Shown one piece after another: positions 1 through 48,459 of a DNA stretch of 48,459 nucleotides (within the stretch, counting starts at the first letter, position 1; each line of letters opens with the position of its first letter). Source of the stretch: Deltaproteobacteria bacterium (GTDB lineage: Bacteria; Desulfobacterota; DSM-4660; Desulfatiglandales; HGW-15). The stretch covers positions 1 through 48,459 of the forward strand of contig JAFGGA010000201.1 of the NCBI GenBank assembly GCA_016930835.1, read 5' to 3'. The position numbers were made by a program, and so were the translations under genes. The notes under the pieces were generated by a model. That model was given only the letters and a program-made list of their open reading frames with translations, had not been told where the DNA came from and made no database searches.

Positions 1-441
1 TAAAATGGCCACCGATTAGTTTCGATAGGAAAATTTTTATCGGTTTGGAATCGCCGAAATGGTGGTTTATGTGCAAAATTCAGGTATAATATAACGGCTT
101 TATCAAAGCATGATCTGTATGCAACAGGCAGCACTGGAAAATATATATCTGAAAACTGTTCCATTAACATACACCGGCTGAAAAGCGGCCCACTTGGTGG
201 AGATCAACAGCTCGGCGCCATGATAGCCAATGGAGACCTTGACGTGCTGATATTTTTTTGGGACCCTATGACTGCTCAACCCCATGATGTTGACGTAAAG
301 GCCCTCTTAAGAATGTCGGTCCTGTATAATATACCGACCGCATGCAATCGATCCACGGCGGATTTTATTATTTCAACCGTATTGTTGGAAAGTGAATATG
401 AGCCTTTTTTCAAAGACTATAGCCAATATATCACTAAATGA
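1..441 (+). CDS. mgsA: Methylglyoxal synthase, 5'-incomplete and probably frameshifted
   Basis: Converts dihydroxyacetone phosphate to methylglyoxal and phosphate, a glycolytic bypass favoured when phosphate is short. From about base 52 the frame reads residues matching E. coli MgsA: LYATG, GPLGGDQQ (catalytic Asp region), FFWDP, PHDVDVKALLR and STADFIIS. This frame has no ATG, GTG or TTG before the internal ATG at 220, and a TAA at 1-3. The missing N-terminal strand can be read in another frame (bases 27-53, RKIFIGLES), and the spacing from there to LYATG is 21 residues, exactly as in E. coli. That suggests a one-base deletion near base 52. The usual catalytic His-Asp pair of this strand is not recognisable. 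Either a sequencing error or a decayed gene; the identity of the C-terminal part is firm. Confidence 0.82.
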
Positions 442-1444
442 AATTACCGCGTCGCTTCCCAATCCCTACCCATATCGTGAGCTGCTCTTTTTGACAATCA
501 AAAATATCCTCGGGCCCCTCAAACTGAATCGAGACATCGTTTCCTTTTTGCCGAAAAAAACCGTTTTGAATAATATATTAAGGGTTGAACACCGGCTGGG
601 GTTTTTGGGGGATATAATGGATACGCATGGATATCCTTTTCATGTTGATCCCTCCATTCAAGAATTCTTTTTGGATACTGATCTGGTTATCGGAAATCTC
701 GAAGGAATCATCACGCATCTGCCAAAACCGCTTTTCGCTTTATCCCACACCGAAAAAATAATAGAGGCGCTTTCCAGGATTCAAAGTCCTGAACAGATAG
801 CCCTCTGCGTGTCTAACAACCACAGTAGTGATTTTGGACACAAAGCGTTTCAAGATTCGGTTAATATACTAAGCAACAACGGTCTTAAAATATTCGGAAC
901 AAAAAAATCACCCTCTTATATGCATACACAACGAATAAACATCGTCGGAGCCTCGATGTGGTCCAACAAAAAAAATTGTTCTTATATCACCCGATTCGAC
1001 GAGACCGGGCAACACCTTTCAAAGAAGCCGGGATGCTTTAACATTTTTTTTCCACACTGGGGGTATGAGATTGAACTCTGGCCGCGGCCGGAGATCATCC
1101 GGCTCGGCTATAGCCTGTTAGATGACTGGGATATGATTTTCGGTCATCATTCCCATGTTCCACAGCCCATAACCGCCGTCCCCAAAGGGCATACCAATAA
1201 ACTCCTTGCCTATTCCGGCGGTGATCTCGTGACGGGGATTCGATTTCAAAAATACCGTTACGGCATGATTGCGAAATGTACAATCGGACCGATCGAAACG
1301 TCACCCGAATCTCTAGCCGTGGGGTCAGTGGAATGGATGTTTACACATGTTGAACAATGTCTTTCCTCCAAACCCAACAAGCGCGGGCAAAGCGGATTCA
1401 TGGTCAAAACAACGCCATCGTGCCGTTATTTCAGAAGCATCTAA
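398..1444 (+). CDS. CapA-like metallophosphoesterase-fold protein
   Basis: Resembles the CapA/PgsA family (calcineurin-like phosphoesterase fold, named for poly-gamma-glutamate capsule synthesis). Visible motifs are FLGDIMD (about residue 70), GNLEG, VSNNHSSDFG (metal-binding NNH), FPHWGYE and FGHHSHVPQP (final His pair). The order and spacing of the Asp, Asn-His and His motifs fit the family, but no signal peptide or membrane anchor is obvious, and the roughly 60-residue N-terminal extension is unassigned. I chose ATG 398 because GGAAAG lies five bases upstream; a GTG at 392 is an alternative. It overlaps the end of mgsA by about 44 bases, so translation may be coupled. The substrate is unknown; capsule polymer synthesis is only a family association. 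Confidence 0.72.
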   Translation: MSLFSKTIANISLNEITASLPNPYPYRELLFLTIKNILGPLKLNRDIVSFLPKKTVLNNILRVEHRLGFLGDIMDTHGYPFHVDPSIQEFFLDTDLVIGNLEGIITHLPKPLFALSHTEKIIEALSRIQSPEQIALCVSNNHSSDFGHKAFQDSVNILSNNGLKIFGTKKSPSYMHTQRINIVGASMWSNKKNCSYITRFDETGQHLSKKPGCFNIFFPHWGYEIELWPRPEIIRLGYSLLDDWDMIFGHHSHVPQPITAVPKGHTNKLLAYSGGDLVTGIRFQKYRYGMIAKCTIGPIETSPESLAVGSVEWMFTHVEQCLSSKPNKRGQSGFMVKTTPSCRYFRSI

Positions 1445-1748
1445 ATGATCTTCTCACTTTTTCTAAACGAGCCCTGAATGGCGTTCATCTAGAAATAATT
1501 CATTTCTGGATGAAGCATTCAGCGTTCAGCAAACTGCTTGCTTGAAAACACTGGCCGATCGCTTGAATTTAGAAACACTATTCGCGGGATGAATTTTAAA
1601 TATCATCAAGACTGATCATCACATGGAAAGAAAAGAATCAAAGCTTCTCGGATGCGCGTATCTTTTTAGCTCCGCGCTCCCTTAAAGGCTTAAAGTAAGG
1701 GTTTTTCTCGTGGGGATTGACGGCATACCGGGAAGTTCCAATCCAGGC
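1445..1748. other. Intergenic stretch, no gene seen
   Basis: About 300 bases between the CapA-like gene and the convergent YibE/F gene. It contains a terminator-like hairpin at 1679-1706. A 62-residue open frame that begins inside the CapA-like gene and ends at 1545 has no ribosome-binding site or recognisable sequence. Confidence 0.5.
1679..1706 (+). terminator. Intrinsic terminator candidate
   Basis: CCCTTA at 1679-1684 pairs with TAAGGG at 1696-1701 and is followed directly by TTTTT. It would end transcription of the mgsA/CapA-like pair, although it lies 235 bases past the stop codon. Confidence 0.5.
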
Positions 1749-2924
1749 TTAACATTGCGATGCGGGGAGAGATCCGACCGGTCGCTTCCCTTTCTTTCCA
1801 CCAAGAACCAATCCACCGATAAGGGCCGTAAACGGTGCCACCATGACCAGACCGAAACTACCCACCAACGTTTTCAACACCTCCGTGGCCACATAGATGA
1901 TATTGAAAAGGTTAGCAATGGGAACCCCTTGGGCCATAAAGGCCATGAGCAGGGTGATGTATCCACCCGAATAGGCGAATAAAAGGGTCGTGGTCATGGT
2001 ACCGACCACCGCCCTTCCAACCCGAAAGCCCGATTTCATCAACTCGACCCTGGGGATTTCCCCGTGTTTATAGACCAGCTCCTGCATACTGGCAGCCACG
2101 TCCATGGCCAGGTCCATGACCGCACCGGAAGCGGCTATAAAGACCGCCGCGATATAGATCCGGGTTAGGTTCAGATGCCCGAATCCGGAATAGAGCAAGG
2201 TCTCGGAAAAAGGCAGCACAGCACCATGAACATGGAAACTATGGGTAAAATAAATTGCCAGCAGGCAACTGGTCAAAACACCCAGGAAGGCCCCGGAAAC
2301 GGCCACCACCCCTGTACGGGTGAACCCGGCCACCAGGAATAAAATCAAGGCGGTGAAAAAGGCAACAACCGCCAGAGAAACCAATAAGGGATCATATCCT
2401 TTCAGTAAGGAAGGGACCAAGATCTTCCATATCACCAATGCAGACAAGATAAAAGACATTAAGGCCTTGGTCCCGGTCCATCCCCCAAACAGGATCAAGG
2501 CCGACGCGAAGATAATCAATAAGACGATTTCCAGATCGATTCGATAAAAATCCTGAGGATTCACGAACACAATCTGATCGCCGGTCTTATTCAATGTCAG
2601 GATCACAAATACCCGGTCACCAACCGAAAAGACCTTATCCTGTTGCATGATTCCCAGCAGCGGATTATTACCGGCAACCACGCGACCTTTGAAAGGACCA
2701 CTTTCTAGGTTGATTTGAAGTTTTTGGTCTCCGGTCTTGATAAGGCCTAATTGCTGGATCTCGGAATCGTCCACCTCCAGAACCCGACCGACACACCGAA
2801 CCGATTGGCTCCCTGTTCGTTTCTCATAACCGGTGGGCAACCAAAAAAGAAAAACGGACAAGATCATGAAGGCCAACAATAAAATAATATGATGCCTACG
2901 GTTGGTTTGAAACAAATTTCCCAT
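1749..2924 (-). CDS. YibE/F family membrane protein
   Basis: Multi-pass inner-membrane protein of the YibE/F-like family, function unknown. A first membrane segment near residues 13-30 is followed by a soluble domain of about 90 residues containing a NNPLLGI stretch and a turn typical of the family (VGDRVFV). About seven hydrophobic helices fill the C-terminal two thirds, with the characteristic SGAVMDLAMDVA, MTTTLLFAYSGG and family-typical GLV ends. Length, 391 residues, is normal. The longer open frame begins at 2978, but ATG 2924 has AGGA nine bases upstream and starts just before the first helix, so I prefer it. It is a single gene, convergent with the CapA-like gene and downstream of phoA on the same strand, with no evident functional link. 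Confidence 0.85.
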   Translation of the reverse strand: MGNLFQTNRRHHIILLLAFMILSVFLFWLPTGYEKRTGSQSVRCVGRVLEVDDSEIQQLGLIKTGDQKLQINLESGPFKGRVVAGNNPLLGIMQQDKVFSVGDRVFVILTLNKTGDQIVFVNPQDFYRIDLEIVLLIIFASALILFGGWTGTKALMSFILSALVIWKILVPSLLKGYDPLLVSLAVVAFFTALILFLVAGFTRTGVVAVSGAFLGVLTSCLLAIYFTHSFHVHGAVLPFSETLLYSGFGHLNLTRIYIAAVFIAASGAVMDLAMDVAASMQELVYKHGEIPRVELMKSGFRVGRAVVGTMTTTLLFAYSGGYITLLMAFMAQGVPIANLFNIIYVATEVLKTLVGSFGLVMVAPFTALIGGLVLGGKKGKRPVGSLPASQC

Positions 2925-3029
2925 TTTGATATTTCCTGAAAAAAGGGCGGCCCTGCCAACTCCGCCGCGCCGCCCCATGTCGTAATCTGATTTAAGGTTA
3001 AGGAATTACCCAGTGTGTATCCACTAATT

Positions 3030-3096
3030 AATCCCCCCTTACCCTCGTTGGAGGGGACTTCGGCGCGAGTATATCCGAACAGTTAGGGGGGGAGGA
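3030..3096. repeat. Long inverted repeat downstream of phoA
   Basis: A run of C followed by TTA near 3035 is mirrored by TTAGGGGGG near 3088, with a shorter C-rich/G-rich internal pair between. It could form a stem between phoA and the YibE/F gene. There is no clean T tract, so its role as a terminator is uncertain. Confidence 0.35.
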
Positions 3097-3125
3097 AATA
3101 TGGTGTATTTATTGATAGTCGCCAC

Positions 3126-4673
3126 CTAAAAATTGACCGCAACTTTATAGGCAACTTCCGTCTCTGCATAGTACGGGCGGGGATCCATTCCCATAGCGGA
3201 CATGACCTTCAACGCGGCATCCGTGTTGTCATAGTAGCCGTTGAATATCTCAGCACCCACACCATGTGCGGAGGTCGTCACTGGGACCCCGGTGTGGCTA
3301 TATGAAGTCCAACCAAGGCCCGCCTTTTGGTTCAAGATATGGGTCAGGGTAATGGTTAAAGGTTCATATCCGCCATAAAGCAGATAGGTCTGTGTATCCG
3401 TGGACTTCTCTTTTTCTCCACCCATGCTCCGATTATAGGCATCCCTGATTTGGGCTATTTCATGGGTTTCCAATACCATGGGATCCTTTCCCGCTCCATC
3501 GCTCGTGAATTTAAGGCCGAAATTTTCAGTGATGATCCCCTTCATGTTCTCGAAGGTCTCTGTACCGGCGGACCTGTTCTTAAAGGGTCCAAGCACTTCC
3601 TGATCGAATTTGGTAAAGGAGACGATCTGCTGTCCCAGTATCTCGAAATTGGACCCGTACTTGGTGCCGGCAAACCCGAGGGTCAACCCACCGCATTCAT
3701 GATCGCCCGTAACCACGATAAGGGTTTCATATGGGTGCTTTTCGGCAAAGCGCGCAGCTACCCGGACCGCGTCATCAAAGGCAAAGGTATCGTGGATCGC
3801 GGCGGTGCCATCATTGGCGTGGCAGGCCCAGTCGATCTTACCCCCTTCCACCATCATAAAAAATCCGTTGGGATTGTCGAGCATTTCAATGGCCTTAGAT
3901 GTGAATTCCGCCAAGGTGATGTCCTTGGTGCGCGTATCCATGGCATAGGGCAAAGCACCGCTGTCCTGAAGCCAGTCATTCCAGGCCAGGACCTTACCGT
4001 CCGCCGGGGTAAGTCTCATAAACGCGTCTTTTTGGGTGACTATTCTATAACCATTTCGCTTTGCGAGTTCCAGGGCGTCACCTTTGTAGTTTTTGGATTT
4101 CTTCTTTTTATCCGCGGGGTCTTTAAGGCCACCGCCGCCGAAGAAATCAAATCCGCTCTCCGCTAAGGCCACATCAATATCATAATATTGGCTGCGGCTG
4201 GATACATGAGCGTAAAAGGCAGCCGGTGTTGCATGGTCAATGGAGACACTGGAGATGATGCCCACCTTCATGCCCTTTTCTTTGGACAGTTCCGCAATGG
4301 TCTTGACCGGTCGACCGCTTGGGTCCAGACCAACCACACCCACATTGGTCTTCACACCGGAAGCCAGGGATGTAGCCGATGCGGCTGAATCGGTAATAAA
4401 TTGGTTGGCTGCATAGGTGGTGGTCACTCCCTGCGCCGGAAAGCTGTCAATGAGCAGCCGATCTTCTCGATATTTTCCGGCCGCCGTTCGTTGCGGAATC
4501 CCCATCCCGTCCCCGATAAAATAAAACACGTATTTGGCCGGCCTGGCCAGATAGGTCTTGGGTTCACTGAATACAGGCATCTGAATCGCGGTCATAAAAA
4601 AGGCCGCCATTAGGATGACTACCATTCCTCTTACCATCTTTTTGAATAAATCTTTTTGTATTTTCCCTTTCAT
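3126..4673 (-). CDS. phoA: Alkaline phosphatase (PhoA superfamily)
   Basis: Secreted phosphomonoesterase releasing phosphate from organic esters. A signal peptide is seen (basic start, hydrophobic stretch at residues 16-34). Active-site elements are FIGDGMG (metal Asp, about residue 55), TDSAASATS with the nucleophilic serine at about 96, HATPAAFYAH, MMVEGGKIDWACHAND, VVTGDHECGG and TSAHGVGAE, which together supply the zinc/magnesium ligands. Length, 515 residues, fits the family. AGGAGG sits seven bases before the ATG. Upstream on the same strand, 4764-4792 carries three 11-bp-spaced PHO-box repeats, so induction by phosphate starvation is likely. Neighbouring ppk, ppx and phn genes support a phosphorus role. 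Confidence 0.94.
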   Translation of the reverse strand: MKGKIQKDLFKKMVRGMVVILMAAFFMTAIQMPVFSEPKTYLARPAKYVFYFIGDGMGIPQRTAAGKYREDRLLIDSFPAQGVTTTYAANQFITDSAASATSLASGVKTNVGVVGLDPSGRPVKTIAELSKEKGMKVGIISSVSIDHATPAAFYAHVSSRSQYYDIDVALAESGFDFFGGGGLKDPADKKKKSKNYKGDALELAKRNGYRIVTQKDAFMRLTPADGKVLAWNDWLQDSGALPYAMDTRTKDITLAEFTSKAIEMLDNPNGFFMMVEGGKIDWACHANDGTAAIHDTFAFDDAVRVAARFAEKHPYETLIVVTGDHECGGLTLGFAGTKYGSNFEILGQQIVSFTKFDQEVLGPFKNRSAGTETFENMKGIITENFGLKFTSDGAGKDPMVLETHEIAQIRDAYNRSMGGEKEKSTDTQTYLLYGGYEPLTITLTHILNQKAGLGWTSYSHTGVPVTTSAHGVGAEIFNGYYDNTDAALKVMSAMGMDPRPYYAETEVAYKVAVNF

Positions 4674-4763
4674 ATATATCCTCCTTTTTTAATGTTTCCC
4701 ATGTTGGAATATTTCTGAGCCATGAGCTAGATGACACCAAAGTAGGTGGGAACCATTAGTGAA

Positions 4764-4792
4764 GAGTAAGAGTATGGTTATCTTTTTGTTAG
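4764..4792 (-). promoter_or_regulatory. Putative PHO box of phoA
   Basis: On the minus strand, CTAACAA (4792-4786), ATAACCA (4781-4775) and CTTACTC (4770-4764) are spaced by four bases each. TAATGG follows about six bases later as a possible -10 element. Compare the other boxes listed in this window. Confidence 0.6.
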
Positions 4793-4959
4793 AAATCGCT
4801 CTTGGGATTCAACACAAAGGTCATTATTTGTTTTTGGTGTTCAAGCCATGTTCGCCGGGGGGATATGTTAGAGAAAAAGCGGTGGCGGGATTTTCAGGCT
4901 CTAATCCTTTAAACAACTCATATAGGATGGTTCCAAGGACAATGAGGACATAATGGGAA

Positions 4960-5241
4960 TTATGCCTCTCCGGGTTCCAAAACAGACTGAAACAACTGAT
5001 AATCACTCTCCGGATCGCTGGTGTGGGGTTTGATGCTGTAACGGAGAAAAGCGATAAAGCTTTTCAATTGATTTGCGTATTTTTCACTTTCCGTTTTCTT
5101 CTTGTCCGGGTAGGCATCTGTATGGTACAGACTTCTTTCAACGGCTGTAGCCTCATCATCGGCCAAATAGATCATACTCAGATAGTCCTTGTCTTCGATG
5201 GCGCGAATAAATTCCCGAATGTCTTGAGATGGTGAAATCAT
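4960..5241 (-). CDS. Hypothetical protein, 93 residues
   Basis: I do not recognise this protein. It is acidic to neutral, without signal peptide or membrane segment, and predicted mostly helical (ISPSQDIREFIRAIEDKDY near the start, FIAFLRYSI in the middle). It is supported by a strong ribosome-binding site, GAGGAG seven bases before the ATG. It lies upstream of phoA on the same strand, separated by about 285 bases that include the phoA PHO box, so it is probably a separate transcript. Confidence 0.6.
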   Translation of the reverse strand: MISPSQDIREFIRAIEDKDYLSMIYLADDEATAVERSLYHTDAYPDKKKTESEKYANQLKSFIAFLRYSIKPHTSDPESDYQLFQSVLEPGEA

Positions 5242-5850
5242 TTCTTTCTCCTCAAAATAAACAATGAAAGTTCCAAAACAAAACCATAATTAGGTTGCTG
5301 TCACTTTTATCTATCCATGAGCTGCTTTCAACCCCGAAAAACCTCGACTATGGTCGATTAAATCAATATTGACTAAAGAAACGTAACCACCCAGCAATAT
5401 TATCATTTCCAACAGGTTCATCTAACGCATTGAAATTGTTGATTAGTCATAGCGATGAAATTCTTATAAAAAACAGAAAGTTGCCACTACTGGTCTAATT
5501 TTGATGAGCTGCTTCCAAAACACGAATCCTATTTTTCTCGGATTTTTAAAGATTTTCTATATTTTTATTCCTTTATTTAACAAGTCCGCTTTTATTAAAC
5601 TCCTGTTCCCAAAAGTATAAAAATAGATTTCCTTAAGCTTTCAATCGGTTGGCAGATCTCATATTAGAAAATATGTCTTCGATGAGCGCTAAAGGTATTC
5701 ATCATTTATAGGTTTTTGAATGAAAATTAAAATAGTCATGGGTGCTTGCATAGGACCTTTCCGCCGCAGCGGTCATCAATTTTTCTCTTGGCCTTAAAAT
5801 CGCACTAAAGTATAAGGTCCTGATCAGGCAGTTTCAAACAATCGAAACAC
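5242..5850. other. AT-rich non-coding stretch
   Basis: About 600 bases without a convincing gene. A short motif, ATGAGCTGCTTYCAA, occurs near 5308 and again near 5498. A 25-codon open frame begins at about 5721 but has no recognisable product. Together with the element and gene scrap that follow, this looks like a decayed region. Confidence 0.5.
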
Positions 5851-6062
5851 TTACTAATGGGAGCATTCATATTTAGACACCCTTATTGTTGATCTTTTAA
5901 CCGATTTTGAGCAATCTATGTCAACCTCCCATGCCGCCCAGGGGGCGGTAAAGGGCTTGGTCGAATTTGAGTTGAAACTGACAAAAAAACTTCCCCTGGA
6001 CGGCATAGGTCATCAAAAGATTGCCCATTTTCATGTATAAAAAATTATGGTCTCAATAGTAA
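5851..6062. mobile_element. MITE-like element, copy 1 (212 bp)
   Basis: Starts TTACTAATGGGAGC and ends GGTCTCAATAGTAA, whose reverse complement is TTACTATTGAGACC: imperfect 14-bp terminal inverted repeats (11 of 14 match). A second copy with the same ends lies at 25781-25936. The two share the first roughly 100 bases (TATTTAGACACCCTTATTG, ACCGATT, GAGCAAT) and the last roughly 50 bases. Copy 1 has about 56 extra central bases. No transposase is encoded, only a 39-codon open frame. No clear target duplication was seen. Confidence 0.7.
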
Positions 6063-6088
6063 AGCGGTTCAGGCTGTTTGCCTGGGCA

Positions 6089-6244
6089 AAACCGCTCTTT
6101 GGGGAAGAGGAGATCAAACTGGATACCCGGACAAGAATCTTTATCAACCCGTGGGGTGTCTTATTGGGTGGTCCCGCACGGCATTCGGGATTGACGGGTC
6201 GTAAAAATTCCATTGACACCTATGGGGAATACACCCGGCATAGC
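6089..6244 (+). pseudogene. metK: Fragment of S-adenosylmethionine synthetase
   Basis: Fifty-two codons read like an internal piece of methionine adenosyltransferase: [22 protein letters not shown] and [10 protein letters not shown] correspond to the conserved stretch TRFxINPxGxFxxGGPxxxxGLTGRK followed by DTYG. The frame then departs from the family and ends at 6274. There is no start codon of its own; the open frame begins inside the adjacent MITE-like element. Both flanks of the gene are missing, so this is a relic. A complete metK is presumably elsewhere in the genome. Confidence 0.65.
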
Positions 6245-6260
6245 GCAAAGGAAAAAAGTG

Positions 6261-6704
6261 ATGATGTCAAATAAAGTTGCTATTGCAGAAGAAAAATTCT
6301 TAAGTGGTTACAATTGAGCCCAATCCACTCTTTACGCTTTCCGGGAAGAAGGCGATCTGACTGAGGAAACAGCCCTGAAGCTCGCATGTGGTTTGGGTGC
6401 GGGCATGGCGCGAAAAGGGCAAGTCTGTGGTGCCGTGACGGCCGGCATTCTTGTTTTGGGATTGCGACACGGCATGGGTCGCAAAGAGGATAGATCAGCC
6501 ATGGAATGGACATACCTGAAGACAGCAGAGCTCATGAAGATTTTCGCCCAAAAACACGGCACGTTTGTTTGCCGCAACTTGCTCAATGGATGTGATCTAA
6601 CAACTGACGAAGGGCAAAAATACTTCAAGGAGAATGACCTGCTAAACAAAATATGTGTGCCGTGTGTCCAGAGTGTGGTCGGCATCCTCGAAAGCATTTT
6701 GTAG
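6261..6704 (+). CDS. C-GCAxxG-C-C family selenoprotein (UGA = Sec at codon 19)
   Basis: Small putative redox protein of 147 residues. The frame opens at ATG 6261 (AAGGA eight bases upstream), reads [18 protein letters not shown], meets TGA at 6315-6317, then continues [12 protein letters not shown] and stays open to 6704. Family members have Cys exactly here (SGYNCAQS), so the TGA replaces a conserved redox Cys, as expected for selenocysteine. A hairpin at 6335-6354 with G residues in its apical loop, about 26 bases after the TGA, fits a bacterial SECIS. Later family Cys are present: [24 protein letters not shown] and ICVPC. An annotation starting at the internal ATG 6393 would lose the N-terminal third. 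The serine hydrolase gene follows after 12 bases. Substrate unknown. Confidence 0.85.
6335..6354 (+). promoter_or_regulatory. SECIS-like hairpin
   Basis: CGCTTTC (6335-6341) pairs with GAAGGCG (6348-6354), including one G-U pair, around a CGGGAA loop. The loop guanines lie 26-28 bases after the UGA, in the 16-37 base window known for bacterial SECIS elements that recruit SelB. Confidence 0.65.
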
Positions 6705-6716
6705 GAAGTCAATATT

Positions 6717-7805
6717 ATGGAGGTCGACTTGAACAGAGTTGCAGACAAGTTACAATCTTTGCTCGAAGCACAGATCGGCAAAGGCAACGTCTATAATGTC
6801 GTTGCAGCCGTGCAATCGTATGATCGTAGCATCGACTTTGTCGGTTGCGCTGGCACCGCCGACCCTCAAGCGGGAGCGACGATAACACCGGATACACCTT
6901 ATTTCATCGCAAGTGTGACCAAGATGTATACGGCCGCGATCGTCATGCGGCTCTTTGAGGCGCAGCGTATCGACCTCGATGCGCCGATTTCGAAATATCT
7001 GCCAGCCTCGCTAATACGTGGGATCCATATTTATAAAGGTACGGACTACAGCGATCAAATCAAGGTCCACCAACTCATTGCCCAAACCTCTGGCCTCGCC
7101 GATCATGAAAAAGATAAACCAAAAGGTCAAAAGAGCGTCATGGATGAGCTAAAGGCCGGACAGGACCGCTGGATCAGCACCGAAGAGGCCATCGATATTG
7201 TACGGACCCTGTCACCCCGTTTCGCACCCGGCAAATCCGGTAAGGCATATTACTCAAACGCAAATTATCGCCTCCTGGGTGCGATTATCGAATCTGTTAC
7301 CGGGAAATCCATGGCTGAGAACTTCCAGGAGATGATCTACGTTCCGCTTGGCCTGCGAAATACATACTTGTACGACTGGACAGCGCCTCGCTCCGATGAT
7401 ACTCCGGCGACGATCTACTTTAAAAAAGCACCCGCTATCATTCCAAAGTATTTATCATCAAATATATCCGATGGTGGTCTGGTTTCCACTGCGCATGAGT
7501 GCCTGATTTTTCTGCGCGCTTTCTTCGAGGGCCGGCTCTTCGACAAAACACTACTAGATCGCATGGCGACCTGGAACTCGGTCTTCTTCCCCCTCCGATA
7601 TGGCTATGGTCTCATGTATTTCAAGTTGCCGCGATTTTTCTGGCCGCTTCCACTCCCTGAGTTTATCGGACACTCCGGTTCGACGGGGTCCTTTGCCTTT
7701 ATCTGCCCCTCACGGTCGCTGTACCTAGCCGGGACGGTCAATCAGGTTGCTTCGCCGTCAAAGCCGTTCTTTCTTATGATCAATCTGGTTCGAGCAACGG
7801 GTTAA
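6717..7805 (+). CDS. Serine hydrolase, beta-lactamase/DD-peptidase fold
   Basis: Member of the beta-lactamase-related serine hydrolase superfamily (class C beta-lactamase, DD-carboxypeptidase and esterase relatives). The triad of motifs is visible: SVTK (SxxK, about residue 66), YSN in AYYSNANYRLLG (YxN, about 180) and HSGSTGSF near residue 320 in place of KTG. No signal peptide is evident, so it is probably cytoplasmic and perhaps an esterase or peptidase rather than a resistance enzyme. AGGAAG precedes ATG 6717. It starts 12 bases after the selenoprotein stop and may be co-transcribed with it. Confidence 0.85.
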   Translation: MEVDLNRVADKLQSLLEAQIGKGNVYNVVAAVQSYDRSIDFVGCAGTADPQAGATITPDTPYFIASVTKMYTAAIVMRLFEAQRIDLDAPISKYLPASLIRGIHIYKGTDYSDQIKVHQLIAQTSGLADHEKDKPKGQKSVMDELKAGQDRWISTEEAIDIVRTLSPRFAPGKSGKAYYSNANYRLLGAIIESVTGKSMAENFQEMIYVPLGLRNTYLYDWTAPRSDDTPATIYFKKAPAIIPKYLSSNISDGGLVSTAHECLIFLRAFFEGRLFDKTLLDRMATWNSVFFPLRYGYGLMYFKLPRFFWPLPLPEFIGHSGSTGSFAFICPSRSLYLAGTVNQVASPSKPFFLMINLVRATG

Positions 7806-7994
7806 CGCAGAGATATAAGTATATCGGATATAAGTACTCGATTCATGAAATATTTCACAATATCCCATATCATGATGTGGATTTGAATCAGCTAACGCTT
7901 TGGAGCTGAAAATAGGGAAAATAAGGGATGCTGTCTTCGACCGGTCACACCGGCCGATCACCTTTTGTCATTATCATTCAAAGGACTCATAAAA

Positions 7995-8324
7995 ATGGCA
8001 TATAACCAACAACTCACAGAAAGGATTCGAGATCTCCTAAAGGAAAAGCCCGGACTCAGTGAAAAGAAGATGTTTGGTGGAATCGGCTTCCTTACAATGG
8101 GGAATATGGCCTGTGGGGTTTTGAATAATGACCTTATTGTGCGTGTGGGGCCGGAGAATTACAATGACTCATTGAAATTACCAAACACTAGGCCATTCGA
8201 TATCACAGGGAGGCCTATGAAAGGATGGGTAATGGTTTCCTCCAAAGGGTACCAAACGAATAAAGACCTCGATGCTTGGGTGGAAAGGGGAGTTACCTTT
8301 AGCTTAACCTTACCCGCGAAGTAA
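7995..8324 (+). CDS. TfoX N-terminal domain protein
   Basis: A 109-residue protein with only the N-terminal domain of TfoX/Sxy (KKMFGGIGFLTMGNMACGV and later RPFDITGRPMKGWV, typical of the fold). These short homologues are widespread in non-competent bacteria and their role is unclear. The open frame begins at 7965, but ATG 7995 has AAAGGA upstream and matches the usual family start (MAYNQQLTERIRDLL). A gap of about 190 bases separates it from the preceding hydrolase gene. Confidence 0.82.
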   Translation: MAYNQQLTERIRDLLKEKPGLSEKKMFGGIGFLTMGNMACGVLNNDLIVRVGPENYNDSLKLPNTRPFDITGRPMKGWVMVSSKGYQTNKDLDAWVERGVTFSLTLPAK

Positions 8325-8449
8325 TTTGGCTGTTGACTCTACCTTTCAAAAAGATCAACAGGGCGAAATCCGAAGATATGAAGATGTCTCACCAATTTTT
8401 AACAAGAATCTAACAATTGAAAAATGAACATGTCATAAATGTTCCATTC

Positions 8450-8908
8450 ATGATTTTGAACAAGCGAAGCCAACTGGAGCGTTATCTGCTGGCTGGAACG
8501 GTCATTTTTATTATAGGCCACATCCAATATCGTCTATTGTACGGGCTCCTGGAGGGAGTCCCGATGCATGCCGGAACCACCTGGTTGATCCATTTTATTA
8601 TTGGCACCATGTGGTGCCATGCCGTTCATCGTTTTTTTACATTTCGAGGAGCGCCACAGCTACCATATTTTCACTCTCTCTTTCTGACCTATGGGCTCTT
8701 TGCCCTGGTATTAATTCTGAGTACCCTTATGATGGTGCTGCTATGCGATATTGGTTGTGCTCCCCCCTGGTTCGGATGGTTGATCACTACCATGCTCGCA
8801 GCTATATTTAATTTCTGGTTTATGTCGCATTGGACTATCTGCTCCCTGGGAAAGGGCTATGAAGATGAACCTGAAAGAACTTACCTTGATTGTTCCAACC
8901 AAGAATGA
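8450..8908 (+). CDS. GtrA-like membrane protein
   Basis: About 150 residues with four hydrophobic segments (roughly residues 13-35, 45-60, 75-97 and 103-122), ending with a short charged tail. The pattern, the RYLLAGT start and the NFWFMSHWTI motif in the last helix resemble GtrA family proteins, thought to help move polyprenyl-linked sugars across the membrane. A GT2 glycosyltransferase overlaps its 3' end by 50 bases, the usual GtrA partnership. Start uncertain: TTG 8417 gives 11 more residues; neither has a good ribosome-binding site. The family call is moderate because sequence conservation is low. Confidence 0.6.
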   Translation: MILNKRSQLERYLLAGTVIFIIGHIQYRLLYGLLEGVPMHAGTTWLIHFIIGTMWCHAVHRFFTFRGAPQLPYFHSLFLTYGLFALVLILSTLMMVLLCDIGCAPPWFGWLITTMLAAIFNFWFMSHWTICSLGKGYEDEPERTYLDCSNQE

Positions 8909-9566
8909 GGCCGTCAATATCGACCGTTTTCTCGATTCCGTGCCCATCCATATCAAGATGATCATTGTGGACGCCAGCTGTGACAACACCCGGGAAATCA
9001 TCCTGCGCAAGTCTCGGCCCGTCATTCACACCATCCATGATGAAGGCAATATTGCCACCGCCCGTCAATTGGCAGCAGAGCACGCTGTCACCGAATGGCT
9101 GCTTTACAGCGACGCCGATGTCTGCTTTGACGAAAATTATTTTGACATACTGGCCAACCTCCCACTAAGTGAGCATCACGGCGGTTTGATGGGGGCCAAA
9201 CACAGTCGCGACCGGTATCGACGCTACTACCAACTCTTTTCCCATTGGTTGCGATGGTGTTGCGCCCTTGGTTTGCCATCCGCGTCCGGTTCCAACATGC
9301 TTGTCAGACGACAAGCCCTTTTGACAGTCGGTGGTTTTGACCTGAGTCTATCATGCAACGAGGACAGTGAATTGATGTACCGCATCCATAGGCTTGGATA
9401 TAAAGTGGCCTATGAAGGCCGGCTCAAGGTTTATGAATTTGATCACCGCCGCCTGGACCGAGGCTTGATGCGCAAGACTGCACATAGCATCATTCGATGC
9501 GCTTTGCTCGCCTGTGGATGGAACAGCATGATCAGGAAACATGATTGGGGCTACTGGCGCATCTGA
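8859..9566 (+). CDS. Family 2 glycosyltransferase
   Basis: GT-A fold glycosyltransferase of 235 residues. LTLIVPTKNEAVNIDRFLDS opens the nucleotide-binding domain, SDADV (about residue 83) is the DxD-type metal/nucleotide motif, and NEDSELMYRIHRLGYKV near 190 is the ED motif of the acceptor side. It overlaps the GtrA-like gene, so both are probably translated together to modify an envelope glycan. The frame ends with HDWGYWRI; another frame directly downstream encodes a hydrophobic stretch (LKLWLWFLIAGFEIGRMLIA, 9567-9625) that would make a natural C-terminal membrane anchor, so a frameshift near 9560 is possible. Confidence 0.85.
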   Translation: MKMNLKELTLIVPTKNEAVNIDRFLDSVPIHIKMIIVDASCDNTREIILRKSRPVIHTIHDEGNIATARQLAAEHAVTEWLLYSDADVCFDENYFDILANLPLSEHHGGLMGAKHSRDRYRRYYQLFSHWLRWCCALGLPSASGSNMLVRRQALLTVGGFDLSLSCNEDSELMYRIHRLGYKVAYEGRLKVYEFDHRRLDRGLMRKTAHSIIRCALLACGWNSMIRKHDWGYWRI

Positions 9567-9745
9567 AATTATGGTTGTGGTTCTTGATCGCTGGTTTCGA
9601 AATTGGGAGGATGCTGATAGCCAAAGAGCAGAAATCGATATTTCGTTATAAGAATGAATGTTCACATGGAAAACACCATGAAAAAAATTCAAATACAAGG
9701 GATATAAATATGGATAGCCCTATAAAAAGCCGGAAAACGCCATTT

Positions 9746-9777
9746 CTCGTCATTCTGGCGAAGGCCGGAATAACGAG
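9746..9777. repeat. REP-like palindrome
   Basis: CTCGT and ATTCTGGC pair with GCCGGAAT and ACGAG around a GAAG loop. It is an extragenic palindrome between the glycosyltransferase and arsC genes, similar in style to those at 33061 and 43690. No T tract follows. Confidence 0.6.
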
Positions 9778-9823
9778 GGTGTGGACAATTATGAGATGAT
9801 CGAATATTCAATTTAAGAATTAT

Positions 9824-10273
9824 TTATCTTTCTATCAACTCTTTGAATGAAAAGGTCCCCGCCTCGGGATTCAGCAGCCAATTTTTAATCTCTTCTCGAA
9901 TTTCACGTACTTTTGATAATCTTTCTCCATGGGAACCTTCCACTTTGGCCGGATCAGGAAACGGCCAATGCCAGCGCTTGGTTATGCCTGGGAAAACCGG
10001 GCATTGCTCCTCAGTATCATAACAAACAGTAATGACATGCGAATAGATATTTCCCGCCTTGAACAGCTCAAAGACACTTTGAGGTTTTTTCCCAGAGAGA
10101 TCGAAACCCTCTTCCTTCATGACCTCTACCACCAGCGGATTGACCTCCTCGGCGGGCTTAAAGCCTGCGCTTTCAATCTCGAAATGTTCACCGGCGAACT
10201 CTTTCAAGTATGCCTCTGCAATCTGGCTGCGGCCACTGTTGTGTTGACAAATAAAAAGAATTCTAGGCTTCAT
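9824..10273 (-). CDS. arsC: Arsenate reductase, low-molecular-weight phosphatase type
   Basis: Reduces arsenate to arsenite using the LMW protein-tyrosine-phosphatase fold, in the thioredoxin-linked branch. The N-terminal P-loop CQHNSGRSQ (CX5R, Cys about residue 9) is intact; the resolving region TVCYDTEEQCPVFPG supplies two further Cys, and HWPFPDPA is the family's aspartate loop. The open frame begins at 10294, but ATG 10273 has AGGAG six bases upstream and gives the family's normal start. No arsR or arsenite pump is adjacent. Arsenate enters through phosphate transport, which may explain its place near phosphorus genes. Confidence 0.9.
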   Translation of the reverse strand: MKPRILFICQHNSGRSQIAEAYLKEFAGEHFEIESAGFKPAEEVNPLVVEVMKEEGFDLSGKKPQSVFELFKAGNIYSHVITVCYDTEEQCPVFPGITKRWHWPFPDPAKVEGSHGERLSKVREIREEIKNWLLNPEAGTFSFKELIER

Positions 10274-10406
10274 CTCATACTCCTTTTTATACATGTATCA
10301 CAATTTGCAAGGCTCTTCCAAAATACAATGGTTTTCATAAATCCATGTATATGGAGATTTTTATATGCCGAGGCGGTTTGGCTTTTCGATTTTATCCATT
10401 AAGTTA

Positions 10407-11318
10407 TTACGACACAAACTGAATCGGGTGTTCTTTTCTAAAACGCTCATACATCAAGTGAATCATGCCATCGGCCAATCCGATTTGAGGGACATAAACC
10501 TTTTTTATATTCGCCCATTGCATGACCGAAAGATAGATATCGCTTGCCGGGATGATCACATCCGCACGGTCCGGGCGCAGACCTAAGATATTAATACGAT
10601 CAACCAGCTCATACTGCTCAATATTCGCTTTTATCGATTTGATCTTTTCAAAAGAGACCGCTTGCCCTTCCTTTTTTCCGGCGAGCTGGAATAGTTTATT
10701 GATGTTACCGCCGCTTCCAACGGCCAATAATTTTTTATACGGTCTAGTTACTTTCCGCAACCATGTCTTCATCTCTGTCCATTCGTTTTTGTTATCCATC
10801 CCCTGAAGAATACGCACGGTTCCGATGCGGAACGAATTTGAATCCATGGTATTCCCTTTTGCGAACATCATCAACTCTGTGCTGCCGCCCCCGACATCGA
10901 TATGCAGAAATTCACCTTGATGAAAAATCGCCTTTTCCGAATGTGTGGAAAAGATAATTTGGGCTTCTTCCCGGCCATCGATGATCTTTAATGCGATTCC
11001 GGTTTCATCTTTAATCTTATCTGCAATTTCGTCACCATTTAACGCCTCTCGCATGGCGGATGTTGCAAATGCGTCATAACGGATGGGCTGGTAGGCATCA
11101 AGTAAATTTTTAAATCCTCGCATGATGTCAATGAGTTTTCTAATTTTGTCTTGGGAGACCCTTTTCTTGGAAAAGACATCATCTCCCAGGCGTAAGGGCA
11201 TACGAATGAGGGATTCTTTTTGAAATATGGTCTTTTGTCCATCATCCATTACGCGTTTCAGCAATAATCGAATCGCGTTGGATCCGATGTCAATCGCTGC
11301 GAATTTCAAATTTTGCAT
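10407..11318 (-). CDS. ppx: Exopolyphosphatase, Ppx/GppA family
   Basis: Hydrolyses terminal phosphates of polyphosphate (or pppGpp in GppA). The ASKHA-fold phosphate motifs are visible: FAAIDIGSNAIRLL at residues 7-20, ATSAMREA (about 91), GGREEAQ-like DGREEAQIIF and HIDVGGGSTELMMF (about 140). At 303 residues it is the short form without the C-terminal HD-like domain, typical of many non-enteric bacteria. It begins 11 bases after the ppk stop, so the two are an operon governing polyphosphate turnover, driven from the PHO box upstream of ppk. Confidence 0.9.
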   Translation of the reverse strand: MQNLKFAAIDIGSNAIRLLLKRVMDDGQKTIFQKESLIRMPLRLGDDVFSKKRVSQDKIRKLIDIMRGFKNLLDAYQPIRYDAFATSAMREALNGDEIADKIKDETGIALKIIDGREEAQIIFSTHSEKAIFHQGEFLHIDVGGGSTELMMFAKGNTMDSNSFRIGTVRILQGMDNKNEWTEMKTWLRKVTRPYKKLLAVGSGGNINKLFQLAGKKEGQAVSFEKIKSIKANIEQYELVDRINILGLRPDRADVIIPASDIYLSVMQWANIKKVYVPQIGLADGMIHLMYERFRKEHPIQFVS

Positions 11319-11328
11319 CTTTTTTCAA

Positions 11329-13551
11329 TCAACTTTTTGATTTCTTTTTCTCGCGCTTTTTCTGTTTTGTCTTGAGGCTATTTGGTTTGAGTGCCGAGCC
11401 CCGACCGGAAAGGCTGGGATTGGTCATAAAAAAATAGTGGGCATCAAACCTTTTTTCACCTGATTCCAACCGGTCATAATGACCATCGGGGCGCAGGATC
11501 CAACTTTGCACATTATCACGCAAATTGGCAACCATAATCTGGCCCAATACCTGCTGATGAACCGTGGGATTGATTATCGGAACAAGACTTTCAATACGTC
11601 GGTCCAGATTGCGTGGCATCCAATCAGCTGAAGAGATATAAACCTTAGCCTGCGGGGATGGTAATTCTTGACCGTTGCCAAAGCATACGATCCGGCTATG
11701 CTCAAGAAACCGACCCACGATGGATTTGACGCGGATGTTTTCGGAATATCCCGGGATACCTGGTCTCAAGCAGCATATACCGCGCACTACGAGTTCGATC
11801 TTAACGCCCTCTTGAGATGCCCGGCAAAGGGCATCGATGATCTTGTCGTCCACCAATGAATTGATTTTCGCCCAGATAGCTCCCGGCCGACCGGCTCGAC
11901 AGTGTTCTATTTCAGATTCGATACCAGCTATCAATTGCTTTCGCAGGTTTAAAGGTGACAGATATAGGCGTTTTAGATTCATGGGTTTGGCATAACCCGT
12001 CATGTAATTGAAAATATGCATCACATCATTGCAGATTTGAGGATCGCATGTAAAGAAGGAAAGATCGGTATATATTTTGGCCGTAATAGGGTGATAATTC
12101 CCCGTTCCCAAATGCGCATAAGGTGTAAAGCGCTCACCCTCACGGCGTACGATCAAAGAAAGTTTGGCGTGGGTCTTAAAATCCATAAAACCATAGACCA
12201 CCTGAGCACCACTGCGCTCCAATTTATGGGCGAACTCGATATTGGCAGCCTCGTCGAACCGCGCCTTCAATTCAACCATAACGGTGACACTTTTACCAAC
12301 CTCGACGGCCTCTACCAAGGCTTGAACAATGGGGCTGTCTTTGTTGGTTCGATAGAGGGTTTGTTTTATGGAGACCACATTAGGGTCCATGCTGGCCTGC
12401 CGGATGAATTGCACTACCACATCAAAGCTTTCATAAGGGTGATGTACGATGATATCCTTCGTGCTGATGGCCGCAAAACAATCACCCCCGAAATCTCGAA
12501 TACGTTCAGGGAAACGCGGCGTATAGAACGGAAAGAGCAGATCGTGACGATCACCGACAATGAGTTCTGCAAAATCGGGAAGCCCTAAGTATTTAAAACG
12601 AAAGACATCGCTAGGTGATACGTCTAATTGATCAATAATCAGTTCTTTGAGGTCCTCGGGCATCTCATCATCCACCGAAAGGCGCACCACACTGCCGCGA
12701 CGTCGACGTTTTAAAGCGGATTGGAAGGTTCGCACCAGGTCTTCGGCCTCCTCATCAATTTCCAGTTCGCTATCGCGGATAAGTCGGAACACGCCGCTCG
12801 ATAACAATCGAAATCCCGGAAAAAGTTGATCAAAAAACATTAGCATGATTTTGACCAGATTGATGAAACGATTGCTTTTTCCCGGCAGACGCGTAAAGCG
12901 AGGAATCTGAGAGGGCAAGATGACCAAGGCTACCATAAAGGTTTCATCGCTTTCATTTTCCAGGCCCAGCACGAGCGAATAGCCTAAATTGGGTATGAAC
13001 GGAAACGGATGGGCCGGGTCAACGGCTAAAGGACTGACTACCGGGAAGATCTGTTCTTGGAAACGTTTGGCAAGCCAACCGCGATCAAAATCGGACAGCT
13101 CATTGGGTTCGACCACCTTAATGCCTTCATTATCCAGTTGCCCCAATAGATCTTCGATGCATCGCTGCTGATCCTTCCTAAGCAGGGCAATACTTTCATC
13201 GATCAGTCTTAACTGTTCGGCGGGTGTCATTTGATCGGGGCTCTCACTGGAGGCCCCCGATGCCACCTGGGCCTTGAGGCCCGCTACACGCACCATATAA
13301 AATTCATCCAGGTTGGTGGCGGAAATGGTCAGAAAACGCAGACGCTCCAATAATGGGTGACTTTCGTTAAAGGCCTCTTCCAGCACCCGGCGATTGAACT
13401 GCAACCAGGATAACTCACGATTGATAAAACGGCTTGGAGATTTAACGTTAAATATCGGTTCAGACTGATCCGCGTGCATCTCAGATCGGGATGGAATCAT
13501 TTGCAGATTCATTTTGTGAGTATCCAAAATGTCCATTGTTCGTCCATCCAA
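11329..13551 (-). CDS. ppk1: Polyphosphate kinase 1
   Basis: Reversibly polymerises the ATP gamma-phosphate into polyphosphate. PPK1 domains follow in order: N domain with [19 protein letters not shown] near residue 45, the head domain, then two PLD-like catalytic domains. The autophosphorylated His lies in [11 protein letters not shown] (about residue 480), followed by [25 protein letters not shown] marks the second catalytic domain. Length, 740 residues, is slightly above the usual 690, mainly from a lysine-rich C-terminal tail and an N-terminal extension whose start is uncertain (ATG 13551 or 13536). A PHO box lies 58 bases upstream; ppx follows. Confidence 0.95.
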
Positions 13552-13608
13552 TTTTTTAGACTCTTTCTTTCTATAGTATCAAAATTGTGCACGCATTGAA
13601 TATCAGCT

Positions 13609-13626
13609 TTGCTAGGATTTTATTAG
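13609..13626 (-). promoter_or_regulatory. Putative PHO box of ppk-ppx
   Basis: Minus strand: CTAATAA (13626-13620), four bases, CTAGCAA (13615-13609). GATATT follows about six bases later as a possible -10. Only two repeats are clear. Confidence 0.5.
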
Positions 13627-13990
13627 GATGGGCGATAAAAAAGCAGATTCTTTTTAGATTTCATCAATAAGGATTGCCAAAGAAATCAAACAGAAAAAGG
13701 TGATTGGATGGGTTGTCACTTAGAGGTTATCCATATTCATCTCATTCAGGCCCTTTTGTGGAATTCGATCCTTTCATTAAATCCTTTTCTCATATGGATA
13801 CAGCACGAATGGCGAGGTTCGGGGGAAATCGGATCGTGGTTGCAAGGCGTTTATACAAAAGCCGTTTAATCTCAGAGAACTTGCTCAAAAGGCCAGGTTG
13901 GTCTTGGATAATTGACAGAATACCAATGTGCCGCACATTTCCTTATTTATACTTGTTTATGGCGCTCTTTATACCTAACCCTGATAGCGA
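13627..13990. other. Intergenic stretch, no gene supported
   Basis: About 360 bases between the ppk promoter and the HMA-like gene. An antisense 152-codon frame on the plus strand (13704-14162) overlaps the HMA-like gene and has no ribosome-binding site or family resemblance. A 49-codon GTG-started frame on the minus strand (near 13930-13780) is possible but unsupported. Confidence 0.45.
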
Positions 13991-14362
13991 CTATATAAGA
14001 ACGGCTAGGAAAGAAAGGCCGGTATTCTCTAATGCCTTTCCCAAAGCCCATCCGAATAGAAATTTGCCAAGGGCTGAGCGGGCGGAGGAGAAATCAAGAT
14101 GTGCTGCAGGGTTATCCATTGAAGTTTTTGTTTTACTGATATATTGTTTTTTCTCTAATTGATGTAGGATCTTAGATGCATCGATCACATTTGGATCATA
14201 GTGAATAAGTACGCTTCCAGTGACATGACTGAAATCAACTTGATCGATGCCGATCATGGCATCAAGACAACCCTGTATTTTGAGACCATCTTGAGGTTTT
14301 CCCTTTATGGAGGGAATTTTGACACGTAGCCTGCCGGGGACATTATGTATATAATGACTCAT
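13991..14362 (-). CDS. HMA-like (heavy-metal-associated fold) small protein
   Basis: A 123-residue protein of the HMA_2 type: a ferredoxin-like domain (VPGRLRVKIPSIKG, then DQVDFSHVTGSVLIHYDP) without the CxxC copper motif, then a helix and a hydrophobic C-terminus (LFGWALGKAL, LSFLAVLI). Such proteins often sit with P-type ATPases or membrane modules in Desulfobacterota, but no ATPase is here. GGAG lies seven bases before the ATG. It overlaps the upstream zinc-ribbon gene by 20 bases, so the pair is co-transcribed, apparently from a PHO box at 14695-14723. Function unknown. Confidence 0.68.
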   Translation of the reverse strand: MSHYIHNVPGRLRVKIPSIKGKPQDGLKIQGCLDAMIGIDQVDFSHVTGSVLIHYDPNVIDASKILHQLEKKQYISKTKTSMDNPAAHLDFSSARSALGKFLFGWALGKALENTGLSFLAVLI

Positions 14363-14648
14363 TGGTTTTCTCCAAAAATTTTTTCATATATCCGCGACAT
14401 CCCGGATAATTGCTGCACCTGAACCAAATATAGTGTTTTTGTTTCATATAAACATGCATATTTTTTCCGCAATTCGGGCAAATCGGCCTATCCTTGATTT
14501 CCGATTGATTGTTATCCCGAGGTGTGAACTGCCTGTTGCATACCTGACAAATCATCCGCTGCCTGCCGTTACTTGTTTTGCCGTAACGGTAAATCGCTTC
14601 GGATGAACAGTATGGACATTTGATCTCTGACTGATTCTCTTGAATCAT
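14343..14648 (-). CDS. Double zinc-ribbon protein
   Basis: 101 residues with two Cys4 ribbons. The first, CPYC (11-14) with CQVC (about 36), resembles the InsA/transposase-type zinc ribbon (RYGKTSNGRQRMIC). The second, CPNCGKNMHVYMKQ, RCSNYPGC, resembles topoisomerase I C4 fingers. Together they suggest nucleic-acid binding, perhaps a regulator or an accessory factor; nothing else of an insertion sequence is present. AAGG lies five bases before the ATG. A PHO box is located about 47 bases upstream. It overlaps the HMA-like gene downstream. Confidence 0.7.
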   Translation of the reverse strand: MIQENQSEIKCPYCSSEAIYRYGKTSNGRQRMICQVCNRQFTPRDNNQSEIKDRPICPNCGKNMHVYMKQKHYIWFRCSNYPGCRGYMKKFLEKTNESLYT

Positions 14649-14694
14649 TTGGGCCTTATACCGTGATCAATTATTAGATAAGACTAATGGCTTT

Positions 14695-14723
14695 ATATTA
14701 GGAAATCATTAAGATCAGATTAG
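14695..14723 (-). promoter_or_regulatory. Putative PHO box of the zinc-ribbon/HMA pair
   Basis: Minus strand: CTAATCT (14723-14717), TTAATGA (14712-14706) and CTAATAT (14701-14695), each separated by four bases. TATCTAAT follows within 15 bases. Confidence 0.55.
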
Positions 14724-14755
14724 TTTTGTATTGATTTTTGCTTAAAATAAAATAT

Positions 14756-15133
14756 TTAAATCAGGCTATACCGTTTGCGTTTCTTTTCTCTTTCCTCTTG
14801 TCTCGTTTTGCAATCGATACATAGAGTTGTTATCGGGCTCGCCCTCAATCGCTTCTCTGAAATAGCCTCTTGGCATTCCTCACAGATTCCATAAGTACCG
14901 TCCTGGATTTTTTCTAATGCATCTATGATCTCATTGATCAATATGCACTCACGTTCCCTCATTCTCAAATGGATATCTCTTTGACAATTAAAAGCAGCCC
15001 AATCAAAAGGGTCTGCGTAACCGCTTTCAACTTTGTGGATATTCTCTATGAGGAGATTGTTTTTTCCTGATAGCTCATCCAACCGTCTAGTAAGTACCAT
15101 TTTGAATTGTTCTTTTTTATTCTCGGACAGCAT
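14756..15133 (-). CDS. DksA/TraR family zinc-finger protein
   Basis: 125 residues. A long N-terminal coiled-coil region (residues 1-80) is followed by the DksA zinc finger: YGICEECQEAI (Cys pair about 90) and LCIDCKTRQEE (second pair about 111). The GTYGICEECGE-like entry and the C-terminal basic helix are family hallmarks. DksA-type proteins enter the RNA polymerase secondary channel and modulate stringent-response promoters, though many paralogues are uncharacterised. AGGAG precedes the ATG by about 11 bases. No PHO box was found directly upstream. Confidence 0.85.
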   Translation of the reverse strand: MLSENKKEQFKMVLTRRLDELSGKNNLLIENIHKVESGYADPFDWAAFNCQRDIHLRMRERECILINEIIDALEKIQDGTYGICEECQEAISEKRLRASPITTLCIDCKTRQEEREKKRKRYSLI

Positions 15134-15527
15134 ATGAATCTAGTCTCCTTTCTTTTGTTGATTGAGAATCTCACGATAATATGTCCTCAAAATCCGTTTG
15201 GCATATTGGGTTTTTCTAGTCCTCCACCCATCGCATCTTACAATTTTGGGACTCTTTTAAATCGACTAAATTAGGAAAAAGTTATCTACAAATAAGTTCT
15301 TCATTAAAAAGGAAAAAAGGGAAGCGGTTGAAGGTACTAACATGAATCTAGTGTCATCCTAATAAAATCGAAATACGGTCATCATATATTGATATCGTAA
15401 TAATGAAGAATACAAGATAAGGAAATAAATGTAGTTAGTGCATGAAGGCTATCAATGAAATACTGCAAATCATTTAAAGGTGGGGACAGCCGTCAAAACA
15501 AATGAACTACAAAAGGAGAATAATGAA
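15134..15527. other. Divergent promoter region
   Basis: About 390 bases between the DksA-like gene and the PHP-glycosyltransferase operon, AT-rich. It holds the PHO box at 15337-15365 and nothing else recognised. Confidence 0.5.
15337..15365 (+). promoter_or_regulatory. Putative PHO box of the PHP-GT operon
   Basis: CTAACAT (15337), CTAGTGT (15348) and CTAATAA (15359), with a weaker GAAATAC at 15370, all on an 11-base period. TATATT near 15385 may be the -10 element. It lies about 160 bases before the chosen start codon. Confidence 0.65.
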
Positions 15528-17987
15528 ATGGAAAAAATGAAGGCGGATTTGCACGTCCACTCCAAGTACTCTACCAGACCCTCGGAATGGGTCTTAAGAA
15601 AACTCGGTTGTTCGGAGAGCTATACCGAGCCATCTTATATCTATAATGTAGCCCGACAAAAGGGCATGGATCTGGTCACCATCACGGACCATAACACATT
15701 AACAGGAAGTCTGGAAATAGCACACCTTCCCGGAACATTTGTGAGCGAAGAGATCACGACCTATTTTCCCGAGGATCGTTGCAAACTCCATGTCTTGGCT
15801 TACAATATTGATGAAGCTATACATAATGAAATCAGTCGGCTTAGAGAGAACGTATTCGATCTGGTGGCCTATCTGAACAGCCAGCAGGTTATCCATGCAT
15901 TGGCCCATCCTTTATTTTCAATAAATGACAAGCTTTCTGAAGAGCATTTTTGTCAGGCAATACTCCTTTTTCGTTGTTTTGAGATGAACGGATCCCGTGA
16001 TAATTATCAAAATAAAATGTTACGCGTTATTCTCGAAAGCATCACGGAAAAGGATATCACCCTGCTTGCTGCCAAATATGATCTACCTCCTGTGGGTGAT
16101 CATCCCCATTTCAAAACCATCATAGGCGGCTCGGACGATCACTCTTCCCTCGATATCGCAAGGGTCTTCACGGAAATCCCGTCCGTTTCATCCGTCGAAT
16201 CTTTTCTACATGGAATCTATCGCCCCGGTGCGGAGGTAATAGGTGATGGCTCGAATCCCAAAAATATGGCCCAAAATATCTACAGCATTGCCTATCAATT
16301 TTACAAAAATAAGTTTCAATTGGAACGTTATGTGGGCAAGGACCTTTTGATGCGTTTCGTGGACCGTGCGCTGGTTCCGCAAATCGGCAATGAAAAAGGT
16401 TTCTTTGCAAAGATGCGAGGGGTATTCAGCTATCGCATGGCTGCTTCCAATGGACAAAACAATCACAAATCAATGTTCAACACACTGAGCATCAAGGATT
16501 TACTTCTAAAAGAGGCACGGGAAATTATTATTGATGATCCGCAGATCAAAAACCTTCTGAAACTGACCGGAGAAAACCCATGGGAAAATGAGGACATATG
16601 GTTCCACTTCATGAATCGCATCTCTGAAAAAGTGCTTCGACAGTTTGCGGATTCCACCCTTTTTAACTTCTCCGGCGCGGATCTCTTTAATATCTTTCAT
16701 GGTCTTGGATCAGCAGGGTGTCTCTATACCATTCTCGCGCCTTTTTTTGTATCCTACAAACTGTTCATGAAGGATAGACAGTTCGCCCGCGATATGCGAG
16801 ACAGGTTTGATAAAAGATCGAGACCATTGCCTAAAGAGCACCTGCGGGTCGCCCATTTCACGGACACCTTGAATGAAGTAAATGGTGTGGCATTGACGCT
16901 AAAGATGGAATCCCAGATCGCGCTAAAACACGAAAAATTCTTAAAAATGATTACTTGCGGTTTGGAGAGAACGGAGCCTGGAATTACCAATTTTACACCC
17001 ACAGGTGTTTTTGAGATGCCTGAATACCCGGCCTTAAAACTCTATTACCCACCCCTACTTGAAATGCTCAACTACTGTTACCAGGAGAATTTCACCCATA
17101 TCCACTCCGCTACACCGGGACCATTAGGTATCGCGGCCTTGATTATTTCCCGAATCCTGCAAATTCCCATTTACGGGACTTACCATACGGCCCTTCCCCA
17201 GTATACAAGCACACTCACGGGAGATTTTGCTTTGGAAGAGATGATGTGGCGATATTCCGTTTGGTATTACAATCAAATGGATGCGGTGTATGTACCGTCC
17301 CGTGCCACCGGTAAAGAACTGGCGGGAAAAGGTGTACATAAAGAAAAGATCGTCTTTTACCCCAGGGGAATCGATGTTGAGCGGTTCCACCCCTCCAAGC
17401 GCAACGGCTTTTTTCGAAAGAGGCTCGACCTTGAAGATAAAGACCAAAAACTCCTTTATGTGGGTCGCGTTTCAAGGGAGAAAAATCTCCCCTTTCTCGC
17501 ACAGGCATTTAAGAAATTGACTGAAATTCGAAAGGGGGTACATCTCGTGATCGTGGGCGATGGGCCTTACATGCAAGAGATGAAACAGGAACTCATGGGT
17601 TGGCCTGCAAGTTTCACCGGTTATCTGGACGGAGAGGACCTGGCCCAGGCTTATGCATCAAGCGATATTTTCGTATTCCCTTCAACGACTGATACCTTCG
17701 GGAATGTGGTGCTTGAGGCTCAAGCCTCTGGCATCCCTGTCATCGTAACCAATGAAGGAGGACCACAAGAAAATCTTATCCCCGAAAAAACAGGATTCAT
17801 CCTTTCCGGAAATGATACCAATGCTTGGGTCCAGACGGTTGCCGGCTTATTGAATGACCCGGCCCGTCTGGAAAGCATGAAAATAGAAGCCCGCCGGTAT
17901 ATGAATGACCGCTCTTTTGATACAGCCTTTTTGGCTCTCTGGAACAGCTACAGTCATTTCACAACCCACCGGTATCATGGAAAATAA
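15528..17987 (+). CDS. PHP domain-glycosyltransferase (GT4) fusion protein
   Basis: About 819 residues in two enzymes. Residues 1-290 form a PHP metal-dependent phosphoesterase domain: ADLHVHSKYS (metal His pair), TITDHNTL, SEEITTYF, HALAHP and GGSDDHS. After a linker of about 150 residues comes a GT-B fold GT4 glycosyltransferase (from about 440): FTDTLNEVNGVALT, YGTYHTALPQY, YPRGIDVERFHP, LYVGRVSREKN, VGDGPY and FPSTTDTFGNVVLEAQASG. The last region resembles diacylglycerol glycosyltransferases used to make glycolipids. ATG 15528 is preceded by AGGAG; an upstream GTG at 15480 lacks support. A PHO box precedes it, and radical SAM and PhoH genes follow. Lipid substitution in phosphate limitation is my inference. 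Confidence 0.85.
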   Translation: MEKMKADLHVHSKYSTRPSEWVLRKLGCSESYTEPSYIYNVARQKGMDLVTITDHNTLTGSLEIAHLPGTFVSEEITTYFPEDRCKLHVLAYNIDEAIHNEISRLRENVFDLVAYLNSQQVIHALAHPLFSINDKLSEEHFCQAILLFRCFEMNGSRDNYQNKMLRVILESITEKDITLLAAKYDLPPVGDHPHFKTIIGGSDDHSSLDIARVFTEIPSVSSVESFLHGIYRPGAEVIGDGSNPKNMAQNIYSIAYQFYKNKFQLERYVGKDLLMRFVDRALVPQIGNEKGFFAKMRGVFSYRMAASNGQNNHKSMFNTLSIKDLLLKEAREIIIDDPQIKNLLKLTGENPWENEDIWFHFMNRISEKVLRQFADSTLFNFSGADLFNIFHGLGSAGCLYTILAPFFVSYKLFMKDRQFARDMRDRFDKRSRPLPKEHLRVAHFTDTLNEVNGVALTLKMESQIALKHEKFLKMITCGLERTEPGITNFTPTGVFEMPEYPALKLYYPPLLEMLNYCYQENFTHIHSATPGPLGIAALIISRILQIPIYGTYHTALPQYTSTLTGDFALEEMMWRYSVWYYNQMDAVYVPSRATGKELAGKGVHKEKIVFYPRGIDVERFHPSKRNGFFRKRLDLEDKDQKLLYVGRVSREKNLPFLAQAFKKLTEIRKGVHLVIVGDGPYMQEMKQELMGWPASFTGYLDGEDLAQAYASSDIFVFPSTTDTFGNVVLEAQASGIPVIVTNEGGPQENLIPEKTGFILSGNDTNAWVQTVAGLLNDPARLESMKIEARRYMNDRSFDTAFLALWNSYSHFTTHRYHGK

Positions 17988-18001
17988 CGGAGGGGCGTTG
18001 T

Positions 18002-19336
18002 TTGGCTACCTCTTTGACCAGTCAAGCTTTTTCACTTTGGAAATCCCTGAGGCAAGGTCGTGTACCCGGACAGCTCGTGATCCAGATCACGGACCAATGC
18101 AATGCAACCTGCCCTCAATGCGGTATGAGGGCTACCGCCTCCTTTCCGCGAAACACCCTGAAAACAGATGACGTGAAACGTATTCTCGATAAGGCGGTGG
18201 AAAGGGGCATTAAAATCGTCTCTTTCACTGGCGGAGAACCTTTTCTCCAATTGGAAACCCTGGTCACATTGATCTCACATGCGGGCAACATCGGCATCGA
18301 ACATATCAGAACCGGAACAAACGGTTTCTTATTCCTGAACAGCGACAAACCCCGCTTTCAGCAAAAAGTCAAAATCATCGCAGAAAAACTCGCTACCACA
18401 AAATTGAGAAACCTTTGGATCAGCGTGGACTCCGCTGATCCTTCGGTTCATGAAACCATGCGGGGTTTTCCGGGAGTCATCCGAGGAATCGAACGGGCGC
18501 TGCCCGTATTTCATTCTTTCGGCATCTATCCTTCAGCGAACTTGGGCATCAATCGTAATATCGGGGGCACCTCCACATCATCAATATCAATAAGCACCAA
18601 TTCGAGAGACGAAGAGGCAGCCTATTTTTATGAATCCTTCAGAAATGCCTTTCGACGATTCTATAAATTCATCATCGATATGGGCTTCACCATGGTGAAT
18701 AGCTGCTACCCCATGAGTTTGGATGATCCCCAGCCAGAAAGCCAGCTCAAAGCCATCTATGGAGCCACCTCCCAAGAGAACGTGGTGAAATTTTCAGATG
18801 CCGAAAGAGTTCTCCTCTTTAGAGCCCTCTTCGATATCATCCCGGAGTATAGAACCAAAATCCGTATCTTTTCGCCCCGAAGCTCTCTTTATGCGCTCTG
18901 CCGCCAATATGAAGGATTTCCGTCATTTCCATATCCATGCAGAGGCGGAAAAGACTTCTTTTTTATCGACTCCAAGGACGGTAATACTTATCCCTGTGGA
19001 TATAGAGGTCAAGAAAATTTGGGCAAATTTTGGGATATGATATGGCCCGCCGCAAGCAATGGTTCAGGATGCAGGCTTTGCGATTGGGAATGTTTTCGTG
19101 ACCCATCTGAACTCTTCGGCCCCCTCTTGCTGGGATCCAGTCTCCCAGGATCATTAATACGAGCATTGAAAAACGATCTCCATCGATTCCGATTATGGCT
19201 GGAAGATGTTCGATATTACAGGGCTTGTGATTTCTTCGATGGGCGTCGGGCGCCTAAACTTAAGCAACTGCATCGATTTGCCACTGTAAAATTTCACGAA
19301 TATGATTCCTCGCATTGGAGCATCAAAGATGGCTGA
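18002..19336 (+). CDS. Radical SAM enzyme with C-terminal Cys-rich region
   Basis: 444 residues. The 4Fe-4S/SAM motif is CNATCPQC (Cys 33, 37, 40), followed by the SAM-binding FTGGEP at about residue 79. The C-terminal part holds further Cys (PCRGGKDFFF, TYPCGYRG, CRLCDWECF), suggesting a SPASM-like auxiliary cluster. I do not recognise the substrate. The start is TTG 18002, with GGAGG about seven bases upstream, 14 bases after the PHP-GT stop. Its stop overlaps the PIN-PhoH start by eight bases, so the three genes form a tight operon under the same PHO box. Confidence 0.85.
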   Translation: MATSLTSQAFSLWKSLRQGRVPGQLVIQITDQCNATCPQCGMRATASFPRNTLKTDDVKRILDKAVERGIKIVSFTGGEPFLQLETLVTLISHAGNIGIEHIRTGTNGFLFLNSDKPRFQQKVKIIAEKLATTKLRNLWISVDSADPSVHETMRGFPGVIRGIERALPVFHSFGIYPSANLGINRNIGGTSTSSISISTNSRDEEAAYFYESFRNAFRRFYKFIIDMGFTMVNSCYPMSLDDPQPESQLKAIYGATSQENVVKFSDAERVLLFRALFDIIPEYRTKIRIFSPRSSLYALCRQYEGFPSFPYPCRGGKDFFFIDSKDGNTYPCGYRGQENLGKFWDMIWPAASNGSGCRLCDWECFRDPSELFGPLLLGSSLPGSLIRALKNDLHRFRLWLEDVRYYRACDFFDGRRAPKLKQLHRFATVKFHEYDSSHWSIKDG

Positions 19337-20627
19337 GATTTTTGTGTTGGATACCAATGTACTTCTGCATGATCCAAAAGCATTCCTTGAGTTCGGAGAA
19401 AACGAAGTGGTCATTCCATTGGCCGTTATCGAGGAGATAGATAACCAAAAAAAACGGCAGGATGAAGTGGGGAGAAATGCGAGATTCATATCAAGAGAAT
19501 TGGATGGCCTCAGATGCCTGGGACAGCTTTCTAAAGGTGTTCCTTTGCCCGAAGGGGGAATGCTCCGGATTGAATTGAACCACCAGGAATGCCTTGAGTT
19601 TCCCAAGGGGTTCGATCCGCAGAAATACGATAACCGCATCCTGGCATTGGCACATAATCTCGCCAATGGAAACAACAGAGTCGTTTTGGTATCAAAGGAC
19701 CTCAACTTGCGCATTAAAGCGGATGTTATGGGAATTTCCGCTGAGGATTATGTGACCGACAAGGTCAATTATGATGACTTGTATACCGGTTATCGGGAGA
19801 TCTATCTTTCCTCGGAAGAACTTGACCGGTTCTATGAAAACGAAGGACTGCCATGGAAACAGTCTCCAATGCTTAATCCGCATGAGTTTTGTATCCTGCG
19901 CTCACCGGATAATGAATCACAATCCGCATTATGTCGCTTCATAGAGGGTTGGGTAAAACCCATAAGATATGGTGAGATAGTGAGCTGGGGGATACGCGCC
20001 CGAAATAAAGAACAACGATTCGCTTTTGATCTTCTACTGGATGATACTGTCCAAGTCGTGACCCTTGTTGGAAGCGCCGGAACCGGTAAGACCCTACTGG
20101 CCTTAGCAGCCGGACTCGACAAGGTGATTCAGCAAAAAGCATATCGAAGATTCCTGGTAATGCGTCCCATCATACCCATGGGTGATGACTTGGGATACCT
20201 CCCAGGCACCAAGGATGAAAAGCTTCGCCCCTGGATGCAACCCATTTTTGATAACCTGGAATATCTTTTTCAGGATTGCCGGGATTCTTATCACCTTCTG
20301 AATGAATTCATGGAACAAGGTCTATTGGAAATGGAAACCCTGACCTATATAAGGGGCCGTAGTATCCCAAATCAATTTATCCTGTGCGATGAGGCCCAAA
20401 ACTTAACACCCAACATGGTCAAAACACTCATCACCAGGGTCGGAGAAGGAACCAAGATCATCTTTACAGGCGATCCGGAACAAATTGACCATCCATATCT
20501 GGACGCGTGCAGCAACGGCCTGACCTATTTGGTGGAAAAATTCAGAGGGGAAAAGATAGCAGGACACGTAAGCCTTATTAAAGGCGAACGGTCAAAAGTG
20601 GCTGAAATCGGAGCGAGACTCTTATAG
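19329..20627 (+). CDS. PIN-PhoH fusion ATPase
   Basis: 432 residues: an N-terminal PIN ribonuclease domain (IFVLDTNVLLHDPKA with the first catalytic Asp; VIPLAVIEEID; NRILALAHNLA; VSKDLNLRIKA) and a C-terminal PhoH P-loop ATPase (GSAGTGKTLLA Walker A near residue 247, ILCDEAQNLTP Walker B, FTGDPEQID). This is the PhoH2/YlaK type, an RNase/helicase-like protein. The E. coli PhoH ATPase is phosphate-starvation induced, consistent with the operon's PHO box. ATG 19329 has GGAG eight bases upstream and lies within the radical SAM stop region; the open frame begins earlier at 19302. Confidence 0.92.
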   Translation: MAEIFVLDTNVLLHDPKAFLEFGENEVVIPLAVIEEIDNQKKRQDEVGRNARFISRELDGLRCLGQLSKGVPLPEGGMLRIELNHQECLEFPKGFDPQKYDNRILALAHNLANGNNRVVLVSKDLNLRIKADVMGISAEDYVTDKVNYDDLYTGYREIYLSSEELDRFYENEGLPWKQSPMLNPHEFCILRSPDNESQSALCRFIEGWVKPIRYGEIVSWGIRARNKEQRFAFDLLLDDTVQVVTLVGSAGTGKTLLALAAGLDKVIQQKAYRRFLVMRPIIPMGDDLGYLPGTKDEKLRPWMQPIFDNLEYLFQDCRDSYHLLNEFMEQGLLEMETLTYIRGRSIPNQFILCDEAQNLTPNMVKTLITRVGEGTKIIFTGDPEQIDHPYLDACSNGLTYLVEKFRGEKIAGHVSLIKGERSKVAEIGARLL

Positions 20628-20635
20628 GATAGATG

Positions 20636-21541
20636 TCATCGGGATCGAGGAATCGTAAATACAAAGCTGGAACCGTGTCTTTTGGGTTCATACCAGATAT
20701 CCCCGCCATACTTTTGAATGACTTCTTTGACCAGGTGAAGACCAAGCCCCAAACCATTCGACTTCTTTTGAGGGTTTGCTTCCAAACGGATGAATCTTGT
20801 GAAGAGCTTATTGCGATCCTGTTCAGAAACCGGCTTTCCGCTGTTATAGATGGTTATCTGTGCCCATTTTTCATATGCCTTAAAACCAATAGCGATTTTA
20901 ACCCCTTCCCCACCATATTTAAGGGCATTTCTTATGAGGTTTCTGAAAACAAATTTCAGCCAGAATCGGCCTCCTCTCACAAACAATTCCTCAGATATGG
21001 CATATTCAAAGGCATTGTAAAACATAGCACAACGTTCTTGCATTTCCTTAGACACTTCCTTAAGAACAGGATCGATCACGTCTGTTTTTAAATCAACATC
21101 ATCATAGAAGTCAGAAGCGCCATCAATCAGGCATTCGGCGCGCCCAACACTATCATCGAGAGTACCGATAAGGTTCGTACTGACGATAAATAGCTTTTCC
21201 AAGGCTTCCTTCATGTCAGGCTCCAATGCCCCGACAGAACCTTTGCTAATCAATTTGAGACCAGCTGCCAAATTGATCAAAGGCCCCCGGATATCATGAG
21301 CAGTCGCTCTGAGGATTTCCAAGATTTCCAGATCAGGAGACTGTGAAGCCAATGCAGGGTTCATATCTTTATGGACCATCGGCTTGACTTTAGCGGCATA
21401 ATCCTTTTTAGCATTCCAACATATAGATGACACATTGTTTGGGTGAAAGTGTTTTGGAAGTTTTTCTCGTTCGGATTGCCTGCTGTTTCCTTCGATGGGA
21501 GATGAAAGCGATTCACGATCTTTCATCTGGACATTTTGCAT
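20636..21541 (-). CDS. Soluble sensor histidine kinase
   Basis: 301 residues with no membrane segment. HisKA-type dimerisation helix with TAHDIRGPL (phosphoacceptor His about residue 82), then HATPase_c: N box NLIRNALKYGGEG, G1 YNSGKPV, F box FTRFIRL, G2 GLGLGLHLVKEV. No PAS, GAF or HAMP domain was seen in the first 75 residues, so the input is unknown. The start is ATG 21541, six bases after AAGGAG; it lies inside the end of the upstream 56-residue gene (29-base overlap). PHO box at 21735-21763 implies the kinase itself is induced by phosphate shortage. No response regulator is adjacent. The 3' end is eight bases from the convergent PIN-PhoH gene. Confidence 0.88.
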   Translation of the reverse strand: MQNVQMKDRESLSSPIEGNSRQSEREKLPKHFHPNNVSSICWNAKKDYAAKVKPMVHKDMNPALASQSPDLEILEILRATAHDIRGPLINLAAGLKLISKGSVGALEPDMKEALEKLFIVSTNLIGTLDDSVGRAECLIDGASDFYDDVDLKTDVIDPVLKEVSKEMQERCAMFYNAFEYAISEELFVRGGRFWLKFVFRNLIRNALKYGGEGVKIAIGFKAYEKWAQITIYNSGKPVSEQDRNKLFTRFIRLEANPQKKSNGLGLGLHLVKEVIQKYGGDIWYEPKRHGSSFVFTIPRSR

Positions 21542-21683
21542 TTTCATCTCCTTTCTTTTTAAGAAGCTCTTTTGCCCTTGAATTGACAACCCTCGTTTTG
21601 CACTCGGGAAACAGGGTTTCAGTAACAGCCTGCAAAAATTTTGATTTATCGGGGTCCTTTAAGAGAATTACGATCTCCTTCAT
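21513..21683 (-). CDS. Small protein, 56 residues, upstream of the kinase
   Basis: Not recognised. Starts MKEIVILLKDPDKSKFLQAV, with the alternation of a short hydrophobic strand followed by an Asp-containing loop and a helix, reminiscent of the first beta-alpha unit of receiver-like folds, but it is far too short for a full receiver. Two Cys are present. GAGGAG six bases before ATG 21683 is an excellent ribosome-binding site, and the gene overlaps the histidine kinase start, so translational coupling is likely. It is the first gene behind the PHO box at 21735-21763. Confidence 0.6.
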   Translation of the reverse strand: MKEIVILLKDPDKSKFLQAVTETLFPECKTRVVNSRAKELLKKKGDENAKCPDERS

Positions 21684-21734
21684 AAAGTGCTCCTCTTTTT
21701 TATATTTCTAAAGCTGTTATACGATAATTACTGC

Positions 21735-21763
21735 ATGTTAGATTGATGTTAGATTTGGCTTAA
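21735..21763 (-). promoter_or_regulatory. Putative PHO box of the small protein/kinase operon
   Basis: Minus strand: TTAAGCC (21763-21757), CTAACAT (21752-21746) and CTAACAT (21741-21735), four bases apart. Two repeats are identical. TAATTA follows about five bases later. This is the cleanest example in the window. Confidence 0.68.
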
Positions 21764-21865
21764 AAGGTGGTTAAAAATAAAAAAGCTGACAGTCAAGAAT
21801 CATCTGGGTATGAGTCGTCTTCCAAGTTTTGAAAAATTTGTGAAAGCCTGCGGTTATCGTATTTT

Positions 21866-21905
21866 TTAATAAAAATCCAAAACAATGCAAATAATTTCCT
21901 AACAT
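21866..21905 (+). promoter_or_regulatory. Putative PHO box of the C-P lyase operon
   Basis: TTAATAA at 21866, CAAATAA at 21888 and CTAACAT at 21899 fall on the same 11-base lattice; the position between (21877) does not match. TATAGG follows near 21917. Weaker than the other boxes but placed just before the phn operon. Confidence 0.45.
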
Positions 21906-21983
21906 TCATGGCATTGTATAGGCAGTCAAATCAATATCACCATTTATCAGACGTGGTGGTTAATCATCAGAAAGGATTGATCT

Positions 21984-22703
21984 TTGGTGAGATATATTGA
22001 GACTCAAAATCCCAGGAAATCACGCATGCTCGGCGAGGAGCCATACATCTGGCCTCGAGCTCGAGTTCAAGAGTCCTATTTCGGAAAATATACGGAAATT
22101 GCCGACAACACAAGCATTATTCAATCATCCATTGATGACTTTAGCTATGTAATGGAGCACTGCTCGGTCATATATGCATCCATAGGAAAATTTTCCAATA
22201 TTGCTTCAATGGTTCGTATCAATCCCGGATTTCATCCCATAGAACGGCCGACACTGCACCACTTCACTTATCGTGCCAAGATGTATGGATTCGGGGACCA
22301 AGATGACGATCAATTTTTCCACTGGCGGGAGCTGCGCCGCGTTACCATAGGGCACGACACCTGGATTGGACATGGGAGTGTTATTATGCCGGATGTCACA
22401 ATCGGCAATGGTGCGATCGTCGGTAGTTTATCCGTAGTGACTAAGGACGTTGCACCTTATGAGATCGTTGCCGGTGTGCCATCAAAAACACTTCGTTACC
22501 GGTTTCCAACAAAAATAGTGGAAACGCTGCAACAAATCGCTTGGTGGGATTGGCCTTATGAGGTGATTCGAGAGAGGTTTGATGATTTTAAGGATCTAAG
22601 GTCATTCCTCTGGAAATATGGCTCCGTGTCTTTTCCCGATTTTCATTCAAAGGATAAAGGCTTTATACCTGAAAAATCTAGCCGAATCCTAACCAAACTT
22701 TAA
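21984..22703 (+). CDS. Phosphonate-locus hexapeptide-repeat acetyltransferase
   Basis: 239 residues, left-handed beta-helix acyltransferase of the type found in phn operons (TIGR03308-like). Hexapeptide repeats are visible across residues 25-160, with the active-site neighbourhood NPGFHPIERPTLHHFTYR, a DTWIGHGSVIMPDVTIGNGAIVGSLSVVTKDV stretch split by the repeat turns, and VAGVPSKTLRYRF closing the helix. Related enzymes may acetylate aminophosphonates; the substrate here is unproven. Start TTG 21984 or GTG 21987, behind AAAGGA. It lies between the PHO box and phnG (89-base gap), probably the first gene of the operon. Confidence 0.85.
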   Translation: MVRYIETQNPRKSRMLGEEPYIWPRARVQESYFGKYTEIADNTSIIQSSIDDFSYVMEHCSVIYASIGKFSNIASMVRINPGFHPIERPTLHHFTYRAKMYGFGDQDDDQFFHWRELRRVTIGHDTWIGHGSVIMPDVTIGNGAIVGSLSVVTKDVAPYEIVAGVPSKTLRYRFPTKIVETLQQIAWWDWPYEVIRERFDDFKDLRSFLWKYGSVSFPDFHSKDKGFIPEKSSRILTKL

Positions 22704-22792
22704 CTTTTTTTCGAAATCATTCATTTAATAAGTGTTTACAGAAAGCACATCATTTCCAGATGAACACTTAGCAACTATGTAGGAAAAGAAAA

Positions 22793-23248
22793 ATGACTAT
22801 GAGCAATTCCGATACTCAATCGAATGTCGAACGAACACTGCGCAACTTGCTGCCGATCATGAACAAAGAAGATATAAAGCAAATGTTGGCATTGCTCTCC
22901 GAATTCCCGGTCAAGGTGGTTAAAACCCCTGAGTCTGGTTTAATTATGGTCCACGCCCGCGATTGTTTTGACGTGGGTTTTTTCCTCGGTGAAATTTTGG
23001 TCACAACAGCCGAAGTGGATTACTTTGGTATTCAGGGGCACGCCACCATTATGGGTGATGACCCCCTAAAGGCTGTACTGGCCGCAACGCTAAACGCCCT
23101 GACGCGTAGTGCCCAAACAGATGCACTAAATGAATTGAGTCCGCTGATTGAATTTTATACTCAAAAATACGAACACCTTCAACAACAAGAAGATCAATTG
23201 ACTGCGGCAACAAAAGTGAGTTTTGAGTCAATGGTAAAAGAGGCATAA
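22793..23248 (+). CDS. phnG: C-P lyase core subunit PhnG
   Basis: 151 residues, part of the PhnGHIJ complex. With PhnI, PhnG and PhnH support displacement of adenine from ATP by phosphonate, giving alpha-D-ribose 1-methylphosphonate 5-triphosphate. Recognisable parts are PVKVVKTPESGLIMVHARD, FDVGFFLGEILVTTAEV and GHATIMGDDPLKAVLAA. AGGAAAAG precedes the ATG; the phnH ATG follows the stop with no gap. Confidence 0.92.
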   Translation: MTMSNSDTQSNVERTLRNLLPIMNKEDIKQMLALLSEFPVKVVKTPESGLIMVHARDCFDVGFFLGEILVTTAEVDYFGIQGHATIMGDDPLKAVLAATLNALTRSAQTDALNELSPLIEFYTQKYEHLQQQEDQLTAATKVSFESMVKEA

Positions 23249-23851
23249 ATGCATTCTTCAGTCTATCCGACACAAAAAATATTCCGGGTGCTTGTTGAAG
23301 CCACGAGCCATCCGGGACGAGGTTATCGGCTTCCCACTTGTCGAGAATCCGATCCGTGGAGAACATCACTCCTGGCGGTCGCCTATACCCTTCTCGACCA
23401 TGAAGTGGCATTTGCTTTCATAGGCAAAAACATCATGTTGGCACAGCAGGTTTATGCCGCAACCAAAGCCCGGCAAGTTGCGGTGGAAGACGCTCATTAT
23501 GTGATTGTTGAAGGAAACCAAAGTTTGGGGCAATTGAACAATGTCAATTGCGGGACAAGCGCGTACCCGGACCAAGGAGCGACCATTATATATGCGCTAT
23601 CAAATGATGGTCGGGAACAACAATCTCCACTCACCAACGTTTTCTTGAGCGGTCCAGGGATAAAAGAGCCTCTCAACCCTCAATTAACCGGGTTGAGCAT
23701 CGAGGAACTCAATAACATTCACCATCTGAATGGTGAATATCCACTTGGTATTGATTGCATTTTTTTAAACGGCGATTGCCAAGTCATGTGCATTCCACGT
23801 TCAACTGAAATTAAAATTCATCAGGATAAAAAATGGGATATGTTGCCGTAA
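23249..23851 (+). CDS. phnH: C-P lyase core subunit PhnH
   Basis: 200 residues. PhnH has a PLP-transferase-like fold without PLP and bridges PhnG/PhnI in the complex. Characteristic parts are FRVLVEATSHPGRGYRLP near the start, SLLAVAYTLLDHEVAF, VNCGTSAYPDQGATIIY and FLSGPGIKEP. It begins one base after the phnG stop and overlaps phnI by 19 bases, as expected for subunits made in fixed ratio. Confidence 0.92.
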   Translation: MHSSVYPTQKIFRVLVEATSHPGRGYRLPTCRESDPWRTSLLAVAYTLLDHEVAFAFIGKNIMLAQQVYAATKARQVAVEDAHYVIVEGNQSLGQLNNVNCGTSAYPDQGATIIYALSNDGREQQSPLTNVFLSGPGIKEPLNPQLTGLSIEELNNIHHLNGEYPLGIDCIFLNGDCQVMCIPRSTEIKIHQDKKWDMLP

Positions 23852-24915
23852 AAGGCGGACAAGAAGCCATAGAAAACGCCTTTCGATTTTTTCGCTACAA
23901 TCAAATCCGACAGGGTTCCGAACCCATCCAAGTAGAGCAAATCCGTGATCAGCTCCACTTGTTGATTGACCGCATTATGAGCGAAGGGTCGCTGTATGCC
24001 CCGGATCTGGCGGCATTGGCCGTGAAACAGGCCGCCGGCGATACCTTGGAGGCCTCTTTTATACTGCGGGCGTATCGCACTACCTTACCCCGTTTAGGTT
24101 ATTCATTGCCTTTGGACACGGCTCGAATGCGCGTCATTCGAAGGATTTCAGCCGCCTTTCAAGATATCCCCGGAGGGCAGATATTGGGGCCCACACCGGA
24201 CTATACCTTGCGATTACTCAATTTTGACCTGATCAACGAAGATTCCCAGACCTATCAAGAACATATTGCAGACCTTTTTCAAGATCTGCCTGAATACGAT
24301 GAGCTTCCACAAACCTTCCCCAAAGTCATGGAGATCTTACGCCGTGACAATCTGCTAATCGGTCGCAACGCACAAGTCGTCGGTTCAACCAAGTCATTTG
24401 ATATTACAAGGGAATCCATTACGTTTCCTGCGCCTCGCAGTGCGGCCCTTCAGGCCATGGCCATGGGCGAAACCGGCGGTCTCCTGGCCTTGGCTTACTC
24501 CAATATGCGGGGATACGGCATGGTTCACCCAACCGTTGGAGAATTGCGTGTGGGATACTTGGAGGTAAATGTGAAGAATCCTTATACTCAACAACCGGAA
24601 AAAATAGGTGAAATTGAGGTTACGGAGGCGGAAATCATTTCTCAAGCCAAACATAAAGACGGCAATCGTCCTCAATTTACACTGGGTTATGGTCTTTGCT
24701 TCGGTCATAATGAGACCAAGGCCATCTCTATGGCTGTTTTGGACCGGGCCATGCAATCCGAAGAACCGCAGTCACCCTCCGAAGATCAGGAGTTTGTGTT
24801 GTTACATATAGACGGCATTGAATCCATGGGCTTTTGTAACCATTATAAACTCCCCCATTATGTGACATTTCAATCTCAATTGGATCGTCTTCGCAAGGCG
24901 CAGGAAAAAGCATGA
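23833..24915 (+). CDS. phnI: C-P lyase core subunit PhnI
   Basis: 360 residues, the nucleosidase-like subunit that with PhnG/H/L attaches methylphosphonate to ribose at the expense of adenine. MGYVAVKGGQEAIENA is the standard start; later RQGSEP, TLPRLGYSLPLDTARMRVIRRISAAFQDIPGGQ-type region, FPAPRSAALQAMAMGETGG and NHYKLPHYVTFQSQLDR near the end. Its stop overlaps the phnJ ATG (ATGA). Confidence 0.93.
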   Translation: MGYVAVKGGQEAIENAFRFFRYNQIRQGSEPIQVEQIRDQLHLLIDRIMSEGSLYAPDLAALAVKQAAGDTLEASFILRAYRTTLPRLGYSLPLDTARMRVIRRISAAFQDIPGGQILGPTPDYTLRLLNFDLINEDSQTYQEHIADLFQDLPEYDELPQTFPKVMEILRRDNLLIGRNAQVVGSTKSFDITRESITFPAPRSAALQAMAMGETGGLLALAYSNMRGYGMVHPTVGELRVGYLEVNVKNPYTQQPEKIGEIEVTEAEIISQAKHKDGNRPQFTLGYGLCFGHNETKAISMAVLDRAMQSEEPQSPSEDQEFVLLHIDGIESMGFCNHYKLPHYVTFQSQLDRLRKAQEKA

Positions 24916-25778
24916 ATCTATCAACTTGGTTACAGCAGCAAGAAAAAAATGGTCATCAAGCATATTATACCTTTGCCTTTATTGATGAGGGCGCTAAAAG
25001 AGAGATCCGGCGTAAAACGCTTAAAGCAATTGCCATCCCCGGCTATCAGGTTCCGTTTGGTTCACGTGATATGCCTATTGCTCGTGGATGGGGAACCGGC
25101 GGATTACAGCTCACTTTGGCTTTAATCGGCCCGGAGGACATATTAAAGGTCATTGACCAAGGAGCGGATGACAGCGTTAATGCCGTCAATATCAAAAAAT
25201 TTGTGTCCCAGGTAACCGGGGTCAGGTTAACAAATCAGGTTCAGGAGGCCACCCTGATCCAAACACGACATCGAATCCCTGAGGAACCTTTGAGAGAGGG
25301 GCAGATCCTGGTCTTTCAGGTACCAATCCCAGAGCCGCTGCGTGCGGTGGAACCTTCCGAACGGGAAACCCGGCGGATGCATGGCGAAGCCGATTATAGT
25401 CGTATGTGGTTACATCTTTACGAAAACATTGTCCAATTTAAAGAGATCATGATCGGTTCACGGTATCCCGTTATGGTGCATAATCGGTTTATGATGGATC
25501 CCAGTCCTATACCCAGATGGGATAATCCCCGACTCCACATGGCTGAGGGGCTTTATCTTTTTGGGGCCGGGCGTGAAAAACGCATCTATGCCGTTCCCCC
25601 TTATACCTCTGTGAAGTCCATTGAGTTTGAGGATTATAAATTCCGGGTTGAAGATTTCGGTGGCGTGGCATGCTCTCGGTGTGGTCGTACGAATACGTTT
25701 CTGAATGAGATCATTGATGATGAAAGCGGAAAACGCACCTTTATATGTTCCGATACTGCATTTTGTTCAAAATTATAG
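24912..25778 (+). CDS. phnJ: C-P lyase radical SAM subunit PhnJ
   Basis: 288 residues. Cleaves the carbon-phosphorus bond of ribose-1-phosphonate 5-phosphate, releasing the alkane and a 1,2-cyclic phosphate. The 4Fe-4S cysteines are at the C-terminal end, in the unusual order of this enzyme: C254 and C257 (ACSRCG), C279 and C285 (ICSDTAFC), with the CX2CX21C spacing. The N-terminal body carries YTFAFIDEGAKREIRRKTLK and GWGTGGLQLTLAL. In most operons phnK follows directly, but here a MITE-like element lies between them. Confidence 0.95.
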   Translation: MNLSTWLQQQEKNGHQAYYTFAFIDEGAKREIRRKTLKAIAIPGYQVPFGSRDMPIARGWGTGGLQLTLALIGPEDILKVIDQGADDSVNAVNIKKFVSQVTGVRLTNQVQEATLIQTRHRIPEEPLREGQILVFQVPIPEPLRAVEPSERETRRMHGEADYSRMWLHLYENIVQFKEIMIGSRYPVMVHNRFMMDPSPIPRWDNPRLHMAEGLYLFGAGREKRIYAVPPYTSVKSIEFEDYKFRVEDFGGVACSRCGRTNTFLNEIIDDESGKRTFICSDTAFCSKL

Positions 25779-25780
25779 TG

Positions 25781-25936
25781 TTACTAATGGGGGCATTAAT
25801 ATTTAGACACCCTTATTGTCGATTTTTTAACCGATTCTGAGCAATCCATGTCAACCTTTCATGCCCTCCAGAGAGAGCAAATGTCATCAAATGATTGCCC
25901 ATTTTCATATATAAAAAATGATGGTCTCAATAGTAA
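25781..25936. mobile_element. MITE-like element, copy 2 (156 bp), between phnJ and phnK
   Basis: Begins two bases after the phnJ stop with TTACTAATGGGGGC and ends GGTCTCAATAGTAA. It has the same ends as the element at 5851-6062 but lacks about 56 central bases. Shared stretches include TATTTAGACACCCTTATTG and ATTGCCCATTTTCAT. The phnK ribosome-binding site (AAGGAG) lies directly after its right end. It carries no gene. Both copies are in the same orientation. Confidence 0.72.
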
Positions 25937-25954
25937 TTAAGGAGCAACAGGATA

Positions 25955-26824
25955 ATGGTTAAACCTGTGTTAAGGGCTGTAGGACTTACAAAACGCCACG
26001 GCAATGGATGTTCCCGATGTTACGAACTAACCGGGCCACTATTTGACCGTAACGTCTGTCCGGACTGCCATTCTGTGGTGGCCTGTCATAATATATCATT
26101 CGAGCTGTTTCCCCAGGAAGTATTGGGCATTGTGGGTGAAAGCGGTTCCGGAAAAAGCACCGTGATACAATTATTAAATTTCAATCTGGAAGCCGACGGC
26201 GGTGAACTTTACGCGGATATTCCCAATGGAAATCAAAGCAAACTGTTCGGACAAAATTTGGAGGGAAAGAATCTTTTTTCACTAAACTCTTTTCGCAAAA
26301 GGCAATTAAGGAACTTCATCATCGGAGTAGTCCATCAGCACCCCCACCTGGGTCTCCGCATGAATGTAAGCGCAGGGGGCAACATTGCCGAACGATTGTT
26401 GATGGCGGAATGGCGGCATGTTGGGCGAATGCGGGAACGAAGTGCTGAGTTGCTCAAGAAGACAGAGGTTCCCATTGATCGCATGGATGAACCGCCAAGG
26501 AATTTCTCAGGCGGTATGCAACAACGTGTACAGATCGCCAAGGCATTATCCAACGAACCCATGCTCTTATTGCTGGATGAGGTCACTTCCGGACTCGATG
26601 TGTCCGTTCAGGCGCGTGTGCTGGACCTGATCAGAAACCTTCAACACGACTTAAAGGTCACAACGATCGTCGTCTCTCATGATCTTGGGGTGATCCGTAT
26701 GCTGACCTCGCGTACCATGGTGATGAAAAACGGGCAGATTGTGGAATCGGGTCTGACTGATCAGATTTTAGAGGATCCTCAACACCCTTATACCCAGTTA
26801 CTGGTGACCTCGGCGCTTTCCTAA
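25955..26824 (+). CDS. phnK: PhnK ABC-type ATPase with zinc-ribbon insertion
   Basis: 289 residues, ABC ATPase that docks on the C-P lyase core and is required for phosphonate breakdown. Walker A is GESGSGKS (about 67), signature SGGMQQR (about 187), Walker B LLLLDEVTSGLD and switch His VSHDLG. Between strand one and Walker A it has an extra Cys4 motif, C19-C22 and C35-C38 (GCSRCYEL, NVCPDC), absent from E. coli PhnK and likely a small zinc ribbon. AAGGAG precedes the ATG. The following phnL-phnM gene starts 15 bases after the stop. Confidence 0.92.
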   Translation: MVKPVLRAVGLTKRHGNGCSRCYELTGPLFDRNVCPDCHSVVACHNISFELFPQEVLGIVGESGSGKSTVIQLLNFNLEADGGELYADIPNGNQSKLFGQNLEGKNLFSLNSFRKRQLRNFIIGVVHQHPHLGLRMNVSAGGNIAERLLMAEWRHVGRMRERSAELLKKTEVPIDRMDEPPRNFSGGMQQRVQIAKALSNEPMLLLLDEVTSGLDVSVQARVLDLIRNLQHDLKVTTIVVSHDLGVIRMLTSRTMVMKNGQIVESGLTDQILEDPQHPYTQLLVTSALS

Positions 26825-26839
26825 AGGAGGCTTATAATC

Positions 26840-28795
26840 ATGAGATCAAATGAGTTTTATGTATTTCAGCTTATGACCGACCAAACAAGTTTAAACATGC
26901 CGGCCAACCGGAACATGTTATCGGTAGAGCATCTCAATAAATCTTTTAAGATTCATCATCTTGGGGAAAAACGGATTTATGGATTTCAAGATGTTTCTTT
27001 CCAATTGGGAGAAGGAAAATCGCTTGCCCTATTCGGGCCCAGTGGCATCGGGAAAAGTTCCGTTTTAAAGTGCATATACCGTACTTACTTATCCACATCA
27101 GGCAAGATACGTTATTACTCAAGACAATATGGAGAAGTAGATCTGACAAAACTTTCTGAATATGACATGTTGCAACTACGAGCCAATGAAATTGGATATG
27201 TAACCCAGTTTCTTAAGGTTATCCCGCGTGTCAAGGCGGTGGATGTTGTGGCTGAGCCACTTGTTTTTAAAGGGGCACCAAAGGAAGAAGCGCGAAAAGA
27301 GGCGCGTGCATTGCTGAAAAGGCTGAATATCCCCAAAACCCATCTTGATGCCTATCCGGTTACATTCAGTGGTGGCGAGCAGCAAAGGATTAATATCGCA
27401 CGGGCCATCATCGGCAAGCCGCGACTATTATTGCTAGATGAGCCCACTGCCTCTCTGGATTCAGAATCGATAAACATCGTGATCGATCTATTAAAGGAAC
27501 TACGCGCGCATGGCACATCTATGGTTATGATTTTTCATGACCAAACCATCTTGAAAGCACTCGCCGACTCTTTATATCCCATGAAAAACCCTGAGCAAAG
27601 CATGATTTTCGTTCCTAAAAAAAACATCGACCGCCCCTCAAATCAAGATTGGATCATCCGAAATGCCCGTGTAATTCAACGGAACGGCCTTAAGGAAAGA
27701 ACGGACATCCTGCTTCAAGGTGGACGAATCATTAAAGTCGGTTCGAATGTACATGCTTACAATGTCGCCCCTATTGATGGCGACGGATTTCTGGTCATGC
27801 CTGGTTTTATAGACCTGCATAGCGATGCGGTCGAAAAAGAAATTCAACCGCGCCCCGGAGGGAAAATCCCCGTTGAAATCGCCCTGGTCGAACTGGATAA
27901 ACGACTGGCCGCATGTGGTATCACGACGATGTACCATTGTCTGGCATTCGTTACAAGCATTAAAAACGAACTGCGCACGGGTCCATTTTCGAAAAATATT
28001 GCCGACACCATTCATCAAATGCAGAACCAATTAAGGGTTCATAACCGAATTCATGCGCGTTTTGAAATACTTCACACTGCATATGTCACACTGCTCGAAG
28101 AGCTTATTCAAAATCAACGCATTCATCTCTTCTCACTCATGGACCATACCCCCGGGCAAGGGCAATTTACATCACTTGATGATTTCAAGACCTACTTCAG
28201 CTCCATACATAGGAGTTCTGACGAAGAAATAAATCAGATTATTCATGATCGAGTACTGGCCAGACAGCATTTTCATGATGACCATCTGCGACACTTGACT
28301 GCGCTATGCCGGGAACATGGAATTCCCATGGCCAGTCATGATGACGATAATCCGGACAAGGTCCGGTGGGCCCACAGTATGGGTGTGCAAATCAGCGAAT
28401 TCCCCGTGACGATAGAGGCCGCCGAAACCGCTAAATCTCTGGACATGCACGTGTTAATGGGAGCGCCCAATATTTTACGTGGAAAATCCCTTACCGGTAA
28501 TTTGAGCGGCCGAGAGGCTATTGAAGCCGGTTATTGCGATCTGATAGGGTCGGATCATTCTCCCTCGAATATGTTACATGCCGTATTCACGCTATATCGT
28601 TCAGGAATGGGTGAGCTGCATGAAATGGTCAATATGGTGACATATAATCCGGCCAAGGCCATCGGCATGGAGGAACGAATCGGCGCCATTGAACCAGGGT
28701 TGACCGCGGACCTTGTCATGGTTGATGATTCCGGGCCCGTCCCCCGGGTCATAGCCACTTTCGTCGATGGGAAACGAGTGTTTTCGGCTTATTAA
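26840..28795 (+). CDS. phnLM: PhnL-PhnM fusion protein
   Basis: 651 residues joining two usually separate proteins. Residues 1-265 are PhnL, an ABC ATPase: FGPSGIGKSS (Walker A, about 65), SGGEQQR signature, LLLLDEPTASLD and MIFHDQ. After a linker (about 250-268), residues 269-651 are a full-length PhnM amidohydrolase: MPGFIDLHSDAVEKEIQPRPGG, ACGITTMYHC, HTPGQGQF, MASHDDD and LIGSDHSP, closing with the C-terminal beta domain. PhnM releases pyrophosphate from the ribosyl triphosphonate. The fusion reads as one frame with no start signal between. AAGGAGG precedes the ATG. In PhnM2 and canonical PhnM the catalytic Asp motif is SDY; here it is SDH. Confidence 0.92.
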   Translation: MRSNEFYVFQLMTDQTSLNMPANRNMLSVEHLNKSFKIHHLGEKRIYGFQDVSFQLGEGKSLALFGPSGIGKSSVLKCIYRTYLSTSGKIRYYSRQYGEVDLTKLSEYDMLQLRANEIGYVTQFLKVIPRVKAVDVVAEPLVFKGAPKEEARKEARALLKRLNIPKTHLDAYPVTFSGGEQQRINIARAIIGKPRLLLLDEPTASLDSESINIVIDLLKELRAHGTSMVMIFHDQTILKALADSLYPMKNPEQSMIFVPKKNIDRPSNQDWIIRNARVIQRNGLKERTDILLQGGRIIKVGSNVHAYNVAPIDGDGFLVMPGFIDLHSDAVEKEIQPRPGGKIPVEIALVELDKRLAACGITTMYHCLAFVTSIKNELRTGPFSKNIADTIHQMQNQLRVHNRIHARFEILHTAYVTLLEELIQNQRIHLFSLMDHTPGQGQFTSLDDFKTYFSSIHRSSDEEINQIIHDRVLARQHFHDDHLRHLTALCREHGIPMASHDDDNPDKVRWAHSMGVQISEFPVTIEAAETAKSLDMHVLMGAPNILRGKSLTGNLSGREAIEAGYCDLIGSDHSPSNMLHAVFTLYRSGMGELHEMVNMVTYNPAKAIGMEERIGAIEPGLTADLVMVDDSGPVPRVIATFVDGKRVFSAY

Positions 28796-28836
28796 TGATT
28801 GTAGCGTCAAAATTTTACATCAATAGAACTTAATCT

Positions 28837-29634
28837 ATGACACAACATCCCCTTGATAGACTTCAAGCCGTCGCCATTGAAGCAGCAAAAGCCGCGGGCG
28901 AACTGCAGTTGGGCTTCTATGACCGACCGCTCCATGTGGATGCGTTGCATGCGCATGACCTCAAACTGGAGATCGACCGGATATGTGAACACGCCATTCT
29001 GGACATCATCCAATCCGAATTTCCGGGACACACCATCCTCGCGGAAGAAGGGGGTACCATCGAAAACGGCTCCCAATATATCTGGATTATTGACCCATTG
29101 GACGGCACGGTAAACTTTTACAATAGGATCCCATTCTTCTGTTCTTGTATCGCATGTTATTATCGTGAACCTGGGCTGTCGTTTCCACAAATACCATTGC
29201 TCGGAGTCGTCTATGCCCCGGTCGTCGATGAGATCTTTGTCGGCATCGCCGGAGGGGGCGCGACATGCAATGGGAGATCCATTCAGGTCCCTTTCAACCC
29301 AAAATTGTCTGAAATGGTTATAGGTGTCAGTTTCGGCAGCACAGAGCCCGTAATGCAATATATGGAACGTATTATATCCCGGTTGATCAGAAGTTGCCAT
29401 AAGGTGCGCATATTGGGATCATGTGGATTGGACATCGCGAATGTAGCCTGCGGACGACTAGGCGCTTTGATACAACGAGGCGTGCGATTGTGGGATTTCG
29501 CGGCCTCACGGATTATCTTACAAGAGGCAGGCGGGACTTTCGAGGCCTTTGAGGTTGATGGTGGGCAATGGGATATTCTGGCGTGTCCTCCTGAAATGAT
29601 GAACGCATTGAAGAAAGTGACACATTCTGCATGA
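28837..29634 (+). CDS. Inositol monophosphatase-family phosphatase
   Basis: 265 residues with the complete lithium-sensitive phosphatase signature: LAEEGG (about 70), WIIDPLDGTVNF (about 85-95), GSCGLDIANVACGR and WDFAAS with LQEAGG (about 219-230). These are the metal-binding and catalytic residues of IMPase, CysQ and fructose-bisphosphatase relatives. It lies between phnM copies, 41 bases after phnL-phnM, and its stop overlaps the 2H phosphoesterase start. As phnN and phnP are absent, I infer it acts on a ribose phosphate produced by C-P lyase, for example removing phosphate from ribose bisphosphate. Substrate unproven. Confidence 0.88.
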   Translation: MTQHPLDRLQAVAIEAAKAAGELQLGFYDRPLHVDALHAHDLKLEIDRICEHAILDIIQSEFPGHTILAEEGGTIENGSQYIWIIDPLDGTVNFYNRIPFFCSCIACYYREPGLSFPQIPLLGVVYAPVVDEIFVGIAGGGATCNGRSIQVPFNPKLSEMVIGVSFGSTEPVMQYMERIISRLIRSCHKVRILGSCGLDIANVACGRLGALIQRGVRLWDFAASRIILQEAGGTFEAFEVDGGQWDILACPPEMMNALKKVTHSA

Positions 29635-30188
29635 ATATGACGCGCCTTATTATTATCACTGTGCCTCCAAAAGAGATCGCCGACCGCGTTCAACAATTGC
29701 GAACCCCCATCTGCGAAAAATACCAAGCCCCTTGGGCACTCACATACCCTCCCCACATCACGCTTAGAACCGGTGTGATTGTACCGCAAGACAACATGGA
29801 AAATTATTTATCCGATTTTACCAATCTGATTAAAGACCAAAAACCATTTAGGATTCGCACAGACAAGATAAAAAGCACGATTATGAGAAATGGCGACGAT
29901 TGGAAGTTTTTTATCTATTTGCCTGTTATTCAAGACCATGCATTAATACATCTCAATCGTCATCTTCTCTCATATTGTCGATATCGGAAAAGTAATCAGA
30001 TATCATTTTATCCGCACATGACGTTATTATGGGATTCCCTTACCGTCAAGGAACAGGAAGAGGTTAAAGCCACCATGAATAGGGATCGAAGATTTACGGA
30101 ATGTTATGAGTGGATGTGCGATAATGTCTCGCTTTACATCAGGAAGGAAGACCATTGGGTCCCCTTCCATGTATTTAGAATACAGTAA
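29631..30188 (+). CDS. 2H phosphoesterase superfamily protein
   Basis: 185 residues with the two HxT/S-type motifs of the 2H (LigT-like, cyclic phosphodiesterase) fold: PPHITLRTG (His about 43) and YPHMTLLWD (His about 129), in a sequence otherwise not close to RNA ligases. Members of this superfamily (DUF1045 group) recur in C-P lyase operons that lack the metallo-hydrolase PhnP; opening the 5-phosphoribosyl 1,2-cyclic phosphate left by PhnJ is the obvious proposal. ATG overlaps the IMPase stop (ATGA), so the two are translationally coupled. Confidence 0.85.
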   Translation: MNMTRLIIITVPPKEIADRVQQLRTPICEKYQAPWALTYPPHITLRTGVIVPQDNMENYLSDFTNLIKDQKPFRIRTDKIKSTIMRNGDDWKFFIYLPVIQDHALIHLNRHLLSYCRYRKSNQISFYPHMTLLWDSLTVKEQEEVKATMNRDRRFTECYEWMCDNVSLYIRKEDHWVPFHVFRIQ

Positions 30189-30223
30189 GCTGCATGGAAT
30201 GAAAGGAGATTGTCCGAGCATCA

Positions 30224-31390
30224 ATGATTTTGGATATTTTATTGAAGAGCGTTCACGCGGTTACGCCGACAGAGATCCTTGAAGGCGTGGATATCCTTAT
30301 CCAGGATGGACATATCGCTCGCATCGACACCGGGATTGTCATCCCACACGCCTATCAAATAAACGGGGTTGGTCTTCTGGCCATCCCCGGAATCATCGAT
30401 CTGCATAGCGATGCAGTGGAAAAATGGATCCAACCTCGGCCGGGAGGTCGGTTCAACGTGGAAGTGGCCTTAACGGAATTGGACAAATACTTGGCCTCTT
30501 GTGGAATTACGACCATTTATCACTGTTTTTGTTTCGGCGATACCAACCGGGTGGATGAACTCCGCCGTGGTAGTGTGACAAGAGATCTTACACATTTTAT
30601 CCATGGTATGCATTCAAGGCTAGGTATCAACAATCGTATTCATGCGCGCTACGATATGCTTGAATATGAATTTTCTTACATTTTAAAGTCATTGATTCAA
30701 GAGAGGCGAATCCAGCTTTTCAGCATCATGAACCACGCGCCCGGACAGGGTCAATTTACATCACTTGATCACTTTACGGCTTATTATAGCCAGGCGGCTC
30801 ATTTAAGTTTTGAAGAGACTGCTGCCCTGGCTGAAAGGCGGATACGGTTAAACAACAACTTTGATGATTCCCACGTCCTTCAACTAACATCCTTATGTCG
30901 TGAGCAAGGTATTCCCATGGCCAGCCACGACGACGACACAAAAGAAAAAGTTCAGTGGGTCAGGTCGTTGGGCGTCGACATCAGCGAATTTCCCGTCAGG
31001 CGAGATGCCGCTCAAAAGGCGCGAACGCTCGGTATGGATGTCCTTATGGGTGCCCCGAATGTGTTGCGGGGAGAATCGCTGACCAATAACTTAAGCGGCA
31101 GAGAAGCCATAAAAGAGGGATTTTGCAACATGATGGGCTCTGACTATTCACCCATGAGTATGATACATGCCGTTTTCGCTTTACATCGTGTTATGGGCAT
31201 ACCACTTCATGAGGCGGTCAACATGGTCACGCTTAATCCGGCAAAGGCCGTTGGCGAGGAAAACATTTGCGGCGCAATCCAAGAAGGCCTTATGGCAGAT
31301 CTCGTTTTGGTGGATGCTTCTTCCGAGGTTCCCCGGATCATTAAAACCTTTGTCCATGGGCGGGAGGTATTTTCCACGTGCCGTCTATAG
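30224..31390 (+). CDS. phnM: PhnM, second copy (stand-alone)
   Basis: 388 residues, the same amidohydrolase as residues 269-651 of the PhnL-PhnM fusion and about the same length: IPGIIDLHSDAVEKWIQPRPGG, ASCGITTIYHC, NHAPGQGQF, MASHDDD and GSDYSP. Many stretches are identical between the copies, but they are not recent duplicates. Cleaves the triphosphate side chain to give pyrophosphate and ribose-1-phosphonate 5-phosphate. AGGAG lies unusually far from the ATG (about 14 bases). Followed after 24 bases by the FecR-like gene. Confidence 0.92.
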   Translation: MILDILLKSVHAVTPTEILEGVDILIQDGHIARIDTGIVIPHAYQINGVGLLAIPGIIDLHSDAVEKWIQPRPGGRFNVEVALTELDKYLASCGITTIYHCFCFGDTNRVDELRRGSVTRDLTHFIHGMHSRLGINNRIHARYDMLEYEFSYILKSLIQERRIQLFSIMNHAPGQGQFTSLDHFTAYYSQAAHLSFEETAALAERRIRLNNNFDDSHVLQLTSLCREQGIPMASHDDDTKEKVQWVRSLGVDISEFPVRRDAAQKARTLGMDVLMGAPNVLRGESLTNNLSGREAIKEGFCNMMGSDYSPMSMIHAVFALHRVMGIPLHEAVNMVTLNPAKAVGEENICGAIQEGLMADLVLVDASSEVPRIIKTFVHGREVFSTCRL

Positions 31391-31414
31391 ATTCTACATG
31401 GAAAGGAATAAAAA

Positions 31415-32041
31415 ATGAATAATAAGGATTTTGTAAGCAAAAACAGAAGAAATCGAATTGCTGGAATCATCGTGACGTCAATTCTTCTGGTCGCGGCTGT
31501 TGTCCTTGTTTTCGGCTACTTAATGGGGACCGAAGATCCGCGACTTCAAAAAGGGGCAATTGCAGAGGTGGCAGAAAATATTGGAGAAACCCAAATCGTG
31601 CGCAATTACAAGGACATTGTCTGTTCCCCCGGCATGATCATCATGAGTGGGGATCTCATACGTACAGAAAAAGATGGCCGAGTAAAGATCCGATACTTTG
31701 ATGATGAAACGGCAGTGACGCTTCACCCTGAAAGCGACCTGATATTTAACGCTATGGACAGCGGAAAGCATGTCAAGCTCGTTCAGGGGGCCATAAGTCT
31801 TGAAGTTCCAGATCAGGCTAAGGGAATCCCTATGGGCCTTGTGACCCAAAATTCGGCTGTAACCCTAACAGAAGAATGTTCACTGATGTTTTCCTTCACA
31901 GGCTTGAATTCATCCCTCTCCGTTCAGAAGGGAAAGGCGCTCTTCCGACGGTTCACGGATGGCATGACCATTGAGGTAGCCGCAGGACAGTCTCACACCT
32001 TTAAGCCTGCAGGCCCTGATAAGATAGAATTTGAATTGTAG
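31415..32041 (+). CDS. FecR-domain protein, single-span membrane anchor
   Basis: 208 residues: a basic N-terminal tail, one hydrophobic helix at residues 16-40, then an extracytoplasmic FecR-type beta domain (GDLIRTEKDGRVKIRYFDDETAVTLHPES near 85-115, then GAISLEVP and a family-typical AGQSHTF near the end). FecR domains commonly relay signals or bind surface polymers, but without an adjacent sigma factor the role is unclear. AAGGA lies seven bases before the ATG. It ends the phn operon, which is unusual; it might sense the periplasm or be an unrelated passenger. Confidence 0.75.
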   Translation: MNNKDFVSKNRRNRIAGIIVTSILLVAAVVLVFGYLMGTEDPRLQKGAIAEVAENIGETQIVRNYKDIVCSPGMIIMSGDLIRTEKDGRVKIRYFDDETAVTLHPESDLIFNAMDSGKHVKLVQGAISLEVPDQAKGIPMGLVTQNSAVTLTEECSLMFSFTGLNSSLSVQKGKALFRRFTDGMTIEVAAGQSHTFKPAGPDKIEFEL

Positions 32042-32184
32042 TTGTGGATATCATGGGCCGGGGACATTAATAAGTTTGAGAGGATGAAGAAGATAAGACC
32101 AATCCTAAAAATCATGTTGATCCTGTCTAAATATTTGTGCTCGTCTCAATAACCTTGAACCTAAACACCGAACCTTAAACCACT

Positions 32185-32997
32185 TTAAATATATACCTTA
32201 CGGATCCTGGCAGAAAGGAGGTCCAGGGTGCTGACGGTCACCACGATAATGATTAAAATAGCGGCCGTAGATCCATAATCAAAGCTTCGGATCTTGTCAA
32301 GGATGGTATAGCCGATACCACCGCCTCCCACCATGCCCACTACGGTAGCCGAGCGTACATTGGATTCGAAACGATAAAGAGAATAGGAGATCCACAAGGG
32401 CATGACCTGAGGAAGAATTCCGTAATTGATCTCTTCAACCACGGTGGCGCCGGTGGCACGGATCCCGTCGACCGGCCGAGGATCAATGGCCTCAACGGCC
32501 TCTGAAAAAAGCTTGGCAAGTGTTCCCATGGTATGGATGAAAAGGGCCATCACGCCGCAGAAAGGTCCTAAACCCAGGGCGGCGATAAAGAATAGCGCGA
32601 TGATCATTTCATTGGTGGCCCGGCAGATATCCATGAGTCGGCGAACCGGTTGATAGATCCATCTCGGGACCAGGTTTGCGGAAGACATCAATCCGAATGG
32701 AATAGCCCCGATAACCGCCAAAAGGGTTCCCCAAATGGCGATCTGAATCGTCACGAACATGTCCCGGATGTAGAGGCGCCACTCAACAAAATCAGGATGT
32801 CCGAGTCCCGCCGCAAAACTAATGAGATTATACCGATAGGTCCACAGGTCCAGGGGTTTCATTTCCGCACCCTCATACGCCCAAACAAGCAGCACAACGG
32901 CACCAACGGCGATTCCGAATCGAACGAAAAGATCTTTTAAAGGCATCTTGGGTACTCTTTGTCCTAAACTTACCAAAGTCCCGGATTGTCCAATCAT
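32185..32997 (-). CDS. phnE: Phosphonate ABC transporter permease (operon 1)
   Basis: 270 residues with about six membrane helices and the PhnE-type cytoplasmic loop near residues 167-195 ([31 protein letters not shown]) that contacts the ATPase. [14 protein letters not shown] follows near the end. ATG 32997, with AAAGGGG five bases upstream, is preferred over 33018. It lies 195 bases behind phnD of the same operon; a hairpin with a T tract in the gap may reduce its expression relative to phnD. Confidence 0.9.
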
Positions 32998-33060
32998 GTT
33001 TACCCCTTTAAAAAACAAAAGAAACAGTCTAGCCTTTTGAAAATTATGAGATGCAAGGCT

Positions 33061-33089
33061 TGGATTCCACGACTTGATCGCGGAATCCA
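33061..33089. repeat. REP-like palindrome
   Basis: TGGATTCC at 33061-33068 is mirrored by GGAATCCA at 33082-33089 (perfect eight-base stem, 13-base loop). Same style as the palindromes at 9746 and 43690. Confidence 0.55.
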
Positions 33090-33126
33090 GTTAATCGAAA
33101 TTTTTTGAAAACAGTTAAGGTCTTGC

Positions 33127-33165
33127 AATAAAAAAATAGGATGCCGACCGAACCAAAGTCGGCAC
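33127..33165 (-). terminator. Hairpin with T tract between phnD and phnE (attenuator candidate)
   Basis: On the minus strand TGCCGAC (33165-33159) pairs with GTCGGCA (33148-33142), followed a few bases later by a run of seven T. It would cut part of the transcription after phnD, giving more binding protein than permease. Confidence 0.5.
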
Positions 33166-33192
33166 CATGTATAATAGTCGAGTCCAAGACAA

Positions 33193-34215
33193 TTAAAATT
33201 TTTGGACGAGGACGTAATAATTATTAAGTTCTTCCAGTTGAGTATTGATCTTTTGCAGGCGTTCTTGTTTGTCGGCCAAACTGATATCCTTGTTGTTTTC
33301 AATTTTCATTTTGTCTTTTACAAGATCAATTTGCCGAATCGGAATCAATTGACGGTTATCCGAATTTTTGAACGGTCCCCAACCGGAGCTTACCCTGGAA
33401 AGTATCTTTCTTTCATTTTCCGCATCCGGACCTAAACGGCCATATGCCAGGAAAAGGGCCTTAAGCCTGGTCTTGATCTCATCCGGCAGATCCTTTCGCC
33501 AGCACAGTGGGTCTTTGGGGATCAATGGACTTTGCCAAACAACCTTAATATTTTGGGCGAGCTGAGGATGGTTTTTCTGGAACTGGGTCTGGGATTCGGT
33601 GTTGTTCGTGGCAAAATCCACCTGTTTCTGGGCAACGGCCATATTATTGGCCTCATGGTTTGCATTGCGCACTATCTTGAAATGTTTGTTCGGGTCAATC
33701 CCCCTCTTGGCCCAAATATAATAAGTTGGGACTAAAAAACCCGAAGTGCTATTTGGATCCCCATTGCCGAATCGAAGTTCACTTCCGTGCTCGATAATTT
33801 CCTCAATGCTGTTGTAAGGACTATCCTTGTGGACGATAATCAAAGACCAGTAGCCTGGTGAACCGACTATGTCCGTTGTTTGGGCAAAAACCTCGGCATT
33901 GGCCCGTTCGGTGGCCTCGATGGCCGATTTATTCCCAAACCAGGCAAAATCCACTTTTTGAAATCGCATTCCCTCGATGATCCCGGCGTAGTCGGTCGCA
34001 TAACGTGGAACAATCTTCATTCCCATTTTTTTACTGAGGTCATCAATAAAGGGTTCAAAACCCTTTTTGAGTGTATCTAGAGAATCCGTAGGAATGATCC
34101 CAAAGACTAGCTCTTTATAGTCCTCGGCTGTCCTGGTATCCTCTGCAATTGAAACTGTAACACACAAAAAGAACATAAGAACCATACCACACAAAATTTT
34201 TAAGTTATTCTTCAT
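33193..34215 (-). CDS. phnD: Phosphonate-binding periplasmic protein (operon 1)
   Basis: 340 residues. Signal peptide at residues 1-25 (NNLKILCGMVLMFFLCVTVSIAED). Type 2 periplasmic-binding fold with PhnD features: ELVFGIIPTDSLDTLKKGFEP near the mature start, RYATDYAGIIEGMRFQKVDFAWFGN, FGNGDPNSTSGFLVPTYY and VWQSPLIPKDP. ATG 34215 is five bases after AGGAGG; the frame's earlier ATG at 34233 overlaps that site. Second gene of the minus-strand transporter. Only moderately like the phnD of the divergent operon, so the two may differ in ligand. Confidence 0.92.
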   Translation of the reverse strand: MKNNLKILCGMVLMFFLCVTVSIAEDTRTAEDYKELVFGIIPTDSLDTLKKGFEPFIDDLSKKMGMKIVPRYATDYAGIIEGMRFQKVDFAWFGNKSAIEATERANAEVFAQTTDIVGSPGYWSLIIVHKDSPYNSIEEIIEHGSELRFGNGDPNSTSGFLVPTYYIWAKRGIDPNKHFKIVRNANHEANNMAVAQKQVDFATNNTESQTQFQKNHPQLAQNIKVVWQSPLIPKDPLCWRKDLPDEIKTRLKALFLAYGRLGPDAENERKILSRVSSGWGPFKNSDNRQLIPIRQIDLVKDKMKIENNKDISLADKQERLQKINTQLEELNNYYVLVQKF

Positions 34216-34253
34216 TTTTTCCTCCTTAATCAATTTAAATAAATTATGAATAC

Positions 34254-35270
34254 CTATACCTCACCTAACCTGGTTTCTCTCCAAAAGGCGCTGCTCGATC
34301 TCTGAAGCGACCTTTCATCCTTCTCTTTTTTTGCCTTAACCCGGGCTTCATGCCGTCCCGCGATCAATGACATAATATCCACACCCTCCTCAATGTCACC
34401 GAATTCCGTGCCGTAGATTTCGCGAAGAAGGGGCATGGATAATTCTTCGGTTGGACCGTCGAAAACCACCTTCCCCTTTTTGAGCCCGATGGATCGTTCA
34501 CAATATTTCATGGCATAATCCACTTGATGAAGACTGACTATAATAGTGACACCGTCCTCTTTATTAATCTTACGCAGCGTTTCCATCACATGCGTCGAAG
34601 AAGCAGGGTCCAATGATGCAATGGGTTCATCGGCCAGGATGATTTTGGCGCCCTGCACCAAGGCCCGGGCAATAGCACCACGCTGCTGCTGGCCGCCTGA
34701 CAGGGTACTTGCCCGTTGGGTCGCATAATCCGCCATGCTAACCCGTGCGAGGGCCTCCATTGCGTGCTTCCTTTCAGGATATGTAAACCAACGAATCATG
34801 CTTCGATACACAGGCACATTGGCCAGCATCCCCGTCAGGACATTTGTGAGCAATGGTAACCGCCCCACCAGATTAAACTGCTGAAAAATAAAGCCAATGT
34901 CCGCACGGATTTTACGGATGTTACAATTGGATTCACCATTCAATTGGACTGTTCGCCCCAATACCTTAATACTGCTGGGTTGCTTATCACAGGACACAAG
35001 ATCGATAAGATTTTGAAGAAGGGTCGATTTGCCAGATCCCGATGCGCCAATGAGCGCCACCATTTCACCTTGATCGATCTGTAGCGACACATCATGCAGC
35101 GCTTGATTTTTACCAAATGTTTTACTCACATGACGAACATCAACCGCTGGATTCATGGTGCCTTTTCCATCTTCTAAATCCAAATGAAAATCTCGACATT
35201 CCAATTCTTGTGGTAAATGATTTGAAGAGGCTGTTTTAATGGTCTGTACAGATTTTATTAATCGTGCCAT
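34254..35270 (-). CDS. phnC: Phosphonate ABC transporter ATPase (operon 1)
   Basis: 338 residues. Walker A GASGSGKST (about 77), FQQFNLVGRLPLLTNVLTG typical of PhnC, signature LSGGQQQR (about 190), Walker B ILADEPIASLDP, switch SLHQVD. It carries an N-terminal extension of about 38 residues and a charged C-terminal tail of about 35 residues compared with the divergent copy. AAGGAG lies 11 bases before ATG 35270; an internal ATG at 35156 (MNPAVDV) is an alternative that removes the extension. PHO box at 35380-35408. Confidence 0.92.
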   Translation of the reverse strand: MARLIKSVQTIKTASSNHLPQELECRDFHLDLEDGKGTMNPAVDVRHVSKTFGKNQALHDVSLQIDQGEMVALIGASGSGKSTLLQNLIDLVSCDKQPSSIKVLGRTVQLNGESNCNIRKIRADIGFIFQQFNLVGRLPLLTNVLTGMLANVPVYRSMIRWFTYPERKHAMEALARVSMADYATQRASTLSGGQQQRGAIARALVQGAKIILADEPIASLDPASSTHVMETLRKINKEDGVTIIVSLHQVDYAMKYCERSIGLKKGKVVFDGPTEELSMPLLREIYGTEFGDIEEGVDIMSLIAGRHEARVKAKKEKDERSLQRSSSAFWRETRLGEV

Positions 35271-35379
35271 GGTCTGATTTTCTCCTTTCTGGCTGATACA
35301 TTATGACCGTGATTCGGATTGTATTTTTTTTTAAATTTTTTCAGTTTGTATGTCATCTTGAGACAATCAAATTCAAAAA

Positions 35380-35408
35380 GGATTAGCAGTTTGTTAAGAT
35401 TCTATTAA
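35380..35408 (-). promoter_or_regulatory. Putative PHO box of transporter operon 1
   Basis: Minus strand: TTAATAG (35408-35402), TTAACAA (35397-35391) and CTAATCC (35386-35380), four bases apart. It precedes phnC of the minus-strand transporter and is back to back with the box at 35471. Confidence 0.6.
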
Positions 35409-35470
35409 AACCCACCACTAAATAAATCACCTTATGAGTTCAGAAGACCTCTAACCCCAATCAGAATGAT

Positions 35471-35499
35471 TTAATCAAATTTTAACTTGGCAATAACAT
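35471..35499 (+). promoter_or_regulatory. Putative PHO box of transporter operon 2
   Basis: TTAATCA (35471), TTAACTT (35482) and ATAACAT (35493), four bases apart, then TAATCT at 35505-35510 as -10 element. No -35 hexamer is apparent, as in PhoB-activated promoters. Confidence 0.62.
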
Positions 35500-35572
35500 T
35501 CGCATAATCTTATTTTTAGAATTATGTCTTCCGCATTCATCAATGTAATGATCATAAAAAGGAGGTGACTCA

Positions 35573-36397
35573 ATGTTACGACTAGATAATATTGTTAAAA
35601 ATTTTGGAGGGACAAGAGCCGTCAACAATGTCAGCATTTCAATTCCCAATGGCCAGATGGTCGGGATTATTGGTCGATCCGGAGCGGGCAAATCTACCCT
35701 TTTGCGCCTTATCAATCGTTTACTGGATCCGTGTGAAGGGCAGATTGAATTCGAGAATTCAAAGATCACTGCATTGAAAGGTCGTTCTCTTTTACAATGG
35801 CGCGCTCGTTGTGCCATGATTTTTCAACAATTCAATCTTGTGGGCCGGTTAAATGTGCTGACAAATGTACTGCTCGGCCGACTGGCATATCATAGAACCC
35901 TACCTACCTTGATTAAGCACTTTTCAAAAACCGAAAAAGCAATGGCCATTCACGCCCTAGAACGTCTGGATATGGCTTCAACAGCCTTCCAACGGGCCGA
36001 CACCTTGTCTGGAGGGCAACAACAAAGAGTAGCTATTGGCAGGGCATTGATGCAGGATCCCAAGATGATTTTGGCGGACGAGCCCATTGCGTCATTGGAT
36101 CCACATAATGCCCGCAAGGTAATGGAGGCATTGCGCTGCCTAAACCAGGAGAATGGGATAACCGTATTATGCAACCTACATCATCTTGAATCAGCCCGAA
36201 TGTACTGTGATCGCGTAATAGGAATGTTCAAAGGCTCTATTGCCTTTGATGGAACTCCGGCGGATTTAACCCCCGCGAAGGTATGCGATATTTACGGAAG
36301 CGATGAGCATGATGAAGAATTGGAAGAGGCTTTCGGTTCAACATTTAACCTGGACGTCAGCAGCCTTGATCGAGAAAAATCATTTGCAGCAGCATAA
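35573..36397 (+). CDS. phnC: Phosphonate ABC transporter ATPase (operon 2)
   Basis: 274 residues. Walker A GRSGAGKST (about 40), FQQFNLVGRLNVLTNVLLGRL, signature LSGGQQQR (about 146), Walker B ILADEPIASLDP and NLHHLE switch. Length and sequence are the standard PhnC form. AGGAGG precedes the ATG by seven bases. First gene of a complete phnCDEE transporter that diverges from operon 1 across a 302-base regulatory region. Confidence 0.94.
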   Translation: MLRLDNIVKNFGGTRAVNNVSISIPNGQMVGIIGRSGAGKSTLLRLINRLLDPCEGQIEFENSKITALKGRSLLQWRARCAMIFQQFNLVGRLNVLTNVLLGRLAYHRTLPTLIKHFSKTEKAMAIHALERLDMASTAFQRADTLSGGQQQRVAIGRALMQDPKMILADEPIASLDPHNARKVMEALRCLNQENGITVLCNLHHLESARMYCDRVIGMFKGSIAFDGTPADLTPAKVCDIYGSDEHDEELEEAFGSTFNLDVSSLDREKSFAAA

Positions 36398-36507
36398 TTC
36401 ATAAATAATTAACGGAAATCCAATGCTCATTGAACATCCCAACAAGCATATGGTGGGTCCATCATTTTTATATAATTTAAAATTTAAGAGAAAAGGAGTG
36501 AATGACC

Positions 36508-37428
36508 ATGAGGAATAATTTGAAAATTTTAACGGCATTGTTGGTATTAACGGGGTGTCTTTTCAACGGAGACTTGTTTGCGGCTAGCAGCAAAAAATGG
36601 CAAGACCAATATCCTGAAATTACATTAGGTGTAATCACCAGCGAAAATGAAGCGGATCGCATACAGCGCTATAAACCGGTTCGGGACTATCTGGAAAAGG
36701 TATTGAGGGTGAAGGTGAATTGGCGTTCGGCTACCGACTATGCCGGGATTATCGAAGGCATGAAGGCCAAAAAGATTGAACTGGCCTATTATGGGCCGGC
36801 TTCATATTCACGGGCATGGCTGGTGACAAACGGCCAAGTGGAGCCTATTCTCGGTGAACTGGATCTGGCCGGCGATTTCGGGTATCATTCTGTGGTGGTC
36901 GTCAGATCCGACAGCCCTTATTATTCCATCGACGACCTCAAGGGGAAAAAATTTGCATTTGCAGATCCCAATTCTACTTCAGGGCATCAGGCGCCACGTT
37001 ACTTCCTCACCGAAGCCGGTTATGATCCGGATAAATTTTTCGGAAGTACCGCTTTTTCCGGCAGTCATGAAAACAGTGTGATAGCGTTATTAAATGGAAC
37101 ATTCGATGCCGCTGCCACATGGTGGCGAGCGGAAGAGCGGTCCAATCCCCAGCGCATGGAAGAAAAAGGTATGATCAAACCCGGCCAGTGGCGCGTGATC
37201 TGGAAATCCCCTAAATTGCCTTCCAGTCCATGGGCTGTACCCAAGTGGTTGCCGGAACAGATGAGAAAAGATCTGGCTGATGCGCTTTATAATATGAAAG
37301 AGGCCGATTCGGAAGCCTGGCGAGGATTAACTGATGGCAAGGCCAGCGGCTATAAGAGGGTCACCCACGCCGATTATGAGGCCATAGTTCGGATGATAAA
37401 AGCGAATATGGAGAGTCGTCGCAATTAA
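36508..37428 (+). CDS. phnD: Phosphonate-binding protein (operon 2), possible lipoprotein
   Basis: 306 residues. The N-terminus NLKILTALLVLTGCLFNGDLFA can be read as a lipobox (LTGC, Cys about 18) or as a type I signal peptide cleaved after FAA. Mature part: ITLGVITSENEADRIQRYKPVRDYL, WRSATDYAGIIEGMKAKKIELAYYGP, FADPNSTSGHQAPRYFL and VIWKSPKLPSSPWAV, all PhnD hallmarks. ATG 36508 is nine bases after AAGGAG; the ATG at 36502 is too close. It binds phosphonates and delivers them to PhnE. Confidence 0.93.
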   Translation: MRNNLKILTALLVLTGCLFNGDLFAASSKKWQDQYPEITLGVITSENEADRIQRYKPVRDYLEKVLRVKVNWRSATDYAGIIEGMKAKKIELAYYGPASYSRAWLVTNGQVEPILGELDLAGDFGYHSVVVVRSDSPYYSIDDLKGKKFAFADPNSTSGHQAPRYFLTEAGYDPDKFFGSTAFSGSHENSVIALLNGTFDAAATWWRAEERSNPQRMEEKGMIKPGQWRVIWKSPKLPSSPWAVPKWLPEQMRKDLADALYNMKEADSEAWRGLTDGKASGYKRVTHADYEAIVRMIKANMESRRN

Positions 37429-37510
37429 CAACGTTTCAACACGGAAGCCCCTTTTAGTCCATTTCATTTTTTGGGGCTTCTGTGGTATAAAACAGTGAAA
37501 AGCTGTCATC

Positions 37511-38395
37511 ATGAAAAATTTGACATCGACTCATATGTCTGAAGCATTTGTTCATTTTATCCAAGCTGAGCAGGCCTTACGCAGCAGCCGCCGACTTCAA
37601 ACGACACTCTTTACGATGCTCTTTTTTGGAGCGCTCATAGGCGCTGTTATTGTTGGCGAGGTACGCATAGATACCTTTATTGAAGGGCTTCCGAGCTTTT
37701 TTAATTATATCAGTGCCACATTACCGGAAATCCACAGCTCGACATTTCTTACTGACATTAAAGAATGGTATTGGGGGCTTGGTCGCTGGCTTTGGATGCT
37801 ATTGGATACGATTACTATTGCCTTCCTCGCGACAATAATCGGATCCATCAGCGCCTTTATACTTTGTTTTCCTGCTTCACATAATCTGATGCGCAATCCT
37901 TTCATCTATCACATTGCCCGACGAAGTATGGAAATTTTCAGAGCTGTTCCAGAGATCGTCTACGCTTTGATTTTTGTGTTCTCATTTGGCCTTGGGCCGT
38001 TTCCGGGTGTTCTGGCTATTGCCATTCATAGCACAGGATCGTTAGGAAAACTTTTTTCAGAGGTCAATGAAAATATCGATCATCAACCTCTGGAGGGTAT
38101 CCGAGCCAGCGGTGGAAACTGGTTTCAGGTGATTCGCTATGGTGTAATACCGCAGGTCCTTCCCAATATTTTAAGTTATACCCTCCTACGCTTTGAAATC
38201 AATATCCGGGCCGCTTCGGTCGTCGGATTTGTGGGTGCCGGTGGTATCGGTCAAGAGCTGATGTTTGTTATCCGTCAATTCATCTATGTGGATATTAGTG
38301 CTATTGTCTTATTGATTATGATCATGGTCACAATCATCGATATGACATGCGAAAAATTAAGGCATTATGCAATCGGAAAGGAAGCACTATTTTGA
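37511..38395 (+). CDS. phnE1: Phosphonate ABC transporter permease 1 (operon 2)
   Basis: 294 residues, six predicted membrane helices, with the EAA-like loop SEVNENIDHQPLEGIRASGGNWF (about 182-204) and VGAGGIGQELMFVIRQ near the end. An amphipathic N-terminal region of about 30 residues precedes the first helix. It overlaps phnE2 by four bases (TTGA), so the two permeases are made together and probably form a heterodimer. Confidence 0.92.
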   Translation: MKNLTSTHMSEAFVHFIQAEQALRSSRRLQTTLFTMLFFGALIGAVIVGEVRIDTFIEGLPSFFNYISATLPEIHSSTFLTDIKEWYWGLGRWLWMLLDTITIAFLATIIGSISAFILCFPASHNLMRNPFIYHIARRSMEIFRAVPEIVYALIFVFSFGLGPFPGVLAIAIHSTGSLGKLFSEVNENIDHQPLEGIRASGGNWFQVIRYGVIPQVLPNILSYTLLRFEINIRAASVVGFVGAGGIGQELMFVIRQFIYVDISAIVLLIMIMVTIIDMTCEKLRHYAIGKEALF

Positions 38396-39249
38396 AAGAT
38401 GAAAATGCAAATATAAGATCATATGATATAAAGAAACTCGATGAGCTTTATCCCGGCTTATTTCGCCTTCCATTCGATCAACAGATCAAAAGGCTGATTA
38501 TCGGCAGCCTTTTTCTTGGGACTCTCACATTTTGCCTCTGGCGGACCGGCTTTTTGAATATCAAAAATATTATCGATGGATTTGGTAAATTATACTTTGT
38601 ACTACAATTCATGCTTCCCCCTGCCCATAATGGATGGCTGGGTGAGTTCTTATATGCCATTTTGCAAACCTTAGGCATGGCCTTTATCGGAACCTTGGCT
38701 GCTTCTTTGGCCGCCATTCCTTTAGGTTTTTTAGGGGCAAAAAATATCTTACCCAATTGGATTTTTCATTTTGGGTTACGCAGGTTCTTTGATGGATTAC
38801 GCGGCATTGACGCTTTGATATGGGCCTTGATCTTTATTAATATGGTAGGACTGGGACCTTTTGCAGGTATTTTTGCCATCGCCGTAACCGATACCGGAAC
38901 ACTGGCCAAACTATTTGCCGAAGCTATTGAAAACATTGATCGCAAGCAAATGGAAGGGGTACGCGCTTCAGGTGCCCGTTATATCCAGATCATTCGATAC
39001 GGGATATTACCTCAAATACTTCCGGTCATATTGAGTAACGCACTTTACTTCTTTGAATCCAACACCCGTTCAGCAACGATACTCGGCGTGGTCGGTGCCG
39101 GCGGAATCGGTCTTCTGCTCTCAGACCGAATCAGGGTTAACAACTGGGATGAGGCTTGCTTTATCATTATCCTTATATTGATAACGGTATCACTGATTGA
39201 CATGGTATCCAAAAATATTCGTCATCGTTTTATTAGATCAGAGGGCTGA
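38392..39249 (+). CDS. phnE2: Phosphonate ABC transporter permease 2 (operon 2)
   Basis: 285 residues. Six membrane helices; EAA-like loop AEAIENIDRKQMEGVRASGARYIQ; VGAGGIGLLLSDRIR near the end. The open frame extends back to 38347, but TTG 38392 follows AAGGAA by eight bases and overlaps the phnE1 stop (TTGA), the usual coupling arrangement, so I chose it. Immediately followed by the phnM relic at 39253. Confidence 0.9.
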   Translation: MKDENANIRSYDIKKLDELYPGLFRLPFDQQIKRLIIGSLFLGTLTFCLWRTGFLNIKNIIDGFGKLYFVLQFMLPPAHNGWLGEFLYAILQTLGMAFIGTLAASLAAIPLGFLGAKNILPNWIFHFGLRRFFDGLRGIDALIWALIFINMVGLGPFAGIFAIAVTDTGTLAKLFAEAIENIDRKQMEGVRASGARYIQIIRYGILPQILPVILSNALYFFESNTRSATILGVVGAGGIGLLLSDRIRVNNWDEACFIIILILITVSLIDMVSKNIRHRFIRSEG

Positions 39250-39252
39250 TTT

Positions 39253-39565
39253 ATGCGTCACTCTTTGAATGTTTTAAATGAATACGATTCACCTGCTATT
39301 CTATTTTGCATTGAAAACGCCTGCATTGTCACACCGACCGGTATGATCAAAAATGGAGCGGTCACGATCTCAAACGGCCAGATTATAGATATTGGTAATA
39401 CTGCTAGTTCGTACTCATAAAAAAGCAGTCGGTATAGGAGAATGGACCGGATCCATTGAGCTGGGTAAAGCCGGGGATCTGGTCTTGGTCAACGCCAGAA
39501 ATGGAATCCCTGAGGTGACCCGAACCATTGTAAATGGATCGACCGTGTTTGCTTGCGCTGATTAA
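39253..39565 (+). pseudogene. phnM: phnM relic with large internal deletion
   Basis: Starts ATG 39253, three bases after the phnE2 stop. The first 50 codons read as a PhnM N-terminus (CIENACIVTPTGMIKNGAVTISNGQIIDIGN) and stop at 39420. A shifted frame then gives the PhnM C-terminus (KKAVGIGEWTGSIELGKAGDLVLVNA, TRTIVNGSTVFA) ending at TAA 39563-39565. About 280 codons with all metal ligands are lost, and the junction, near 39405, is frameshifted. It is the third phnM locus and sits in the classical phnCDEE-phnM position. Confidence 0.85.
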
Positions 39566-39631
39566 AAGATAAAAAATTTTAAAGTGTTTGAGGTATCTCC
39601 ACTCTACTTATCAACTAAAGGATAAAAGATT

Positions 39632-39784
39632 ATGACAATATTTCATTCTATTATTATGTCGGTACTATCCCTACCATCCAACTTAAACTTAATGGCTCAC
39701 AATATGTCGGAACCGTTTGTTATGTTCATTATGGGGGCTTTATTGATCGCGTCTTCTCATCTTAAACGAATAATTCAAAAATAA
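39632..39784 (+). CDS. Small membrane protein, 50 residues
   Basis: AAAGGA lies nine bases before ATG 39632. The N-terminal half is weakly hydrophobic (TIFHSIIMSVLSLP). The C-terminal half has SEP, a 15-residue hydrophobic stretch (VMFIMGALLIASS) and a basic end (HLKRIIQK), the three-part arrangement of PEP-CTERM-like sorting tails. At 50 residues it would be almost nothing but targeting sequences. It may be a genuine small protein or a chance frame. Confidence 0.35.
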   Translation: MTIFHSIIMSVLSLPSNLNLMAHNMSEPFVMFIMGALLIASSHLKRIIQK

Positions 39785-39795
39785 GTCATAAATAT

Positions 39796-39824
39796 TTAAC
39801 ATTATTCTAACAGGATTTTAATAA
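39796..39824 (+). promoter_or_regulatory. Putative PHO box of the 95-residue protein gene
   Basis: TTAACAT (39796), CTAACAG (39807) and TTAATAA (39818), four bases apart. CATAAA near 39844 may be a -10 element. The nearest downstream gene starts at 39966. Confidence 0.6.
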
Positions 39825-39965
39825 TTCACCTTTAACATTAAGCATAAAATTGAATTACGCTGAACCGCGATATTGGTGTTAAACATTATCGAAGCAAGTT
39901 ATTAGAAAGAACATAAATAGAGGTCATGTTCAATAACCCATAAACAATTAATAAAGGAGAAAGAT

Positions 39966-40253
39966 TTGAACGAAAACAGAACGGTACATAAGCAATTATC
40001 AATATTTGATTTATTAAACTATAATCATTTAGAGCGCCCTAATAAAAAGGCAATGAGGATCATGTATGAATATAATGGAATAGATGGCCAAAAAACATTT
40101 AAGGTCCTAAACAAGGACATATCACCCGAAACAGTTGATGATATCATTGCTTGGTTGGAAAAGAATGTCTCAACCGAACATCTCATCTATAATCTTGATT
40201 CCAACGGGATCGATTTTGATAATAAATTCAATTCTTACTCATATCTAGCTTAA
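39966..40253 (+). CDS. Hypothetical protein, 95 residues, behind a PHO box
   Basis: Not recognised. Soluble, acidic, no signal or membrane segment. It begins NENRTVHKQLSIFDLLNYN and has a middle region (RIMYEYNGIDGQKTFKVLNK) that looks like beta strands, then a helix (SPETVDDIIAWLEKNV). Start TTG 39966 with AAGGAG six to seven bases upstream. It has its own PHO box, so it is probably made under phosphate starvation. A candidate new member of the Pho regulon. Confidence 0.65.
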   Translation: MNENRTVHKQLSIFDLLNYNHLERPNKKAMRIMYEYNGIDGQKTFKVLNKDISPETVDDIIAWLEKNVSTEHLIYNLDSNGIDFDNKFNSYSYLA

Positions 40254-40443
40254 CCTTAACAAATTTGCTCTAAGTTGCGGTTGTTCATTGAACCCTCCTC
40301 CTTGAAGGGAGGTGGTAAGGATGGGGGATGAATGTCAAGCGCTTTCAAACCCTCACCAAACCTCCTCCCAATTTCCTATTCTCCCTAAATTATGCTCGTG
40401 ATTTGATCGTCGACCGAAGCGGATTCGTTGGCCTAGATTAAAA

Positions 40444-43400
40444 TCAGAAAGAGGTCAGTATGGATTGAAAGCTGGCCCAAAGAACCTTCAGTTCCAATCC
40501 AAAAGGAACTCCTGGCTGTTTTTCCTCTACTTCGCCAACAGTAAATTGGATCTCCGGAGCCCGTTCAGAAGTTTGCCCGTTCGCAGAAACCTTTTCAATG
40601 GTAGCAACATATCGCTTTCCCAAAACAAAGGGTTGGCCATTACCGTTACACGACATCATGAGGCTATTCCCCACAGCGGGGTACGTGGTATGATAGCAAC
40701 CCGTTTGGGAGCCACAGTATATACGATAGTGGCCTTCCGGGTCCTGGTCATTGTCCCAGCTAAATTGTATGGATCCCTGTCTATAAGCCGCAACCAACCC
40801 CTGTGGGGGTTTCATGGGCAATTTGATTGGATGATCTTCATGTGACCGAGCCTCTGAAATGATCATGGGGGGATGGGCAAAATCAGTCAAATCCAATCTG
40901 ATAGACTCGGGCATTTGTTGGCCCTTGAAAAAGGCAAGTAGCAGACTGAATTCCTGTTCGACGCCGTTATAGGTCGGCCCGGCCCCGGCAAATTGCTCAC
41001 CGGCCAAGAGCGTTATATCAAAACCGTTTCCATTACCTTGAGTAGGGGGTTTATATTGTCGCCCATGATAGGTGCCGAAAGGATTAATACTCATATTAAA
41101 AGTGTTACTCGATTTATCATGGCGCATCTTCATCGGTGAAAAGGCAAAATTACATTGGACACTGGTGTCCATTGCAATTGCCATTCCGCTATCACCGACC
41201 ACAAGACCAACATAGGATTCCGTAATGTGGTTGTTGATATTATCCAGATCCAAATTCCAATCACCATATTGAAAATAATCGAGAGTGTATTCGGTTGATA
41301 CTCCCAAGTAATTATGCTTAAGCACGCGCACCGGTTCTTTTTTTGATGTGGATGGAAAAAATCGGATTTCAGCGGGTGCCGCTTCCTGCCACCCCATATC
41401 AGCACGCCTTATCAATCCCGGGGTCGCCGCTTTAAGAATATCATCTGCCTGAGTGGTGGGATACTTGATTTTTCCTTGAATCATCACATAGGGTAACCCT
41501 GGCATTAAAGAAAATCGATAATCCATCCAACCTTCTGATAAAGTTCGACCGATAGGGCCGGGAAATGGGCCTGCCAACCGAATATGAACGGGTTGGCCTT
41601 CAGCGGTAGGATGCTCCGGTTGAACAGCGCCTCTAGCTTGAAATGCCCGATCATTCCATTTGAAGTATGGCAACAGGCTGCCTGCATTGGTCTGGCGGAC
41701 ACCATCCAGATAAATGCCTTCTATTTCACCCTGACCCAAATGGATGGCTATTCTGCCGTTGGATATGACCGAACGGCCTCCATCAAGAAATCCATGGAAA
41801 GCCCTGGGGTACACCTCCTGCTCTGGAACCGAAAAGAGATCGTAAACACCATCCGTTATCAATTCATCTCCGGGAATGTATAACATGAGCATCGGTGGGG
41901 ATGACTTCTCCTCTTGAATCCCCAGATCCAGAAAGGGTATCATGCTTCCGTCACTTCGAGTGAGTAATAGACGCATCCCCTCTTGGTATCCCTCGGGTGG
42001 CACGATTTTAAGAAAGCGATGGCCATGAAGGTATTTTTCTGTATATGTTTGCATCACCATCATGGTGGTCAAATGGTTCAGCCCATTATTAACATCCGAA
42101 GGAGGAAAACGATCTTTCAAATACGCATGCACTCCATCGGCGACCAGTTGCTCGATCCTATCCGAATAACCATCCAAGTCAGACATGAGATTAGCGATCA
42201 CGCCTTCCCGCTGACGTGCCAAAAAAGGCGTAGCCATACCGAAATGGGTGGTGGACAAGGCCCGTAATCTCGTCATATCCGCAAAATTCATCACATTGGT
42301 CAGTTGTTCAAGGTGTATAAAATCATTGAGCAGATTCATCGCTTTGAGCGCTGCCACATGAGTGCGACGGCTCCGTTCAATTGTTGTCCAATAGCGGGAG
42401 GCCTCTGCTTTTTCTGCCCAGGAGTTATAGCCATTAAAACTGCCGTCGGCCGTATCCTGGCTGAAATAGAAAGGGCTGCCCACCGGTGGATGATCTGCCA
42501 AATAATCACCCAAACGGGTAAACTGAGCATAAGGAATATCTTGGATCTCACGGATCAGAGCACCGACACCGCCCGTATTGGGAAGCCATTCCATGATCCA
42601 GGGCAGATCGATACCTGCCCATAACTCCGAATCCGCATCATAATTGATAAAAATCAACGCGTCCTGATTCAGCCTCCCGTTGTCCTGCATATCTCGCAAT
42701 TCAGTGACCCAATGTCTGAGACTGACATGCTCCACCAGATCACCAAAGTGATAGGTAGGGATAACGATCATCTGTTCCTTGGTCTTAGGGTGGCTGTAAA
42801 GAATGGGATTGTGGGCCTCCGCCAGGCTCAATGGACGGCTGAAAACCCTGAAGGCATCAAAAGGGGTTGCACTGTAATAAAGCGTCACAGCCTGGATACC
42901 ATGTTTCTTGTATATGGAAAAATTCCCTGGTGTGGTCATCATCTCCTGAGGTCTTACAATGGGTGTATATCTCCCGAACAGATCCTGAACCCCACTTTGC
43001 CATGGATTGGTGATGGACCACTGTACGGCGTCATCAAGCTCATCCTCAGTCATGGCCGATACCAGTCCGTTATTATAGGACATGAGGATGACTTCATCAC
43101 CATGTTCGTGAATGCGTCGTCGGATGTCCTCAATGATATCCGGTGCGTACCTGGGTAAGACCTCTTGGAGGGAAAAAAGATTGTCAAAATCCCAAACCCC
43201 TTTGACGGGAATACCATCGGCATTGTAACGATCCAATGTTCGAATGATATGACGAATAACCCGGATATCTTTGCCGATACCGCTGTCATCATTGGTGTCA
43301 TTTCGAAAGGAATGGTAGAGGTTAACGTGAAAGCCGAATGCAATAAAGATCTTGTGCCCGGACTCAGCATTATTGTGGCCATTTCCAGCAAAAGCCAGGA

Positions 43401-43524
43401 AGATCGGCAACCCGATTGCAACAAGGATCAGGCATATAAGCAATCTTTTTAATTTTTGTAGGGATTGTATACACATGACGTGTACTGCTTTCTCGCCGCA
43501 TGAAACGTCTTTGCGAATGTGCAT
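40444..43524 (-). CDS. Large secreted glycoside-hydrolase-like protein with FN3 domain
   Basis: 1026 residues. A membrane/signal segment lies at about residues 28-47 (LLICLILVAIGLPIFLAFAG). Residues 55-360 look like the beta/alpha barrel of GH57/GH38-type enzymes or related deacetylases (GFHVNLYHSFRND, KGVWDFDNLF, HEHGDEVILMSYNN, NYDADSE). A helical middle region follows, then a beta sandwich like those of GH38 mannosidases (about 590-850) and a C-terminal fibronectin type III domain (about 905-1000: PPQGLVAAYRQGSIQFSWD). Catalytic residues were not assigned. Probably acts on an extracellular glycan. Start uncertain: ATG 43524 or 43476. Confidence 0.6.
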   Translation of the reverse strand: MHIRKDVSCGEKAVHVMCIQSLQKLKRLLICLILVAIGLPIFLAFAGNGHNNAESGHKIFIAFGFHVNLYHSFRNDTNDDSGIGKDIRVIRHIIRTLDRYNADGIPVKGVWDFDNLFSLQEVLPRYAPDIIEDIRRRIHEHGDEVILMSYNNGLVSAMTEDELDDAVQWSITNPWQSGVQDLFGRYTPIVRPQEMMTTPGNFSIYKKHGIQAVTLYYSATPFDAFRVFSRPLSLAEAHNPILYSHPKTKEQMIVIPTYHFGDLVEHVSLRHWVTELRDMQDNGRLNQDALIFINYDADSELWAGIDLPWIMEWLPNTGGVGALIREIQDIPYAQFTRLGDYLADHPPVGSPFYFSQDTADGSFNGYNSWAEKAEASRYWTTIERSRRTHVAALKAMNLLNDFIHLEQLTNVMNFADMTRLRALSTTHFGMATPFLARQREGVIANLMSDLDGYSDRIEQLVADGVHAYLKDRFPPSDVNNGLNHLTTMMVMQTYTEKYLHGHRFLKIVPPEGYQEGMRLLLTRSDGSMIPFLDLGIQEEKSSPPMLMLYIPGDELITDGVYDLFSVPEQEVYPRAFHGFLDGGRSVISNGRIAIHLGQGEIEGIYLDGVRQTNAGSLLPYFKWNDRAFQARGAVQPEHPTAEGQPVHIRLAGPFPGPIGRTLSEGWMDYRFSLMPGLPYVMIQGKIKYPTTQADDILKAATPGLIRRADMGWQEAAPAEIRFFPSTSKKEPVRVLKHNYLGVSTEYTLDYFQYGDWNLDLDNINNHITESYVGLVVGDSGMAIAMDTSVQCNFAFSPMKMRHDKSSNTFNMSINPFGTYHGRQYKPPTQGNGNGFDITLLAGEQFAGAGPTYNGVEQEFSLLLAFFKGQQMPESIRLDLTDFAHPPMIISEARSHEDHPIKLPMKPPQGLVAAYRQGSIQFSWDNDQDPEGHYRIYCGSQTGCYHTTYPAVGNSLMMSCNGNGQPFVLGKRYVATIEKVSANGQTSERAPEIQFTVGEVEEKQPGVPFGLELKVLWASFQSILTSF

Positions 43525-43641
43525 GAACTCGGAAAATGGTTCAAAATGAATAGCATGAATGCACGTTTGAAGCGGCTTTCCTTATTAACAGTCCCATAAC
43601 AGAATTGACATTGTGTTTGCCCCAAAATCCATGATATCTGG

Positions 43642-43661
43642 CCCCCGGCTTTAGCCGGGGG
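43642..43661. repeat. GC-rich palindromic hairpin
   Basis: CCCCCGGCT (43642-43650) and AGCCGGGGG (43653-43661) form a perfect nine-base stem with a two-base TT gap. It lies upstream of the glycoside-hydrolase-like gene. No T tract, so more likely an extragenic repeat than a terminator. Confidence 0.6.
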
Positions 43662-43689
43662 GACGGATGGTGAAGCAGTATCCTTTGTT

Positions 43690-43710
43690 ATTCCGGACCT
43701 GATCCGGAAT
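43690..43710. repeat. REP-like palindrome
   Basis: ATTCCGGA (43690-43697) and TCCGGAAT (43703-43710) form a perfect stem with a CCTGA loop, followed by CCAGAATTTTTA. It is the sharpest of three such palindromes in the window. Confidence 0.65.
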
Positions 43711-43763
43711 CCAGAATTTTTATTTATTCTATTTGGAGACCCTTTATAAATACGAACTGTATT

Positions 43764-43792
43764 CTAGATGATATCTAACATAATCCTAACAC
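43764..43792 (+). promoter_or_regulatory. Putative PHO box with no protein gene behind it
   Basis: CTAGATG (43764), CTAACAT (43775) and CTAACAC (43786), four bases apart, then TATAGG at about 43797-43802. Reading direction is plus, away from the minus-strand glycoside-hydrolase-like gene and toward the 3' end of fhs. Confidence 0.6.
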
Positions 43793-43808
43793 AGCATATA
43801 GGTGGGAG

Positions 43809-43933
43809 CAATGGTGGAAGAAGCAGATTAATCATTCAAAAACCTACACACATCTAAAGAAAAACCCCTTGATAGAAATTCGAAAGGTTTTTTTGTGAAA
43901 AAAAAAGAGGGCTAAATAACAACCCTCTTTTTT
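43809..43933 (+). ncRNA. Candidate phosphate-regulated small RNA
   Basis: Between a PHO box with a -10-like hexamer (43764-43802) and a strong bidirectional terminator (43901-43933) there is room for a transcript of about 125 bases but no gene; the only open frame behind a GGAG is six codons long (MVEEAD). An additional imperfect hairpin with a T tract lies at 43859-43892 and could end a shorter form. The existence of the RNA is inferred solely from these signals. Confidence 0.3.
43901..43933. terminator. Bidirectional intrinsic terminator of fhs
   Basis: GAGGG (43907-43911) pairs with CCCTC (43923-43927), flanked by AAAAAA on the left and TTTTTT on the right. It works as a terminator in both directions, and lies 21 bases past the fhs stop. 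Confidence 0.8.
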
Positions 43934-43953
43934 TATGTATATATATTCAGTAC

Positions 43954-45717
43954 TTAAAATAGGCCGGATACCTTTCCGGTTTTCACATCCACATCCACCC
44001 TCCTGAATGCCGGGTTGGAGCCGGTACCGGGCATCAAGCTGATGGTACCCGCGCACGGGCATAAGAACTTGGCGCCGGAATAGATCAACACGTCGCGGAT
44101 GGGTAGAGTCCAGCCTTTGGGCACGCCCTTAATGGTCGGATCATGGGACAGGCTCAGGTGTGTCTTCACCATCATGGTGGCGAAATCCGCGTACTTGGGA
44201 TCACTCTCCAGCATCTTGGCCTTGGCCTCCGCCTCGGGACTCCATGCTACGCCATCGGCTCCATAGACCTCCTTTGCGATGGTTGCAACACGATCTCGCA
44301 GTTTCATTTCCAAGGGATACAGGAATTTGAACTCGTTCTCTTCATTACAGGCATCGATCACCGCATCGGCAAATTCCAAAGCCCCGTCACCACCTTTTTC
44401 CCAATGTCTGGATTCTGCGCATCGGGCACCCGCGGCTTCAGCGGCCTTGCGGACCACGGCGCATTCCGCGTCCGTATCCGTATAGAACCGATTGATACAA
44501 ACCACCGGGTTGATTCCGGATTTCCGGATCACACCGATCATATGGACCATGTTCTCAATACCTTTTTCAACCAGTCCGAGGTTTTCCTTGGTATATGCAT
44601 CAGGCAGCGCAATACCGGGTACAACCTTGGGGCCGCCACCGTGCATCTTCAGGGCGCGGATGGTTGTGGTCAGGACCGACACGTGTGGTTTCAGGCCGCT
44701 GAAACGGCACTTCACGTTCCAGAACTTTTCAAAGCCGATATCGGCCGCGAAACCGGACTCGGTCACATGGTAATCAAACAACTTGAGCCCGACGCGGTCG
44801 GCGATAATGGATGACTGCCCCACGGCGATGTTGGCAAAGGGACCGGCATGAACCATACATGGATTGTATTCAGCCGTACACATCAGGGTGGGATTTATGG
44901 TATTGCGCATAAAAGCGGTCATGGCATTACCCACTTCCAGATCACCCGTGGTGACCGGTTTGCCGCTCTTGTCAAACGCAACGGTAATATTGTTGAGGCG
45001 CTCTTTCAGGTCCGCCAGGTCGCGGATGACGGCCAGGATAGCCATACACTCGGAACCCACCGCGATACCGAATTTAGATTGCATGGTAAAACCATCCTGA
45101 CGGCCACCGATGCCAATAATGATGTTCCGTAAAGCCTGGGCGCAGAAATCCATGATCCAACCCATCTCCACGCGGGTGGGGTCAATTTCCAGACGCCTCA
45201 TGCCAGTCAAACGCGCCAGTTGTTCATCATTGTAATTCCGTTCATGCTGCATACGGGCCGTCAACGCCACCATCGCCAGGTTATGGGCGTTCATGATGTC
45301 ATTGATATCCCCGGTGAGTCCTAGTGAAAATTCCGTCATGGGGATCAACAGCGAATTGCCGCCACCGGCTGCCGTGCCTTTCACATTCATGGTGGGGCCA
45401 CCTGAGGGCTGTCGTAATGCGCCGCCCACTTTCACGCCGCGTTTCCCAAGGCCTTCCATCAGACCGCAAGAAGTGGTACTTTTTCCTTCTCCCAACGGGG
45501 TCGGTGTGATGGCGGTAACCTCAATGTATTTGCCATCCGGTTTTTTTTGTAACCGATTGATAATCTTCAAAAAATCAAGCTTAGCCAATCGACCCATGGG
45601 CAGGACTTCATCCTTCTCCAAACCCAATTTGTCTCGCCACTCCTCTGGGGTGGGCATGTTTTTCTCCGCTTCTTCAGAAATCTGCCAGTCCGGCATCTTC
45701 ACTGCATCATAAGCCAT
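43954..45717 (-). CDS. fhs: Formate-tetrahydrofolate ligase
   Basis: 587 residues. Makes 10-formyl-THF from formate, ATP and THF, the first methyl-branch step of the Wood-Ljungdahl pathway and a purine/C1 source. Family marks: [21 protein letters not shown] (P-loop, about 70), [50 protein letters not shown] and [17 protein letters not shown]. Length slightly above the 557-residue average. ATG 45717 is nine bases behind AGGAGG; the ATG at 45726 abuts it. It is monocistronic with its own terminator. Typical of sulfate reducers and acetogens. Confidence 0.96.
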
Positions 45718-45726
45718 GTTTTTCAT

Positions 45727-46290
45727 CCTCCTCTAAATTTTAATTAATGGTCGGCCAGTAAAAAAAGTCCCAATTGAATCAACAAGTTTTAGCCAAATTG
45801 TCCCTATCAAAAAACAATCGGCCCGTCAAGCTTAATACACACATTCTCATCCGGGAAAGCCCTTGCCCCAAAAACATATCCTATGAATGTAGGATTTTGG
45901 TCTTCCAAAGTTGGGCTTAAGAATCGATCTATGTAAAAAACCAATCAAATCTCAACAATCTCAGAAGGAAGATCGAAAAAATGTTTAGGCCAATTGAACG
46001 ATGCTAAAATGGCCGAAGTCGATAAGGCCATTATATTAAGTCTGGCTTTAATCTAACTGCTGATTTTTTATTAAACAGGCCCTTACAAAAGGAACACATT
46101 CAATGCCGACCTTTCTAGCCCTTGTTAAAGCGTCTATTGCAGACTTCCTTTTCTCAAGATTGAACGAGGAGCTGAAAACGTTTATATTTGGGATGTAAAC
46201 CTCGAATAATCAATAGGTTACTATGATCCGATCCATCGTTACATCGAAATCGTTCTTTTAAAATAATATGTTGAAACCTCCCATGGCGAT
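45727..46290. other. Divergent intergenic region, no gene supported
   Basis: About 560 bases between fhs and the MFS gene. It holds small hairpins (ATCCTA/TAGGAT near 45886-45904; ATGGCC/GGCCAT near 46009-46032) and a 31-codon open frame at about 46104-46199 behind AAGGA, which resembles nothing known. Nothing in it is convincingly coding. Confidence 0.45.
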
Positions 46291-47484
46291 GTGAAATACT
46301 ACGGCACTATGAAAAATGAAGAAGACAATTCCCATAACACTGTCCGCAATATACTGACGCGCGATTTCGTTCTCGGGTTTCTTGCGTTATTTGTTTTTAT
46401 TGTCGCCTATCATAGCCTTATTCCAACTCTCCCGATATTTTTTAAAAGGCTTGGCTCCAGTGAGGGTGAGATCGGTATTCTTATTGGTATTTTTGGTGCA
46501 TCATCTCTTATTTTCAGACTTATTGTTGGAAGTATCCTGCTAAAATACCCTGAAAAATACGTTATGATGTTCGGATCTATGCTTTTTGCTTTCACTTTCA
46601 TAGCTTCAATTGCGCTAAGACCTTTCTGGCCCTTTTTTGCGGTTAGATTTTTTCAAGGAGTCGCTTTCGCTTTTATTGATACCGCGGCTCTTGCTTTTAT
46701 CGTCAAAGTTGTCCCGCTGGCAAATCGAGGGAGGGCCATCAGCTATTTTGTACTCGCGCCCCCCTTTTCACAAGCCATTGCCCCTTCTTTCGGTATGTTT
46801 ATCATCAACCGGTATGACTTCACAGTGCTCTTCCTGATTTGCCTGGCACTGTCCTTATGTGCTTTATTTTTTTCGTGGAAAGTTAAAGGCCAACAGGTTG
46901 TTGCATCTCATAGAAATACTTCCACGAACAACAGCCTTTTTCTTGATGTGAAAATCATTGCTCCGTCAGTGATGAATTTTTTACAGAATTTTGCTTGGGG
47001 GGGTATTATAGCTTTCATCCCTCTCTATGCTATCAATTGCGGAATAACAAACCCAGGCTACTTCTTTACTGCAAATGCCACAATGCTGATCATGGGGCGG
47101 GTCCTGGGTGGGAGGATTCTGGATGCCTACAGTAAGGAAAAGCTCATTCGGACTTTCATTTTCACATCAGTGATCGCCATGGTCCTTCTTTCTTTTTCAA
47201 AGACTCTTCCCATGCTCATTGTTGTCGGTATCCTCTGGGGAACAGGAGGCAGTTTTTTCTTTCCTGCAACCATGGCGTATGCTCTTGATTACGCAGGCTC
47301 TTCCGGAGGTACTTCTGTCGGAACCTTCAGAGCGTTCTCGGATCTTGGGTTGGCAATCGGCCCGGTTCTTACGGGGGCCATAATTCCTTTCACAGGCTAT
47401 CAGGGAATGTTTCTCTGTCTTGCTTTTATCGGTCTCATCAACCTGTGCTATTTTCATTTTTACCTGAGTAAGAAAGGGGTCTAG
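46291..47484 (+). CDS. Major facilitator superfamily transporter
   Basis: 397 residues with 12 predicted membrane helices. The loop between helices 2 and 3 (LRPFWPFFAVRFFQGVAFAFIDTA) and the helix 2-3 and 8-9 regions (GSILLKYPEKYVM, GRVLGGRILDAYSKEKLIR) show MFS architecture; the sequence is in the YfcJ/arabinose-efflux-like group. An N-terminal cytoplasmic tail of about 25 residues is acidic. Substrate unknown. Start GTG 46291 or ATG 46309; neither has a clear ribosome-binding site. Confidence 0.85.
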   Translation: MKYYGTMKNEEDNSHNTVRNILTRDFVLGFLALFVFIVAYHSLIPTLPIFFKRLGSSEGEIGILIGIFGASSLIFRLIVGSILLKYPEKYVMMFGSMLFAFTFIASIALRPFWPFFAVRFFQGVAFAFIDTAALAFIVKVVPLANRGRAISYFVLAPPFSQAIAPSFGMFIINRYDFTVLFLICLALSLCALFFSWKVKGQQVVASHRNTSTNNSLFLDVKIIAPSVMNFLQNFAWGGIIAFIPLYAINCGITNPGYFFTANATMLIMGRVLGGRILDAYSKEKLIRTFIFTSVIAMVLLSFSKTLPMLIVVGILWGTGGSFFFPATMAYALDYAGSSGGTSVGTFRAFSDLGLAIGPVLTGAIIPFTGYQGMFLCLAFIGLINLCYFHFYLSKKGV

Positions 47485-47533
47485 TGGGACGTCCATGGAA
47501 TAATAACTTCAGCTTTCCGGCAATGTGAAACTA

Positions 47534-47557
47534 AGGGACGTTGTTGACTAGCGTGAC
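47534..47557. repeat. Left inverted repeat of the RAYT relic
   Basis: GGGACGTTGTTGA, two bases, AGCGTGAC. It is the mirror of 48107-48129 (21 of 23 bases match) and lies just outside the 3' end of the decayed transposase. Confidence 0.75.
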
Positions 47558-47562
47558 TAGCT

Positions 47563-48044
47563 CTAGTTCATCTCTTTGTTTCTCGTAAATATTTTTGAAA
47601 TGGCAGAAGTGGAGACGCCCAATTAGCGGGCTGTTTCGGCAAATGTAAGACCATGACGCCTTACTAATGCTTTTGCCAGTTCCGCTCCTACTTCAGAGAG
47701 CCGACCTCGACGACTCCCACCCCTTGATTCCAAAATATTGACATTTTCTTTCCGGCAAACATCAATGATTTTTCGATCCGCCCTGATTTTTCGCTCATCA
47801 ATCGAAATCTGATTTTTCATTCGCTTATCCGCCTCACTGATAATACGTTCTACAACTTCGTCCTGGGCCCAGGATTCTCTCATCACAAATAGATGGATGT
47901 CTTTGTTTCTTCAGCAAGCTCTCCGAGCCTGGTCACCATATTGGCGCGGTCATATTTATCATCAACGATGTTCTCTTCTCTATCCCCACGAAGGATAACA
48001 TGATGAAAAGTCCCCGGCGAATCCAGCCTTGCTTGTCTTGGCAT
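47563..48044 (-). pseudogene. REP-associated tyrosine transposase (RAYT) relic
   Basis: The N-terminal piece (48044-47883) begins MPRQARLDSPGTFHHVILRG, the RAYT start with its HHV/HVI motif. It is followed, in another frame, by the family C-terminus (DEVVERIISEADKRMKNQ, ILESRGGSRRGRLSEV, LVRRHGLTFAETAR) broken by TAA at 47623-47625; beyond it LGVSTSAISKIFTR completes the helix-turn-helix. The central HUH region with its HxH motif and the catalytic Tyr is deleted. Inactive. Bounded by 23-base inverted repeats. Confidence 0.85.
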
Positions 48045-48106
48045 ATCTTTCTACCATCTTGATTATTTTTATTTTGGAGTCATATAGAAAGACTTTACCA
48101 GAGTTT

Positions 48107-48129
48107 GTCACGCTTTTCAACAACGTCCC
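48107..48129. repeat. Right inverted repeat of the RAYT relic
   Basis: Reverse complement reads GGGACGTTGTTGA, two bases, AGCGTGAC, matching the left copy at 47535-47557 except for two bases. Such repeats next to RAYT genes are typically REP/REPIN sequences recognised by the transposase. Confidence 0.75.
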
Positions 48130-48211
48130 CTATTTTCTGCTAAGAAAAAATCTCAACTGCCTTTATATTGCTTGCTATCTGACTAATCTGTCAAGAATGA
48201 AGGTTTGATCC

Positions 48212-48459
48212 CTATTGGTTTTTTTGGTCTTCCTGTCTAATTTGTTTTTTATATTTATAACCAAAATCAGGATCAAAAGAATACGCCAATATGAAACCAA
48301 AACCTGCAGAAGTAAAAAATGATAGAGGAATTAAAGAATCCTTCACACCACCGAAATAAAAATAAACTAAGAATCCAGTTACTCCTATCGAAAGGAGACC
48401 ACATAATGTCATCGCGTATAAATTTATATAACTGTTTATTTTTCTAATAGTATCTTCTA
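48212..48459 (-). CDS. Small membrane protein, 5' end beyond the window
   Basis: The frame is open to the right edge (15 more codons upstream of ATG 48410-48412) and that ATG has no ribosome-binding site, so the start probably lies outside. The visible 81 residues contain two hydrophobic segments (LCGLLSIGVTGFLVYFYF and FFTSAGFGFILAYSF) followed by a charged tail (KYKKQIRQEDQKNQ). Not recognised. Confidence 0.5.
   Translation of the reverse strand, partial: EDTIRKINSYINLYAMTLCGLLSIGVTGFLVYFYFGGVKDSLIPLSFFTSAGFGFILAYSFDPDFGYKYKKQIRQEDQKNQ

Follow-up and report, generated by a model that had tools for sequence, protein, structure and literature searches.

The analysed window, a stretch of 48,459 nucleotides that corresponds to the entire contig C42 in a draft genome of 4.7 Mb (224 contigs, 95% complete), contains a reading frame that is interrupted by an in-frame TGA, and the question raised by this locus is whether this codon terminates translation or encodes selenocysteine (Sec). 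The initial annotation had proposed a Sec-encoding UGA in a redox protein of the C-GCAxxG-C-C family. This central claim is upheld here, as the sel genes of the genome, the Cys-containing homologues and the conservation of the SECIS element all agree with it, and the refutations named along with it failed. With a probability of about 0.96, the gene is judged to be a genuine selenoprotein gene of the C-GCAxxG-C-C (PF09719/TIGR01909) family, in which UGA codon 19 would be translated as Sec.

The frame is opened by an ATG at position 6261 (ATGATG), runs through the TGA and is closed by a TAG at 6702-6704. The initially annotated ribosome-binding site in front of the ATG could be read directly from the sequence (Table 1), and GGAG/AAGG-type sites are encountered 5' of the start codon in most orthologues of the gene. 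Without read-through, the sole conventional open reading frame (ORF) is one of 103 amino acids that begins at a TTG at 6393, and gene callers blind to Sec would report just this fragment, as had been predicted. Read-through restores a family protein of 147 amino acids, which matches the whole PF09719 profile (96.2 bits, cut-off 27, profile positions 1-118) as well as TIGR01909 (84.2 bits, cut-off 47.4, profile positions 1-120); since a full-length family match is obtained only with read-through, these matches support a Sec-encoding gene. Moreover, the Cys pattern of the family is present in the protein (U19, C56-G-A-V-T-A-G, C104 and C132, accompanied by C111 and C135), and the alignment columns of this pattern are invariant or nearly so. 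Other UGA-interrupted frames in the window were found on inspection to be mostly antisense to other genes or located just before a start codon.

Table 1. Features at and around the predicted selenoprotein gene (positions in the window).
Feature	Position	Strand	Remarks
75-aa ORF overlapping the selenoprotein start; probable metK (methionine adenosyltransferase) fragment	6047..6277	+	PF02773, TIGR01034
Ribosome-binding site AAGGA	6248..6252	+	Read directly; 8 nt before ATG
Predicted selenoprotein gene, C-GCAxxG-C-C family	6261..6704	+	147 codons, UGA read as Sec
UGA codon 19, predicted Sec at the family's first conserved Cys	6315..6317	+	Codon comparison with homologues
Predicted bacterial SECIS stem-loop	6335..6354	+	7-bp stem, loop CGGGAA; synonymous conservation and kept pairs
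PF00144 serine beta-lactamase-family (beta-lactamase/esterase) protein, 362 aa	6717..7805	+	169.5 bits; 12 nt downstream of the selenoprotein gene

Orthologues were sought in 395 genomes of the phylum, 389 genomes of the class, 85 genomes of the order and the GTDB contig collection. This search revealed nine further distinct orthologues in other genomes (69-76% identity), and codon 19 is TGA in all ten sequences when the gene of the window is included. At the same position TGT or TGC is found in each of the 14 distinct Cys forms that are closely related (about 51-64% identity), which confirms that the UGA takes the place of the family's first conserved Cys. In a maximum-likelihood tree the ten UGA forms constitute one clade (support 99/99), and a second, separate UGA group (L049 and L050), which has the same UGA site and a different hairpin, is located elsewhere in the family tree and probably represents an independent Cys/Sec exchange. 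The family tree as a whole needs three Cys/Sec changes, of which the firm branches force at least two. Within its own order the UGA form is restricted to the genome of the window (1 of 85), and the nearest same-family gene in the order, L080, is a Cys form positioned elsewhere in the tree; this distribution makes horizontal spread of the UGA-form gene likely. The selA gene was found in 8/8 other UGA-form genomes tested. A search for tRNA-Sec at E<=1e-10, in which 135 candidates were scored, did not find it in three other UGA-form genomes (G232, G464 and G706), each of which holds both the UGA form and selA, and G706 is 73% complete. A partial relative with an in-frame TAG (L078, G465:C2:1829-2155) is possibly a pseudogene or a copy truncated at a contig end.

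The genomic neighbourhood of the gene was also considered, as the initial annotation had seen novelty in the pairing of a selenoprotein with a beta-lactamase-fold protein. Sec could be inserted as proposed and the downstream PF00144 gene could in addition be a functional partner, encoded in one operon and sharing its role, and the common strand and the 12-nt gap would fit such an arrangement. However, no homologue of this neighbour was detected around 26 related loci, where several of the flanks span only 1.5 kb, and it is missing beside all nine other distinct UGA orthologues as well as the Cys relatives examined, where the neighbouring genes encode methyltransferases, cupin, prismane, cytidylate-kinase-like and DsbC-like proteins, and others. 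The pair is thus local, the beta-lactamase-family gene was rejected as a conserved partner, and a shared function of the two genes is considered improbable. On the upstream side, the ORF that overlaps the selenoprotein start matches 28 of the 138 positions of the C-terminal domain profile PF02773 (E 4.6e-7) and scores 34.8 bits against TIGR01034, far under the cut-off of 309; it is probably a metK remnant, which suggests that the selenoprotein locus is a rearranged site.

Bacterial Sec insertion involves a SECIS element, and a SECIS-like hairpin had been noted 26 bases after the UGA. The arms of its stem are located at 6335-6341 and 6348-6354 and enclose the loop at 6342-6347, so that the stem starts 17 nt and the loop 24 nt after the UGA, and the first loop G (6343) follows it by 26 nt. 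The element agrees with the published bSECIS model (PMC13188914) in the size of its loop, the length of its stem, the loop G and the spacing, being a stem-loop just 3' of the UGA with spacing within 16-37 nt. The 20-nt core alone has a folding energy of -7.4 kcal/mol, borderline with respect to the published limit of -7.5, and reaches -8.5 to -8.9 with flanks; this energy is no better than that of shuffled sequences (z between -0.46 and 0.48 for the different stretches folded), and with z about 0 it was dropped as proof of a SECIS. A search of Rfam gave no match at gathering score and one chance match at E 6.5.

The reality of the SECIS rests on cross-species conservation rather than on folding energy. 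Across codons 26-31 of the ten sequences in the UGA clade, the identical codon is used in 245 of 254 same-amino-acid comparisons (0.965), versus synonymous identities of 0.598 for codons 1-18, 0.445 for codons 20-25 and 0.536 for codons 32-143. A value of 0.965 was not attained by any of 200,000 six-codon sets drawn at random, in a procedure that treats codons as exchangeable and ignores kinship. In the 14 Cys relatives the synonymous identity of codons 26-31 is 0.41 and equals that of the surroundings (0.41 and 0.38). Every distinct UGA sequence retains all pairs of the stem, two of which show one-sided variation, and two-sided compensatory changes were not found among these sequences because they hardly vary in this region. 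Taken together, these patterns provide strong evidence for a SECIS within the coding region; the position, loop G and synonymous freeze of the initially annotated hairpin bear it out, and its folding energy does not.

With these comparisons available, the TGA can hardly be explained as an error of sequencing or as a nonsense mutation of recent date, in a gene that would then encode Cys or be a pseudogene, perhaps reduced to the frame that starts at 6393. The origin of the window in a 224-contig draft assembly and the existence of the TTG-started 103-aa ORF are in line with such an explanation, but the same UGA recurs in the nine further orthologues, dN (0.06-0.16) stays well under dS (at least 0.75) 3' of the UGA, codons 1-18 are conserved among family members, and synonymous variation is frozen at the stem-loop. 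The UGA orthologues refute an error or pseudogene for practical purposes.

The presence of a Sec insertion machinery, which the initial annotation had named as a check, was assessed by family searches in the genome itself, and selA, selB, selC and selD were all found. The genome contains selA (616 bits), selB (404 bits, contig C106), a tRNA-Sec (71.8 bits) that ARAGORN also reports as tRNA-SeC with anticodon TCA (UCA), and selD (374 bits; L023, C103:21087-22016). The latter gene has an in-frame UGA in the motif GSGUASKL, the usual Sec position of SelD, and is itself a selenoprotein gene. A second C-GCAxxG-C-C gene is present about 14 kb from selD on C103 (L005:1429-1890); it has a UGA at the equivalent site, and its apparently stand-alone product resembles the HUGP portion of the HUGP/GUXX-star fusion selenoprotein (226.8 bits). 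The window encodes a protein that we take to be a polyphosphate kinase, which is closest to that of a same-family genome (63% versus at most 47% for others), and the contig thus appears to belong to the source genome. Decoding of the UGA as an amino acid other than Sec (Trp, Gly or one inserted by near-cognate suppression) is scarcely credible, given that the aligned residue in relatives is Cys and never Trp or Gly, that the genome holds the full Sec machinery and selD as a second UGA-containing selenoprotein gene, and that constraint on the stem-loop was observed in UGA members only. Sequencing error, pseudogene formation and stop-codon reassignment are effectively excluded.

Reading of codon 19 as Sec can be placed in a mechanistic scheme on basis of established bacterial Sec biology and the conserved element. 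SelB would bind the SECIS stem-loop, which lies within the coding sequence at a distance of 17 nt from the UGA, and bring the tRNA-Sec that reads codon 19. The product would be a small, all-helical protein: AlphaFold2, provided with the ten-sequence alignment, returned a confident model of this kind (pLDDT 90, pTM 0.87), in which residue 19 is located at the start of a helix (19-26), so that Sec would occupy its first turn. The start of a helix is often used by catalytic Cys or Sec residues. The name of the family, the arrangement of the Cys residues and the exchange between Sec and Cys lead us to regard the product as most likely a thiol/selenol redox protein with a reactive Sec19, which one of the conserved Cys residues (56, 104, 111, 132 and 135) would resolve. 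Relatives in the PDB were found neither by sequence nor by fold search (no structural match with E under 0.001), and no biochemical characterisation of the C-GCAxxG-C-C family was found in literature; with no recognisable solved structure in its family, the protein is a reasonable structural target.

The SECIS may also have affected the protein that it overlaps. Residue 28 is Arg, encoded by CGG, in 10/10 UGA forms, and these bases are part of the SECIS loop and supply loop guanines; in the 14 distinct close Cys relatives residue 28 is Cys (11/14) or Ser (3/14). It thus appears that the SECIS changed the residue encoded at this position. A tentative extension, which we consider possible but rather unlikely, is that the SECIS dictates residues 26-31 (A-F-R-E-E-G/S) and turned Cys/Ser28 into Arg, and that the gain of Sec19 may thereby have cost a second redox Cys. 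If true, the resolving chemistry of the Sec forms would differ from that of the Cys forms, and the coupling of the SECIS sequence to the missing Cys would be a small example of how constraint on an RNA shapes a protein close to its active site.

Among known systems, the closest are the C-GCAxxG-C-C (seleno)proteins themselves (TIGR01909/PF09719), with which the window protein shares its length, profile coverage, conserved Cys pattern and the position of Sec at the first conserved Cys. The HUGP/GUXX-star fusion selenoprotein (NF045501) is distantly related and has its Sec at the equivalent position; against this model the window protein scores 47.9 bits (cut-off 325), and it does not have the GUXX-star part. 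The DVU_1555 family C-GCAxxG-C-C protein (NF045669) belongs to the same superfamily, and membership of this family was rejected (47.2 bits versus a cut-off of 103). That the family includes selenoproteins, as initially annotated, is documented: two forms of it are listed among the known prokaryotic selenoproteins (PMC13188914), one entry is given in PMC9312934, and the NCBI name of the TIGR01909 model is 'C-GCAxxG-C-C family (seleno)protein'. As these reviews already list the family, the gene is a well-supported new example within a known selenoprotein family and no new kind of system. It differs from the family at large in its particular clade, its own SECIS sequence and its invariant Arg28, and it brings into this family a clean clade that comprises ten distinct selenoproteins and has a defined SECIS sequence.

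Follow-up and report, generated by a model that had tools for sequence, protein, structure and literature searches.

Can PhnL and PhnM be made as one protein, and what would a cell gain by joining them? The question is raised by a 48,459-nucleotide stretch of DNA from a Deltaproteobacteria bacterium (hereafter the window), in which positions 26840-28795 of the + strand form a single uninterrupted frame of 651 amino acids, without an internal stop in the ORF listing or its translation. PhnM converts RPnTP (ribose-triphosphate phosphonate) to PRPn and PPi. We consider it likely that the window carries a real fusion that arose through a frame change of 1-2 nt and is made as one polypeptide, in which PhnM is tethered to the C–P lyase complex via PhnL, and that a free second PhnM (PhnM2) accompanies it.

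One frame for PhnL and PhnM

The ATG of the fused gene is preceded, at a spacing of 9 nt, by a strong Shine–Dalgarno sequence (AAAGGAGG), and a 25-amino-acid N-terminal extension lies ahead of the PhnL domain. The NCBIfam PhnL model TIGR02324 matches amino acids 26-244 over model positions 1-218 of 224 with 249-252 bits, just under its cut-off of 256.3 bits, and beats other ABC models on this half by more than 100 bits. The best sequence match in the Protein Data Bank is E. coli PhnL (7z15_K, residues 1-222, E 7e-48). TIGR02318, the PhnM model, matches amino acids 272-648 over its entire length (1-376 of 376) with 404.6 bits, above the curated cut-off of 390.55 bits; general amidohydrolases were the only matches to this half in the same structure database, and a recognizable PhnM structure was not found there. 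Pfam likewise finds ABC_tran followed by an amidohydrolase. These results bear out the preliminary description, which had proposed a complete PhnL and a complete PhnM in one continuous frame, joined by about 20 residues: both families are recovered in one chain by NCBIfam and Pfam, with full-length matches, and the linker measures 22 residues (amino acids 249-270). A frameshift at the junction, which that description had also considered, is not visible, and to either side of the junction the codon-position base composition resembles that of coding DNA. AlphaFold, run on the fusion with an alignment of three window proteins, returned a mean pLDDT of 33.8, too low for the model to be usable.

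Both halves keep the residues expected of their families. All 41 conserved PhnL columns are retained, and the Walker A (GPSGIGKS), signature (FSGGEQQR), Walker B (LLLLDEP) and H-loop (FHD) motifs are intact. The fused protein is identical to E. coli PhnL at E. coli residues 41, 46-48, 151-152, 174-175 and 207, which include the catalytic Glu of Walker B. A Tyr aligns with the position of E. coli Arg82, a residue described as fully conserved (PMC9947105), and this column is variable among the relatives as well. The PhnM half retains 40 of 41 conserved columns. Its H327, D329, H405, E409, H436, H500 and D572, which recur in every or almost every one of 77 relatives, probably form the metal site, judging by the amidohydrolase superfamily.

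Table 1 Features of the fused gene and the surrounding operon
Feature	Coordinates	Strand	Evidence
phnG	22793..23248	+	PF06754 75.9 bits, TIGR03293 77 bits
phnH	23249..23851	+	TIGR03292 134.8 bits
phnI	23833..24915	+	<=64% identity to PhnI-position genes elsewhere; PhnI annotated at the equivalent place in loci L050 and L051
phnJ	24912..25778	+	<=72% identity to PhnJ in other phn loci
phnK	25955..26824	+	TIGR02323 245 bits
Fused phnL-phnM, 651 aa	26840..28795	+	One open frame; PhnL and PhnM models
PhnL domain, aa 26-248	26915..27583	+	TIGR02324, E. coli PhnL match, intact ATPase motifs
Linker, aa 249-270, 22 residues, KNPEQSMIFVPKKNIDRPSNQD	27584..27649	+	Junction comparison
PhnM domain, aa 271-651	27650..28792	+	TIGR02318, conserved columns
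IMPase-family (inositol monophosphatase) phosphatase	28837..29634	+	PF00459 163 bits
2H phosphoesterase, RcsF-like, overlaps IMPase gene	29631..30188	+	PF13563 52 bits, LigT_PEase 37 bits
PhnM2, unfused, 388 aa	30224..31390	+	TIGR02318 373 bits

Operon and neighbourhood

The operon runs hexapeptide transferase (TIGR03308), phnG, phnH, phnI, phnJ, phnK, phnL-phnM, IMPase, 2H phosphoesterase, phnM2 and a FecR-domain gene. With phnGHIJK directly 5′ of the fused gene, the PhnL half lies beside phnK in a C–P lyase operon, and a genome search found no other PhnL, so the fused copy is the sole one. PhnK bears a Cys pair motif (CSRC...CPDC) at its N-terminus (25955-26100) that could form a zinc site and is not known from E. 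coli PhnK.

About nine related phn clusters likewise keep an IMPase gene directly 3′ of phnM, including those of the clade nearest to the window's PhnM proteins. Its product perhaps dephosphorylates the ribose product, replacing PhnN. Elsewhere in the genome, the top PhnN match is a weak one, at 47 bits for a cut-off of 156 bits. Many phn clusters have an RcsF-type 2H phosphoesterase in place of PhnP (PMC3840354, PMC10574752), and by analogy the 2H phosphoesterase of the window is probably such a substitute; none was detected in the related phn clusters.

Downstream of the operon, 32185-39249 holds two divergent sets of the phosphonate transporter genes phnC, phnD and phnE, and 40444-43524 encodes a 1,026-amino-acid protein without a Pfam match. 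Positions 3126-13551 also have a phosphorus theme, with genes for alkaline phosphatase (3126-4673), Ppx/GppA (10407-11318) and polyphosphate kinase (11329-13551).

An unfused PhnM paralogue within the operon

PhnM2 is encoded 1.4 kb downstream of the fused gene. It is 53% identical to the fused PhnM, and the two are sisters in the PhnM tree with support of 100/99; on this evidence they are the products of an old duplication. Each has diverged at different conserved sites. The fused PhnM has His573 after the (G/C)SD motif where PhnM2 and 77 of 77 relatives have Tyr, a residue that is invariant among the relatives compared and is not a published criterion of the PhnM family. PhnM2 differs at two nearly invariant positions close to the probable metal-site motifs, where it has Asp in place of Glu (76 of 77) and Asn in place of Asp (74 of 77). 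Going by these substitutions, the two proteins may have taken on separate roles; alternatively, one of them may be drifting.

Because PhnM2 is present in the same operon, PhnM activity need not be tethered, and the fused PhnM could be the drifting copy. The frames would then have merged in reality, with the merger tolerated owing to free PhnM2 and bringing no functional gain, and the fused PhnM would be dispensable or slowly decaying; this account shares its structure with the one we prefer and differs from it on function. We regard it as possible but doubtful. His573 fits it, as does the fact that the fusion is known from one genome, but the fused PhnM outscores PhnM2 under TIGR02318 (406 against 373 bits) and retains all of the probable metal-site residues, whereas the two changes at nearly invariant positions are in PhnM2. 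Old as the duplication is, the fused copy shows no decay. At the opposite end, a selected, functional division of labour, between a PhnL-tethered PhnM at the complex and a free paralogue that has diverged at different near-invariant residues, would be a tentative reading at best, and one that we rate as rather unlikely.

Rarity of the fusion

We searched ~810 distinct genomes of the phylum with TIGR02318, taking E <=1e-60 as the threshold for a PhnM locus; these comprised relatives, the class, a sample of the phylum and, for four other carriers of PhnM in the phylum, the surrounding classes or orders. None of the 69 other PhnM loci encodes a fused PhnL-PhnM, and their open frames span 322-548 amino acids, against 656 amino acids for the open frame of the window. 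Junctions were measured at 65 of the 69 loci and in 13 plasmid records. In ~60 loci phnL lies immediately 5′ of phnM, and in every one the stop of PhnL itself intervenes, usually <=100 nt from the PhnM core and often in an ATGA overlap. By chance ~10% of unconstrained junctions would be expected to be open in frame; none is open among the ~60 compared, which include many related loci and are not 60 independent cases.

The plasmid records inspected (Pseudomonadota, Deinococcota, Bacillota, Actinomycetota and haloarchaea) have separate genes and no fusion. Matches in one piece to plasmids of Sinorhizobium and Mesobacillus, obtained with tblastn, proved to be separately annotated phnK-phnM neighbours, hence not fusions. 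A scan of genome contigs with the fused protein found no fusion-bearing relative, and the fusion was not found in the viral contigs scanned. Across the 69 other loci and the plasmid records inspected, the arrangement did not recur in a second genome. No publication on a PhnL-PhnM fusion was found in the literature covered, which did not include the main review of C–P lyase genetics. The alternative raised at the outset, that the fusion is common or already described, thus finds no support in these loci or this literature, and provisionally we take it to be undescribed, on searches that covered one phylum and plasmids, a minority of bacterial phyla.

Origin of the junction

In the PhnM tree, the fused PhnM and PhnM2 adjoin a clade whose clusters carry an IMPase gene right after phnM. 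The typical junction in this sister clade reads Y-x-M-P-x-K-E-x-x-x-TGA, with the ATG of phnM within the stop (ATGA), 20 nt past the YxM codon, and with ~11 PhnM residues ahead of the IIRN core. The junction of the window reads Y-P-M-K-N-P-E-Q-S and continues with ATG 27602, 18 nt past the YPM codon, and 16 residues to IIRN; the tails are alignable with those of the sister clade on both sides. From this alignment, ATG 27602 is probably the former phnM start. Judged by the same correspondence, the 22-residue linker is an ordinary PhnL tail followed by an ordinary PhnM N-terminal extension, and not a new element. If the ancestor had adjacent phnL and phnM genes with an ATGA overlap, as in the sister clade, a net change of -2 (or +1) nt in the last codons of phnL would have merged both frames. 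The locus would thus be an example of two genes with an ATGA overlap fusing after a minimal shift of frame.

An origin of 1-2 nt makes fusion easy by mutation, and equally easy by one sequencing error. Because one base would undo the fusion, we weighed the possibility that the true phnL and phnM are separate, with an ATGA overlap, and that a single-base mistake in the assembly lies within the final codons of phnL. The fused state is one base from the sister-clade arrangement: removing one base from 27584-27601 gives a 229-amino-acid PhnL (226 in E. coli) that ends in ATGA at 27602, and any non-triplet indel in this stretch restores both an end for PhnL (TGA 27592 or 27603) and the phnM start at 27602. 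No second fusion appears among the ~60 junctions, and the sequence comes from one draft assembly of 224 contigs with no close relative that has the operon, hence there is no independent copy of the fusion. However, among the window's 32 gene-like ORFs (37 kb) there is no split gene, so indel errors appear to be rare; zero in 37 kb places the 95% upper bound at ~8e-5 per base, or <0.4% for the critical stretch. Internal stops are present in 0 of 94 ABC-domain matches genome-wide, and the longest run within the critical stretch is A5. We therefore consider such an error improbable. An artefact by homopolymer indel in the nearby A8 run is disfavoured because there is no in-frame start between A8 and the PhnM core.

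It is very unlikely that, besides the fusion, free PhnL or free PhnM arises by slippage on A8 (27617-27624) or by initiation within the gene at ATG 27602: the run lies within the linker and shifted frames end soon after it, at 27672 and 27691, so that slippage could release free PhnL, and ATG 27602 is the probable former start, but the window has 9 A8 runs against 10.6 expected by chance, no Shine–Dalgarno sequence lies upstream of ATG 27602 and the stop codon required for coupled reinitiation has been lost.

Proposed role of the fusion

Under the preferred reading of a tethered PhnM, the cell would make a single chain of PhnL ATPase, ~22 probably flexible residues and PhnM. In E. coli, the core complex carries a PhnK dimer on which PhnL rests; both ATPases bind to the complex and both are required (PMC9947105). 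The PhnL half would be expected to dock on PhnK in the same way and bring PhnM with it, placing the tethered PhnM at the complex between the PhnI step, in which its substrate is made, and the PhnJ step, in which its product is used, while free PhnM2 from the same operon would supply untethered activity. By analogy with E. coli, the most likely role of the fusion is to keep PhnM on the C–P lyase complex; the benefit of tethering and the order of events are our inferences.

The preliminary description had gone further, suggesting that PhnL and PhnM act at consecutive steps and that their fusion channels the triphosphate intermediate. That intermediate is made by PhnI, and PhnL is the ABC ATPase of the C–P lyase complex (PMC9947105, PMC10574752); the fusion therefore links PhnM to the complex rather than joining two consecutive active sites. 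Since the intermediate does not come from PhnL, and since PhnM2 is free, strict channelling is not implied, and the second PhnM in the operon weakens the argument for it. What stands of the earlier interpretation is a rare, apparently undescribed in-frame fusion. Its parts are ordinary and its origin simple, its covalent arrangement is new and has one known occurrence, and its benefit is putative.

The fusion bears on why C–P lyase needs PhnL and on where PhnM works with respect to the complex; PhnM figures solely as a pathway step in PMC9947105. A naturally occurring covalent PhnL-PhnM chain would be a hint that PhnM acts at the complex, and it could be used directly for cryo-EM of a complex that bears PhnM.

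Comparison with known systems

The closest structural reference is E. coli PhnL in Phn(GHIJKL)2 (PDB 7z15/7z16), which the window protein resembles over residues 1-222 of 226 and in all ATPase motifs. The gene order phnK-phnL-phnM is common to E. coli phn and the window, but E. coli PhnL is free-standing, whereas the window PhnL carries PhnM in the same chain and has the 25-amino-acid N-terminal extension. As a member of the RPnTP diphosphatase family (TIGR02318, amidohydrolase superfamily), the fused PhnM is full-length, above the cut-off and keeps the probable metal residues; unlike the usual PhnM, it lacks a start of its own behind a stop, has His573 for Tyr and has a paralogue in its operon.

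Sister clusters of the order G-H-I-J-K-L-M-IMPase (L057-L059, L061-L065 and L068) match the window in gene order, including IMPase, and in alignable junction tails; they differ in keeping phnL and phnM separate, mostly with ATGA overlap, and in having no adjacent second phnM. The marine fosmid B3_TF_MPn_2 (PMC3840354) resembles the window in its pair of phnM-like genes and in having an RcsF-type 2H phosphoesterase in the place of phnP, whereas a PhnL-PhnM fusion is not described for it. A natural fusion of two phosphonate-catabolism proteins does have a precedent in the fungal PhoF, which joins PhnY and PhnZ (cited in PMC10574752), but PhoF belongs to an oxidative pathway and combines unrelated proteins that catalyse consecutive steps.
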